Source: Candidatus Krumholzibacteriia bacterium (GTDB taxonomy: Bacteria > Krumholzibacteriota > Krumholzibacteriia > LZORAL124-64-63). Taken from it: a stretch of 45,881 nucleotides of DNA. How positions within the stretch are numbered: the stretch's first letter is position 1; each line of letters opens with the position of its first letter. The stretch spans positions 1-45,881 of the forward strand of contig JAGLCY010000085.1 in NCBI GenBank assembly GCA_023270185.1, read 5' to 3'. A program made the translations under genes and the position numbers. Positions 1-45,881 of this stretch are shown one piece after another. Below the pieces are notes generated by a model that made no database searches, was not told where the DNA came from, and saw nothing but the letters and a program-made list of their open reading frames with translations.

Positions 1-758
1 GTCATTCGGCCCGTTGCCGGGTTTTCATGGACATGGATCTGGACCGGAGGACGGCTGGCGAGGACCCCCCGGGGGGTCCTTTTATGTGTTCCTTTATGAG
101 GTTTTGTCATCGAGTCGGTTTCGCCCGCAATTTCCATCTCCCTGATTTCCAAAAACGCCGCCATCGATTCCAGCATGAACTCCGCGCGATCACTTGGCAC
201 GCCACCCAATTTATGAAGCCGTTCAAGAAGTGCCGACCGCCGCGCTTCCTGCTCCGGGCTCAAATCCACCACGAAGCGCGCGGGCAGTTCGCGCGGAGCG
301 ACCACCGGAGGCGATGAAGGCAGCAACACTCCCTGACCCGGATCCACCTTGGCCGCGTTTTTGGCCTTTTTCACTTCGTTGACCAGCTCCTTACGGGTCC
401 CCTTGGCGGCCTTCAGCCAGGTGTCTTGGGTTTCAGGTGTGGCCACCGATACGATTTCCCGCGCCTTGGTGTAGCCGAGATCCCCACTGGCCACGGCCTG
501 TCTAACCGCGGGCAACTTATCCAACTGCCGCGCCAAACGTATAAAATCGCCGGCCTTGGATTTGGAAAATCCCAGTTCCTGAATGGCGTACTGGTTGATG
601 GAAGAGCAACCCATATCACGATAGAGATCGCGCTTCATGACCTCGCCGAACCACAGAACGGCGCATTGGTGGGCATTCTCCATGATGGTCAAGGAGCGCC
701 GAAGCAAGACGTGGACTTGAGCGGCAGGCTGATCGGGAATATAAGAAATTTCGGACAT
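1..758 (-). CDS. HNH endonuclease-like protein (DUF222/13E12-type N-terminal region), 3' end beyond window edge
   Basis: Own translation: MSEISYIPDQPAAQVHVLLRRSLTIMENAHQCAVLWFGEVMKRDLYRDMGCSSINQYAIQELGFSKSKAGDFIRLARQLDKLPAVRQAVASGDLGYTKAREIVSVATPETQDTWLKAA...SRPPVQIHVHENPATGRMT, open to the left edge. GGAGG SD 6 nt before the ATG at 758. Absent from ORF track because no stop lies in the window. Confidence 0.65.
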   Translation of the reverse strand, partial: MSEISYIPDQPAAQVHVLLRRSLTIMENAHQCAVLWFGEVMKRDLYRDMGCSSINQYAIQELGFSKSKAGDFIRLARQLDKLPAVRQAVASGDLGYTKAREIVSVATPETQDTWLKAAKGTRKELVNEVKKAKNAAKVDPGQGVLLPSSPPVVAPRELPARFVVDLSPEQEARRSALLERLHKLGGVPSDRAEFMLESMAAFLEIREMEIAGETDSMTKPHKGTHKRTPRGVLASRPPVQIHVHENPATGRM

Positions 759-987
759 GGAATTCCTCCAAATATAAGGATGATGGGAGGTGCGACCAAT
801 ATACGAACAAAAAACGAAAGAAACAAGAAAAAACAGCGAAAAAGAAGATTATTATGTCACCTGGGGAAAGCCGTTCAAATGCCCACCCGAGAACCCCTCG
901 GTTGATCTTTCCCGGCTAAATTCATTGCTAGTTACAAAATCCATCATATTTGAAAACAAGTTTTCAACCGCATGTAAAGGCTAAGAC

Positions 988-1019
988 AAAAAAAAGAGCC
1001 CACCCAACAGGGCAGGCTC
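988..1019 (-). terminator. Rho-independent terminator downstream of ctpA
   Basis: Minus strand GAGCCTGCCC-TGTT-GGGTGGGCTC (10-bp stem with G-U pairs) followed by TTTTTTTT. Confidence 0.8.
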
Positions 1020-1040
1020 CTAATTTCAAAATCAAAAAAG

Positions 1041-2819
1041 TCAGTTGGAAACGGACTCTTCTTCCTCGCCATCCCCATCACCCTCAGCCGCCAGCAATCG
1101 CATCTGCTCGGCGTTCCATTCCTCGGCCAGCGCCAGAAGCTCCGGCAGAGTCTTGGCCTTGCGGAACAGCTCAAGCGCCTCATGAAGCTGGGTGTCCGCC
1201 TCGATGGCCACCTTGTACGCGGCGGTCGGGCCATGCAGCCTGCGGGCCACCTCGCGCCGCATGCCGCGTTTGATGAACTCGCTGTTGGCGTCCACCAGGG
1301 AATCGGTGTAAGCCAATTCGAAGACCTCGAGGTATTCGCCGATCTTTTCCCGGTCAGCCAGGAATTCCTTGAACTCGTTGTAATCCGCGTCGCTGACCTG
1401 GTAGTCCTCGGGGATGTCCGTGTTATTGGCCGCGTAATCCACCGCGAAACCGAACAGGGCGCCGTCACGTTCCACGGCCACCTCGAAATCCTTCAGGAAA
1501 TCCTGGTCGATTTCGATGTCGGGGTTGATTCCCCCGCCTCCATAGACCACACGACCGCCGTCGGTGTAGAACTTCTCCTTGTCGAACCGGTGGAGCTCTT
1601 TCTCGGCGGGATCCATTTCCAGTTCCTCGGTCGCCGGTTCACCCTCACCCTCGGGCTCGGCCGCATCCTCTTCCATCGCCTTGCCCATTTCCTCCATGGG
1701 ATCGCCGTGCCGGGGACGGGCCTTGTGGATCGACCGGCCGCTGGGCGTGTAGTAGCGCGCGGTGGTCAATTTGAGGGCTTCATCCTCGTCGAGCCGGAAC
1801 ACCGTCTGCACCGAACCCTTACCGAAGGATGTCTGGCCCACCACCAGGCCCGCGTCATGATCCTGGATGGCCGCCGACACGATTTCACTGGCGGAGGCCG
1901 ACGAACCATTGATCATCACGACAATCGGGACCTCGTTGTAGACCTTGCCCCGGCTTTCGCTGTAGAAGGAGTGGTTCTGGGAACGCAAACGGCCCTTGGT
2001 GAAAACGATCAGGTCGTCCTTGGGCAGAAAGAGTTCACTGACCCCCTGCGCCGCGTCCAGCAGGCCACCGGGGTTGAAGCGCAGATCCAGGATCAGCCCC
2101 TTCATACCCGCGGCGGTCATTTCGTCCAGTTTCACCCTCAACTCGTCCTTGGTGGAGCGGGCGAAGTTCTGGACCCTGACGTAACCGATGTCGTCGATCA
2201 TGAAGCCGTAGGGCACGCTCTCGATCTTGATGATGTCACGGGTGATGGTGAACGGCAGCGGTGCCTCGGTCCCCGGTCGCTTGATTGTGATGTTGACCTG
2301 GGTTCCCGCCTTGCCGCGCAGCAGTTTCACGGCCTCGCGGCTGGTGAAATCCTTGCTGGATTCACCTTCGATCTCGATGATCTGGTCACCGCCCTGGATA
2401 CCCATGTAGTAGGCCGGTGTTCCCTCGATGGGCGACACCACCGTGGGATAGTGGTCGCGGATGTTGATGGTGATGCCCAGACCGCCGAACTCGCCTTCGG
2501 TGGACATCACAAGATCCTCGTAGTTCATGGGCGGCAGATAATTTGAATGCTCGTCGAGTTCGTCGAGCATACCCTGGATGGCCGCTTCCATGACTTCCTT
2601 GGGATCCATCTCATCGACGTAGTTGTTGATGATCTTGTCGTAGACGTCGCCCATGATCTTGAGATTGTCGTAGAACTCCCGTCGCCTGGTCGCGGGATCG
2701 TCGCCGGCAAAGGCGAACGACGCGGTCAACACCGACATCAGTACGAAAACATGGACAAGGCGCCGCAGATGACGCGCGTGGACGACCGGGTTGTGGTGTT
2801 TATTCTGGAGATTGGACAT
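1041..2819 (-). CDS. ctpA: S41 family C-terminal processing peptidase with PDZ domain
   Basis: Signal peptide, PDZ (GGLGITINIRDHYPTVVSPIEGTPAYYMGIQGGDQIIEI), catalytic region VMINGSSASASEIVSAAIQDH and GKGSVQT. Confidence 0.93.
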   Translation of the reverse strand: MSNLQNKHHNPVVHARHLRRLVHVFVLMSVLTASFAFAGDDPATRRREFYDNLKIMGDVYDKIINNYVDEMDPKEVMEAAIQGMLDELDEHSNYLPPMNYEDLVMSTEGEFGGLGITINIRDHYPTVVSPIEGTPAYYMGIQGGDQIIEIEGESSKDFTSREAVKLLRGKAGTQVNITIKRPGTEAPLPFTITRDIIKIESVPYGFMIDDIGYVRVQNFARSTKDELRVKLDEMTAAGMKGLILDLRFNPGGLLDAAQGVSELFLPKDDLIVFTKGRLRSQNHSFYSESRGKVYNEVPIVVMINGSSASASEIVSAAIQDHDAGLVVGQTSFGKGSVQTVFRLDEDEALKLTTARYYTPSGRSIHKARPRHGDPMEEMGKAMEEDAAEPEGEGEPATEELEMDPAEKELHRFDKEKFYTDGGRVVYGGGGINPDIEIDQDFLKDFEVAVERDGALFGFAVDYAANNTDIPEDYQVSDADYNEFKEFLADREKIGEYLEVFELAYTDSLVDANSEFIKRGMRREVARRLHGPTAAYKVAIEADTQLHEALELFRKAKTLPELLALAEEWNAEQMRLLAAEGDGDGEEEESVSN

Positions 2820-2885
2820 TCATCGTTCCTTCATTGATGTCTGTTGACATGGTCAGACTGTTTTCGGCACTTCATCGAAATCCTT

Positions 2886-3560
2886 TTACAGGTATTTGAG
2901 AAGTCCGTGATCAAGCCGCTTCAGATGTCCGAGTGTCTTGTTCAACATCTCTTCCGGCGATTCGGTGGCGTCTATCACTTTAAATCGCGGAATCCCTGAA
3001 ACCGCCATCGCCTGGTATCCCTCGTACACACGTTGGTGGAATTCCGCCGTTTCCCGGTCCAGGCGATCGGTTGTTTCCCTGTGGAGTCTTTTCTGGCCCT
3101 CTTCCGGCGGCAAAAGACACAGGAAGGTAAGGTCGGGTTCGATATTGCCAAGCGCCAGCTTATTGAGGGCGTGGACCTGTTTTTCTCCCAGTCCGCGGCC
3201 GAATCCCTGATAAGCCACCGAAGCGTCGGCGAAACGATCGCACAAAATAATCATGCCCGCCTGCAGGGCGATCTCGATTTTCTCGCGCACAAGCTGAGCC
3301 CGGCTCGCCACCATAAGCAGCAGTTCGGTTTCCGCGCACATCCCTTCAGACGCCGTATCGAGCAGAATGTTCCGGATTCGCTCGCCGATGTCGGTCCCAC
3401 CGGGTTCCCGCAGGATCATGGGATCCTCGCCCTTTTCCGCCAGATGGGCGGCAATGGCATTGATCAGGGTCGTCTTGCCGCTGCCCTCGGGGCCTTCGAA
3501 AGTAATCAACAAACCACGATAATCCTCGCCCCCGTGAAGACCACCGGTCGAAGGTGTCAC
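2886..3560 (-). CDS. tmk: dTMP kinase
   Basis: P-loop ITFEGPEGSGKTT, LREPGGTDIGERIR, CDRFADASVAYQGFGRGL. Confidence 0.95.
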   Translation of the reverse strand: MTPSTGGLHGGEDYRGLLITFEGPEGSGKTTLINAIAAHLAEKGEDPMILREPGGTDIGERIRNILLDTASEGMCAETELLLMVASRAQLVREKIEIALQAGMIILCDRFADASVAYQGFGRGLGEKQVHALNKLALGNIEPDLTFLCLLPPEEGQKRLHRETTDRLDRETAEFHQRVYEGYQAMAVSGIPRFKVIDATESPEEMLNKTLGHLKRLDHGLLKYL

Positions 3561-4183
3561 TGTTCATCCTCCTGACCGTGGCGTTCGGCGCCAGGTAATT
3601 TGGCCGCGACATGGACGATGCGCTGGACGGTGGTGGCCAGGGTCGCCACGGCAAGGAACCACAGGACCGGCACCACGGCCCAGCGACCGAGCAACAGGGC
3701 CAGCGTCAGGATGATCACCCGCTCGGTGCGTTGCAAAAATCCCACGGTGCAGGTCTCACCCACACCCTCGGCCCGGGCCCGAACGTAACTCGTGGTCAGG
3801 CTGCCCACCACCACGCATGTGATAAGAACAAGCGCCACAGGGTCACCCCCGTACGGCTGGGTCGCGAAATACCAGGTCAGCCCCGCGAAGAGAAAGGCCT
3901 CTCCCAGGCGGTCGAAACAGGAATCGAGGAAGGCGCCCCGGCGGGAAACCGTTCCCTGAAGGCGGGCCAGATCACCATCCAGCATATCGAAACCCGAACC
4001 GACCAGGAACACGATGGCCCCGAAAAACAGGTTTCCGCGGGCGACTATGAAACCTGAAATCGCGGTGATCAGCAGGCCGAGAAGGGAAACCATCAACGGC
4101 GTCATGCCCAGCTTGTCCAGAGCCAGCACCAGCGGACGCACCTTACCGCGGGCACTTTGTTTGAATTCCGTGAAACCCATCAT
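3557..4183 (-). CDS. CDP-alcohol phosphatidyltransferase family protein (PIP/archaetidylinositol-phosphate synthase-like)
   Basis: CDP-alcohol motif variant DMLDGDLARLQGTVSRRGAFLDSCFDRLGE; downstream SYVRARAEG and RTER resemble inositol-phosphate-transferring members. Overlaps tmk start. Confidence 0.85.
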   Translation of the reverse strand: MMGFTEFKQSARGKVRPLVLALDKLGMTPLMVSLLGLLITAISGFIVARGNLFFGAIVFLVGSGFDMLDGDLARLQGTVSRRGAFLDSCFDRLGEAFLFAGLTWYFATQPYGGDPVALVLITCVVVGSLTTSYVRARAEGVGETCTVGFLQRTERVIILTLALLLGRWAVVPVLWFLAVATLATTVQRIVHVAAKLPGAERHGQEDEQ

Positions 4184-4926
4184 TTTTCTCCTGTTTTTTC
4201 GGCCTTGGCGAGCCGCTTTTTCCCCAATCCCCGCAGGACGATGACCAGTTCGCCCTTCAGGCGCTTGCCCGTCATGATTTCCAGAAGCTGTCCCGCGCTG
4301 CCTCGCAGGGTCTCTTCATGCATTTTCGTGATTTCCCTGGCCACCGCCAAAATCCGGGTCGGCGCCAGTTCTTCCAGTATTTCAAGGGTCGACCTGATCC
4401 GGTGGCACGATTCGAAGATCAGGACCGAACCCGGTTCAGCAAGGGCGTCTTCCAGGAAAGTCCGCCGCTGGCCCTTTTTCCGGGGCGCGTAACCCAGGTA
4501 CAGGAACCGGTCCGGTGAAAATCCCGACAGGACCAGGGCCGTCACCGTGCTCGAAGGCCCGGGAATCACCGTCCAGGGCAGATCCTCTTCCAGCAGGGAG
4601 CGCACCAGTGTGAATCCGGGATCCGAGATGCAGGGCATCCCCGCGTCGCTGACCACCGCCACCTTTTCCCCGTCTTTCAACCGGGACACGATGACCGGCA
4701 CCACTTTGGCCTTGTTGTGGTCGTGGTAGCTGGCCAGCGGGACCTGGATACCGTAGCGGTCCAGCAGGCGCCTAGTGTGACGTGTATCCTCGGCAAATAC
4801 AACATCGGCCGCGGCAAGCACCGCCAGGGCCCGCAGGCTGATGTCACCCAGATTCCCGATGGGCGTGGCAACAAAATGGCACTGGCCGGCGGGAAAATCG
4901 ACCTCGGGCACCGGAACCTGGATCAA
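4180..4926 (-). CDS. rsmI: 16S rRNA (cytidine(1402)-2'-O)-methyltransferase
   Basis: CHFVATPIGNLGDISLRAL, AEDTRHTRRLLDRYGI, VSDAGMPCISDPGF, VIPGPSS. Confidence 0.95.
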   Translation of the reverse strand: MIQVPVPEVDFPAGQCHFVATPIGNLGDISLRALAVLAAADVVFAEDTRHTRRLLDRYGIQVPLASYHDHNKAKVVPVIVSRLKDGEKVAVVSDAGMPCISDPGFTLVRSLLEEDLPWTVIPGPSSTVTALVLSGFSPDRFLYLGYAPRKKGQRRTFLEDALAEPGSVLIFESCHRIRSTLEILEELAPTRILAVAREITKMHEETLRGSAGQLLEIMTGKRLKGELVIVLRGLGKKRLAKAEKTGEK

Positions 4927-5789
4927 TGGAAACCCCCGTCGGTGAAGGTTTCGTCCTCGGGTTCCGCCTGCGCGTTTCCCTGGTCCGGATCGACCCGGCC
5001 GGGAAAGAAAGCCACCGGCGGGCCACTTCGCTTGAATGCCATGGCTTTCACACGGCCCGCAACCTTGCCGACCAGTTCGGAGTTGAAACCCAGGGCCTCG
5101 AGCTGCTTCGGTCCCAGGCCCTGATCGATCATGTGAACCAACAGGCGATCGACTTCGGAGTAGGTATAACCCAACTCGTCCTCATCGGCCTGGCCTTCCC
5201 ACAGATCCGCGCTCGGAGCTTTGGTCAGAACGGCCTCGGGCAATCCAAGCTCTCGGGCCAGGAGCCGGATCTCGGTCTTGTAGAGCTGCCCCAGCGGATT
5301 CAGGGCGCAGGCGTTGTCACCGTACATGGTCGTGTAGCCGAGCAAATCCTCGGTGCGGTTCCCGGTGCCCAGAACCAGCGACCCGTCGCGGGCCGAAATG
5401 TCGTACAGAACGATCATCCGGCAGCGGGCCATCACGTTGCCACGGCGAATAAGATCACTAGCGGGGATATCGGTCAGAAACGCGTCGGCCATGGAAGTGA
5501 TCTCGATTTTCTCGGTCTTCATGCCCACGGCGGCGGCCACGGCCACAGCATCGCCCACCGAGGCTGCTGAACTCGTGGCGTAGGGCATCATCACGCCCAA
5601 CACTTTGTCCGCCCCCAGGGCACGCGCGCCCAGGCCGGCGGCGACGGCCGAATCGATTCCCCCGGACAATCCGACCACGAGGGAATCCCTGCCCGCGGCT
5701 TCCAAAGTGGCCCGGATGAACGCGGCACACGTTTCATAAGCTTCGGCGGGCTCGACGGCCCAGTCGGGACGATCCAATTCAATATTCAT
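4923..5789 (-). CDS. nadE: NAD+ synthase (ammonia-dependent type)
   Basis: LVVGLSGGIDSAVAAGLGARALG, GTGNRTEDLLGYTTMYGDNACALNPLGQLYKTEIR, PSADLWEGQADEDELGYTY. Confidence 0.95.
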   Translation of the reverse strand: MNIELDRPDWAVEPAEAYETCAAFIRATLEAAGRDSLVVGLSGGIDSAVAAGLGARALGADKVLGVMMPYATSSAASVGDAVAVAAAVGMKTEKIEITSMADAFLTDIPASDLIRRGNVMARCRMIVLYDISARDGSLVLGTGNRTEDLLGYTTMYGDNACALNPLGQLYKTEIRLLARELGLPEAVLTKAPSADLWEGQADEDELGYTYSEVDRLLVHMIDQGLGPKQLEALGFNSELVGKVAGRVKAMAFKRSGPPVAFFPGRVDPDQGNAQAEPEDETFTDGGFH

Positions 5790-5810
5790 TCGGCGTGCAT
5801 CCTCCAGGAA

Positions 5811-7259
5811 TCAACTTCGTCGCCAGGCCCCGGGCAGGAACAGCACGAGCACCGTGAATATTTCCAGCCGGCCGATCAGCATGAACAGGACCAGGAGCCA
5901 TTTTTCCCAGTCCATAAGAAATGCGTAGTTGGACGTGGGACCGACCAGCCCCAATCCCGGACCGATGTTCCCCAGGGTCGCGGCGGTGGCCCCCACGCTG
6001 GTCACGATGTCCCGCCCTCCGAAAGTCAGGATCAGGACCCCTGCAATATACACCACCATGTAGAGCAGGAAAAAGCCCAGAACATTGGTCAGCAGCGATG
6101 GAGAAATGGCCCGGTTGTTGAACCACAGGGTAAACACGCCGCGCGGATGCAGCATCTTCTTGAGTTCCAGCTTGGCGTGGCGCAACAGGATGAAGACCCG
6201 CATCACCTTGATGCCGCCACCGGTGGATCCGGCGCAGCCCCCGATGGTCATCAGAATCAACAGAAGGGCGTGGGCCACAGGCGGCCAGGCCAGGTAGTCG
6301 GAGGTGCCGAAACCCGTCGTGGTGAGGATGGAAACCACCTGGAACACCGTGTGCCGCACCGTGTCGTGCCAGGCGGGATAGAAATTTATCGAGATGAGAA
6401 CCCCGGTGAGAATCAGGACACAAACCAGCACGATGGACGCGTAGAACCGGAATTCCTCATCCTTGTGGTAGACCCGCCAACGACCGGTCAGGGCCAGGTA
6501 GTGCAGGGAAAAATTGGCGCCGGCCAGGAACATGAACAGGATGATGATCCATTCCACCGCCGGCGTGGCGTAACCGCCGACACTGGCGTTGTGATTGCTG
6601 AATCCGCCGGTGGCCATGGTGGCGAAAGAATGGCAGATCGAGTCGAAGGGTCCCATGCCGGCGATCATGAGGGCAGCGATTTCCACTAGGGTCAGCAGAA
6701 AATAAACCGCCCACAGACGCTTGGCCGTTTCCCGGATGCGGGGCGTCAACCGTTCGGCCACCGGACCGGGAACTTCCGCCCGGTAGAGTTGCATGCCGCC
6801 GACCCCGAGCAGGGGCAGAATGGCCACCGCCAGCAGCACGATTCCCATGCCCCCAAGCCAGTGGGAAAGGGCGCGCCAGAACAGGGTCCCATGACTGCGG
6901 CTTTCGATGTCCGTGAGGATGGATGCGCCGGTGGTGGAGAATCCCGAGATGGATTCGAAGGCCGCGTCGGTGAAAGAGGGGATCTGACCACTGAACCAGA
7001 AGGGAAGCGCGCCGAGCAGGCCGACGAAAAGCCAACCGAACGCCACCACCGCGAAACCTTCGCGGACCCGCAGGTCGGGGGTGTCGCGCAGAAGAAACAG
7101 GGCCCCGCCACCCACCACCGCTCCGATACCCGCGGAAACCAAAAACCAGATCCAGTCATTTTCACGGTAGAGCAGCGACACCAGGGCCGGCAGTAAAAGA
7201 CAACCGGCTGTGACCAGCATCAGAAAGCCCAGGACCTTGACGACGACCCTGATGTTCAC
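5811..7259 (-). CDS. trkH: TrkH family potassium uptake protein
   Basis: Multi-TM; selectivity-filter motifs FSTTGASILT, ATGGFSNHNAS, TTGFGTSDY; MTIGGCAGSTGGGIKVMR. Overlaps trkA stop. Confidence 0.94.
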   Translation of the reverse strand: MNIRVVVKVLGFLMLVTAGCLLLPALVSLLYRENDWIWFLVSAGIGAVVGGGALFLLRDTPDLRVREGFAVVAFGWLFVGLLGALPFWFSGQIPSFTDAAFESISGFSTTGASILTDIESRSHGTLFWRALSHWLGGMGIVLLAVAILPLLGVGGMQLYRAEVPGPVAERLTPRIRETAKRLWAVYFLLTLVEIAALMIAGMGPFDSICHSFATMATGGFSNHNASVGGYATPAVEWIIILFMFLAGANFSLHYLALTGRWRVYHKDEEFRFYASIVLVCVLILTGVLISINFYPAWHDTVRHTVFQVVSILTTTGFGTSDYLAWPPVAHALLLILMTIGGCAGSTGGGIKVMRVFILLRHAKLELKKMLHPRGVFTLWFNNRAISPSLLTNVLGFFLLYMVVYIAGVLILTFGGRDIVTSVGATAATLGNIGPGLGLVGPTSNYAFLMDWEKWLLVLFMLIGRLEIFTVLVLFLPGAWRRS

Positions 7260-8602
7260 GAGGCGCCGCCGGCGAAGAATTCCTCAACCTTGTCCACCGC
7301 GTCGGGCAGGGCGAAAACAACGACTTCGTCCCCCGCGGACAACACGGTATCACCGCTGGGAGTGACGACCCGGCCCCGCTTGAGGACCGCTCCGATGACC
7401 GCGTTGGAGGGAAAATCGAGATTCATCAGGGACTTGCCCAGCCAGGAGCAATTCTTCCCCACGCCCAGCTGCAGGATTTCCGCCCCGGTGAGCCCCAGGT
7501 TTTCCGCGTTGATGACCGCGCCGCGTTTGACGAAACGCGCGATCCAGGTCGAGGTGGACAGACGGGGCGAAACCGCGGAATCCACGCCCAGAAGAGGCAG
7601 GAGAGGCACGTAATCGGGGCGGTTGACCAGACAGACTGTCTTGGCCGCGCCGTGGTGGTGCGCCAACAGACAGGCCATGATGTTCGTTTCCTCGTCGCTG
7701 CTGACCGAAACGAAACCGTCCATTTCGCTGACACCTTCGCTTTCCAGCAACTCGGTGTCCGAACCCTCCCCGTGCAGCACCAGGGCGTGCCTGAGCTTTT
7801 CGGCCGCCTGCCGACACTTCTCTTCGTTGCGGTCGATGATCTTGACCTTTACACCAGCGGCCAGAAGATCCCGGGCCAGATCCCGGCCCATGGCGTTGGC
7901 CCCAACGATCATCACCTTGGACAGCCGACGCGTTTCGGCACGGAAATAAATCAGGGAGCGGTCGACTAGGCGGCGGGTGCCGGCCATGAAAACCTGGTCA
8001 TCGGCCATTATCACGGTATCCCCGCTGGGGATGAGGGTCTCATCACCGCGAACGATGGTCGTCACCAGGGCGATGCTGCCACCCAGGGTCTGGTTGATCT
8101 CCGCCAGGGTCCGGCCATCGACCTTGGATCCGCGTTCCACACGGGTGCCGACAATGCGCACCTTGCCGCCGGCAAATTCATGGACCTCCGTGGCCCCGGT
8201 CTGGAAAAGGATCTCGCGGATGGCGTGCACCGCCTCGTGCAGAGGATTGATGGCCAGATCGATCCCTTCAAGCACAAGCCGGTGGTCCTGATAATAATGT
8301 CCCTGGCGAACACGGGCCACCTTGACGCGGGCTCCCAGGACGTTGGCGGTCTGGCAGGCGATGATGTTGATTTCGTCCCGGTCGGTGACCGCGGCGAACA
8401 GATCGCAGTCCTTCATGCCTATCTCGCGCAGAACAGTGGGACTGACGCCGTTGCCTATCACGAACCGGCAATCCAGATGCTCGCTCACATTGTCCACCCG
8501 TTCCTGGTCCATCTCCACCAGGATCAGGTCGTGTTCGCGCCGGGTGATGATCCTGGCCAGTTGGAAACCGACGGCGCCGGCTCCGATGATGACGATTTTC
8601 AC
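7256..8602 (-). CDS. trkA: Trk system potassium transporter regulatory subunit TrkA (duplicated RCK domains)
   Basis: [30 protein letters not shown] and second Rossmann VMIVGANAMGRDLARDLLAAG; overlaps ltaE stop. Confidence 0.94.
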   Translation of the reverse strand: MKIVIIGAGAVGFQLARIITRREHDLILVEMDQERVDNVSEHLDCRFVIGNGVSPTVLREIGMKDCDLFAAVTDRDEINIIACQTANVLGARVKVARVRQGHYYQDHRLVLEGIDLAINPLHEAVHAIREILFQTGATEVHEFAGGKVRIVGTRVERGSKVDGRTLAEINQTLGGSIALVTTIVRGDETLIPSGDTVIMADDQVFMAGTRRLVDRSLIYFRAETRRLSKVMIVGANAMGRDLARDLLAAGVKVKIIDRNEEKCRQAAEKLRHALVLHGEGSDTELLESEGVSEMDGFVSVSSDEETNIMACLLAHHHGAAKTVCLVNRPDYVPLLPLLGVDSAVSPRLSTSTWIARFVKRGAVINAENLGLTGAEILQLGVGKNCSWLGKSLMNLDFPSNAVIGAVLKRGRVVTPSGDTVLSAGDEVVVFALPDAVDKVEEFFAGGAS

Positions 8603-9651
8603 GACCGGTCTCCCGCAAATGAGTTGAGGGCTTCGACAGCGTGGCCGATATCGGCGTCCGAATGTTCGAGGTGAGGCACCAGCCTGACCCGTCCCGGCCC
8701 GAACCCGACACCCAGCACACCACTGTTTTCCAGATGGCCCAAAAGAGCCTCGTCCTGGCCCGGGCCTTCCACATCGATGATCACGATGTTGGTGTCCACC
8801 GGATGATTCACCTTCAGGGCCGGATGGTCAAGGCCCGCTGCAAGGACCCGGGCGTGTTCGTGGTCCTCGGCCAGCCTGGCCAGATTGTGATCCAGGGCGT
8901 AAAGACAGGCGGCGGCCAGAATACCCGCCTGGCGCATACCGCCGCCCCACATCTTGCGGAACCGATGGGCCTGGGCGATGGTGGCCCTGTCCGCGGCCAG
9001 CATCGACCCGACGGGGGCTCCCAGGGCCTTGGAAAAACAAACGCTCACCGAATCCACCGGAGCGGCCAACTCGGCCAGGGTCAGCCCGGTGGCCACGTGG
9101 GCATGCCACAGGCGGGCCCCGTCCAGATGAACCCGCACACCGCGGGCATGAACCTGGTCGGAGATTTCCTGCACGTCTTTCTGGGGTAGGATCCGGCCAC
9201 CGGCCCGATTGTGCGTATTTTCAAGGCTGACCATCCCCGGTGGCGCGCAATGCACGTTGTCGGGATTGAGTGCCGCTTCGACCCGGGTCCAGTCCAACAG
9301 ACCGTCCGGCGTTTCGACGCAGGTTACCAGCAACCCGCACAGCGCCGCGGGGGCCCCGGCTTCGTAACGGTAGATGTGGGCTCCGTCCTCCAGAACGATC
9401 TGATCACCCGGCCGGGTCTGGGCGCGCAGAGCCAACTGATTTCCCATGGTCCCGCTCGGAACGTACAGGGCCGCTTCCTTGCCCAACAAATCGGCCACCG
9501 TCGACTGCAAACGATTGACGGTTGGATCATCGCCGAAAACATCATCCCCAACGTCGGCAATCATCATGGCCTCGAGCATCTCCGGCGTGGGACGCGTCAC
9601 GGTGTCGCTGCGCATATCGACCAGGGAATTGGAAGGAAAGGGAGTATTCAT
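8599..9651 (-). CDS. ltaE: Low-specificity L-threonine aldolase family protein
   Basis: [68 protein letters not shown]. Start chosen at internal Met because the longer ORF (9726) would span the HU terminator. Confidence 0.9.
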
Positions 9652-9682
9652 GAAACGACCCCGCTGTTTCAGCCGTTGACGT

Positions 9683-9702
9683 AAAAAACCGGCTCTCCGG
9701 TT
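9683..9702 (-). terminator. Rho-independent terminator downstream of the HU gene
   Basis: Minus strand AACCGG-AGAG-CCGGTTTTTT. Confidence 0.6.
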
Positions 9703-9763
9703 CTTAGGCCGGAAAACCGGTTCCAATGACGATTGTTGACGTCCGGACCAGTGGACGTGAACA

Positions 9764-10045
9764 TCAACCCGCGGCGGCGACCTTGTCTTTCAACATCTTG
9801 GACACCTTGAACACGGGTACTTTGCGGGAGGGAACGGGTACGGCCTCTCCCGTGCGGGGATTCCGGGCCATCCGTTCCTTGCGTTCCTTGACCTTGAAGG
9901 TGCCGAAGCCGCGGATCTCCAGATGCTGGCCGTTGACAAGCAGGTCCCCGATCTTTTCCAGGAAAAGATCCACGGTTTCCGCGACTTCCTTTTTGGTGAG
10001 ACCAGTTCTTTGAGCGATGTCTTCTACGATATCGGCCTTGGTCAT
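9764..10045 (-). CDS. HU family DNA-binding protein
   Basis: MTKADIVEDIAQRTGLTKKEVAETVDLFLEKI...GFGTFKVKERKERMARNPRTGEAVPVPSRKVPVFKVSKMLKDKV. Confidence 0.96.
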   Translation of the reverse strand: MTKADIVEDIAQRTGLTKKEVAETVDLFLEKIGDLLVNGQHLEIRGFGTFKVKERKERMARNPRTGEAVPVPSRKVPVFKVSKMLKDKVAAAG

Positions 10046-10483
10046 GACAAGCCTCCTAGGTTCCTCCGTTATACCCCTTATATCTCAGGATTCTTTTAGC
10101 ATATAACAGCATAAACGATGAGGTGTCAAGGGCTTTATGTCATTTCGGTTACCCGTGGTCAAAGAAAACAAGACCCTGCCTCCGTAACGGGCAAGATGCA
10201 TGATCACGACATATGGAGCATCGCAAGACAGCAGGGTGCAGGATGTCTTCTGAGTCCCCAACGTTCCCGGGGGTTCCTTTATATTGATGCTAATTACTTG
10301 TTTTTAAAGGGTTTTAGGAAACAGAAGGAACATGGCCTCCAGTTGGCACCCACTTTGCAATTGACCCGCCTGAGAATGTGGCCGGAAGGGCAGTCTTCAA
10401 GCAACTGTGCCACAGCAACAGATCTCTTCCGGCCCGTTCCTGAAACCATCGGGCAACTTAGCGAACTTTGAAGGAGGACCACA

Positions 10484-10900
10484 ATGGTCAGCAACAAGAT
10501 GATCGTGACTTTCATGCTCATCGCCATCGCCAGCCTGGCTTTCACCGGCTGCAGCGATGACAACCCCGTCACCACCGTAATTCCCGCGGACACCGCGCCT
10601 CCGGCCGTTCCGGCCAACCTGAGCGTGGACTATTCCGCGGACATGGCCGTCGTCAACTGGGATATCAGCACTGTCGATAACGACCTGGCCGGCTATGTCG
10701 TGACCCGCGAACGTTACGGCATCATTGATACACTGGTCAATACCCCGGTTCTCATTTCCAGCTATGAGGACACCAATCCCCTGAGCGGTTCCAGCCTGTA
10801 CCACGTCTATGCCGTGGATCATGCCGGTAACGAGAGCGCCGTCGCGACAGTGAGTCTGACGATCACTCTTGGTCATCAGGCTTCCGATCTGACTCAGTAG
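10484..10900 (+). CDS. Lipoprotein with fibronectin type III-like domain
   Basis: Lipobox LAFTGC; APPAVPANLSVDYSADMAVVNWDISTVDNDLAGYVVTRE typical of FnIII; strong SD (GGAGG). Confidence 0.75.
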   Translation: MVSNKMIVTFMLIAIASLAFTGCSDDNPVTTVIPADTAPPAVPANLSVDYSADMAVVNWDISTVDNDLAGYVVTRERYGIIDTLVNTPVLISSYEDTNPLSGSSLYHVYAVDHAGNESAVATVSLTITLGHQASDLTQ

Positions 10901-10945
10901 CAGCTCGAACCGAAGTTGGTTCCCGTTCGCTGGGTGATCAAAAAA

Positions 10946-10970
10946 GCCCTCCGTCAAATTGACGGAGGGC
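10946..10970. terminator. Bidirectional Rho-independent terminator between convergent genes
   Basis: GCCCTCCGTCAAATTGACGGAGGGC, followed by CTTTTCTGTTTT on + and TTTTTT on -. Confidence 0.9.
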
Positions 10971-11015
10971 CTTTTCTGTTTTGGGTATCAAGCGGTCCGC
11001 GCAACCTGCGCGGGC

Positions 11016-11711
11016 TCAGGCTCCCCCCAGGTGAGCCACGGTTTCCGCGAGTCTGAAAAACGGATTGATCACCGTATAAATGGCCGTCGAAAACAGGGAT
11101 CCAACAGGTGTGTATCTCACAAGCATAAGAAACCCTATTACGATCATCATGCCGTATCTTCGCAGGTTCTCGTAGTTGGCCCGGGCTTCGCGGGGCAGAA
11201 ACCGGCTCAGGATCCAACTCCCGTCCAAAGGAGGCAAGGGCAGCAGATTGAAGACCGCCAGGACCACGTTGATCACTACCCCGAACTGGAACATGGTGAA
11301 CAGGAAACTGTGCAATGACGGCTCCGGGTGCCCCCCGGGGACGGACACTGGAAATCCACCGATCGCTATGACCAGGCCCAACAGCACGGCAAACACCAAG
11401 GCCAGCAGCAGGTTGCTGATCGGACCAGCGGCCGCGACCTTGGAATGATCGTTCATGGGATTGTTCAGACGGCCGGGATTGACCGGAACGGGCCTGGCCC
11501 AGCCGAACATGAAACCACTACCGGTAACAGCCAATACCAACGGCACCAGAATGCTGCCCACCGGATCGATGTGCGGCAGCGGGTTGAGGGTCAATCGGCC
11601 CGCGTCATGCGCGGTGTTGTCGCCCAGTTTCCAGGCTGTATAGCCATGGGCCACTTCATGCACGACCACTGAAAAAACCAGAACCAGGACTTGTATAACC
11701 ACCAGTTCCAA
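11016..11711 (-). CDS. Site-2 protease / M50 family peptidase
   Basis: VVHEVAHGYTAWKLGDNTAHDAGRLTLNPLPHIDPVGSI; NLLPLPPLDGS; multi-TM. Confidence 0.92.
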   Translation of the reverse strand: MELVVIQVLVLVFSVVVHEVAHGYTAWKLGDNTAHDAGRLTLNPLPHIDPVGSILVPLVLAVTGSGFMFGWARPVPVNPGRLNNPMNDHSKVAAAGPISNLLLALVFAVLLGLVIAIGGFPVSVPGGHPEPSLHSFLFTMFQFGVVINVVLAVFNLLPLPPLDGSWILSRFLPREARANYENLRRYGMMIVIGFLMLVRYTPVGSLFSTAIYTVINPFFRLAETVAHLGGA

Positions 11712-11733
11712 AACAGACCTTCTTCCTTGTTGG

Positions 11734-12915
11734 CTATGAGATCAAAGGTCTGCCTGGCAGACCTTTCCAGGCTTCCCAGACAGAGTCCACATCGATGTTT
11801 TCCATCCAGCCGAATTCCTCGCCCCGCCGGTCGGGCAGCCGGCCACCGCTTCTGACAACGACAACCTCGGGCGCGGGCGGCTTCCACAGGGCCGGGTCAG
11901 TCGGTCCAAAAAGGGTCACCGTGGGCACACGCAGGGCACCGGCCATGTGCATCACTCCGGTGTCGTTGCAGAGAAACCTGTTCGCCTGCTGCAGCAGGGC
12001 CGCCCCCACACCCACCGGGCAGGCGGGCGCAACCTTGACACCGGATCCGATTTCATCGGCGAGCAGCCCGGTCAGTTCCGCCAGGGGCCCGGCATCGGCC
12101 GGTCCGTGAAGGAGCAGGATTTTCTCCCCCGCGGCCACCGCCCTGGAAGCGACTTCGGCGAATCGCTCCGCGGGCCAGACGTTCTGCTTCTTTCCGGCCC
12201 CGGGATGGATCGCCCAGAAACCGGGAAGCAGTCCCAGATCAGTCAGGATCCGCCGGGCGTAGGCCGTTTCCTCCGGCGCCGGCACGACCACGGTGGAAGT
12301 ATCATCGGTGCTGATCCCGATCGCCCGCAGAGGCGCCAGATTGTGTTCCACCGCGTGGATTTTCTGGACCGGATCGGACGGCATCTCCAATGAAAAAGCA
12401 TGGCGGCTGATGTCCCAGCCGAACGGGGCGCTGTCACCCCCCACCACATAACGGGCTCCGGAAAAAAGCGCGATGGCGGAACTGGTCACGGAAAAGGAAA
12501 CGCTGCTCAGGACAAACGCAACATCGGCCCGGTAGTTCCGCAACCGCCCCACGAACCGGAAAAAATCGGAGGGACGGCGCCACATCTTCTGGTCGAAGGT
12601 CACCACATGATCCAGGTGGGGATTGTGCAGCACCACCTCCTCGTTAACCGGAGCGGTCACCAGAAGTATTTCAGCCCCGGGAAAAGTCTCCCTGATAGCC
12701 CGCAGGACCGGAGTGGCGCAGACCATGTCCCCCATCTGATTGTGTTGACGGACAATCAGGACCCGACGGGGCCTGAGAGCAAGAAGTTCCGCCGGAGTCA
12801 AGGCGGGACGACTCGCCAGACGGGCCATCAGGCTGCTTAACTGACGTTTGAAGGTGCGGTAAAGATGCGCGCTCATGGCTCCAGGGGTTGTCAGGGGTTG
12901 GCATTCCCCTTGCAT
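11734..12915 (-). CDS. Glycosyltransferase family 9 (ADP-heptose:LPS heptosyltransferase-like)
   Basis: RRVLIVRQHNQMGDMVCATPVLRAIRETFPGAEI; WAIHPGAGKKQNVWPAERFAEV; FLCNDTGVMHMAGALRVPTVTLFGPTDP. Start uncertain (alternative ATG at 12876). Confidence 0.9.
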   Translation of the reverse strand: MQGECQPLTTPGAMSAHLYRTFKRQLSSLMARLASRPALTPAELLALRPRRVLIVRQHNQMGDMVCATPVLRAIRETFPGAEILLVTAPVNEEVVLHNPHLDHVVTFDQKMWRRPSDFFRFVGRLRNYRADVAFVLSSVSFSVTSSAIALFSGARYVVGGDSAPFGWDISRHAFSLEMPSDPVQKIHAVEHNLAPLRAIGISTDDTSTVVVPAPEETAYARRILTDLGLLPGFWAIHPGAGKKQNVWPAERFAEVASRAVAAGEKILLLHGPADAGPLAELTGLLADEIGSGVKVAPACPVGVGAALLQQANRFLCNDTGVMHMAGALRVPTVTLFGPTDPALWKPPAPEVVVVRSGGRLPDRRGEEFGWMENIDVDSVWEAWKGLPGRPLIS

Positions 12916-12976
12916 ATTGCGGGGTCCATGCCGATTCGTTCCGGCGGCTTCAACCAGCCTTCGCGGCCGTCAGATT

Positions 12977-13882
12977 CTACCGTCTCTTGTCCTTGCGCTC
13001 TTCCAGATCCCCAAGTAACGCCAGGTAGGCCGCGTGGCGCCAGGCGGGAATCTTCCCAGATCTCACCATGGTCTTGACCCCGCATTGGGGTTCGTCCCGG
13101 TGCAGGCACGTTCTGAATTTGCAAACCTGACTGCCCTCGATGAAGTCCGGAAAATAATCCCGTACCTGTTCAGGATCAATGTCCCAGGGGTCAAAACCGC
13201 GAATTCCCGGAGAGTCGGCGATGAAACCGCCCCCCTGCAGAGGGAAAAGCTCGGTCCGAGTGGTGGTGTGGCGACCCAGGCCGGTTTTTTCAGTGACTTC
13301 GTTGACCCTCAGCTTCAACCCCGGATGGATGACGTTCAGCAGGGTGCTCTTGCCCACTCCGGACGCTCCGATCAACAGGGAGATGCGGTTGGCAAAAACG
13401 TCCTGGAGTTCCGTTATCCCCCGGCCCGATTCAGCCGAAGCCCAGATCACCTTGTAGCCGAGGTCGGCAAAATAATCCCATTTCCGGATTGCCGGATCCC
13501 CATCGTCGATATCGTCCACAAGATCGCACTTGTTCAGGACCAGGACCCCATCAACTCCGAATCTTTCGGCGGCCACGAGCAGCCGATCAACGAAACCGGT
13601 CTGGGGGGCCGGTTCAAGGAGGGATTGGATGGCCACCACCTGGTCCAGATTGGCCATCAGGACCTGTTCGGTACGGCCGCCGCTGCGGCGGGCCGCCATT
13701 CGTGAGATCCGGTTGCGCCGCGGCAATACTTCTTCGATGACCCCCGAACGTTCGTCCGGACCTGAATTCAGCGCCAGGAACCGGACCCGGTCACCGGCCA
13801 CAGCCACGGTCTGCACCTCGCGCGGCCCCTTCTTCAGGCGGCCCCGCACCTTGCAGGTCCACACGACTTGCGCTTCGGCCAC
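12977..13882 (-). CDS. rsgA: Ribosome small subunit-dependent GTPase A
   Basis: Circularly permuted GTPase: VLNKCDLVDD, LLIGASGVGKSTLLNVI, GRHTTTRTELFPL, DSPGIRGF, Cys/His zinc motif (C-RTCLHRDEPQC). The homologous N-terminus appears to extend 34 codons upstream (see findings). Confidence 0.93.
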   Translation of the reverse strand: MAEAQVVWTCKVRGRLKKGPREVQTVAVAGDRVRFLALNSGPDERSGVIEEVLPRRNRISRMAARRSGGRTEQVLMANLDQVVAIQSLLEPAPQTGFVDRLLVAAERFGVDGVLVLNKCDLVDDIDDGDPAIRKWDYFADLGYKVIWASAESGRGITELQDVFANRISLLIGASGVGKSTLLNVIHPGLKLRVNEVTEKTGLGRHTTTRTELFPLQGGGFIADSPGIRGFDPWDIDPEQVRDYFPDFIEGSQVCKFRTCLHRDEPQCGVKTMVRSGKIPAWRHAAYLALLGDLEERKDKRR

Positions 13883-14132
13883 CAGACAACGTCCAGCCGT
13901 GGCGCGGATAACGATGCCTTCCCGGAGATCATCCGTTTTCGGCGGTGATCCGGACCTGGCTCCTTTGTCGTCTTTCGCCCCGATGCCGCACCTCCTCGGC
14001 AGGCCACGGTGGACGCATCCGCCGCCGGCCCTGGCCGCATTGCAACTTGTTAAACCATCTTCAATAGGTTAGTTTTTTCAGGTAAGAAGTCGTAGCACAT
14101 TTTCCTCGTTGACTCAAGGTGGTACGCGCATT

Positions 14133-14594
14133 ATGGACATTGCCGAGGTTCTCAAACATACCTCACCGGACCTCTTCATCCCAGATCTGGAAGCTTCCGA
14201 CAAAACAGCCGCCCTGGCAGGACTCGTTGAAGGTCTCATTTCCGGCACGGACATCCAGAATCCCGATACCATTCTCCAGATGTTGCAGAGCCGGGAAAAC
14301 CTGGGCAGCACCGCTGTGGGCCCTGGTATCGCCTTTCCCCATGGCCGCACCCTGGCCGTCCAACGCCTGACCATCCTGATCGCCCGTTGTCCCGCGGGTG
14401 TGGATTTCGATTCCGAGGACGGCGATCCCACGAAACTGTTTTTCATGCTGATCGCTCCCCCGCAGGATACCGGGCACCAGTACATCAAATCACTGGCCGC
14501 CCTGATCGACTGCATCCAGGACGCGGATCTGCGGGAAAAACTGATGGCCGCCGGGGATTACGAATCCTTCTGCGAAGCCATGAGAGAGGGTTAG
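14133..14594 (+). CDS. PTS sugar transporter subunit IIA domain protein (PtsN/EIIA type 2-like)
   Basis: MDIAEVLKHTSPDLFIPDLEASDKTAALAGLVEGL..LQSRENLGSTAVGPGIAFPHGRT; active-site His in PHGR. Confidence 0.88.
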   Translation: MDIAEVLKHTSPDLFIPDLEASDKTAALAGLVEGLISGTDIQNPDTILQMLQSRENLGSTAVGPGIAFPHGRTLAVQRLTILIARCPAGVDFDSEDGDPTKLFFMLIAPPQDTGHQYIKSLAALIDCIQDADLREKLMAAGDYESFCEAMREG

Positions 14595-14597
14595 GGA

Positions 14598-14936
14598 ATG
14601 CATCCTCAATTGCAACTGCTGGTCGCCCTGCAGGACATGGATGAAATGCTTCGGGAGACCGAGGAACAGGGTGAAGAATTTGAAGGGCTGGGTTTCAAAC
14701 ACGGTGGCTTGGAAGATCTGAAGAAGGCCCGGGAGGAACTGGCGTCCAAGATCGAGCCGAGCCTCGCCAGCTGGTATCGCCGTCTGACCGGGAAGTTCGG
14801 CCATGCCGTGGTTCCGGTGGTGGGCAACCTTTGCACCGGCTGTTTCGCCAACATCCCATCCTCGTTTGTCAGCAAGACCAACGTGAACAAGGTTCAGAAG
14901 TGCGAAAGCTGCGGACGGTTGTTGTACTGGCCGTAG
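14598..14936 (+). CDS. Short C4-type zinc ribbon protein (zf-RING_7/CT398-like)
   Basis: C-terminal CTGCFANIPSSFVSKTNVNKVQKCESCGRLLYWP typical of the family; short coiled-coil N-terminus. Confidence 0.75.
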   Translation: MHPQLQLLVALQDMDEMLRETEEQGEEFEGLGFKHGGLEDLKKAREELASKIEPSLASWYRRLTGKFGHAVVPVVGNLCTGCFANIPSSFVSKTNVNKVQKCESCGRLLYWP

Positions 14937-14957
14937 GCTCTGCTTTTATATAAGTGG

Positions 14958-16208
14958 TCAGTCCTCGGCGCCGGTCATGGCACCGGCGTTGGCCACGACC
15001 TGGGTAATCTCCTCGACGATCTGTTTCTTCTCACCACCGTCATCCTTGACGCCCAGATCCTCCTTGGCCCACTGGGATTCGGGGAACGGCCCGAGGCTTT
15101 CCAGCTCTTCCCAACTGGTCACGCCGGTCTCCTTGCGGAAGATCAGCCCGCCTTCCAAATCGTCCTCGTCCACGTCCACCGTGATCAGGTCGCCCTTGCG
15201 GATCTGTTCGCTGCAGATGTACTGCGAAATCGGGGTGACGATCTCCCTTTCCACGACACGCTTGAGCGGCCGGGCGCCGTATTGGACATCGGTTCCCTGA
15301 TCGACCAGACGCTTCTTGGCTTCCTGGGTGATTTCCAGCAGGAACGGTTCGCTGCACAGCAGGGAGCGGTGATGCACCTGGGCGATGAGGATGTCCAGGA
15401 TGCTGTACAGGTGCTGCTCCTTGAGCGTGTGGTAAGTGATGATGTCGTCGAACCGGTTAAGGAACTCGAAGGGGAAAACCTTCTTGGCCTCGCGCATGGC
15501 CGCTTCCTCTATGTCCTTGTCCATCTTGCCTTCACTGACGCCGGTCGAAAAACCGATGCCCGATTGCGCCAGGTGCGCCCCCATGGCTTGGCTGCCGACA
15601 TTGGTCGTCAGCACGATGATGGATTGCCGGAAATCAACTTCCTCGTTGTTGCCCAGCACCACGGTGCCGTCCTCCAGGATACCCAGCAGAAGGTTCCACA
15701 ACTTGGGATGGGCCTTTTCGATTTCATCGAACAGGATGATCGAAAGATACTTCTCGCTGTCCGGCGGATAGAGGCGGGCGAGCTTGCTGTCGGTTTCGCT
15801 GATCATGCCGGACTGGTTGTCCAGGGCCTTGCGGTGATGGCGGTCGATGTTCTCCTGGGAAAGCAACGGCCTTATCTCGCCGCCCACGTAACCCGGAGGC
15901 GATCCGAGCAGCTTGGAGATGTTGTAGTGGGCGGAATACTCCTGGCAGTTGACCCTGGTGAAGGCCCGCTTGTTGCCGAAGACCGTTTCGGACAGCGCCC
16001 GCACCGTTTCGGTTTTTCCAACGCCTGTGGGCCCCATGAACATCATCGTCAGCAGCGGCCGTTCGGGATCGTGCACCCCGGCGATCAGTCGGCTGAAACT
16101 GTCGGACAGTTTATCAATCGCCTGCGGCTGGCCGACGACCATCTTGTTCATGTGGGTGGCGAACCTGAGAAGCTGCTCGTTGCGTTTTTCCTTTTGCAGG
16201 GTCTTCAA
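14958..16208 (-). CDS. Single-domain AAA+ ATPase of Clp/HSP100 D2 type
   Basis: VVGQPQAIDKL, FMGPTGVGKTETVRALSETVFG, LLGSPPGYVGGE, ILFDEIEKAHPKLWNLLLGILEDG, PFEFLNRFDDIITYHTL, QYGARPLKRVVEREI; only one AAA module, no N-domain. Confidence 0.88.
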   Translation of the reverse strand: MKTLQKEKRNEQLLRFATHMNKMVVGQPQAIDKLSDSFSRLIAGVHDPERPLLTMMFMGPTGVGKTETVRALSETVFGNKRAFTRVNCQEYSAHYNISKLLGSPPGYVGGEIRPLLSQENIDRHHRKALDNQSGMISETDSKLARLYPPDSEKYLSIILFDEIEKAHPKLWNLLLGILEDGTVVLGNNEEVDFRQSIIVLTTNVGSQAMGAHLAQSGIGFSTGVSEGKMDKDIEEAAMREAKKVFPFEFLNRFDDIITYHTLKEQHLYSILDILIAQVHHRSLLCSEPFLLEITQEAKKRLVDQGTDVQYGARPLKRVVEREIVTPISQYICSEQIRKGDLITVDVDEDDLEGGLIFRKETGVTSWEELESLGPFPESQWAKEDLGVKDDGGEKKQIVEEITQVVANAGAMTGAED

Positions 16209-16277
16209 AGCGATGACATCCTTGTCTCTGGTTTCCTTGCCGGCAACTATATTCCGGGGTTTCCGCCTCTTCGAAGG

Positions 16278-16331
16278 AAAAAACGAAAGCCCATCCCTGA
16301 CCTAATCCTTCGGACGGTCACAGACGGGCTT
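16278..16331 (-). terminator. Terminator-like hairpin downstream of the 5'-nucleotidase-like gene
   Basis: Minus strand AAGCCCGTC...GATGGGCTT stem with inner GACC/GGTC, then TCGTTTTTT. Confidence 0.75.
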
Positions 16332-16393
16332 GAGTGCAATTTCCGTGCGGTTTTGTGTGTAACTGATGTCACTACACGAGATTGCAAATAATC

Positions 16394-18118
16394 TTACGAT
16401 TCCGGCATGTAGGCTTTCTTCAGATAATCCGCCTGGGGCTGACCCGGTTTTTCGACCCAGCGATGGCCGAACTCCGGCCGGATCGGGCTGTGCTGGACGA
16501 TGTAATGCTCCACCGCCTCGGCAGTCGTGATTTGGGTCGGGGTTACTTCATCCGGAGAAATCGACGTCAGGAAATCCAGCCCGCTGTTGCCCTCCATCAG
16601 GAAGTTGGTCATGATCACCTTGTAGACGCGGTCCGGATCCCAGGGCTCGCCTCGGATTTCCAGCGTGACAACACGGTCGTAATCGGGCCGCGCAGTATCG
16701 TATTCCATGACCACGTCTGAAATGCAGATGCCCCCGCTGCTGCCGGCCAGCTTGCGTTCGATGACGCGACGCACCAAACGGCCGTCCATCCTGACTTCCA
16801 CCAGCTCGTTGCCAAAGGGCAGGACCGAAAAGATGTCGCGGGTTGTCAGATCGCCGGCAGAGATATTGGCCCTTATTCCACCGAGGTTCTGGAAGCTGAA
16901 GTCGGCGTCGAAGTATTCAACCATGGCGTCGGTAACCATGACACCGATCAGATTGGTAGGTCCGCCCCGGACCATGGAGATGGCGCTGCTGCCGATCACC
17001 TTGCCCATCTCGGCCTCGGCCTGTTCGTGGTAGGGCCGAATGACTTCGACGATCTCCGGATCGGGCCAGATCTCATCCTCGAAAAGTGTGATCAGGGTGC
17101 CGCGATCATGGGAGCCCTCGTAGCCGAGAAGTTCCCTGGTCTTGCGGTCGATCAGCAACACGGCATGGCCGATACTCGAGCCGTTACCGAAGGATTCGAA
17201 ACACATGGTGTGGTTCACCGGATCGATCCACGGCACGTGATACCCGCGATGGGTATGGCCGCCGACGGCGAAGTCGATGCCCGGCACCTCGTGCACCAGC
17301 TTCATCAGATTCATGCCGCCGTAGGAATGGGCGCTGCCAAAGGTGCCCTGCTGCTCATCGTCAGTTTCGGTCTCGGTGCTGCCGGCGATTTCCTGCCAAC
17401 CCTTCTTCGGGTCGTAGGGCAAACCTTCGTGGATGGCCAGGAAGATGATGTCGGCGCCCTCATCCAGCAATTGGTCCCGGAACTTGGCCACATTGCCCGG
17501 CATTTCCTGGAAGTCCAGCCCGGCGATGTTCTGGGGAAAGGACATCGCGGCGGTGCTCGGTGTGATGATGCCCACCACGCCGATTTTGACACCCTGGTAT
17601 TCCAGCATGATGGTCGGCTGGACCCAATCGACGTGCTCACCGGTATCCTTTTCGACCAGGTTGGCGCATATCCAGGGGAACTCGGACATTCGGGCCAGCC
17701 GTTCGGTGTTTTCCCGGCCCTTGTCGAAGTCGTGGTTGCCGGGAACGGCAAAATCGTAACCGACGGCATTGAAATACTTGATGACCGCTTCGCCCTTGGT
17801 CTTGTTGCCGATGGGCGTGCCCTGGAACATGTCCCCCACGTCGACAAGCAGGACTTCTTCCCCGGCGGCCGCGGCCTTGGCTCGGACTTCCTTGATGTAG
17901 CGGGCGGCCGACGCCCCTCCACCCAGGGGCGGCGGGAAGGCGGGGTTCATGAATTTGGCCCCTTCGGGCGCGATGTGGCCGTGCACGTCGTTGGTCCACA
18001 ACAGGTGCAGACGCAAGGTGCCGTCATCGGTTGTATCAGCATCCGACAGTACGGCCACTGCCGAAACCATAAGAACGACCAGGACCAACAGGGGAATTCG
18101 GCTCAGATTCAATTTCAT
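16394..18118 (-). CDS. Bifunctional metallophosphatase/5'-nucleotidase (UshA-like), secreted
   Basis: Signal peptide from MKLNLSRIPLLVLVV; LLWTNDVHGHI, DVGDMFQGTP, VPGNHDFDKG, VGGHTHRGYH; C-terminal 5'-nucleotidase domain FQNLGGIRANISAGDLTTRDIFSVLPFGNELV. Confidence 0.93.
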   Translation of the reverse strand: MKLNLSRIPLLVLVVLMVSAVAVLSDADTTDDGTLRLHLLWTNDVHGHIAPEGAKFMNPAFPPPLGGGASAARYIKEVRAKAAAAGEEVLLVDVGDMFQGTPIGNKTKGEAVIKYFNAVGYDFAVPGNHDFDKGRENTERLARMSEFPWICANLVEKDTGEHVDWVQPTIMLEYQGVKIGVVGIITPSTAAMSFPQNIAGLDFQEMPGNVAKFRDQLLDEGADIIFLAIHEGLPYDPKKGWQEIAGSTETETDDEQQGTFGSAHSYGGMNLMKLVHEVPGIDFAVGGHTHRGYHVPWIDPVNHTMCFESFGNGSSIGHAVLLIDRKTRELLGYEGSHDRGTLITLFEDEIWPDPEIVEVIRPYHEQAEAEMGKVIGSSAISMVRGGPTNLIGVMVTDAMVEYFDADFSFQNLGGIRANISAGDLTTRDIFSVLPFGNELVEVRMDGRLVRRVIERKLAGSSGGICISDVVMEYDTARPDYDRVVTLEIRGEPWDPDRVYKVIMTNFLMEGNSGLDFLTSISPDEVTPTQITTAEAVEHYIVQHSPIRPEFGHRWVEKPGQPQADYLKKAYMPES

Positions 18119-18119
18119 A

Positions 18120-19442
18120 TCAGAACTCCAGCTTGTATCCCACGCCAATGCGGAATCGGGTGTCTTCGACGCGCGCCTGGGGATCAGACTCGAACTGGTC
18201 GCCCTGGTAATTATCCGGATAGGGGAATTGATGATCCTGGACACTGGTGATCTTGCTCAACTCCATGGAAGCGGACAGCATTCCGTTTCCCAGGGGCATC
18301 CCGACACCAGCGGAGAACACGCTGGCATTGGCTTCTTTATCCGCGTAGCTGTCGAAGTAACGGAATCCGAATCGCAGGGGAATGCCGTTGTAGAAAGTGT
18401 GCTCCACACCAATGCGAACATCCCCGACATCCTGAAGATCATCACCTTCACCCGTTTTGGGATTCAGGCTGTCGTTCATTTCGCTCCATGGTTTGTACTC
18501 GCCCTCGATGGTAAAAATCGTCCGGGGATCAGTCCGCGGCCGGAATGTCAATCCCACCCGATACACGTTGGGATAGCGATATTCCGCGTCGAAGGGATCA
18601 ATATGGTTGTCGTCCGCATCCAGCCTGGTCGTGGTGAAATTACCCGTGGCCGAGAGCTGGCTTTCCCAGGAAACTCCCAACTCAACCCGTTCGGTGATGA
18701 CTCCCCGCAGACCGACGGTGAAGTTCACCCCATCCATGGTAAATTCATCCTGTTCATGATAACTCTTGCTGCTGTCCTCGTAATCCCGCACCGAGTTGAC
18801 TTCCGTGCGAGTGCCGAAGGCGTAATGAACAGCCGCCCCGAAGGAGAGACGATCGAACAAACCCAAACCCGCTCCCAGGGAAAGGTTGCGCAGGGTGCCG
18901 GTGACTTTGCGCTGGCGTTCCTCGAGAATCCGGTCACGGTTATCGCCGGTAGCTCCGCTGGGGTTCCGCACCTCTTCCTCGAAAGTGTAGCTGAAGGGAT
19001 AGCGGTCGGTTAATGAGACGCCCACGGAAAGAGGGAGATCCCCCTTGAGAAGCCTTCCGGCGAATCCGGCCCCCGTCTGCCAGTAATGATTCCGGTTGCT
19101 GGCGATGGCCACATCGGTCAAATAACTGTCGAAACCATCGAACAGCGGAACGAACCGGTCTTCGTGTTCCTGATCGAGAGAAAAACCGAGGTCAAGGCGG
19201 TAATTGTCCTCATTGACGAGGAAGGCGGGATTGAAGATGTTGGACATCCCCCCGCGATACAGGGCGGTCCCCGTACCCCCCATGGCATTGATCTCCGCGT
19301 CCCGCCAGGCCATCTGGTCGCCGTATTCAGTCATGATCTGGGGCGTTGCTCCCACCTGCGGGACAACTATCACCAGAATGGCAAAAACCAACAACACACC
19401 CGGCACGGTCAATTTCTGATTTCTCTTTGTTTTCGTGGTCAT
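18120..19442 (-). CDS. OmpP1/FadL-like outer-membrane beta-barrel protein
   Basis: Start MTTKTKRNQKL with signal peptide; MGGTGTALYRGGMSNIFNPAFL; alternating strands; C-terminal FRIGVGYKLEF. Confidence 0.75.
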   Translation of the reverse strand: MTTKTKRNQKLTVPGVLLVFAILVIVVPQVGATPQIMTEYGDQMAWRDAEINAMGGTGTALYRGGMSNIFNPAFLVNEDNYRLDLGFSLDQEHEDRFVPLFDGFDSYLTDVAIASNRNHYWQTGAGFAGRLLKGDLPLSVGVSLTDRYPFSYTFEEEVRNPSGATGDNRDRILEERQRKVTGTLRNLSLGAGLGLFDRLSFGAAVHYAFGTRTEVNSVRDYEDSSKSYHEQDEFTMDGVNFTVGLRGVITERVELGVSWESQLSATGNFTTTRLDADDNHIDPFDAEYRYPNVYRVGLTFRPRTDPRTIFTIEGEYKPWSEMNDSLNPKTGEGDDLQDVGDVRIGVEHTFYNGIPLRFGFRYFDSYADKEANASVFSAGVGMPLGNGMLSASMELSKITSVQDHQFPYPDNYQGDQFESDPQARVEDTRFRIGVGYKLEF

Positions 19443-19464
19443 TACTCGAGTCTCCTCGGATCTA

Positions 19465-22041
19465 TCAGAATGTGTAGTCCATCTGCAGGCGGACAAGGGT
19501 GTCATCCTTGGGAACGTAGGTGGCATCGGGGGTATTCCCGAGATTATCACCAAAGTTACGAATATCGACATAGGTCTTGGGCAGATTGTGGTCCCGGGTG
19601 ACCTTCAGCTGGAACAACAATCGTTGGGATACCCGGGTTTCGACCTTGAACCAGTTGCGGAATCCGGTCCCGTCCAGCAGGACGAATTCATTACCCTCGA
19701 AATTCCAGAAGAACCCGTCGTACATAGATGACGCGAAGCTCAGCTGGATGCCCGGTGTCAAGTTATGTTCGTACCGGACCTCGAAAGCATGACCCGGCGC
19801 GCCGTTGGTGCCCACGGCCGATTGCCCACCCGGCTCCGGAGTCCCGGCGAACGGCCAACGCTGCCGGGGAGGGAACATGACATTGCTTGTCATGTACATG
19901 AAAGCCAACCGGTTGTAATTGCTCATCAGGGCAATCATCTGCCAGCGGGTTTCCCAGTTCTGGAATCTTCTCGTGTCGAAAGGATCACTTTCAGAACGGC
20001 TGCTGTAACGGTGACGAACCCGGAAACGCAGGTTGAACAGGGGCTGGTACTCGCCCTTGATGGTGTATCGCATCAACTCGGCGCCGTCGGCCTTGCGGGT
20101 CCATTGGTCGAACTGGAGGCCGCTCAGGATGAGTTTCCGACTGATTCGATATCTCATTTCCAGGAACAGGCCCTGTTCGGCCTTTGGCTGGGGCGTGGTC
20201 GTCTCCAACCATGAATACAGACCATCGTTCAACCGGAAGGGAGAACTCAGCAAAGTCATCTCGTACTTGCTGTCGTTGCTGAAGGCCCTGCCGTAGGGGT
20301 TGTCGAAACCGACGTCGTAGTTCCGGTAAATGGCCAGCAGGTGGAGATTTTCCCACTGGCTGTAGGCGTTGATGATGTAGGCATCGGGATTCTTCCCGCT
20401 GAAGAAGTTGTTGCGAGGATCCTGAAGGAATGCGTATTCCCCCTGGATCGATACGTTCTTGTAGACCCCCTGTGCCTCGGCACCCATGACACGGCGCCAA
20501 CGGTACTCCGTCACGGTGCCGTCATCATTATGCACCACACTGTTGTAGGCGCTGGTGATCTCCGTATCCCGAGCCTCCAGAAGGTCGAGATCATCACCAT
20601 TGATGAGAGTCTTTTCATCCGGGACAAAACCCCGGTTGTAACGTGCTTCATATCCCAACACACCGAGGAACGTGCCCGGCGCCAACATGACTTTCATGTT
20701 TCCGCCGATCATGTCCTCTTGAAACGCGTTCCGGCGAAGGCCCGTCGGTAGACCGGTGCCCGGCGCAAGGCGATCATCGAGCCACGCGCCCTCTGGCCGT
20801 GGCTGCATGATGACGTAGCGGTTGATGGTCCCGTCAGAGTTGAGGATGCCGTCTTTCTTGTCGCTGGAAATGAAAAGTGAAGCGTTGACAGGTCCCATGG
20901 ACCCTTCGATGGCCCCTCCTGTCAGGTGGTACTCGTAGCTTCGGGCCAGGTCGCCGTGGATACCGAGCAGGCGTTTGTTGAATCCGTACCCGGTCTTGCG
21001 GAAATGGATGTAGTCGGTGTTGTCCATGACCAGACCCAGACCGTAGGCCACCCGGAAGTTCCCCAGATAGGCGGCCTTCAGGCGGAAACTGCCCAACTGT
21101 TTGTCATTGACCCCGACGTAGCCCTTGACGGTTTCATCCCAATTATTTTCGCCGTACTCCCTGGTGGTCAGGAAACCGGCCTGGTAACCGCCCTCGACAT
21201 TGATACGAACCTTGTTCATCCAGCCGGGCTGGAAGAGTTTGAGATCATCGAGAAGAAACCGTCCACTCCCGGGAACACCCGAGGTGATGCTGCCGATCTC
21301 GTCATCGTCATTGGAATAGGGCGTTTCCCAGTACCTGGTCTGGATATAACCAGTGACCGAGCGGCTGGAGTCCGAAATCTTTTCATCTTCGCTGTAAACA
21401 ACGAAATCTCGAAGGTTGCGGTACGCCCAGTACCTCAACCCGTCGGATCGCCGCATCTGGCGACTGCTTTCGAAGTTCCCCAGCCTTTCCCGGGCCTTCA
21501 GGATGTTGGTGGCATCCACCGGCGAAACATTCTGGTACGACATCAGATCATAGAGATCCATATGGTTGATGTTTTCCGGATTCCGCATCTTATCCAGATA
21601 CTCGTCCACCAATCCTTCGCTAGAACCTTCCTGCCCCAGGTAACGCCGGACCTGTCTGTAACTGGCTGAAAGCCGGGCAATCGAAGGATCCTCATCATCC
21701 GGAGGCATTACCGAAACCAGGGGTTTGAGAATCTGGAAGAATTCCGGCGTCATGCCTGGGATTTCATTCAATTCGTAAACATTGGCGAAAGGCCGCACAA
21801 AGGTCCGGTAATCATGAATACGGCGAGCCAAATCCTGGGGAATCGGCAGGGTCAGCATTTCCTCCAGTGAGGCGCTGTTCAGATTCATGGGCTCGACCCG
21901 GCCTTGCTGATCGGCAGCCTGGGCATACCCAAATCCGCCGAAAAACATCGGCAGCAGAGTTAGCGCCAGAACCAGGAAAGCTCCGGCAACCGGCCGTGGG
22001 CGGAGGTGGAACGCACCACCGTTTCTAAGGGTTACGCTCAC
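19465..22041 (-). CDS. Helix-hairpin-helix domain protein with large predicted outer-membrane beta-barrel
   Basis: Signal peptide; ComEA-like HhH MNLNSASLEEMLTLPIPQDLARRIHDYRTFVRPFANVYELNEIPGMTPEFFQIL; second HhH-like segment; long beta-rich remainder ending VRLQMDYTF. Confidence 0.75.
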   Translation of the reverse strand: MSVTLRNGGAFHLRPRPVAGAFLVLALTLLPMFFGGFGYAQAADQQGRVEPMNLNSASLEEMLTLPIPQDLARRIHDYRTFVRPFANVYELNEIPGMTPEFFQILKPLVSVMPPDDEDPSIARLSASYRQVRRYLGQEGSSEGLVDEYLDKMRNPENINHMDLYDLMSYQNVSPVDATNILKARERLGNFESSRQMRRSDGLRYWAYRNLRDFVVYSEDEKISDSSRSVTGYIQTRYWETPYSNDDDEIGSITSGVPGSGRFLLDDLKLFQPGWMNKVRINVEGGYQAGFLTTREYGENNWDETVKGYVGVNDKQLGSFRLKAAYLGNFRVAYGLGLVMDNTDYIHFRKTGYGFNKRLLGIHGDLARSYEYHLTGGAIEGSMGPVNASLFISSDKKDGILNSDGTINRYVIMQPRPEGAWLDDRLAPGTGLPTGLRRNAFQEDMIGGNMKVMLAPGTFLGVLGYEARYNRGFVPDEKTLINGDDLDLLEARDTEITSAYNSVVHNDDGTVTEYRWRRVMGAEAQGVYKNVSIQGEYAFLQDPRNNFFSGKNPDAYIINAYSQWENLHLLAIYRNYDVGFDNPYGRAFSNDSKYEMTLLSSPFRLNDGLYSWLETTTPQPKAEQGLFLEMRYRISRKLILSGLQFDQWTRKADGAELMRYTIKGEYQPLFNLRFRVRHRYSSRSESDPFDTRRFQNWETRWQMIALMSNYNRLAFMYMTSNVMFPPRQRWPFAGTPEPGGQSAVGTNGAPGHAFEVRYEHNLTPGIQLSFASSMYDGFFWNFEGNEFVLLDGTGFRNWFKVETRVSQRLLFQLKVTRDHNLPKTYVDIRNFGDNLGNTPDATYVPKDDTLVRLQMDYTF

Positions 22042-22928
22042 TGCGCCTCACCGCCCCATGCAAAGTTCAGCCCGAACTGGTGCGTGCTGTCCAGTGTCCC
22101 GCCGCCGGTGGAAAATCCATAGTGCACACCAAGTCCCTGGAAGGTATAGCCGAAGCCGGCGGTCAGCTTGTTGGGATTGGTCAGAATCCCCGCCCTCAAG
22201 GCGAAGCCGTCCACGATCATCATCTCAATCCCGCCGTGGTACTGCACATCTTCACCGAGTTCGTTGTCGAACTCGAACGTCGTGATCACCCCTGCATATG
22301 GTTCGTAGCTGATTCCCGCCACCAACCTGCGGTGGAGTTCCTCCTCATCCAGGCCGAGGCTCGGATTGTTGAGATTCTTGACTTGGAACCCCAGGCGGGT
22401 TCGTTTGTGCACGGTCATCATGAAACCCAGATCAATTCCGAAGGACGTGTCACTGCCCGGATCCAGGCCTGAAACGGACTGGCCCAGTTCGACGTGGTAC
22501 ATGTTCAGGGCGTACCCAAAATCAACCCGTGAGTGGTAATCGCTGTAAAGATTGAACCCATGGGCCAGGCTGAGCTGGGTTTCCTTGAGCAGGCTGGTAT
22601 CCTGGTAACCCACCTTGAAATGAGTCATGCCCAGACCGACATTACCCCATTTTTCACTGAGGGGAATTCCCGTCCCCACAACGAAGAAATCGGTGAAGTC
22701 GAGGGTAAAAGGCCGCACGTAACTGGCGGCGATCGATCCTCCATCCATCTTCCCGAGATCTCCCGGATTCAGGAAAGCCGCGTACGCGCCGTCATGGACC
22801 GCGACGGATGATTCACCCATGGCCCTGGCCCGGGGGCTGACCGTGGTGTTTTCAAAGAATGCGCTGGCCGGCAACGCCGAGAAGCCGAGCGTCGCCAGAA
22901 TCACGATATATGTCAGTTTCCGAATCAT
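22038..22928 (-). CDS. PorV/PorQ family-like outer-membrane protein
   Basis: Signal peptide; NTTVSPRARAMGESSVAVHDGAYAAFLNPGDLGKMDGGSIAASYVRPF; overlaps start of the HhH-barrel gene by 4 nt. Confidence 0.75.
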   Translation of the reverse strand: MIRKLTYIVILATLGFSALPASAFFENTTVSPRARAMGESSVAVHDGAYAAFLNPGDLGKMDGGSIAASYVRPFTLDFTDFFVVGTGIPLSEKWGNVGLGMTHFKVGYQDTSLLKETQLSLAHGFNLYSDYHSRVDFGYALNMYHVELGQSVSGLDPGSDTSFGIDLGFMMTVHKRTRLGFQVKNLNNPSLGLDEEELHRRLVAGISYEPYAGVITTFEFDNELGEDVQYHGGIEMMIVDGFALRAGILTNPNKLTAGFGYTFQGLGVHYGFSTGGGTLDSTHQFGLNFAWGGEAQ

Positions 22929-22940
22929 CGCTCACCCTCT

Positions 22941-25900
22941 CTAGTTGCTCAGCCGGGTGGCAACGACCACCGGCGCGGTTTCATTTTCCTGTTTGCCTGT
23001 CTTGATATCCACTGAGGAAAGATGCACCACGTACATCCCGCCTTTGACCCTTTCGTAGAGGGAGTCCCTGCCGTCCCAGTAGATAAGATTCGGGGGATTC
23101 CCGTCGAAGCGGCTGTCGAACAGGGTCACCACAAGCCTTCCTTCCAGATCGAATACCCTCACGCGGGTTTCGCTTATGCTTCTGGGATTTGAAATGAAGG
23201 CGATGGGGAATTCCTCACCCTCGCCCGGCAGGAATGTCCTGGCCGGAACACGGAGTTGGATGACAGTCTCGCTGCCCTGGTCACCTCCGGCGGGCATTGA
23301 CGGCGAATAGGGTTTCATTTCAAAGGTCGTGTTGAACTTTTCACTCGTTTCGTCACGACCATCCACACCGTTGCTGCCAGTGGGAGTCTGGTCACCCTCG
23401 GACCCGTTGATGCGTTGGTAGGAATTTCCGAAGTCATTCTGCTTATTGAAGGCATCGCCGGAATTTGTACCGTTTTCCGGCAGGTAGGAATGACTGCCGA
23501 TCTTCTTGCCCGTCTTGTTGAAAAAGATGCTGGATGTTGTTGATTCGTCGGGATCCTTCCAGACAAACACGTCGATGTCGGTAACCTTGTCCTCGCCCTC
23601 CACGAAATGGTAGAGGATGATCGTCTCAGCCGAATTGGTAAGCGTGGGACTCGACTCGCCGACGATGCTGTTGCTGGAGGCATTCCCGAAAATCCAGCGC
23701 ATGTCGGGCACGCCATCAGGCCCGCCACCGTCTTCGTACAACTCCAGGTCCGGATTGAAACCGAATTCGCCAAAGAACACCGAGCTGCCAGGCACGGCGA
23801 TAACAATGGTGTCGCCGGCCGCAATGGAATAGCCGTCAGGGAAACGAGCGTGGAAGTCGCTGAAAGCCCCACCGCCGACAGTGCTCTGTGAAGGATTGCC
23901 CAGGCCGATATTGTAATAATATTGGCTATTGGGGCTATGGTTTGCATCCGTCAGGTAGTAATCACTGAGGTCCACCGGCACGGTGCCCGGATTGTGTATC
24001 TCGATGAATTCCTGATCGGATCCAAGCGTACAAATCTCTGTCAACAGAAGCTTTACCGCATCGCCTCCAACCGGAGGGGGTGCCGGCTGGGCGGGATCAG
24101 CAGCCGCCATCTGGAAGGTCCCGTCGAAGTTCTCGCTGGTCTCGTCCCGGCCATCCACACCATTGCTGCCGGTGGGCGTCTGGGTGCCCTCGTTGGCATC
24201 GGTGCGGTGGTAGGACATGCCCGGATCGGTTTCCGAATTGAACGGAGTCTGGGCAGTCGTGGCGGTCTCATCCAGGTAGGAGTGGCTGCCCACGGTCACG
24301 CCGGTCTTGCTGAACAGGAAGCTCGTATCGGCGGAGAGCGCGTCCTTCCAGAAGAACACGTCGATATCCACCACCCGATCCTCGCCGGCTTTCCAACTGT
24401 AGAGGACCACCGTTTCGGCGGCAGGGCTCAGAGCCGGTGTCGACGTGGCGCCGATGATGCTGTTGTTGCTTCCGTCCCCGAAAATGAAATCCATGCTCGG
24501 GACGTTGTCGTCGTCGGAATCATTTTCAAAGAGTTTCAGGTCGGGCATGAAGCCGTAGGCCGCGTTGAAGGCCGTGCTTCCACCCACGGCGATCACGATG
24601 GTATCCCCGGCCGCCAGGGAAAACCCGTCAGGGAATTTGGCGTGGAAGTCGCCGTCGGCGCCGCCGCCCACCGTCGCTGCGCTCGGGCTGCCCTCGGCGA
24701 TCCGCCAGTAGAATTGGCTGGCCGGGGTGTTGACCGCGTCGGTCAGGTAGTAGCTGCCCATGTCCACAGCCGCGGTACCCGGGTTAAGGATCTCGATGAA
24801 CTCGGCGCCCACGTCCTTGGTGCAGACCTCGGTGATGAGGAGTTTGTCCGGGTCGAGCGCCGGCCCACCTCCACCGGGAGCCGAGGGGTCGTAGGGCATC
24901 ATGGCGAAGGTGTTGTTGAAGTTCTCGCTCGTTTCGTCCCGGCCGCCCACACCGTTGCTGCCGGTGGGGGTCTGGCCGCCCTCGGTGGCGTCGGTACGGT
25001 GGTAGGAGTTCCCGAAGGCATTCTCCGAACCGAAGGCGTCATTAATATTGGTGCCTTTTTCAGGCAGATAGGAATGGCTGCCGACCGTCACGCCCGTCTT
25101 GTTGAAGAAGTGGCTTGTGGTCGTCGAGGAGGGATCCTTCCAGGCGAAAACATCGATGTCGATGACCTTGTCCTCACCAGTCACGAAGTGGTAGAGGATC
25201 ACGGTCTCGGCCGTGTTGGAAAGTGTCGGAACCGTCTCGCCGACGATGCTGTTGCTGCCCTCATCCCCGAAAACCCAACGCATGTCAGGTACGGCATCGG
25301 ACGCGGCCCCATCCTCGAAAAGTTCCAGATCCGGATTGAAACCGAAGGCAGCGAAAAACACATCGCTGCCGGCCACGGTGACCACGATGGTGTCTCCGCC
25401 GGCAATCGTGAACCCGGCGGGGAACCTGGCGTGGAAATCATAAAACGCCCCGCCGCCGATGGTCGTCTGGGAAGGATTGCCTTCCGCGATCCGGTAATAA
25501 TACTGGTTGCCACTGCTGTAATTGGCGTCGGTCAGGTAGTAGTCGCTGAGATCCACCTCCACGGTGCCCGGATTGTAGATCTCCACGAATTCCTGATCGG
25601 TGCCCGTCGTACTGACTTCCGTCAGCAGCAGTTTGCCCGGTCCCGTTCCCGGATCAGGATCCTGGGCCACGGTCCAGGAGGCCGCGAAATTGGGCGATCC
25701 GGCCGGATATACGACCGACATGCTTTCCGTGTTTGTTCCCTCGCACCACCAGGCAACAACCGCGCCCTCGGCCTGAGCCGGCACTGTTGCCGTCCACACT
25801 CCGGAGCCATCGGTATTTCCGCCCAGGGTCAGATCGGCGCCCCCGTCAACGGTGTAATGGAATACGGTTTCTTCCACCTCGTCCTGGTCCGCAAGAGTCA

Positions 25901-26855
25901 CCGAAAGGGTCACGGCCTGTCCGTCATACGGCGCGGCGGGGTCGATGCCCCCCGCGGTGGCGATGGGAGCAGTGGGATAAGGCGGAATATGGATCGCGGG
26001 CGGTTCGTGCCCAACGACCTCGGGGAACGTCGTGGCCAGGTTTTCACTGGTCTCGTCGTGACCACCTATGCCATTGCCGCCGGTGAGGGTTTCGGTGCCT
26101 TCGTCGGTGTTGATCCGGCGCAGAGAGCTGCCGGCGACCGGACCGGTCGCGGCAGCGGCTTCCTGGGAAGCCACCGCGGTGTCCGCCTTATAGGATCCAC
26201 CGCCGATGGAAATCCCGGTCTTGTCGATGCGCACGTTATTGTCGGCGCCCCACATGACGTAATCCAGATCCTGGACGAGATCGGTGGCCCCGTCCCAGGA
26301 GTAGAGAATCAGGCTGGCCGCGGTTGCGGAAAGAGCCGGCGCGTTGCCCGCGCCGCCAAGACCGGCGTTGATCGACTCTTGATATGCTTCCAACATTTCC
26401 GGCACGCCATCAGGTTCCGCACCATCCTCGAACAGTTCGAAGTCGGGATTGTTGCCATAGGCCGCCAGATACTCGGCGCTGCCGTTCAAGGCGATGGCGA
26501 TGCTTCCTGAGGCCGGCAATACGAAACCGGCGGGGAACCTGGCGTGGAAGCCACCGGCGGTCCCACCACCGGGGTTGGCCGAGGCCGGATCCAGCAGGGC
26601 GATGTTGTAGTAGTAGGTCGCCGGAGCGGCCGCGCCGTTGGTGAGATAGACGTTATCCATGGGGATGGGTGACCCCGTGGGATTTTCGATCTCGATGAAC
26701 GGGCTGCTTCCGGTAGCGGTCTGGACCACGACTTCGCTGATGATCAGATGGTCAGCCGTAGCGGCGAAGGCCGACGTGGCGATGACACCCACCGCCAGCA
26801 AAGACAAGATCAACCACCTGAAAGCCCGGGATGATTCCCTACGAAAACTGGACAT
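22941..26855 (-). CDS. Secreted multi-lamin-tail-domain (LTD) protein with C-terminal FlgD-Ig-like domain
   Basis: Four LTD-like units (LLLTEVSTTGTDQEFVEIYNPGTVEVDLSDYYLTDA... etc.), one intervening Ig-like domain, C-terminus VRVFDLEGRLVVTLFDSRFDGNPPNLIYWDGRDSLYERVKGGMYVVHLSS. Likely start MSSFRRESSRAFRW. Confidence 0.85.
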   Translation of the reverse strand: MSSFRRESSRAFRWLILSLLAVGVIATSAFAATADHLIISEVVVQTATGSSPFIEIENPTGSPIPMDNVYLTNGAAAPATYYYNIALLDPASANPGGGTAGGFHARFPAGFVLPASGSIAIALNGSAEYLAAYGNNPDFELFEDGAEPDGVPEMLEAYQESINAGLGGAGNAPALSATAASLILYSWDGATDLVQDLDYVMWGADNNVRIDKTGISIGGGSYKADTAVASQEAAAATGPVAGSSLRRINTDEGTETLTGGNGIGGHDETSENLATTFPEVVGHEPPAIHIPPYPTAPIATAGGIDPAAPYDGQAVTLSVTLADQDEVEETVFHYTVDGGADLTLGGNTDGSGVWTATVPAQAEGAVVAWWCEGTNTESMSVVYPAGSPNFAASWTVAQDPDPGTGPGKLLLTEVSTTGTDQEFVEIYNPGTVEVDLSDYYLTDANYSSGNQYYYRIAEGNPSQTTIGGGAFYDFHARFPAGFTIAGGDTIVVTVAGSDVFFAAFGFNPDLELFEDGAASDAVPDMRWVFGDEGSNSIVGETVPTLSNTAETVILYHFVTGEDKVIDIDVFAWKDPSSTTTSHFFNKTGVTVGSHSYLPEKGTNINDAFGSENAFGNSYHRTDATEGGQTPTGSNGVGGRDETSENFNNTFAMMPYDPSAPGGGGPALDPDKLLITEVCTKDVGAEFIEILNPGTAAVDMGSYYLTDAVNTPASQFYWRIAEGSPSAATVGGGADGDFHAKFPDGFSLAAGDTIVIAVGGSTAFNAAYGFMPDLKLFENDSDDDNVPSMDFIFGDGSNNSIIGATSTPALSPAAETVVLYSWKAGEDRVVDIDVFFWKDALSADTSFLFSKTGVTVGSHSYLDETATTAQTPFNSETDPGMSYHRTDANEGTQTPTGSNGVDGRDETSENFDGTFQMAAADPAQPAPPPVGGDAVKLLLTEICTLGSDQEFIEIHNPGTVPVDLSDYYLTDANHSPNSQYYYNIGLGNPSQSTVGGGAFSDFHARFPDGYSIAAGDTIVIAVPGSSVFFGEFGFNPDLELYEDGGGPDGVPDMRWIFGNASSNSIVGESSPTLTNSAETIILYHFVEGEDKVTDIDVFVWKDPDESTTSSIFFNKTGKKIGSHSYLPENGTNSGDAFNKQNDFGNSYQRINGSEGDQTPTGSNGVDGRDETSEKFNTTFEMKPYSPSMPAGGDQGSETVIQLRVPARTFLPGEGEEFPIAFISNPRSISETRVRVFDLEGRLVVTLFDSRFDGNPPNLIYWDGRDSLYERVKGGMYVVHLSSVDIKTGKQENETAPVVVATRLSN
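23270..25645 (-). repeat. Three in-frame tandem coding repeats with exact 792-bp period (264 codons)
   Basis: Anchor tc(a/g)ct(c/g)gt(t/c)tcgtc...ttgctgcc(a/g)gtggg.gtctgg begins at 23341, 24133 and 24925 (792-bp spacing). A diverged fourth copy lies at 26044 (+1119 bp). Confidence 0.9.
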
Positions 26856-27027
26856 CGAGGCGCTCCCTTCAAGGGATCCGGAGAGAGAGGTTTTTGGTTT
26901 GGAGACGGACCATAACTTGCGCGAGGTTTGCATTCAAGCCCTAGTTATAAAGAAAACAACTATGAAAATGAGTATTAAAAATAAATGAAAAAAGCATTAA
27001 ATCAGTGGGGTTTAAACAATCAATGAT

Positions 27028-27492
27028 TTATGCGGAAGATTCGCCGGCCTTGGAAAACGCGGCCCCCAGAGCATCGGAAGTCTCGGCTTCGCGCAGGCCC
27101 TGAAGAAAGGAACCCTGCCGGACCAGGCGAGCCAGGCGGGCCAGGACTCGAAGCATCTGACGGGGATCGCCATCCGGGCCGACCAGCAGGATAACGATGT
27201 CCACCGGTTGGCCATCTTCCGAGGGAATATCCACCGGATCAGCCAGGGTGGCCACCGCGATGCGGACTTCGCTCACCCCTGTGAACCGCGCGTGGGGAAT
27301 TACCAGGCCGCCGCCGATGGCGGTGCTGCCCTCGGTCTCCCGACGCATCACCTCCCGTACCAGATCCTTCGCCGGACCGACGTTACCGTCGTCCACGAAC
27401 TGGTCCACAAGGCGGGTAACCGCCTCGGAGACACTGTCGCAATCCAGCTTGGGCAAAAATCCGCCGGGGGTCGTGTAATCCATTAATTTCAT
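27028..27492 (-). CDS. PTS sugar transporter subunit IIA domain protein (PtsN-like), second copy
   Basis: MKLMDYTTPGGFLPKLDCDSVSEAVTRLVDQF..RRETEGSTAIGGGLVIPHARFTGVSEVRIAVATL; active-site His in PHAR. Confidence 0.87.
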   Translation of the reverse strand: MKLMDYTTPGGFLPKLDCDSVSEAVTRLVDQFVDDGNVGPAKDLVREVMRRETEGSTAIGGGLVIPHARFTGVSEVRIAVATLADPVDIPSEDGQPVDIVILLVGPDGDPRQMLRVLARLARLVRQGSFLQGLREAETSDALGAAFSKAGESSA

Positions 27493-27565
27493 GGAGCGAA
27501 GGTAATGGAACAGCGGCCCGGTGTCCAGCATATGGACCCGGGCCGCTCAGTCTTCAAGTGGATCA

Positions 27566-28645
27566 TTACTCGACAGTCGCGGCCAGCTCCGACACCTTGC
27601 CGGCCAGCTGCAGAAAAGCCTCCCGCGCCGTGCTGCCTTCGACCAGGGCCGCCGGTTTGCCGGTGTCGCCACCCTTCCTGATGCTCGCGTCGATGGGAAT
27701 CTCCGCCAGCAGGGGAAGACCGTACTGCTCAGCAACCTGGGCACCGCCACCGCGACCGAAGATATCGTACTTCTTGTCACTTTCCGGGCACACGAAATAG
27801 CTCATGTTCTCCACGATGCCCAGCACCGGAACCTGGGTCTCCCTGAACATCACGATGCCCCGCCGCACATCGGTCAACGCCACCTCCTGGGGTGTCGTGA
27901 CCATGACCACGCCGGACAGGGGAACCTGCTGGATGAGAGTCAACTGGGCATCTCCGGTTCCAGGCGGCAGATCCACGATCAGGTATTCGAGATCAGTCCA
28001 CTGAACGTCCTTCAGGAACTGCTTGACGGCGGAAAAAACCAGCGGACCACGCCAGATCACCGGCTGTTCGGGCGGCAAAAGAAGCCCCATGCTGATGACC
28101 TGCATGCCGTGGGAAATGACAGGGTGGATCTTCTTGTCTTCGGTAACTTCCGGCCCTTCCGAAAGACCCAGCATGGTGGGCACGCTCGGCCCGTAAACAT
28201 CGGCGTCGAGCAGACCGACCTTATGCCCCCGGGCGGACAGGGCCAGGGCCAGGTTCACCGCCACGGAGGATTTCCCTACGCCGCCCTTGGCGCTCGCCAC
28301 GGCCACGATCTTTTCCACTCCCGGCAACTTCTTGCGGTCGGCAAACGGATCGGGCGACTGCCCGTGAGGCCCGGTGGGAGCGGCTTTCGGCTGGGACCGG
28401 TCATCCACCGGCACCTGCACCGAAAGAACCCCCGGCAGCCCGGAAACAGCCTGGATCACACTTTCCCGCACCGCGGCAATGGTCTCGTCCTTCTCACTGG
28501 TCTTGACGATGGTCACGACAACCTCGCCGCCGGTGACCTTGATTTCCCCGATCAGGTTGATCGACACCACGTCCACTCGTGTGCCGGGTACCTTGACGTC
28601 CTTGAGGGCCGTCATGACGATTTCAGGATTGAGATTGTGACTCAT
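27566..28645 (-). CDS. apbC: Mrp/NBP35 family iron-sulfur carrier ATPase
   Basis: N-terminal MIP18-like domain then VASAKGGVGKSSVAVNLALALSARGHKVGLLDADVYGPS, VDLPPGTGDAQLTL. Confidence 0.94.
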   Translation of the reverse strand: MSHNLNPEIVMTALKDVKVPGTRVDVVSINLIGEIKVTGGEVVVTIVKTSEKDETIAAVRESVIQAVSGLPGVLSVQVPVDDRSQPKAAPTGPHGQSPDPFADRKKLPGVEKIVAVASAKGGVGKSSVAVNLALALSARGHKVGLLDADVYGPSVPTMLGLSEGPEVTEDKKIHPVISHGMQVISMGLLLPPEQPVIWRGPLVFSAVKQFLKDVQWTDLEYLIVDLPPGTGDAQLTLIQQVPLSGVVMVTTPQEVALTDVRRGIVMFRETQVPVLGIVENMSYFVCPESDKKYDIFGRGGGAQVAEQYGLPLLAEIPIDASIRKGGDTGKPAALVEGSTAREAFLQLAGKVSELAATVE

Positions 28646-28706
28646 TTTCAACTCCTTGCGTGCGGAACCATTCAGCGCCGGAAGCAGGTCCGGCATTTAT
28701 TGTCGT

Positions 28707-29198
28707 TCAGGATCTTTTAATTGTGTCGAGCACCCGTCCGAGAATGTGGGCATGGTCAAAAGCCAGATCAGGCAACCGCTTCACGGGGAACCAGTCGGCG
28801 CTGGCGGCGTCGTCACCTCCACGGACAACAGGGGCCTCTCCGATGAGAACCGCGACATAGACCACCGACACCGTATGTCCGCGAGGGTCCCGCCCGGGAT
28901 TGCCGAAGGTCCGAAACTGGCGAAAGGGAAGACCGGTCAGTCCCGTTTCCTCCTCTATCTCCCGGTGGATCGCGTCTTCGATGTCCTCACCGTAATCCAC
29001 GAACCCGCCGGGCAGGGCGTGCCGCCCTTTGAAGGGATCCCGGCCCCGTTCGATCAGCAGCACCGCAAAATGATCCCCCAGCACTCCCTCGGCCTGCCGT
29101 AACAGCACCACGCCGTCGACCGTCAGGGCGGGATTGCGGAAGTGCTCCACGACATCCTTTTCGCCTTCGGTCGGTTGCGATGTATGCTCGGTCGCCAA
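28707..29198 (-). CDS. NUDIX hydrolase
   Basis: Nudix box GGFVDYGEDIEDAIHREIEEETGL. Confidence 0.93.
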   Translation of the reverse strand: MATEHTSQPTEGEKDVVEHFRNPALTVDGVVLLRQAEGVLGDHFAVLLIERGRDPFKGRHALPGGFVDYGEDIEDAIHREIEEETGLTGLPFRQFRTFGNPGRDPRGHTVSVVYVAVLIGEAPVVRGGDDAASADWFPVKRLPDLAFDHAHILGRVLDTIKRS

Positions 29199-29201
29199 GA
29201 A

Positions 29202-29546
29202 TTACACCTGATCGAAAGAAGCCAGAGCCTCTTCACATTTTTCGAAAGTCTCGAAGACAAGTTTCAACTGGGTGACGTTCAGGATATTATCGATCCGGTC
29301 GCTGACCTGGCAGATCTTCAACTGGCCGCCGTTTTTTTTCAGCGTGTGATAGGCCGAAACCAGGATGCCCAGCCCCGTCGAATTCACCCAGTTGACCTTG
29401 TGCATGTCCAACAGGATGTCCACGTATCCATCACTGATCAGTGTCTTGATTTCCGACTGGAATTTATCGTGATCCGGACCGCCCATGATCTTGCCGGACA
29501 GGTTCAGGACCATGACATCGCCCTTGAGATTCTGACTGATATTCAA
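29202..29546 (-). CDS. STAS domain / anti-sigma factor antagonist
   Basis: MNISQNLKGDVMVLNLSGKIMGGPD..LLDMHKVNWVNSTGLGILVSAYHTLKKNGGQLKIC. Confidence 0.93.
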   Translation of the reverse strand: MNISQNLKGDVMVLNLSGKIMGGPDHDKFQSEIKTLISDGYVDILLDMHKVNWVNSTGLGILVSAYHTLKKNGGQLKICQVSDRIDNILNVTQLKLVFETFEKCEEALASFDQV

Positions 29547-29667
29547 CTCGCCCTCCTCCTCGATAGTGGGTGTTATTCATGTACTGTTATATGATAAAGT
29601 CCAAATCCAAGGTTTCCAACCCGGATTATCACTTCCGGGCACAAATTCCTCTCGAGGAGGAATCATA

Positions 29668-31086
29668 ATGAGCACGATACGACAACCTGTCCTCAGTGGA
29701 TCCTGGTACCCGGCCGATCCGACGGATCTGGCCGCGGCGGCCGACGGATACCTGTCCGGAGCCGACCTCTCGATCCGACCGGCCGGACGCCCTCTGGTGG
29801 CCGTGGTCCCCCACGCGGGTTATGTCTACAGCGGTTCCACGGCGGGCAAGTTGCTGGGCTTGCTGCGGGAAAGCCCGCCCCGACGCATCATCCTGCTGGC
29901 CCCAAATCACCGGGTTGCCCTGGACCGGATTGCCCTGAGCGGCGCCTGGGCCTTCGCCACCCCCTTGGGAACCGTCGGGGTCGATCAAGCAGCTGTGGAG
30001 CAACTAGCTGAAAACATATCATTTACGACCAACGACCGAGCTCACGCCAAGGAACATGCCATCGAGATCCAGTTGCCCCTGATTCAGCGGACCTGGCCTG
30101 ATGCCGTGCCCCTGATCGTCCCCTTGCTGGTGCCCGCCCTGTCGAATGACCAACGCCGGGAGGCCGCGGCAGCCCTGGCCAAACTGGCCACCGAGGACAC
30201 CCTTTTCCTGGTTTCCACTGATTTCACCCACTATGGAGCCTCCTACGGCTATGTTCCGTTCACCGAAAACCTTCCGACCGCCCTGGAGGAACTGGATTCA
30301 GGGGCCATCCTGAGAATCCTGGCCGCCGATGCGGCGGGCCTGCTCGAATACGGCCGCTCGACCGGAATAACCATGTGTGGATTGGAAGCGACGGCTGTGA
30401 CCCTGGGTCAGGACCTTCCCGAGGGGTATGAAGGCGCCTTGATCGACTACACTCGCAGTGGCGACCGTGATGGTGACTATTCGCTTTCGGTGAGTTATGC
30501 CTCCATTCTGCTGTGTTCAGGGCCCGAGGGGCGGCTCAATGACAAAGAAAAACAGTTCCTGAAGGGCGTTGCCCGGCAGTCCGTGGAAGCCGCGGTAAAA
30601 AATCAATCAGTTAAAGATTCCCTTACCCTGGCCACAGAGGCGGGGATAGATCTCTCGGCGAGTCTGGTCTCCCACCGGGGAGCCTTTGTCACCTTGACCA
30701 TCGCCGGCCAGCTGCGGGGTTGCATCGGCTACATCGAGGGTATTAAGCCCCTTGTGGACGCCGTGGCGGAAAACGGCCGCAGTGCCGCCGTAGGAGATCC
30801 CCGCTTCAACCCGGTGGCTGTCGACGAGCTTGCCCGCCTTGAAATCGAGGTTTCGGCCCTGACCCCTCTGGTTCCCATCGCCGGGCCAGGGGAAATCGTC
30901 ATCGGGCGCCATGGCGTGGTGCTGGCCAAAGGAGGTCGGCGGGCTGTGTTTTTGCCCCAAGTGGCGACCGAACAGGACTGGGATCGTGACACCATGCTGA
31001 CCCATCTGGCCCTCAAGGCGGGTCTGGATCCGGACGGCTGGCGAGAGGGCGCCGAATTTCTGGTTTTCGAGGCAGACGTTTTCTAG
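29668..31086 (+). CDS. AmmeMemoRadiSam system protein B (Memo) fused to AMMECR1 domain (protein A)
   Basis: Memo: VLSGSWYPADPTDLAAAADGYL, VVPHAGYVYSGSTAGKLL, LLAPNHR, HAKEHAIEIQLPLI, STDFTHYG. AMMECR1 after about residue 290: GAFVTLTIAGQLRGCIGYIEGIKPLVDAVAENGRSAAVGDPRFNPV, LEIEVSALTPL. SD GAGGAGGAA before ATG. Confidence 0.92.
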   Translation: MSTIRQPVLSGSWYPADPTDLAAAADGYLSGADLSIRPAGRPLVAVVPHAGYVYSGSTAGKLLGLLRESPPRRIILLAPNHRVALDRIALSGAWAFATPLGTVGVDQAAVEQLAENISFTTNDRAHAKEHAIEIQLPLIQRTWPDAVPLIVPLLVPALSNDQRREAAAALAKLATEDTLFLVSTDFTHYGASYGYVPFTENLPTALEELDSGAILRILAADAAGLLEYGRSTGITMCGLEATAVTLGQDLPEGYEGALIDYTRSGDRDGDYSLSVSYASILLCSGPEGRLNDKEKQFLKGVARQSVEAAVKNQSVKDSLTLATEAGIDLSASLVSHRGAFVTLTIAGQLRGCIGYIEGIKPLVDAVAENGRSAAVGDPRFNPVAVDELARLEIEVSALTPLVPIAGPGEIVIGRHGVVLAKGGRRAVFLPQVATEQDWDRDTMLTHLALKAGLDPDGWREGAEFLVFEADVF

Positions 31087-31096
31087 TTGTCGGATT

Positions 31097-31117
31097 CCCG
31101 TTAACGGGCTATTTTTT
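31097..31117 (+). terminator. Possible weak Rho-independent terminator after Memo-AMMECR1 gene
   Basis: CCCGTTAACGGG palindrome then CTATTTTTT. Confidence 0.45.
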
Positions 31118-31207
31118 GGGATCGTAAAACCTGACGGCGGAGTGTGCGTATATCCTCTCCCTCTGGGTTGAATGGCCGATTCATTTCCAGAATCAAAGAC
31201 GGTGACC

Positions 31208-32392
31208 ATGGGTCTTCTCGACAAAATCAATAAATTCCGGATCGCCAAGGACATGATGGAGGCCGATCTCTACAACTATTTCCGGGTCATCGAATCCGCC
31301 CAGGAGAATACTGTCCGGTACAAGGGCAAGGAAATCATCATGCTGGGCAGCAACAACTATCTGGGGCTGACCAACCACCCCCTGGTCAAGGAGGCTGCCC
31401 AGGCGGCCATCACCAAGTACGGCACCGGTTGCACGGGATCCCGTTTCCTGAATGGAACCCTGGATATCCACATCGAACTCGAGGAAAAACTGGCCGCTCT
31501 GGTGGGCAAGGAAAAGGCCCTGGTTTTTTCGACGGGATTCATGGTCAACCAGGGTGTTCTCAGTTCCCTGGCCGGTCGCAAGGAAACGATCATCGTCGAC
31601 CGGACCGATCACGCCTCGATCATCGACGGTGCCCGTCTGTCCTTCGCCGATGTACGGAAATATCGCCACAACGACATGGAAAACCTGGAGCTGGTTCTCA
31701 AGAGCGAGAAAGACACCAACAAGCTGATCATCGTGGATGGCGTCTTCTCCATGGAAGGCGACATCGCCAAGCTTCCCGAGATCGTGAAACTGGCCGCGCA
31801 ATACGATTCGGTGATCATGGTGGATGACGCCCATGGCGTCGGAGTGCTCGGCGATCAGGGCCGGGGCACCTGCAACCATTTCGGACTCACTGATCAGGTC
31901 GATCTGATCATGGGTACCTTCAGCAAATCCCTGGCATCAGTAGGCGGGTTCGTCGCCGGCGACGCCGACGTCATCCATTTCATCCAGCACATGGCCCGCG
32001 CCCTGATGTTCTCCGCCAGCATGCCACCCGCCTCGGTGGCCTCCGTATCGGCAGCCATCGATGTGATGCTCGAGGAGGAATGGCGCCACAAGGCTTTGTG
32101 GCACAACAATGATCTCATGCGTGAACGTCTGGACGACGCCGGCTTCAACACCGGCCCGAGTGAGACCCCCATAATCCCCGCCGTGGTCGGGGAAGATATG
32201 GCGGCTTTCAAAATGTGCCGGCGTCTGATCGACGAGGGTGTTTTCGTCAATCCCGTCATCAGCCCCGCCGTCGAACCCGGCAACGCCCTGATCCGCCTGA
32301 GCCTGATGGCGACTCACACCGAGGACGAAATCAACCAGGCCATGGACAGCATGATAAAGGTGGGCAAGGAACTGGAACTGATTCCCAGTTAA
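31208..32392 (+). CDS. spt: Serine palmitoyltransferase (alpha-oxoamine synthase family)
   Basis: MGLLDKINKF..YFRVIESAQENTVRYKGKEIIMLGSNNYLGLTNHP, GTGCTGSRFLNGTLDIHIELE, VDDAHGVGVLGDQGRGTCNHFG, PLP-Lys region MGTFSKSLASVGGF; strongly reminiscent of Bacteroidetes SPT. Confidence 0.85.
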   Translation: MGLLDKINKFRIAKDMMEADLYNYFRVIESAQENTVRYKGKEIIMLGSNNYLGLTNHPLVKEAAQAAITKYGTGCTGSRFLNGTLDIHIELEEKLAALVGKEKALVFSTGFMVNQGVLSSLAGRKETIIVDRTDHASIIDGARLSFADVRKYRHNDMENLELVLKSEKDTNKLIIVDGVFSMEGDIAKLPEIVKLAAQYDSVIMVDDAHGVGVLGDQGRGTCNHFGLTDQVDLIMGTFSKSLASVGGFVAGDADVIHFIQHMARALMFSASMPPASVASVSAAIDVMLEEEWRHKALWHNNDLMRERLDDAGFNTGPSETPIIPAVVGEDMAAFKMCRRLIDEGVFVNPVISPAVEPGNALIRLSLMATHTEDEINQAMDSMIKVGKELELIPS

Positions 32393-32420
32393 TCCGGGGT
32401 TATGCCGAACCCGATTTTCG

Positions 32421-32465
32421 ACCCGGGAAGTTCTCGAATTCGTTCCAGGACCTCCCGGGTTTTTA
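32421..32465 (+). terminator. Intercistronic terminator/attenuator-like hairpin between spt and the GNAT gene
   Basis: ACCCGGGA ... TCCCGGGT directly followed by TTTTA; next gene starts at 32484. Confidence 0.6.
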
Positions 32466-32483
32466 TCGATAAGGGAGAATGCG

Positions 32484-33608
32484 ATGACCGTGACGATTTC
32501 CCCCGTCGGCGAAGACAAATACGCTCTCCGGGAATTCCTGGACGTTCCCTACCGGATCTACCGTGATGATCCCAACTACGTGTTCCCTCTCCTGGACGAG
32601 ATGAAACATTTCCACGACAGGAAAAAGAATCCTTTCTACAACCACGCCACTTCCGAACTGTGGCTGGTCCGCGACGGGGGGCAGGTGGTCGGCCGCATCG
32701 GAGCGGCCGTGGACCAGTACAACAACGATCATTGGCAGGAGAAGGTGGGTTTTTTCGGTTTCTACGAGGTCGACGACAACCCCGCCGCGGCGGCCGCGCT
32801 GCTGGAAACCGCGCGGGAATGGATCGCCGGCCAGGGCATGGACACGATGCGCGGACCGGGTTGTTTCACCTCGAACCACGACTGGTACGGCCTGCAGGTG
32901 GACGGCAAATTCAACCGCCCGGTTCTCGGCATGCCCTACAATCCCCGCTATTACGAGAAACAGTTCGAGGATTTCGGCCTGGCCGGAGCCAAGGATCTAT
33001 ACGCCTGGGACATCAGGACCGGAGGCGTCCTGCCCGAAAAAATGCAGCGGCTCATCGACCGCATCATGGCCCGGCCCGGGCTGGTCATCCGTCCGTTCAA
33101 CATGAAGAAGTTTACCGCCGAAGCCAACCTTGTGCGTGACCTGTACAACAAGACCTGGAGCGAGAACTGGGGATTCATACCTCTGGACGACGAGGATTTC
33201 GCCTACATGGCCAAGGACATGAAATCGATGGTGGATCCGGATTTCCTGCTGGTCGCCGAGATGGAAGGCAAACCCATCGGCTTTTCGTTGAGTATCCCCG
33301 ATTTCAACCAGGCCCTGCAGCCGCTGCGCGGCAAGCTGCTGCCCTTCGGCTGGCTGAAATTCCTTCTGGGCAAGCGGAAGATCAATTACGCGCGCACCAT
33401 CCTGATGGGTGTCCTGCCGGAATACCGCAGACTCGGTGTGGACATCGCCATGGTGTACAAGACCATGATGGCCGCCTTCCCCAAGGGAATTACCTCCGGC
33501 GAATGCTCCTGGATCCTGGCCGACAACGAACCCATGAACCGGATACTGTCCGGTTACGGGGCGGAAATGTACAAGACCTATAGGGTGTACGAAAAGGCGG
33601 TGGGGTGA
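32484..33608 (+). CDS. GNAT-superfamily protein, candidate bacterial ceramide synthase (bCerS-like)
   Basis: MTVTISPVGEDKYALREFLDVPYRIYRDDPNYVFPLLDEMKHFHDRKKNPFYNHA..LWLVRDGGQVVGRIGAAVD; long GNAT-like family member; position between SPT and epimerase genes. Confidence 0.75.
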   Translation: MTVTISPVGEDKYALREFLDVPYRIYRDDPNYVFPLLDEMKHFHDRKKNPFYNHATSELWLVRDGGQVVGRIGAAVDQYNNDHWQEKVGFFGFYEVDDNPAAAAALLETAREWIAGQGMDTMRGPGCFTSNHDWYGLQVDGKFNRPVLGMPYNPRYYEKQFEDFGLAGAKDLYAWDIRTGGVLPEKMQRLIDRIMARPGLVIRPFNMKKFTAEANLVRDLYNKTWSENWGFIPLDDEDFAYMAKDMKSMVDPDFLLVAEMEGKPIGFSLSIPDFNQALQPLRGKLLPFGWLKFLLGKRKINYARTILMGVLPEYRRLGVDIAMVYKTMMAAFPKGITSGECSWILADNEPMNRILSGYGAEMYKTYRVYEKAVG

Positions 33609-34624
33609 CAAGCGTCAACGGCAGAACGGAAAACAGCGGCCCCTTGATCGCCCTGACCGGGGCGACGGGGTTTCTGGGCAGCCATATTGCCGATACGTTG
33701 CTGGCCCGCAACTACCGGGTTCGGGCATCGGTGCGGATGACAAGCAACCTGCGCTGGCTGGACGCCAAACCCGTCGAAACCGTGGTGGTCGATCTTACCG
33801 ATCCCACTGACTGCGCCCGATTTCTGGCCGGCACGAACGGATTGATTCATTGCGCCGGCGTGGTGAGCGCCCCCGCTCCTGAGATCTATCACACGGCCAA
33901 CGTGACCAGCACCGGGACCCTGCTCGCCGCCGCCGCGAAATCCTGGGCCGGCCGTGAAGATGCCGCCGTCTTCATCCTGATCTCGAGCCTGGCCGCCCAC
34001 GGTCCCGCCGGCATGGATCAACCTGCCCTGGAAACCGATGACTGCAACCCCATCACGCACTACGGCCGCTCCAAGTTGGCCGCCGAGGAACTTCTGGCCA
34101 CGGGTGAATGGGCGTTTCGAACCGCGGTGCTGCGGCCCCCTTCCCTGTACGGTCCCCGGGACTCAGAATTCCTGCCCCTGTTCCGGATGGCGGTCCGGGG
34201 CTGGACCGGTCGCCTGGGCAGCCGCATGACCGGACTTTCCCTGGTCGATGGACGCGACGCCGCCGTCGCCGCCGTCGCCCTGCTGGAAACAAAATCCGCC
34301 ACGGGGCCATATTTCGTGGACGATGGACAGACGGGTTACGACTGGCCGGCCATGGCCGAAGCGCTGGGCCGAATGGCCGGCCGCAGGATCCGCACCCTGC
34401 GGGTGCCCCTGGGTTTGTTGAAATCCATTTCCTGGCTGGCCGGACCTTCCCGAGCCGCGCGATCGGCGGTTCTGAACCGGGACCGGATCCGTGACCTGGA
34501 CACCGTTGGCTGGGTCTGCGACGGCAGGCGCCTGACCGCCGCCACGGGCTTCCGGGCCCGGCGGGACGCGGCCCGGGGATTCACCGAAACACTGGATTTT
34601 TTCCGTGAGGAAGGTTGGCTTTGA
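33605..34624 (+). CDS. NAD(P)-dependent epimerase/dehydratase family protein, candidate ceramide reductase (CerR-like)
   Basis: IALTGATGFLGSHIADTLLARNYRVRASVR, SSLAAHGPAG, YGRSKLAAEELL; GTG start overlaps upstream TGA. Confidence 0.8.
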   Translation: MTSVNGRTENSGPLIALTGATGFLGSHIADTLLARNYRVRASVRMTSNLRWLDAKPVETVVVDLTDPTDCARFLAGTNGLIHCAGVVSAPAPEIYHTANVTSTGTLLAAAAKSWAGREDAAVFILISSLAAHGPAGMDQPALETDDCNPITHYGRSKLAAEELLATGEWAFRTAVLRPPSLYGPRDSEFLPLFRMAVRGWTGRLGSRMTGLSLVDGRDAAVAAVALLETKSATGPYFVDDGQTGYDWPAMAEALGRMAGRRIRTLRVPLGLLKSISWLAGPSRAARSAVLNRDRIRDLDTVGWVCDGRRLTAATGFRARRDAARGFTETLDFFREEGWL

Positions 34625-35544
34625 ACCTCAGGAAGAAGCTGATCGATCTGTCCCTGCGGAGAATGAACATCGACCGCTGGGCCGTGATCTACCTGCTGAT
34701 CAGCGCTTTCTACCCCGTGCTCAAACCCTCCGCGTTTCCCGAACCCTGGGCCAACGCCATCCTGCACGGGGGGCTCGCTCTCATCATCTGGTTTGTCCCG
34801 CCCTTCCTGCGCTGCAGCCGGTTTTTCCCGCTGCGACTTCTGGGTGAAATCTATCTGCCGCTGATTTTTCCCATGTTCTACGCGGAAATGAAATACCTGG
34901 GCATCATATTCTTCGATTTCGAAAACAGCCTCGACCCCTCGCTCATCCGTCTCGAGGAATGGATTTTCGGTGGCCAACCGAGCCTGGAATGGTCGCGCCT
35001 CTGGCCCTGGCCCTGGTTCCACGAGTTGATGGAATTCGCCTACTTCACCTACTACTTCCTGGCGGTCATCTTCCTGATGCTTGTTTTCCGGGCGGGCAAC
35101 CTGGCCGAGCAGGCGAAGTGGGACATGGTGCGGTCGTTCGTTCGCGACCTGAGCCTGACCATGCTTATCTGCTACACCATGTACACCCTGTTCCCCGCCT
35201 GGGGCCCGAAGTACTTCAGGGCCGGATACGTGGAAGTCGACGGTTGGATTTTCACTAGCATCATGCGCCATATCCATGAAAACGGGGCCCTGCTGGGCGC
35301 CGCGTTCCCCTCCAGCCACGTGGCGGCCTCCATGGTGCCCTGGTGGCACACCTGGACCAACTTTCCCCGCCATCGCTGGTGGATGACCACCATCTTCGTC
35401 CTGCTGTGCATGTCCACGGTCTACAACCGGTACCACTACGTGGTGGATGTCATCGCCGGCCTCATACTGGGCGCGCTGGTGATGTACTTTGGCCACCGTC
35501 TGGGGGATGTCGCGAGGGATCGTCTGAAATATCGCAAAGGTTGA
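34621..35544 (+). CDS. PAP2 superfamily protein, Aur1/inositolphosphotransferase-like, multi-TM
   Basis: Motifs LFPAWGPKYF, AAFPSSHVAAS and YNRYHYVVDVIAGL. TTG start overlaps upstream TGA (TTGA) with SD GAGGAAGG; ORF track uses an upstream TTG at 34615. Confidence 0.8.
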   Translation: MNLRKKLIDLSLRRMNIDRWAVIYLLISAFYPVLKPSAFPEPWANAILHGGLALIIWFVPPFLRCSRFFPLRLLGEIYLPLIFPMFYAEMKYLGIIFFDFENSLDPSLIRLEEWIFGGQPSLEWSRLWPWPWFHELMEFAYFTYYFLAVIFLMLVFRAGNLAEQAKWDMVRSFVRDLSLTMLICYTMYTLFPAWGPKYFRAGYVEVDGWIFTSIMRHIHENGALLGAAFPSSHVAASMVPWWHTWTNFPRHRWWMTTIFVLLCMSTVYNRYHYVVDVIAGLILGALVMYFGHRLGDVARDRLKYRKG

Positions 35545-35627
35545 TTGGCGGGAATAAGGGTTGATTGGCGGGAAAAAATATTCAAACAGTCATTTCGCAT
35601 CCGGCTCACGGCCGGGATGGATCAGCC

Positions 35628-35834
35628 TCAGGTGAAACCGCCGGTGCCGCAACCACCGCCGGAAAACCCGCCCGTTGAACCGGCGGCTCCCGTGGCGAAG
35701 GCGGAAAAACCCCTCTCGACCCGTTTGGACTTGCAAGCGGGGCACTTGAGTTCACCGCTCTTCAGCTCGGCAGCCGAAAGCAACTCCTCGAAATTGTGTC
35801 CGCATTTCTTGCACGTAAACTCGAAAATCGGCAC
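35628..35834 (-). CDS. FmdB family zinc ribbon protein
   Basis: MPIFEFTCKKCGHNFEELLSAAELKSGELKCPACKSKRVERGFSAF + Gly-rich tail. Confidence 0.92.
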   Translation of the reverse strand: MPIFEFTCKKCGHNFEELLSAAELKSGELKCPACKSKRVERGFSAFATGAAGSTGGFSGGGCGTGGFT

Positions 35835-35968
35835 GCCATGACCTCCTGGCCGTCGGCCAGATAATATTTCTACTCGGAGTTCCGGTCCACTGAATCCGGT
35901 GTATTCTCCCGATTTGACCCTGGATCCTTCAAATCGTCTCGATCACCGATCGAGCAACTGGCGGGGCC

Positions 35969-36052
35969 TCAGCCGGGTTGGATACCCAACCGGGGAAAAA
36001 CGAACTGCACTATGATGAAGTACAGGACCACGAATAATATGAACTTTTCCAT
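35969..36052 (-). CDS. Small single-TM protein candidate (27 aa)
   Basis: Own translation: MEKFILFVVLYFIIVQFVFPRLGIQPG*; AAAGGA SD 6 nt before ATG. Not in the ORF track (too short). Confidence 0.4.
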   Translation of the reverse strand: MEKFILFVVLYFIIVQFVFPRLGIQPG

Positions 36053-36149
36053 CGACGGTCCTTTCAGGTCTCCATCAATCACACCCGACTATCTACATGC
36101 GCAGTTTATTGACGGAAAAGGTAGTAAAGAACATCGCTCTGTCAAGAGG

Positions 36150-36962
36150 TCAGAAGGTCCCTTTCACCCAGCCCCCGTCCGACACGAGGCATTGTCCCGT
36201 AAGATAACCCGCCCGGGCGGACATCAGGAACAGTATCAGGGCCGCGAGTTCTTCGGGTTCACCCAGACGCCCCGCCGGAATTTCGGCCGTCCATTCCGCC
36301 AGGACATCCTCCCTTGTGCAACCGGTTTGTTCAATCTTTTTTGTGATCAACCGTTCGACGGCGCTGGTCGTGTGGTAACCGGGCGCAACCGAGTTGACGG
36401 TCACTCCGCTCGGCGCGCCCTCCAGGGCCAGGTTCCGGGTCAAGGCGTGGACCGCCGGACGCATCACACTGGACAGGAGCAGGTTTTCCACCGGTTGCAA
36501 AACACTGACGGACGTGATCTGAACGATGCGCCCCCAACGACGCTGCAGCATGCCGGGCATCACCAGGCGGCATAGCCTTACCGCGCTTTCCAGGGTCAAG
36601 CGGTAGGCCGCTTCCCACTGGTCGAGATCCAATTCCGAAAAGGTACCCGCCGGAGGTCCCCCCGCGTTGACCAGCAAAAGATCGATCCCACCCCAGTCCC
36701 TTTCCAGGTCGGCGACATAACCGGCCACGGCTTCCCCGTCGGTGACATCCAGAGCCCGCGTGCGCACCTCGCCGCAGGCTCCCCCGTAGACTTCCTGGCC
36801 CGCGGCCCTGACGTCCTCCGCCGCCTCGTCAAGATCGTTTTCCCCCCGCGCGCACATGGCTACCCGCGCGCCTTCAGCCGCCAATTGAAGGGCTACGGCC
36901 CTGCCGAATCCCCGTGACGCGGCCGTTACCAGCGCTGATCGACCCCTGAGTCCCAACTCCAT
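36150..36962 (-). CDS. SDR family oxidoreductase (FabG-like)
   Basis: MELGLRGRSALVTAASRGFGRAVALQLAAEGARVAMCARG, LLVNAGGPPAG, C-terminal SARAGYLTGQCLVSDGGWVKGTF. The catalytic Tyr of YxxxK is not evident (SVSVLQPVENLLLSSVMRPAVHAL). Confidence 0.88.
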   Translation of the reverse strand: MELGLRGRSALVTAASRGFGRAVALQLAAEGARVAMCARGENDLDEAAEDVRAAGQEVYGGACGEVRTRALDVTDGEAVAGYVADLERDWGGIDLLLVNAGGPPAGTFSELDLDQWEAAYRLTLESAVRLCRLVMPGMLQRRWGRIVQITSVSVLQPVENLLLSSVMRPAVHALTRNLALEGAPSGVTVNSVAPGYHTTSAVERLITKKIEQTGCTREDVLAEWTAEIPAGRLGEPEELAALILFLMSARAGYLTGQCLVSDGGWVKGTF

Positions 36963-37129
36963 TTTTTCCACCCCACCATTCAAGGTCATGTCACAGCGGC
37001 CGATAATTAAGTGCATAAGCATGCTACATGGCCACCATTTTAGGGAAAATGGCGGATTTGTCACTCTCGGAGTGATAGGAAAAAGCGGTCATCGACACCA
37101 TTGATGTGCCGTGCGGAGAAAGATCCTGA

Positions 37130-38785
37130 ATGAGCAATAAACCGCAATCCGCCCTGGAAAACTACGTGACCAAACGAGGCGGGGATTTAGGTCAATTCTA
37201 TCGCAGGCTGGAAGGACCCTTGCCCGACCACAACCTGATCCGCGTCGCCTCCTGGCTGATCATCCTGGGTTTCGCCACCTATTTCCTTATTCCACGCAGT
37301 CCGATGCCCATCCAGTTGACCTATGAATTGGATTTGGAAAAAGCTCCCAGCGGCAGTTTGACAATCACCCTGATCGCTGAAGGTGATCTGCCTCGACACC
37401 TGGATCTCGAATTTCCCCCCGGAGTTTTCGGCAACGTCATGAACGGGGTCCACCCCCATAGCGCAACGGCAAATGAACTGAATCCTGACGGTAGCCGGGG
37501 AAAATCCCTGGCAGTGAACAGAACCCCGGACGGGTGGCGGCTGGCCACCGGTGGCGCGAACCGGGCGGGATTCATCTATCAAGTCGACCTTAACCAGATC
37601 CAAAGTCTGGATGCCGATGTGCGACGTCACATCTCCACTCCGGTGGCCGGGGGTTTGAGGGTGGCCGGCTTCGAGGTTTTCCTGCAGCCGGCAGGTCTGG
37701 AAGTCAATGACATCACCGTCACGGTTTACAACCCCGAGAACCTCAAGGTGCTGACTCCCTGGCCGGCCCTGATCCAGAACCGCGACCGAATCATCAAGAC
37801 CACGCCCCAGGGTACGATCCAACAGGCCAACGTCAGCCCGGGCCAGGGTTATCTGCCCACGGAAGGCGTGCCCCCCCTGAACCACACCGACCCAGGCAAG
37901 TCTCCCTCCACCCAACCGGTACCCGAGAACCTGTTGTTTCATCCCCGGAATCTGGCTGACCTCAACAACGCCCTGATGATCTGTGGCGACCTCAGGATCT
38001 TGTCAACCCAGGTCCGCGAATGCGTCATCCAATTGGCGACCGATCACCCCTGGGAATTCCCCCTCGGCAGCGCTCTGGACATGGTCCGTCGCATCGCGCG
38101 GACGGAAATGGGTTTTTTCGGATCGGCTCCCACATCCCAGATCACGGTGATCCTGTCCGTGAATCAGATCGGCGGACGAGATAGATTCGATATCTACGGC
38201 GTGCACACCGGCAGTTCCATACTCGTGATGATGGACCCGAAAACAACCTGGGGAGACCTTGAGGAACAATCCGCCAGTGTCATCGCCCATGAGATGTTCC
38301 ACGGCTGGTTGGGAGAGGCGATTCCCCAGAGGGATCCGGACATGTTGTGGTTCACCGAAGGCGCCACCACCTGGTACTCCGCCCGGATGCTGACCGCGGC
38401 AGGGATATGGACACCGGATCATGCCCGGGCGGTCCTCGAAGCACGCCTGGAACGGGATTACAAACTGAGCCCCCTGAAGACCCAGATGTCCGTGGCCGAA
38501 GCAGCGTCCGAAGTAATGGCCGGGCCCGATCAGATCCGCTTCGCCTACGCCGGCGGCGTGAACGCCTGTCTTAATCTGGATCTGTGGCTGGCCAATCAAT
38601 CCGGGAAAGTCGGGCCTCTGGATCTGGTCCTGCGCCACTTGTATGAAAACCGGGACGGTTCGCCCCTGACCCGTCTGACCCTCGAAGCGGCCATCCTGGA
38701 AGTGACGGGTGTCGACTGCAGCGTCTGGTTGGATGACCATGTGTACAAGAAATCCACCTTGCCCACTGCTATCAGGTTGATTTAA
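37130..38785 (+). CDS. Membrane-anchored gluzincin metallopeptidase (M61/M1-like)
   Basis: N-terminal TM (VASWLIILGFATYFLI); VIAHEMFHGWLGEAIPQRDPDMLWFTEGATTWYSARML (HExxH + downstream E). Confidence 0.75.
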   Translation: MSNKPQSALENYVTKRGGDLGQFYRRLEGPLPDHNLIRVASWLIILGFATYFLIPRSPMPIQLTYELDLEKAPSGSLTITLIAEGDLPRHLDLEFPPGVFGNVMNGVHPHSATANELNPDGSRGKSLAVNRTPDGWRLATGGANRAGFIYQVDLNQIQSLDADVRRHISTPVAGGLRVAGFEVFLQPAGLEVNDITVTVYNPENLKVLTPWPALIQNRDRIIKTTPQGTIQQANVSPGQGYLPTEGVPPLNHTDPGKSPSTQPVPENLLFHPRNLADLNNALMICGDLRILSTQVRECVIQLATDHPWEFPLGSALDMVRRIARTEMGFFGSAPTSQITVILSVNQIGGRDRFDIYGVHTGSSILVMMDPKTTWGDLEEQSASVIAHEMFHGWLGEAIPQRDPDMLWFTEGATTWYSARMLTAAGIWTPDHARAVLEARLERDYKLSPLKTQMSVAEAASEVMAGPDQIRFAYAGGVNACLNLDLWLANQSGKVGPLDLVLRHLYENRDGSPLTRLTLEAAILEVTGVDCSVWLDDHVYKKSTLPTAIRLI

Positions 38786-38790
38786 CTTCC

Positions 38791-38946
38791 TCATTGATCG
38801 ACTTCGGGATTTCTCGTCACTCTGGGGGCGTCGTTCCGCCACCTCCTGTGGTGGAATGACTCGGCATTCCGGGGCCTCCGCCATCCATGGCTCCGGACCC
38901 TCCATGACGCCCCAGATTGACGAGAAACCCCGAAGCCAATCAATCA
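38791..38946. repeat. Imperfect long inverted repeat (about 42-nt arms) enclosing two hairpins, upstream of metG
   Basis: Left arm 38791-38832 vs reverse complement of 38906-38946: about 36/41 matched positions with one 1-nt gap; internal hairpins 38830-38860 and 38865-38906. Confidence 0.85.
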
Positions 38947-38986
38947 GCAAGTCATATCAAGTTTTTTCAGACAGGCGGTTCTTGGC

Positions 38987-40693
38987 ATGGGGCAGGATAA
39001 AAAGTTTTCTCGTACCCTCGTTACCAGCGCGCTGCCGTATGCCAATGGGGAAATCCATCTGGGGCATCTTGCCGGAGCTTATCTGCCGGCGGATATTTAT
39101 GTGCGGTTTCTGAGAATGCGCGGCGAGGAAGTCTTGTATATCTGCGGTTCGGACGAGTTCGGGGTTCCCATCACCCTGACCGCCGAAAAGGAAGGCATCA
39201 CTCCCAAGGAACTGGTCGACCGGAACCACGCCTCGATCAAGAAGTCATTCGAGGGCTTCGGGATGAGCTTCGACAACTTCAGCCAGACCAGCCGGGAAAT
39301 CCACACCGAGACGGCCCAGGCTTTCTTCAGCGACCTGCATGGCCAGGGACTGTTCAAACAGAAAACCACCGACCAATACTACAGCCCGACCCAGGACCGC
39401 TTCCTGCCCGACCGGTACATCGAAGGGAAGTGTCCCAAGTGCAAGACCGAGGGCGCCCGCGGCGGCGAATGCGAAAGTTGCCTGGCCACCTTCAGTTCCA
39501 CCGAGCTGATCGATCCGCACAGCGTCCTGGACAACAGTCCTCTCGAACTGCGGCCCACGACCCACTGGTTCCTGCCCATGGGCGACTGGCAGGAAAAGCT
39601 GAGCGCCTATATCGACGACCATCCCGAGTGGAAGGACAACGTGAAGCAGTATTGCCGCGGCTATTTTGACAGTGGTCTGCAGGACCGCGCCATGACCCGC
39701 GACCTGGGCTGGGGAGTTCCCGTGCCCCTTCCCGACCACGAAGGCAAGGTGATGTTCGTGTGGTTCGAGGCCCCCGTCGGCTACATCTCCTCCACCCGCG
39801 AATGGGCCGCCGCCCAGGGCGATCCCGAAGCCTGGAAAACCTGGTGGCAGGACCCCGGCACCCGGCTGGTGCACTTCATCGGCAAGGACAACATCTTCTT
39901 CCACGCCATGCTGTTCCCGGCCATGCTCATGGCCCACAGCGAGGATTTCGTCGTCGCCGACAACGTGCCCGCCAACGAATTCCTGAATCTTGAAGGCCAA
40001 AAACTTTCGACCAGCCGCGGGTTCGCCGTCTGGTTGCCCGAGTTCCTGGAGAAGTTCCAGGCCGACCCCCTTCGCTACACCCTGGCCCGCAACCTGCCCG
40101 AAACCAGGGACATGAACTTCACCTGGGAAGGCTTCCAGGCCCGCAACAACAACGAACTGGGCAATAATTTCGGAAATCTGATCAACCGGGTTTTCACATT
40201 CATCCATAAATTTTTCGACGGCAAGGTGCCCGAGTGGTCCGAAGAAATGATGACCGACATGGACCGGCAGGCCCTGGATGAGGTTTCCGCCGATTTAGCC
40301 AAATGGGCCGGTCATCTGGAGAAGTTCGAGATCAAGGCCGCCATGGAGGCCTGCTTCCACGCGGGGCAGGTCGGCAACCGCTACTTCGACGAATCCGCCC
40401 CGTTCCGGACCCGCAAAACCGATCTGGAACGTTGCGGACACAGTCTGGGCGTCATCATCCAGATTCTGCGCATGCTGGCCCTGATGCTCGCGCCCGTGGT
40501 GCCGTTTGGCATGGATAAGCTGTGGAGTTGGCTGGGTATGGAGAGCGATCTGTGGCATGGCGGCTGGACCGAAGGCAACCGGGACATCCCCGGCGGCCGC
40601 CCTCTGGGCACACCTGAAATCCTGTTCCCACGGCTGGACGACGAACTGATCCAGCCGGAAATCGAGCGTCTGGCCCGGATGCTGGAAGAGTGA
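38987..40693 (+). CDS. metG: Methionine-tRNA ligase
   Basis: SALPYANGEIHLGHLAGAYLPADIYVRFLR, zinc-binding CPKCKTEGARGGECESC, GQKLSTSRGFAVWLPEF. Confidence 0.96.
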   Translation: MGQDKKFSRTLVTSALPYANGEIHLGHLAGAYLPADIYVRFLRMRGEEVLYICGSDEFGVPITLTAEKEGITPKELVDRNHASIKKSFEGFGMSFDNFSQTSREIHTETAQAFFSDLHGQGLFKQKTTDQYYSPTQDRFLPDRYIEGKCPKCKTEGARGGECESCLATFSSTELIDPHSVLDNSPLELRPTTHWFLPMGDWQEKLSAYIDDHPEWKDNVKQYCRGYFDSGLQDRAMTRDLGWGVPVPLPDHEGKVMFVWFEAPVGYISSTREWAAAQGDPEAWKTWWQDPGTRLVHFIGKDNIFFHAMLFPAMLMAHSEDFVVADNVPANEFLNLEGQKLSTSRGFAVWLPEFLEKFQADPLRYTLARNLPETRDMNFTWEGFQARNNNELGNNFGNLINRVFTFIHKFFDGKVPEWSEEMMTDMDRQALDEVSADLAKWAGHLEKFEIKAAMEACFHAGQVGNRYFDESAPFRTRKTDLERCGHSLGVIIQILRMLALMLAPVVPFGMDKLWSWLGMESDLWHGGWTEGNRDIPGGRPLGTPEILFPRLDDELIQPEIERLARMLEE

Positions 40694-41416
40694 TCAGCCG
40701 TCCCCGCCGAACATGAACTTGACGCCCGCCTTGACGATGTAGCCCGTGTAATCCAAAGCGATTGGCGTGCCATCTTCCTTCAGGGCCGGCCGGTTTTCGA
40801 CCTTGAAGTCATCGATTTCCGCGCTCCGCCAGCCGACAGTCAGTTCGATGGATGTCGATCCGCCCACCGCGAATTCGACCAGGCCCATGGCTTCCAGGGC
40901 CAACCCCGAAGATCCCGTAATCTCGCCTTGCCCCCAGTTGACATTGTTTTCGCCCGTTATCTCTACATCGCCGACGGGAAAAATCAGGCCCAGCCCCGCC
41001 GCGCCCCCGAGGGCCCAGCGACCGGTGCGCAACGGCGTCCAGTACAGGTGGGTCATGAAAAGATTGGCGCGCAGGTTGAGGTCGGCGGTTATGTCGACGT
41101 CGGTGCCCTTGACGCTCGCGTACTGATTATCCCAGGAAAAGCCCAAAGACAATTCGGGTGACATGTCGTAACCCAGGTGGAAGGACAGGGAAAAGCCGGA
41201 ATCCAGATCGGGAAAATTGTATCCGTTGACCGTTTGGTCGTAAAAACGGAAATCGCCGTCGTTGATGTCGCCCATGGCCATGCCGCTGACACCGCCGGCC
41301 GCCTTGAACCAGCCGCCGGCTGAGACCGGGGTCGATCCGCTGACCAGGAACACAAGAACGGTCGCGGCAATCAGCAGAATCCACGCGGGTTTGTCTGTCG
41401 ATTGATGGTTGATCAC
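40694..41416 (-). CDS. Outer-membrane beta-barrel protein (hypothetical)
   Basis: Signal peptide ILLIAATVLVFLVSGSTPVSAGG; amphipathic strands, FSLSFHLGYDMSPELSLGFSWDNQYASV. Confidence 0.65.
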   Translation of the reverse strand: MINHQSTDKPAWILLIAATVLVFLVSGSTPVSAGGWFKAAGGVSGMAMGDINDGDFRFYDQTVNGYNFPDLDSGFSLSFHLGYDMSPELSLGFSWDNQYASVKGTDVDITADLNLRANLFMTHLYWTPLRTGRWALGGAAGLGLIFPVGDVEITGENNVNWGQGEITGSSGLALEAMGLVEFAVGGSTSIELTVGWRSAEIDDFKVENRPALKEDGTPIALDYTGYIVKAGVKFMFGGDG

Positions 41417-41578
41417 GCCTGCCTCCCAAAAAAAATCATGATTTTACTGAATTCCAGAGCTATTTGAGCCGATATGATACTAACACGCCCAAATCGGGGC
41501 CAGCAACATTGATTGGAACAACTTCCGGACTCGAACCGGTTAGCGGCAATATTTTGCCTGAACATGCAAGGATGGATC

Positions 41579-42211
41579 ATGAATAAGACCGCCCTGAAAA
41601 TCGCGGCGTTGGCGATCTGCCTGACGGTCACCGCGGGTATCGCCGTTGAATCCCTGGCCGACGAGTTGGAGGATATCGAAACTCGCGACCTGGAAAGCCA
41701 CCTGCGCAAGACCAGCAAAGAGCTGAAGACCATGAAGAACCTGGAGAAGAAACTGGAATCGGCCGGCCGGCAGTCTTCGAACACCGCCCGGAAGTCGACC
41801 ATCGATAACATCCAGGATCACATGGGCAGCTGCATTCTCAGGCGTGAAGACGACCTGGGACAGGATCACACCATCAAGCAGCACGGCGAAACGGTGACCC
41901 ATGGCACCACATCGGCTGCCGAAGTGGGCGCCCCCGTGGGCACCAGCAGAGCCAAGACTTCCCTGAACTTCAAGGAAGGCATCGCCGGTCTCCGGCTGCG
42001 CCAGCTGTCCCGTATGCAGTCGATCTTTGTTTCGGCCAAACACAACAAGCAGCCGGCCATCGAGAAACAGGGTGAATCACTGGATCGTTACACGACCCAG
42101 GTGGTCAAGTTCAGGAAAGAGCTCGAAACAAGCATCAGCATCCTGGAAACCGAACTGGAAAAACGGGCCCGGGAACAGGAAATGAAAAAGGAACAGTTAC
42201 ACGGAAACTGA
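41579..42211 (+). CDS. Hypothetical secreted coiled-coil protein
   Basis: Signal peptide MNKTALKIAALAICLTVTAGIAVESLA; charged coiled-coil-like N and C termini. Confidence 0.6.
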   Translation: MNKTALKIAALAICLTVTAGIAVESLADELEDIETRDLESHLRKTSKELKTMKNLEKKLESAGRQSSNTARKSTIDNIQDHMGSCILRREDDLGQDHTIKQHGETVTHGTTSAAEVGAPVGTSRAKTSLNFKEGIAGLRLRQLSRMQSIFVSAKHNKQPAIEKQGESLDRYTTQVVKFRKELETSISILETELEKRAREQEMKKEQLHGN

Positions 42212-42227
42212 TCCGCGGGATTGTTTC

Positions 42228-42609
42228 CTACCTGGAAGAGTCGAAGGCCGCCTTACGGGCGGCCTTCTGCATACTGTCGTGTTCAGCGGATGTCAGGGCC
42301 AGAAGCTCCACCGCCTGTTGGTATTCACCCTCCAGGTCCAGGCCGAACAGGGAACGGTCATCCGTATTCAGGCAACAGGGCACCCCGGCGTCCAGGAAGG
42401 TCCGCAGGGGTGCGCAACAGGGAAGTGACGTGTTTGAAGAGTTCGAGAAAACCGTGGAATCCATCAAAGCGGTAAGCGCCGCCGTCCTTGGTCAGACAGG
42501 CGGCCGGCAGGCCCGGTTGGCCGTATTTTTCAGCCAGAAGGATCAGCCGGGCGGGAGTGACTGATCCTTCCAGATGCGTATGAAGTTCGACCCTCCCTTT
42601 CGGGATCAT
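42228..42609 (-). pseudogene. add: Adenosine deaminase remnant with internal deletion and frameshift
   Basis: Frame 1: MIPKGRVELHTHLEGSVTPARLILLAEKYG..FDGFHGFLELFKHVTSLLRTPAD (N-terminus). Then frame 2: PLRTFLDAGVPCCLNTDDRSLFGLDLEGEYQQAVELLALTSAEHDSMQKAARKAAFDSSR* (C-terminus). Middle of the enzyme missing. Confidence 0.85.
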
Positions 42610-44675
42610 CGGGCCAGGACCACCCTCTGGTTCAGGGCCTTTTCGCCATTCTCCAGGCGAATGAGATACAGACCGGAAGCCGCCGCGGCGCCCGATATGG
42701 TTCGTCCGTTCCAGATCATGTGCTGCCAGTCGCCGGTGCCCGGACCCTGGTAAAGCTCGCTCACCAGACGGCCGCGCAGATCCATGATCCGCACGCTGAT
42801 GTTCTCGGTGGGCGCGGCGCGGAAACGTATCGTCACCGCGGGATTGGCCGGGTTGGGCCATGCCGGATCCAGAGCCAGCAGGGAACCGAAATTCAGATGT
42901 GTGGACAGATCACCGGGTCCGTCCAGGGATTCCATCGCGAAGACAAAACCATCACCGGTAACGGCATTCAGCGAGTAGCTGAGACTGACGGCGTTGGCGT
43001 AAGTCTCCACAGGGACCTGATCGAGGTAGGTGAACCCGTCACCGCTTATCGACAAGATGCCCGGGACCTCCCCTTGACCCCACTGGGCCTGTCCGGCCCA
43101 GATCGCGGTCTCATCGAGCAGACCGCCCTGGCCATCGCGCACCTGGCGGAACAATTGGACATCGCCGAACTGGTCCGAAGACAGGGCGAATGAAAAGGAA
43201 AGCCGGACGACGTCCGCGGCGCCGGTCCCGGCCCAGGTCGCGGTCCAGAAGGAGAAGAACGACGGCACCACGTCGGTGGAAGAATCCTGCAGGTGGATGA
43301 AACCGGTCACCGCATCGTTCATCTTGTTACCTTCGGGGGCACCGACCGCAAGATCCCAGTCCCCGTCTCCGTCGAAATCACCGGCGGAGGCCACGGCCCA
43401 CCCGTAGTGATCGTTGGCTTCGGCACCGGGTTTCATGGGCACATTGCCCTTGAACTCCAGATCCTTGGCGCTGGTTGCGAGACTGCCGCCTTCGAAAATA
43501 TAGGCTCTGCCGCAATTCGCGGCGGGCAGGTTGTGGAAAGGCGCGCCGACCAGGACATCATCGGCGAAGTTCAGCGTGAAATCCCAGATTCGGTCCAGGG
43601 AATAACCGAAATTATCGCCCGCGACCTCGCCCAGGACATAACGGTCGCCCGTTGTGGAGGGGCCGGACGCGCTGCCGTAAACGATTTCGACCCGGCCCGC
43701 GGCCAAGCCGCCGTTATTGTTGAAGGGTCCGCCAATGGCCAGGTCCGTATGAGTGTCCCCTCCCCAATCACCCACACCACGAACCGCGAATCCGTATTGG
43801 CTACCGGGAGCGATGCCGCCGCATTGGATCTCATGATCAACCTTGTCATCGGGAATGATATCGCCTTCGTAGACATAGACCGCCCCGGCGTCCAGGCCAC
43901 CGTGCGTATCGTTCCACGGAGCTCCAACCGCAACGCAATCATCCCCATCCAGGAAATCACCGGCGTCGGTCACCGACCAGCCGAAGGCGTCATTGGAAAA
44001 TTCACCCGTCAACTTCGTCGCGTCGGCCAGATCCGTGCTCACACCGTCCTTGTGTCCGTAGATGACATAGGCGCTGCCCGCGCGGCCGGGTGACGCCACG
44101 TCAAGGGCGGGAGCACCGACGATGAAATCGGCCACGCCGTCGTTGTTGAAATCACCGGCGGCGGAGATCGAATACCCGAAATTGTCTCCCCCTGTTTCGC
44201 CGATGATTCCCACGGGTGTGATCGACGAGAGATCGCTATTGCCGTAAAAAACATAAACCTTGCCCTTGGTGGATCCGTCTTCATCGGAGTCCGGAGCCCC
44301 CACGGCCCAATCAGGCACATTGTCATCGTTCACGTCGCCGATCCGGGCCACGGCAAAGCCGAACTTCTCCTCGTTCACACCGGTCCACACGAAGTCGGCT
44401 TCAACGGTCAGTTCCTTGTTGCCGAGCCATATGTGTACGGCCCCATGATTTCCACCGTTCGGCGCGCCAGGCGCACCAACCAGGAACTCCCAGCGCAGAT
44501 CCCCGTTCAAATCCTCCAGTTCGGTCATCGCCGCTCCAAAGAGCGTCCCTCCGGACCCGGTCTCGTCAGTCAGGTGAACCGCGCCCCAGGCGGGCACCAC
44601 CAGAACCAGCAAGGCACCAAAAAGAACCATGGGAAAGAACACGGCACGCCAGTTGCTTGTTTGATTCGTAAACAA
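42606..44675 (-). CDS. FG-GAP/integrin-alpha-like repeat protein with C-terminal FlgD-Ig-like sorting-type domain, secreted
   Basis: Repeated IGDVNDDNVPDWAVGAP, AGDFNNDGVADFIVGAP, AGDFDGDGDWDLAVGAP; C-terminus ISVRIMDLRGRLVSELYQGPGTGDWQHMIWNGRTISGAAAASGLYLIRL. Confidence 0.88.
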   Translation of the reverse strand: MFTNQTSNWRAVFFPMVLFGALLVLVVPAWGAVHLTDETGSGGTLFGAAMTELEDLNGDLRWEFLVGAPGAPNGGNHGAVHIWLGNKELTVEADFVWTGVNEEKFGFAVARIGDVNDDNVPDWAVGAPDSDEDGSTKGKVYVFYGNSDLSSITPVGIIGETGGDNFGYSISAAGDFNNDGVADFIVGAPALDVASPGRAGSAYVIYGHKDGVSTDLADATKLTGEFSNDAFGWSVTDAGDFLDGDDCVAVGAPWNDTHGGLDAGAVYVYEGDIIPDDKVDHEIQCGGIAPGSQYGFAVRGVGDWGGDTHTDLAIGGPFNNNGGLAAGRVEIVYGSASGPSTTGDRYVLGEVAGDNFGYSLDRIWDFTLNFADDVLVGAPFHNLPAANCGRAYIFEGGSLATSAKDLEFKGNVPMKPGAEANDHYGWAVASAGDFDGDGDWDLAVGAPEGNKMNDAVTGFIHLQDSSTDVVPSFFSFWTATWAGTGAADVVRLSFSFALSSDQFGDVQLFRQVRDGQGGLLDETAIWAGQAQWGQGEVPGILSISGDGFTYLDQVPVETYANAVSLSYSLNAVTGDGFVFAMESLDGPGDLSTHLNFGSLLALDPAWPNPANPAVTIRFRAAPTENISVRIMDLRGRLVSELYQGPGTGDWQHMIWNGRTISGAAAASGLYLIRLENGEKALNQRVVLAR

Positions 44676-44954
44676 CGCAAAACCTCCAAATCAATACAGG
44701 ACGCCCCGGAAACCGGACAAAAGATCAAAAGTTCCGTATCCAGGTCAGGCTTTCTGCAATGGATAGAGTAATGATAGCACGGACCGACCCTTGATTGACA
44801 GGCACAAGAGCATTTTCTGGACAAGAAAACCCTTGCTTCCAGCAGGTAGCATGATGCAATTTTGGCCCATTGAAACCCTTCACCGCATGGTGGCTATCCC
44901 GGAGGACGGATCCTGACTCCCATCGACCAGAGCAATAAACCGACCAGGTTCGCC

Positions 44955-45881
44955 ATGCCGACCATGGCCGTCGTGGGCTTGGCCTTGCTCATCTGGGGCA
45001 TCACCAGCCTGAATTCCGCCGAACGATCATCCCAACAGGAATATGGAATGGGCGGTCCGGAAGAACCACCCCTGGCCATTGCCATGACTTCGGACGGGTT
45101 GCCCCCGGCGGGCAGCATCGACCTCGACCGGGACTGGTCCTTCGGATCCTACGTCGTCCAGTCACCCGGTCCGGGCCTGGCCACCGGTGAACTCGGTCCC
45201 GTGTACCGACCCGACCATGGTCCACAGGAAATGCGAATCGGCAGGGGGATGACCTTCTACGAATCCCTGGCCGCCCGCGGCGTCGGCCACGAAGACATCA
45301 TGACCCTGGTCGATGCCTGCAAATCCTTCCGCAACCTGCGCAATGTCCGAACCGGTGAACTGTTCCGTATCCACATCACACCCGACGGCGGACTGCGCTC
45401 GCTGGGTTTCGACATGGACAATGAAAGTTATGTGACCTGGAGGCGCGAAAGCGACACATACATCCGTGAGGACGGCAACTATCCCGTCGAGTATCGTCTC
45501 AAGGGAGTCACCGGAACCATCGAAACGTCCCTCTACGAAAGTCTCCAGAAAATGGGCGCGCCTTTGACCCTGGCTCCAAAAATGAACGACATCCTGGGCT
45601 GGGACATCGATTTCAACAGGGATCTGCGCAAGGGCGACACTTTCCGCATCCTTTACGACGAGGTCTGGAAAGAGGACGAACTGGTTCGCACCGGATCGAT
45701 CAAGGCCCTGGAAATCGTCAACCGCGGCAAAGTGAAACGGGCTGTGCGGTTCACCTCTGACGGTGGCCGCCCCGGGTATTTTGATCCCGACGGGAACAAT
45801 ATGCAGAAGCAGTTGATGCGGGCGCCTCTGGAATATTCCCGGATCAGCAGCAATTATTCTCTCCGGCGTTTCCACCCCGTA
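44955..45881 (+). CDS. M23 family metallopeptidase, N-terminal part (runs off right edge)
   Basis: Own translation MPTMAVVGLALLIWGITSLNS...FRILYDEVWKEDELVRTGSIKALEIVNRGKVKRAVRFTSDGGRPGYFDPDGNNMQKQLMRAPLEYSRISSNYSLRRFHPV; pre-catalytic YFDxxG...SRISSxxS.RRFHPV is typical of M23. Absent from ORF track. Confidence 0.85.
   Translation, partial: MPTMAVVGLALLIWGITSLNSAERSSQQEYGMGGPEEPPLAIAMTSDGLPPAGSIDLDRDWSFGSYVVQSPGPGLATGELGPVYRPDHGPQEMRIGRGMTFYESLAARGVGHEDIMTLVDACKSFRNLRNVRTGELFRIHITPDGGLRSLGFDMDNESYVTWRRESDTYIREDGNYPVEYRLKGVTGTIETSLYESLQKMGAPLTLAPKMNDILGWDIDFNRDLRKGDTFRILYDEVWKEDELVRTGSIKALEIVNRGKVKRAVRFTSDGGRPGYFDPDGNNMQKQLMRAPLEYSRISSNYSLRRFHPV

Follow-up and report, generated by a model that had tools for sequence, protein, structure and literature searches.

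Whether an uncultured bacterium could build phosphosphingolipids de novo, and which head group its ceramides would then carry, are the questions raised by four co-directional open reading frames on the forward strand at 31208-35544 of the window, that is, of the whole stretch of 45,881 nucleotides analysed here. The source genome is a MAG (3.2 Mb in 402 contigs, 89.65% complete) from the uncultured phylum Krumholzibacteriota, and the closest named relatives of the GNAT protein encoded by the second gene come from Candidatus Krumholzibacteriota/Krumholzibacteriia MAGs (best identity 80%). A preliminary description of this DNA had proposed a complete phosphosphingolipid pathway, and we infer the same. 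The four-gene operon probably makes a phosphosphingolipid de novo, with phosphatidylinositol as the most likely head-group donor and inositol phosphoceramide as the product.

The gene row and its conservation

Four same-strand genes, the last three of them tightly coupled, had been described at this locus, and the arrangement was recovered at the same coordinates. A 91-bp gap with a Shine-Dalgarno-like AAGGGAG precedes the GNAT gene, the GNAT and CerR genes overlap by GTGA (33605-33608), and the CerR/PAP2 overlap amounts to 10 bp if the TTG at 34615 is the start, or to TTGA if it is the TTG at 34621; the spacing of GAGGAAGG at 34607-34614 would suit the latter start better. The SPT reading frame has an alternative in-frame ATG upstream, at 31172; the protein as listed has 394 aa, and nearly all relatives have 392-397 aa. 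In terms of Pfam families the row reads Aminotran_1_2, Acetyltransf_1, Epimerase and PAP2_3 in order. A scan of the locus for promoters and terminators returned signals not clearly above those of shuffles, so that the case for a transcription unit is drawn from spacing and conservation, which suggest that the four genes form one co-transcribed operon.

Table 1. The four genes of the row and a distant gene considered as a source of the head group
Feature	Coordinates	Strand	Assignment
spt	31208..32392	+	Serine palmitoyltransferase (putative), PLP alpha-oxoamine synthase; first committed step
bcerS	32484..33608	+	Tandem-GNAT N-acyltransferase, putative bacterial ceramide synthase
cerR	33605..34624	+	NAD(P)-dependent epimerase-family reductase, putative ceramide or 3-ketosphinganine reductase
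PAP2_3/Aur1-like membrane enzyme	34615..35544	+	Putative phosphosphingolipid synthase, most likely inositol-phosphoceramide; start 34615 or 34621
CDP-alcohol phosphatidyltransferase, PIP-synthase (PIPS) type	3557..4183	-	27 kb off, outside the operon; putative phosphoinositol donor source

A survey of synteny among relatives returned a fixed four-gene order in two families of the class. All complete loci examined from the family of the source genome read SPT-GNAT-CerR-PAP2 (in locus L101 an insertion separates SPT from GNAT), and the same order recurs in a second family (L106) at 31-51% identity. Of 80 Krumholzibacteriota genomes, 33 have both the GNAT and the PAP2 gene and 44 have neither, an agreement in 77 of 80 (Fisher p about 6e-19, which is uncorrected for relatedness and hence optimistic); the one-sided cases are two genomes with GNAT alone and one with PAP2 alone, the latter at a contig end. 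The conserved order and this co-occurrence together argue that the row is not a product of chance. Among 80 loci retrieved with GNAT as the sole query, this four-gene order was found in KSB1 and Eisenbacteria, and a Gemmatimonadota locus reads CerR-SPT-GNAT-PAP2; most of the others have SPT-GNAT with CerR divergently upstream and PAP2 absent. SPT-GNAT-CerR is followed in Rubrobacter by an LTA-synthase-family gene, and the trio is followed on a Streptomyces plasmid by a condensation-domain gene. What comes after the trio thus differs between lineages, and the Rubrobacter arrangement suggests that a head-group enzyme can occupy this place. One locus labelled 'Latescibacterota' (L124) was considered as a separate phylum and rejected as such, its SPT and GNAT lying inside the Krumholzibacteriota clade.

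The PAP2 enzyme and the choice of head group

The product of the last gene matches PF14378 (PAP2_3) at 66 bits, and its triad H235/H274/D278 is invariant in alignments of 13 and 15 sequences. A phmmer search of this protein alone against the PDB yielded nothing useful, and profile and fold searches were needed. For the predicted model (pLDDT 86) the best fold match in the PDB is the AUR1 IPC synthase 9vj4 (E 3.8e-5), a moderate match at TM 0.57, followed by Aur1-Kei1 9ivc (E 1.7e-4); after these come the phosphatases PgpB and LpxE, as partial matches, with human SMSr in fifth place. Moreover, a profile of 15 bacterial PAP2 sequences matches AUR1 over positions 24-284 (E 7.5e-5). The fold and profile matches, together with the inositol-lipid genes of the genome, bear out the earlier view of this protein as Aur1-like and support its reading as a putative Aur1-type phosphosphingolipid synthase.

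As to the donor, the best PDB matches of the distant PIPS-type protein are all PI(P) synthases (6h53, 5d92 and 6wm5, at about 1e-22 to 1e-23), as against 0.07-0.1 for PgsA/PssA structures; its scores for the models NF040950 and NF045883 are 139 and 135 bits, below the cut-offs of 180 and 170. PIPS-type homologues occur in 77 of the 80 phylum genomes and inositol-phosphate synthase (MIPS) in 34 of 38 class genomes, and both are also universal in the Krumholzibacteriota without the operon, so that their presence does not track it. PS decarboxylase was encountered in one of the 38 class genomes, and strong PgsA/PssA hits in none of 23 genomes of the operon-bearing family. Matches to the CDP-alcohol transferase Pfam family are all weak there (best E 1e-12 to 1e-16), those read being PIPS-type; in other families of the class, which have no operon, strong matches are found (E 1e-25 to 1e-34), and the two read are PgsA-like. 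The source genome also holds an unusual CDP-alcohol transferase that adjoins a nucleotidyltransferase.

PE and PG are the two commonest bacterial phospholipids. The classical routes to both look unavailable in the operon-bearing family, as judged from incomplete MAGs and a scan confined to PS decarboxylase and the CDP-alcohol transferases. Because PIPS and MIPS are near universal, PS decarboxylase is rare, and PgsA/PssA-type hits are absent from the family, phosphoinositol is favoured over phosphoethanolamine as the likeliest head group, the donor being a presumed one.

The same ceramide pathway might nevertheless end differently, with the PAP2 enzyme moving another head group (phosphoethanolamine, phosphoglycerol, or an unusual CDP-alcohol-derived one) in the manner of the eukaryotic CPE synthase SMSr. 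We regard such an outcome as possible but unlikely. SMSr, a PE-ceramide maker, is indeed the fifth-ranked fold match, but the Aur1 structures rank above it, and although the unusual CDP-alcohol transferase beside a nucleotidyltransferase might supply an alternative donor, the near absence of PS decarboxylase from the class and the missing PgsA/PssA-type hits in the family speak against the common ones.

A further argument for another head group comes from gut bacteria. A search with the window PAP2 led to Bacteroides finegoldii, where a PAP2 gene overlaps a CerR-like reductase gene by 10 bp, and Prevotella holds the same pair (loci L204 and L205). In both, the CerR-like gene is followed by a PAP2 that profile scores assign to the profile family of the window enzyme. 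The pair differs from the window in that SPT lies on another record of the assembly, with neither bCerS nor CerR adjoining, and in that the PAP2 protein has a loop of ~25-30 residues inserted ahead of the AAFPSSHV motif. BT_0972 was considered as the CerR beside the Bacteroides PAP2 and rejected, as it is a classical SDR of 31 kDa (PMC9278070), whereas locus L204 encodes a 335-aa epimerase-type enzyme. The IPC synthase of B. thetaiotaomicron is BT1522, at another locus, and its mutants keep PE-dihydroceramide; no assignment of a PE-ceramide synthase of Bacteroides was found in this literature (PMC9246714, PMC8791184). These comparisons lead us to propose the Bacteroides PAP2 linked to CerR as a candidate for that role. 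Bacteroides make PE-ceramide. The adjacency somewhat weakens the assignment of inositol to the window enzyme, in which our confidence is for that reason moderate.

A broader and more speculative proposal has two parts that would have to hold together. The membranes of the operon-bearing family would be devoid of PE and PG, with inositol as the sole glycerophospholipid head group handled by a CDP-alcohol enzyme and the operon's inositol phosphoceramide as the second major lipid, so that PI and IPC would be paired much as in eukaryotes; and the CerR-linked PAP2_3 proteins would constitute a bacterial phosphosphingolipid synthase family, to which the missing PE-ceramide synthase of Bacteroides would belong. 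The combination is doubtful; if true, the absence of PE and PG routes would be unusual for a Gram-negative-type bacterium.

PAP2 phosphatases have the C1 motif KxxxxxxRP and Ser-Arg in C3. The window protein is without the former and has Thr-Val at C3 in place of the latter, and its full-length fold is that of Aur1, the phosphatases matching in part. It is thus quite improbable that the enzyme is a phosphatase, acting for example on ceramide-1-phosphate or a phosphatidyl-phosphate, and that the operon ends at ceramide or yields a lipid modified elsewhere, even though the protein belongs to the PAP2 superfamily and its C-terminal half matches YodM/PgpB by profile.

A putative route to ceramide

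The first gene encodes a putative serine palmitoyltransferase, which groups with SPTs. It scores 591 bits against the Bacteroidota-type SPT model of NCBIfam (NF047600, SerpalmtaseCFB), below the cut-off of 640 and compared with 411 bits for the KBL model and 404 for the BioF model; its best PDB matches are the SPTs 3a2b/8guh (469 bits), the next being a BioF/KBL enzyme at 314, and ALAS was compared by score alone. In a tree whose KBL and BioF references were named by gene context (tdh or bioA/bioD neighbours), a 92/98 split sets the protein with the SPTs and apart from both, and the two other alpha-oxoamine synthases of its own genome group with KBL. Scores and tree therefore concur with the SPT identity first put forward, and a place among 8-amino-7-oxononanoate synthases or glycine C-acetyltransferases is not where the tree puts this protein. 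That the PLP enzyme is nonetheless another alpha-oxoamine synthase (KBL, BioF, cysteate C-fatty acyltransferase or an alanine-using enzyme), with a product such as a sulfonolipid or 1-deoxyceramide, is the least probable of the alternatives, for although substrate choice is unreadable from the fold and 1-deoxyceramides are known in sphingolipid-producing bacteria (PMC11334938), the cysteate C-fatty acyltransferase 28eh scores 231 bits to the 469 of the SPT structures, the tree parts the protein from KBL, BioF and both paralogues, and bCerS and CerR genes are linked to it.

For the GNAT protein, Pfam gave a weak Acetyltransf_1 match alone, and phmmer of the single sequence against the PDB gave nothing useful; FemAB_like (PF04339) was tried as its family and rejected at E 0.14, the decision being left to homology and synteny. 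Structure prediction confidently gives a double-GNAT fold (pLDDT 93). In the close alignment the acyl-CoA loop motif reads RxxGxD instead of RxxGxG/A. A plasmid of Roseomonas marmotae encodes a full-length homologue (34% identity, 99% coverage, E 2e-58). Its gene is flanked by those for an LptG-like permease and a nucleotidyltransferase, and the surrounding cluster further comprises genes for ACP, SPT, a DAG-kinase-family protein, a CDP-alcohol phosphatidyltransferase, a metallophosphoesterase, LptF, a cytidylyltransferase, an acyl-AMP ligase and a CerR-like protein. CC_1154 (CerS) takes this same slot in the Caulobacter cluster of PMC11324152, and the comparison with bCerS was made through the Roseomonas gene, standing for the Caulobacter protein. 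Relatives in E. coli (YghO) and Klebsiella adjoin SPT-like, ACP, CerR-like and acyl-AMP ligase genes, a Sphingomonas relative lies near ACP, SPT and LptF/G, and 63 of the 75 rows of the GNAT tree with enough flank are SPT-linked, the window protein falling inside an SPT-linked clade. On account of its full-length homology and the synteny with the Caulobacter-type cluster, the GNAT protein is placed inside the bCerS family and not beyond it, in keeping with what had been claimed, and N-acylation of a long-chain base is its putative activity.

The reductase matches PF01370 (Epimerase) at 97 bits and has GxxGxxG, Ser127/128, Tyr153 and Lys157 invariant in the alignment. Its grouping among SPT-linked CerR proteins, in a tree from which a strong outgroup is absent, is suggestive, and together with the Rossmann and Tyr/Lys motifs it agrees with the original description of a CerR-like reductase. 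Caulobacter CerR is periplasmic (PMC11087976); in the window protein a hydrophobic N-terminus is not visible on reading the sequence.

In the pathway favoured here, of which all substrates, the reaction order and the head group are presumptive, SPT would convert serine and some fatty acyl thioester into 3-ketosphinganine; the operon is without the ACP and acyl-ACP synthetase of Caulobacter-type clusters. The GNAT enzyme would add a second acyl chain to the amine to give (keto)dihydroceramide, and CerR would reduce the ketone either before or after acylation, an order that is disputed in the literature (PMC11087976). The PAP2 enzyme would then, like Aur1, take a phospho-alcohol head group off a glycerophospholipid and pass it to the hydroxyl of ceramide by way of a covalent phospho-histidine, with release of diacylglycerol; phosphatidylinositol would most likely be the donor and inositol phosphoceramide the product.

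Comparison with known systems

SPT, bCerS and CerR are already known from many phyla, SPT-like proteins having been reported in MAGs of 38 phyla with many cases of clustering (PMC11334938). The same three enzyme families as in the window are represented in Caulobacter crescentus by spt, cerR and bcerS (CC_1162, CC_1164 and CC_1154; PMC11324152, PMC11087976), but clusters of that type add acpR, aasR, LptF/LptG and a kinase/CDP-alcohol head-group route, whereas the window operon has its three ceramide genes in one row, without ACP or acyl-ACP synthetase, and ends in PAP2. Genes resembling acpR, aasR and LptF/LptG were found neither adjacent to the operon in the window nor among the conserved neighbours in relatives. 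According to PMC11324152, cerS of the Caulobacter group never shares an operon with spt and cerR. The likeness to Caulobacter drawn in the preliminary description thus extends to the enzyme families and stops at the single unit that includes cerS.

A literature search, with subscription papers mostly outside it, returned nothing linking Krumholzibacteria with sphingolipids or phosphatidylinositol, and as far as our searches tell, the occurrence in Krumholzibacteriota, a single operon that takes in cerS, and the constant linkage with an Aur1-like gene are apparently undescribed. The head-group enzymes of bacterial ceramides are mostly unassigned, and the operon names a concrete Aur1-like candidate. 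Because CerR-PAP2 also occurs in Bacteroides and Prevotella, that candidate can be tested in genetically tractable gut bacteria, and the four-gene unit is compact and could be moved into E. coli.

With respect to the last step, the fungal Aur1 enzymes (9vj4, 9ivc) are the best fold and profile match to the window PAP2 and have the His/His/Asp arrangement in common with it, although identity is about 17% and the window enzyme is bacterial. A bacterial counterpart is offered by BT1522-1526 of Bacteroides thetaiotaomicron (PMC8791184, PMC9246714), where an Aur1-like enzyme acts on PI and ceramide in the company of a PIP synthase and MIPS; BT1522 is likened to the window enzyme by description, and the window PIPS-type protein scores 96 bits against the BT1523 model NF052561 (cut-off 350). 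The two systems differ in what is kept together, the IPC synthase of B. thetaiotaomicron being linked to inositol genes and unlinked from SPT, whereas the Aur1-like gene of the window sits with the ceramide genes and apart from those for inositol.

Membrane lipids of the family

The one CDP-alcohol phosphatidyltransferase that is near-universal across the Krumholzibacteriota family is of the phosphatidylinositol phosphate (PIP) synthase type, and in the window and the family genomes neither strong PgsA/PssA-type matches nor a PS decarboxylase were found, which together suggest membranes without classical PE and PG. An unusual head-group pathway is possible for the gene group at L246.

Features in the window and at compared loci
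Feature	Location	Coordinates	Strand
PIP-synthase-type CDP-alcohol phosphatidyltransferase	window	3557-4183	-
CDP-alcohol transferase, nucleotidyltransferase and HisC-like aminotransferase, adjoining	L246 (G000:C19, own genome)	501-3278	
Second CerR-like/PAP2 pair, genes overlapping	L113 (G000:C37, own genome)	2301-4225	-
1330-aa protein with internal repeats	window	22941-26933	-
Memo and AMMECR1 domains, single fused ORF	window	29566-31086	
Gene cluster with a distant GNAT and CerR-like pair	L107 (G005:C476)	163-8490	
SPT-GNAT-CerR trio and the condensation-domain gene after it	L203 (Streptomyces NBC_01001 plasmid)	4769-9295	
YghO (E. coli), bCerS-family protein, with neighbouring genes	L238 (E. 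coli plasmid NZ_MG591698)	1-5101	
bCerS-family relative with similar neighbouring genes	L239 (Klebsiella)		

Second gene pair and other window genes

The second CerR-like/PAP2 pair (identities of 29% and 27%, respectively) is preceded by an alpha/beta hydrolase gene and followed by another epimerase gene and a CPBP-like protease gene; such a pair also occurs in another genome (L115 in G001). In most of the family the Memo-AMMECR1 fusion lies immediately 5' of spt. The 1330-aa protein contains about four similar internal repeats, and its C-terminal stretch looks, by eye, like a secretion/sorting domain.

Relatives in other settings

The SPT and GNAT of the L124 operon fall within the Krumholzibacteriota clade although the record is named Latescibacterota, a label that is probably wrong. 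Around the distant GNAT/CerR-like pair, carbamoyltransferase, methyltransferase, radical SAM, FkbH-like and carrier-protein genes were read by eye; this cluster is perhaps a natural-product pathway. In E. coli and Klebsiella, the gene for the bCerS-family protein (YghO in E. coli) and its neighbours, which encode SPT-like, ACP, CerR-like and acyl-AMP ligase proteins, form a full ceramide-type gene set.

Follow-up and report, generated by a model that had tools for sequence, protein, structure and literature searches.

The palindromic structure that separates a metallopeptidase gene from metG in the analyzed stretch of a Candidatus Krumholzibacteriia genome (45,881 nt in full, hereafter the window) is probably a member of an interspersed family of non-autonomous palindromic elements akin to the TwoAYGGAY RNA motif, whose arms have been homogenized and extended by template switching. 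Overall, we regard the element as a widely distributed variant of a motif already known, though uncharacterized; the way in which its arms evolve is unusual.

A palindromic element between a peptidase gene and metG

The whole element spans positions 38777 to 38960 and is assigned to the minus strand (here called the GGA strand); its extent is set by arm pairing, and it is matched by a covariance model of the family and, below threshold, by Rfam family RF01731 (TwoAYGGAY). Upstream lies a gene for an M1/M61-type metallopeptidase (37130 to 38785, plus strand; Pfam PF01433 and PF05299) with its stop codon at 38783 to 38785. The start of metG, which encodes methionine--tRNA ligase (38987 to 40693, plus strand; NCBIfam NF001100 and TIGR00398, above cut-off), follows the element at a distance of ~27 nt, and this gene is regarded as a downstream neighbor only. 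Both neighboring genes lie on the strand opposite to the GGA strand. A preliminary description of the locus had reported near-complementary arms enclosing two hairpins at 38791 to 38946; the arms and both hairpins are present there as described, but the true extent of the arms is wider, with 38777 to 38827 (5′ arm on the plus strand) and 38910 to 38960 (3′ arm on the plus strand) forming Watson-Crick pairs at 43 of 51 positions in an arm search. Because the arms are longer than first described, the 5′ arm starts within the last peptidase codons. Its outer part is host sequence, comprising these codons and the stop, plus 3′ flank, while the outer part of the 3′ arm (GCAAGTCATATCAA) repeats the end of the peptidase gene in inverted form, the 3′ end of the gene being the template-like arm.

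Read along the minus strand, the order of parts is basal arm, hairpin A, short linker, hairpin B and basal arm. On the GGA strand, hairpin A (38865 to 38906, minus strand) has a GCCAUGGAUGGC apex and a pair of symmetric GGA/GGA internal loops, and hairpin B (38830 to 38860, minus strand) has the loop ACAGGAGGU. Folding of 38785 to 38990 yielded -95.2 kcal/mol on the plus strand (z = -6.65) and -106.3 kcal/mol on the minus strand (z = -7.46), with 0 of 200 dinucleotide-preserving shuffles as good in either case. The window copy scored 111.3 bits against the family covariance model (38811 to 38922, minus strand), of which it is itself a training member, and 26.5 bits against RF01731 (38793 to 38944, minus strand), below the cut-off of 43. 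No Rfam family reached its gathering score in the window, hence there was no leader-family match, and matches to the archaeal C/D snoRNAs sR9 and sR5 were rejected as lying below cut-off and covering one arm only. Neither a sigma-70-like promoter nor an intrinsic terminator was found within 38700 to 39050; this interval holds no T-run and no terminator-like site. Elsewhere in the window, a large open reading frame (42606 to 44675, minus strand) appeared, as judged by eye, to be FG-GAP-repeat-like with a C-terminal sorting-type domain.

Dispersal of copies within and between genomes

The family covariance model was built from 13 copies, and a separate second model was used for counts in Marinobacter. 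By the 13-copy model the window genome holds 8 copies, its two genus mates 10 and 8, and four members of genus g6 between 33 and 55 each, while no copy was found in several other genera of the window family. Six Marinobacter genomes contained 62 to 141 copies each (second model). A pattern scan of named genomes returned at least 120 stretches, and the matches listed came chiefly from Marinobacter species and Planctomycetota MAGs, with one Krumholzibacteriota MAG included; searches of plasmid and phage collections found no match to the element. Dispersed copies lie between genes, in many cases immediately after a stop codon. In the window family, the gene 3′ of the GGA strand is antisense (convergent) to that strand in 24 of 31 copies, and no clear bias of gene orientation was seen around Marinobacter copies. 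Copies less than 400 bp apart followed the order GGA(-) then GGA(+) in 13 of 13 pairs, whereas the order of distant pairs was mixed; the window copy has no inverted partner nearby. The core hairpins are conserved between copies, the apex stem of hairpin A being invariant in 13 aligned copies, and both core helices and arms are backed by two-sided changes relative to shuffles and slid controls (arm helix: 97.6% paired, with such changes at 28 of 29 pairs).

Occupied and empty sites, and gene ends mirrored in the arms

Occupied and empty sites were seen at metG, at tmRNA and at two Marinobacter loci. Across species, one Marinobacter locus was found with the element in one orientation, with the core inverted, with arms lacking the core, and with no element. 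The core is inverted at the orthologous locus in L316 and L320 compared with L303 and L313, and orthologous sites L310 and L300 retain arms without a core, as would follow from its deletion. In L320, the inverted copy lies between two CTCCG motifs (a 5-bp direct repeat), and the empty site L299 has one similar copy of this motif.

Several arms mirror the end of the adjoining gene. Empty metG-junction sites of other genera keep TTGATATAACTTCC yet lack GCAAGTCATATCAA, and in G001 the end of the 3′ arm (CCAAGGAAGTCATATCAAG) is the reverse complement, with one mismatch, of the peptidase gene end (CTTGATATAACTTCCTTGG), which also occurs in single copy in empty sites of other genera. In the G002 copy at tmRNA, the stem takes in the final ~20 nt of that RNA; relatives have no element behind tmRNA. 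The 3′ end of glmS is mirrored by a noncoding arm in two genera, with the stop codon of the respective gene reproduced in each mirror (TGA in G000, TAG in G027), and the alignment of the GlmS C-terminus with its family profile reaches the profile end. The infB end is mirrored at 17 of 24 positions and that of a DUF3078 gene at 21 of 24. In a fixed 24-nt mirror test of 35 copies, agreement with a copy's own mirror averaged 43%, versus 29% (sd 10%) for the mirrors of other copies; at least 17 of 24 positions agreed in seven of the 35, two of which were set aside, and ~28 of the 35 lacked a convincing mirror of their own gene end. Gene-end mirrors at the g6 loci L223 and L252 were discarded because the reading frame continues into element sequence. 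At these two loci, neighboring reading frames enter the element arms and the stop codon is apparently supplied by the element.

Basal arms vary between copies and change mostly on both sides

Arms of 83 Marinobacter copies measure 25 to 33 bp, mostly 27 to 31. Their outer 18 nt are 94% complementary within a copy and 41% alike between copies, and pairing the left arm of one copy with the right arm of another gave 40%. Copies in g6, unlike those of Marinobacter, share their arms. Comparison of flank-matched copies in different species, pairs that are not wholly phylogenetically independent and a few of which may be non-orthologous, gave 142 compensated double changes and 51 single ones, with ~13 compensated changes expected if the two sides were independent. 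Transversions, for which no G.U intermediate is possible, made up 80 of the 142 compensated doubles, and in the least diverged pairs almost every change was already two-sided. G000 and G002 show 7 single and 0 compensated differences at the window locus, which indicates that the window copy is not being homogenized now.

Mismatches on the GGA strand were counted under a wobble-neutral scoring, with flanks as comparison. Arms of 130 scan copies contained 110 G.T versus 24 A.C mismatches (flanks: 423 versus 602), and those of the window family 49 G.T versus 28 A.C. Since only the GGA strand tolerates wobbles, it is the folding strand, antisense to metG, and its pairing, as RNA or as single-stranded DNA, is under selection. 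Two G-U wobbles described earlier on the plus strand of the hairpin at 38830 to 38860 are real for the window copy, but wobbles of the family as a whole fall on the other strand.

Template switching as the probable mode of arm evolution

Together, these patterns point to template switching, by which arm homogenization, hairpin creation and spacer inversion have been described (PMC8794818, PMC8604942). During replication, the nascent strand would take one arm as the template for the other; such switching would keep the arms complementary, could invert or delete the core, and would make the stem grow outward. If one arm falls within a gene, gene-damaging conversions would be removed and only copying from gene to intergenic DNA would survive selection, so that the intergenic arm would turn into a mirror of the gene 3′ end. 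Spread of copies would depend on some agent acting on the folded GGA strand, either as single-stranded DNA or as RNA, and any effect on metG would be incidental. Selection for pairing alone could also yield compensated changes; conversely, the excess of G.T mismatches speaks against purely neutral copying, and selection and copying both seem to act.

Alternative explanations

The preliminary description had favored an RNA acting on the metG side, and the short distance to metG and the strong fold on the plus strand would both suit a leader or riboswitch-like regulator of this gene. We nevertheless consider this very improbable: the element precedes metG in all three genomes of the window genus, but five other genera (G019, G016, G003, G011 and G005) have the same peptidase-metG junction with an ordinary short spacer and no element; a BLASTN search for scattered copies and a search with the TwoAYGGAY model both recovered others at unrelated loci of the same genome; the same element sits behind infB, glmS, tmRNA and tRNA-Leu (in the window genome or related genomes); and the conserved loops lie on the strand antisense to metG. 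A metG leader or T-box, which also found no Rfam leader match, is therefore refuted as a role of the family, and a local effect on metG read-through is possible. Another kind of functional RNA, a CsrA/RsmA sponge or 3′-UTR element, would have the GGA strand transcribed, with two loops binding CsrA dimers and the arms covarying through selected RNA pairing. The loop of hairpin A, in the window copy too, fits the RsmE binding motif CANGGANG (PMC6849547), as does that of hairpin B in Marinobacter (92 of 113 scan copies); csrA is present in 32 of 38 family genomes; TwoAYGGAY has already been suggested to bind CsrA (PMC4333381); and the confinement of tolerated wobbles to the GGA strand also speaks for such an RNA. 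However, hairpin B of the window family is one base short (ACAGGANGU) and frequently without GGA (ACACGAKGU), that of the window copy does not fit CANGGANG, csrA is equally common in genomes without copies, the GGA strand in the window is antisense to both neighbors with no promoter found, and the mirrored coding sequence is left unexplained, which makes this reading doubtful.

A MITE- or REP-like element, the fallback of the earlier account, comes close in kind, but the arms are unlike between copies, target-site duplication is not general and a REP-type transposase is absent. A classical MITE (a DNA transposon that has lost internal sequence, keeps its terminal inverted repeats and depends on a DDE transposase for movement) would fit the dispersed, palindromic, intergenic copies with their occupied and empty sites, the arms common to g6 copies and the CTCCG repeat around the L320 element relative to the empty L299. 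It is unlikely given the 41% likeness between Marinobacter arms and a survey of target-site duplication over 102 copies, which gave no general signal. No transposase or other mobilizer was found in the family genomes: a Y1 transposase is encoded in 3 of 38, none of them in g1 or g6, and RAYT/Y1 and reverse transcriptase were both rejected as mobilizers because neither tracks copy number. These counts weigh on a REP/REPIN-type element that a RAYT (Y1) transposase would mobilize by acting on single-stranded DNA. The strand-specific fold and the single inverted order of close pairs (13/13) would argue for such an element; genera with 8 to 55 copies lack the Y1 transposase, and the element is far larger than a REP and its stem sequence is not fixed, so that we hold this explanation to be quite improbable. 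Tentatively, the family could represent a new class of mobile element whose arms, instead of traveling with it, are formed anew at every site: its folded core would self-prime or redirect replication so that adjacent host DNA is copied backwards into private, host-derived arms. This is possible, though less likely than not.

Relationship to known motifs

Like TwoAYGGAY RNA (RF01731; Weinberg 2010, PMC2864571), the element has a three-way junction, a long basal stem poorly conserved in sequence, and a GCCAUGGAUGGC hairpin, all on the same strand, and the TwoAYGGAY cut-off is passed by the G001 copy (45.9 bits) and by a Colwellia locus with the element pattern (47.9 bits). It departs from that motif in the subthreshold score of the window copy, in having one AYGGAY loop of two there (AUGGAU in hairpin A, ACAGGAGGU in hairpin B) and in its GGA/GGA internal loops; most scanned Marinobacter and Krumholzibacteriota loci received no TwoAYGGAY call at the Rfam threshold. 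No description of high-copy dispersal or of host-mirrored arms was found in the literature examined. With REP/REPIN and MITE-like palindromes the family shares extragenic, dispersed and palindromic copies and inverted pairs, and it differs from them in the missing Y1 transposase of the copy-bearing genera g1 and g6, the variable arms and the lack of a general target duplication. Homogenized arms, stems made from copied flanking DNA and inverted spacers are likewise features of quasi-palindrome correction and template-switch mutations (PMC8794818, PMC8604942), which are known as scattered events; here they would be the persistent way in which a dispersed family evolves around its conserved core.

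Stem covariation is usually read as proof of a selected RNA. In this large natural family, much of the covariation can arise by DNA template copying, including at the ends of glmS, infB and tmRNA, while the strand bias of wobbles still marks the folding strand and offers a practical way to tell the two causes apart. A candidate RNA motif is thereby recast as part of a dispersed element that attains more than 100 copies in some genomes, and the question of its mobilizer becomes testable in culturable Marinobacter.

A second Rfam family also touches the element: the infB copy of G032 (L213:1505-1611, minus strand) scored 44.6 bits against RF02928 (Actinomyces-1; cut-off 39.1), which the other scanned copies do not reach. 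The two Rfam motifs, TwoAYGGAY and Actinomyces-1, may thus overlap in the element family. Planctomycetota loci, including L053, L055 and L088, hold a relative that is longer and differs in construction, with the conserved segment ACGTCCGGCGA preceding the 3′ arm. In Marinobacter, L074, L109, L132, L152 and L153 carry an extra structured insert of ~60-80 nt in hairpin B (TATGAAGC..GCTTCATG.., GGACCCC..GGGG), a second module common to several copies.
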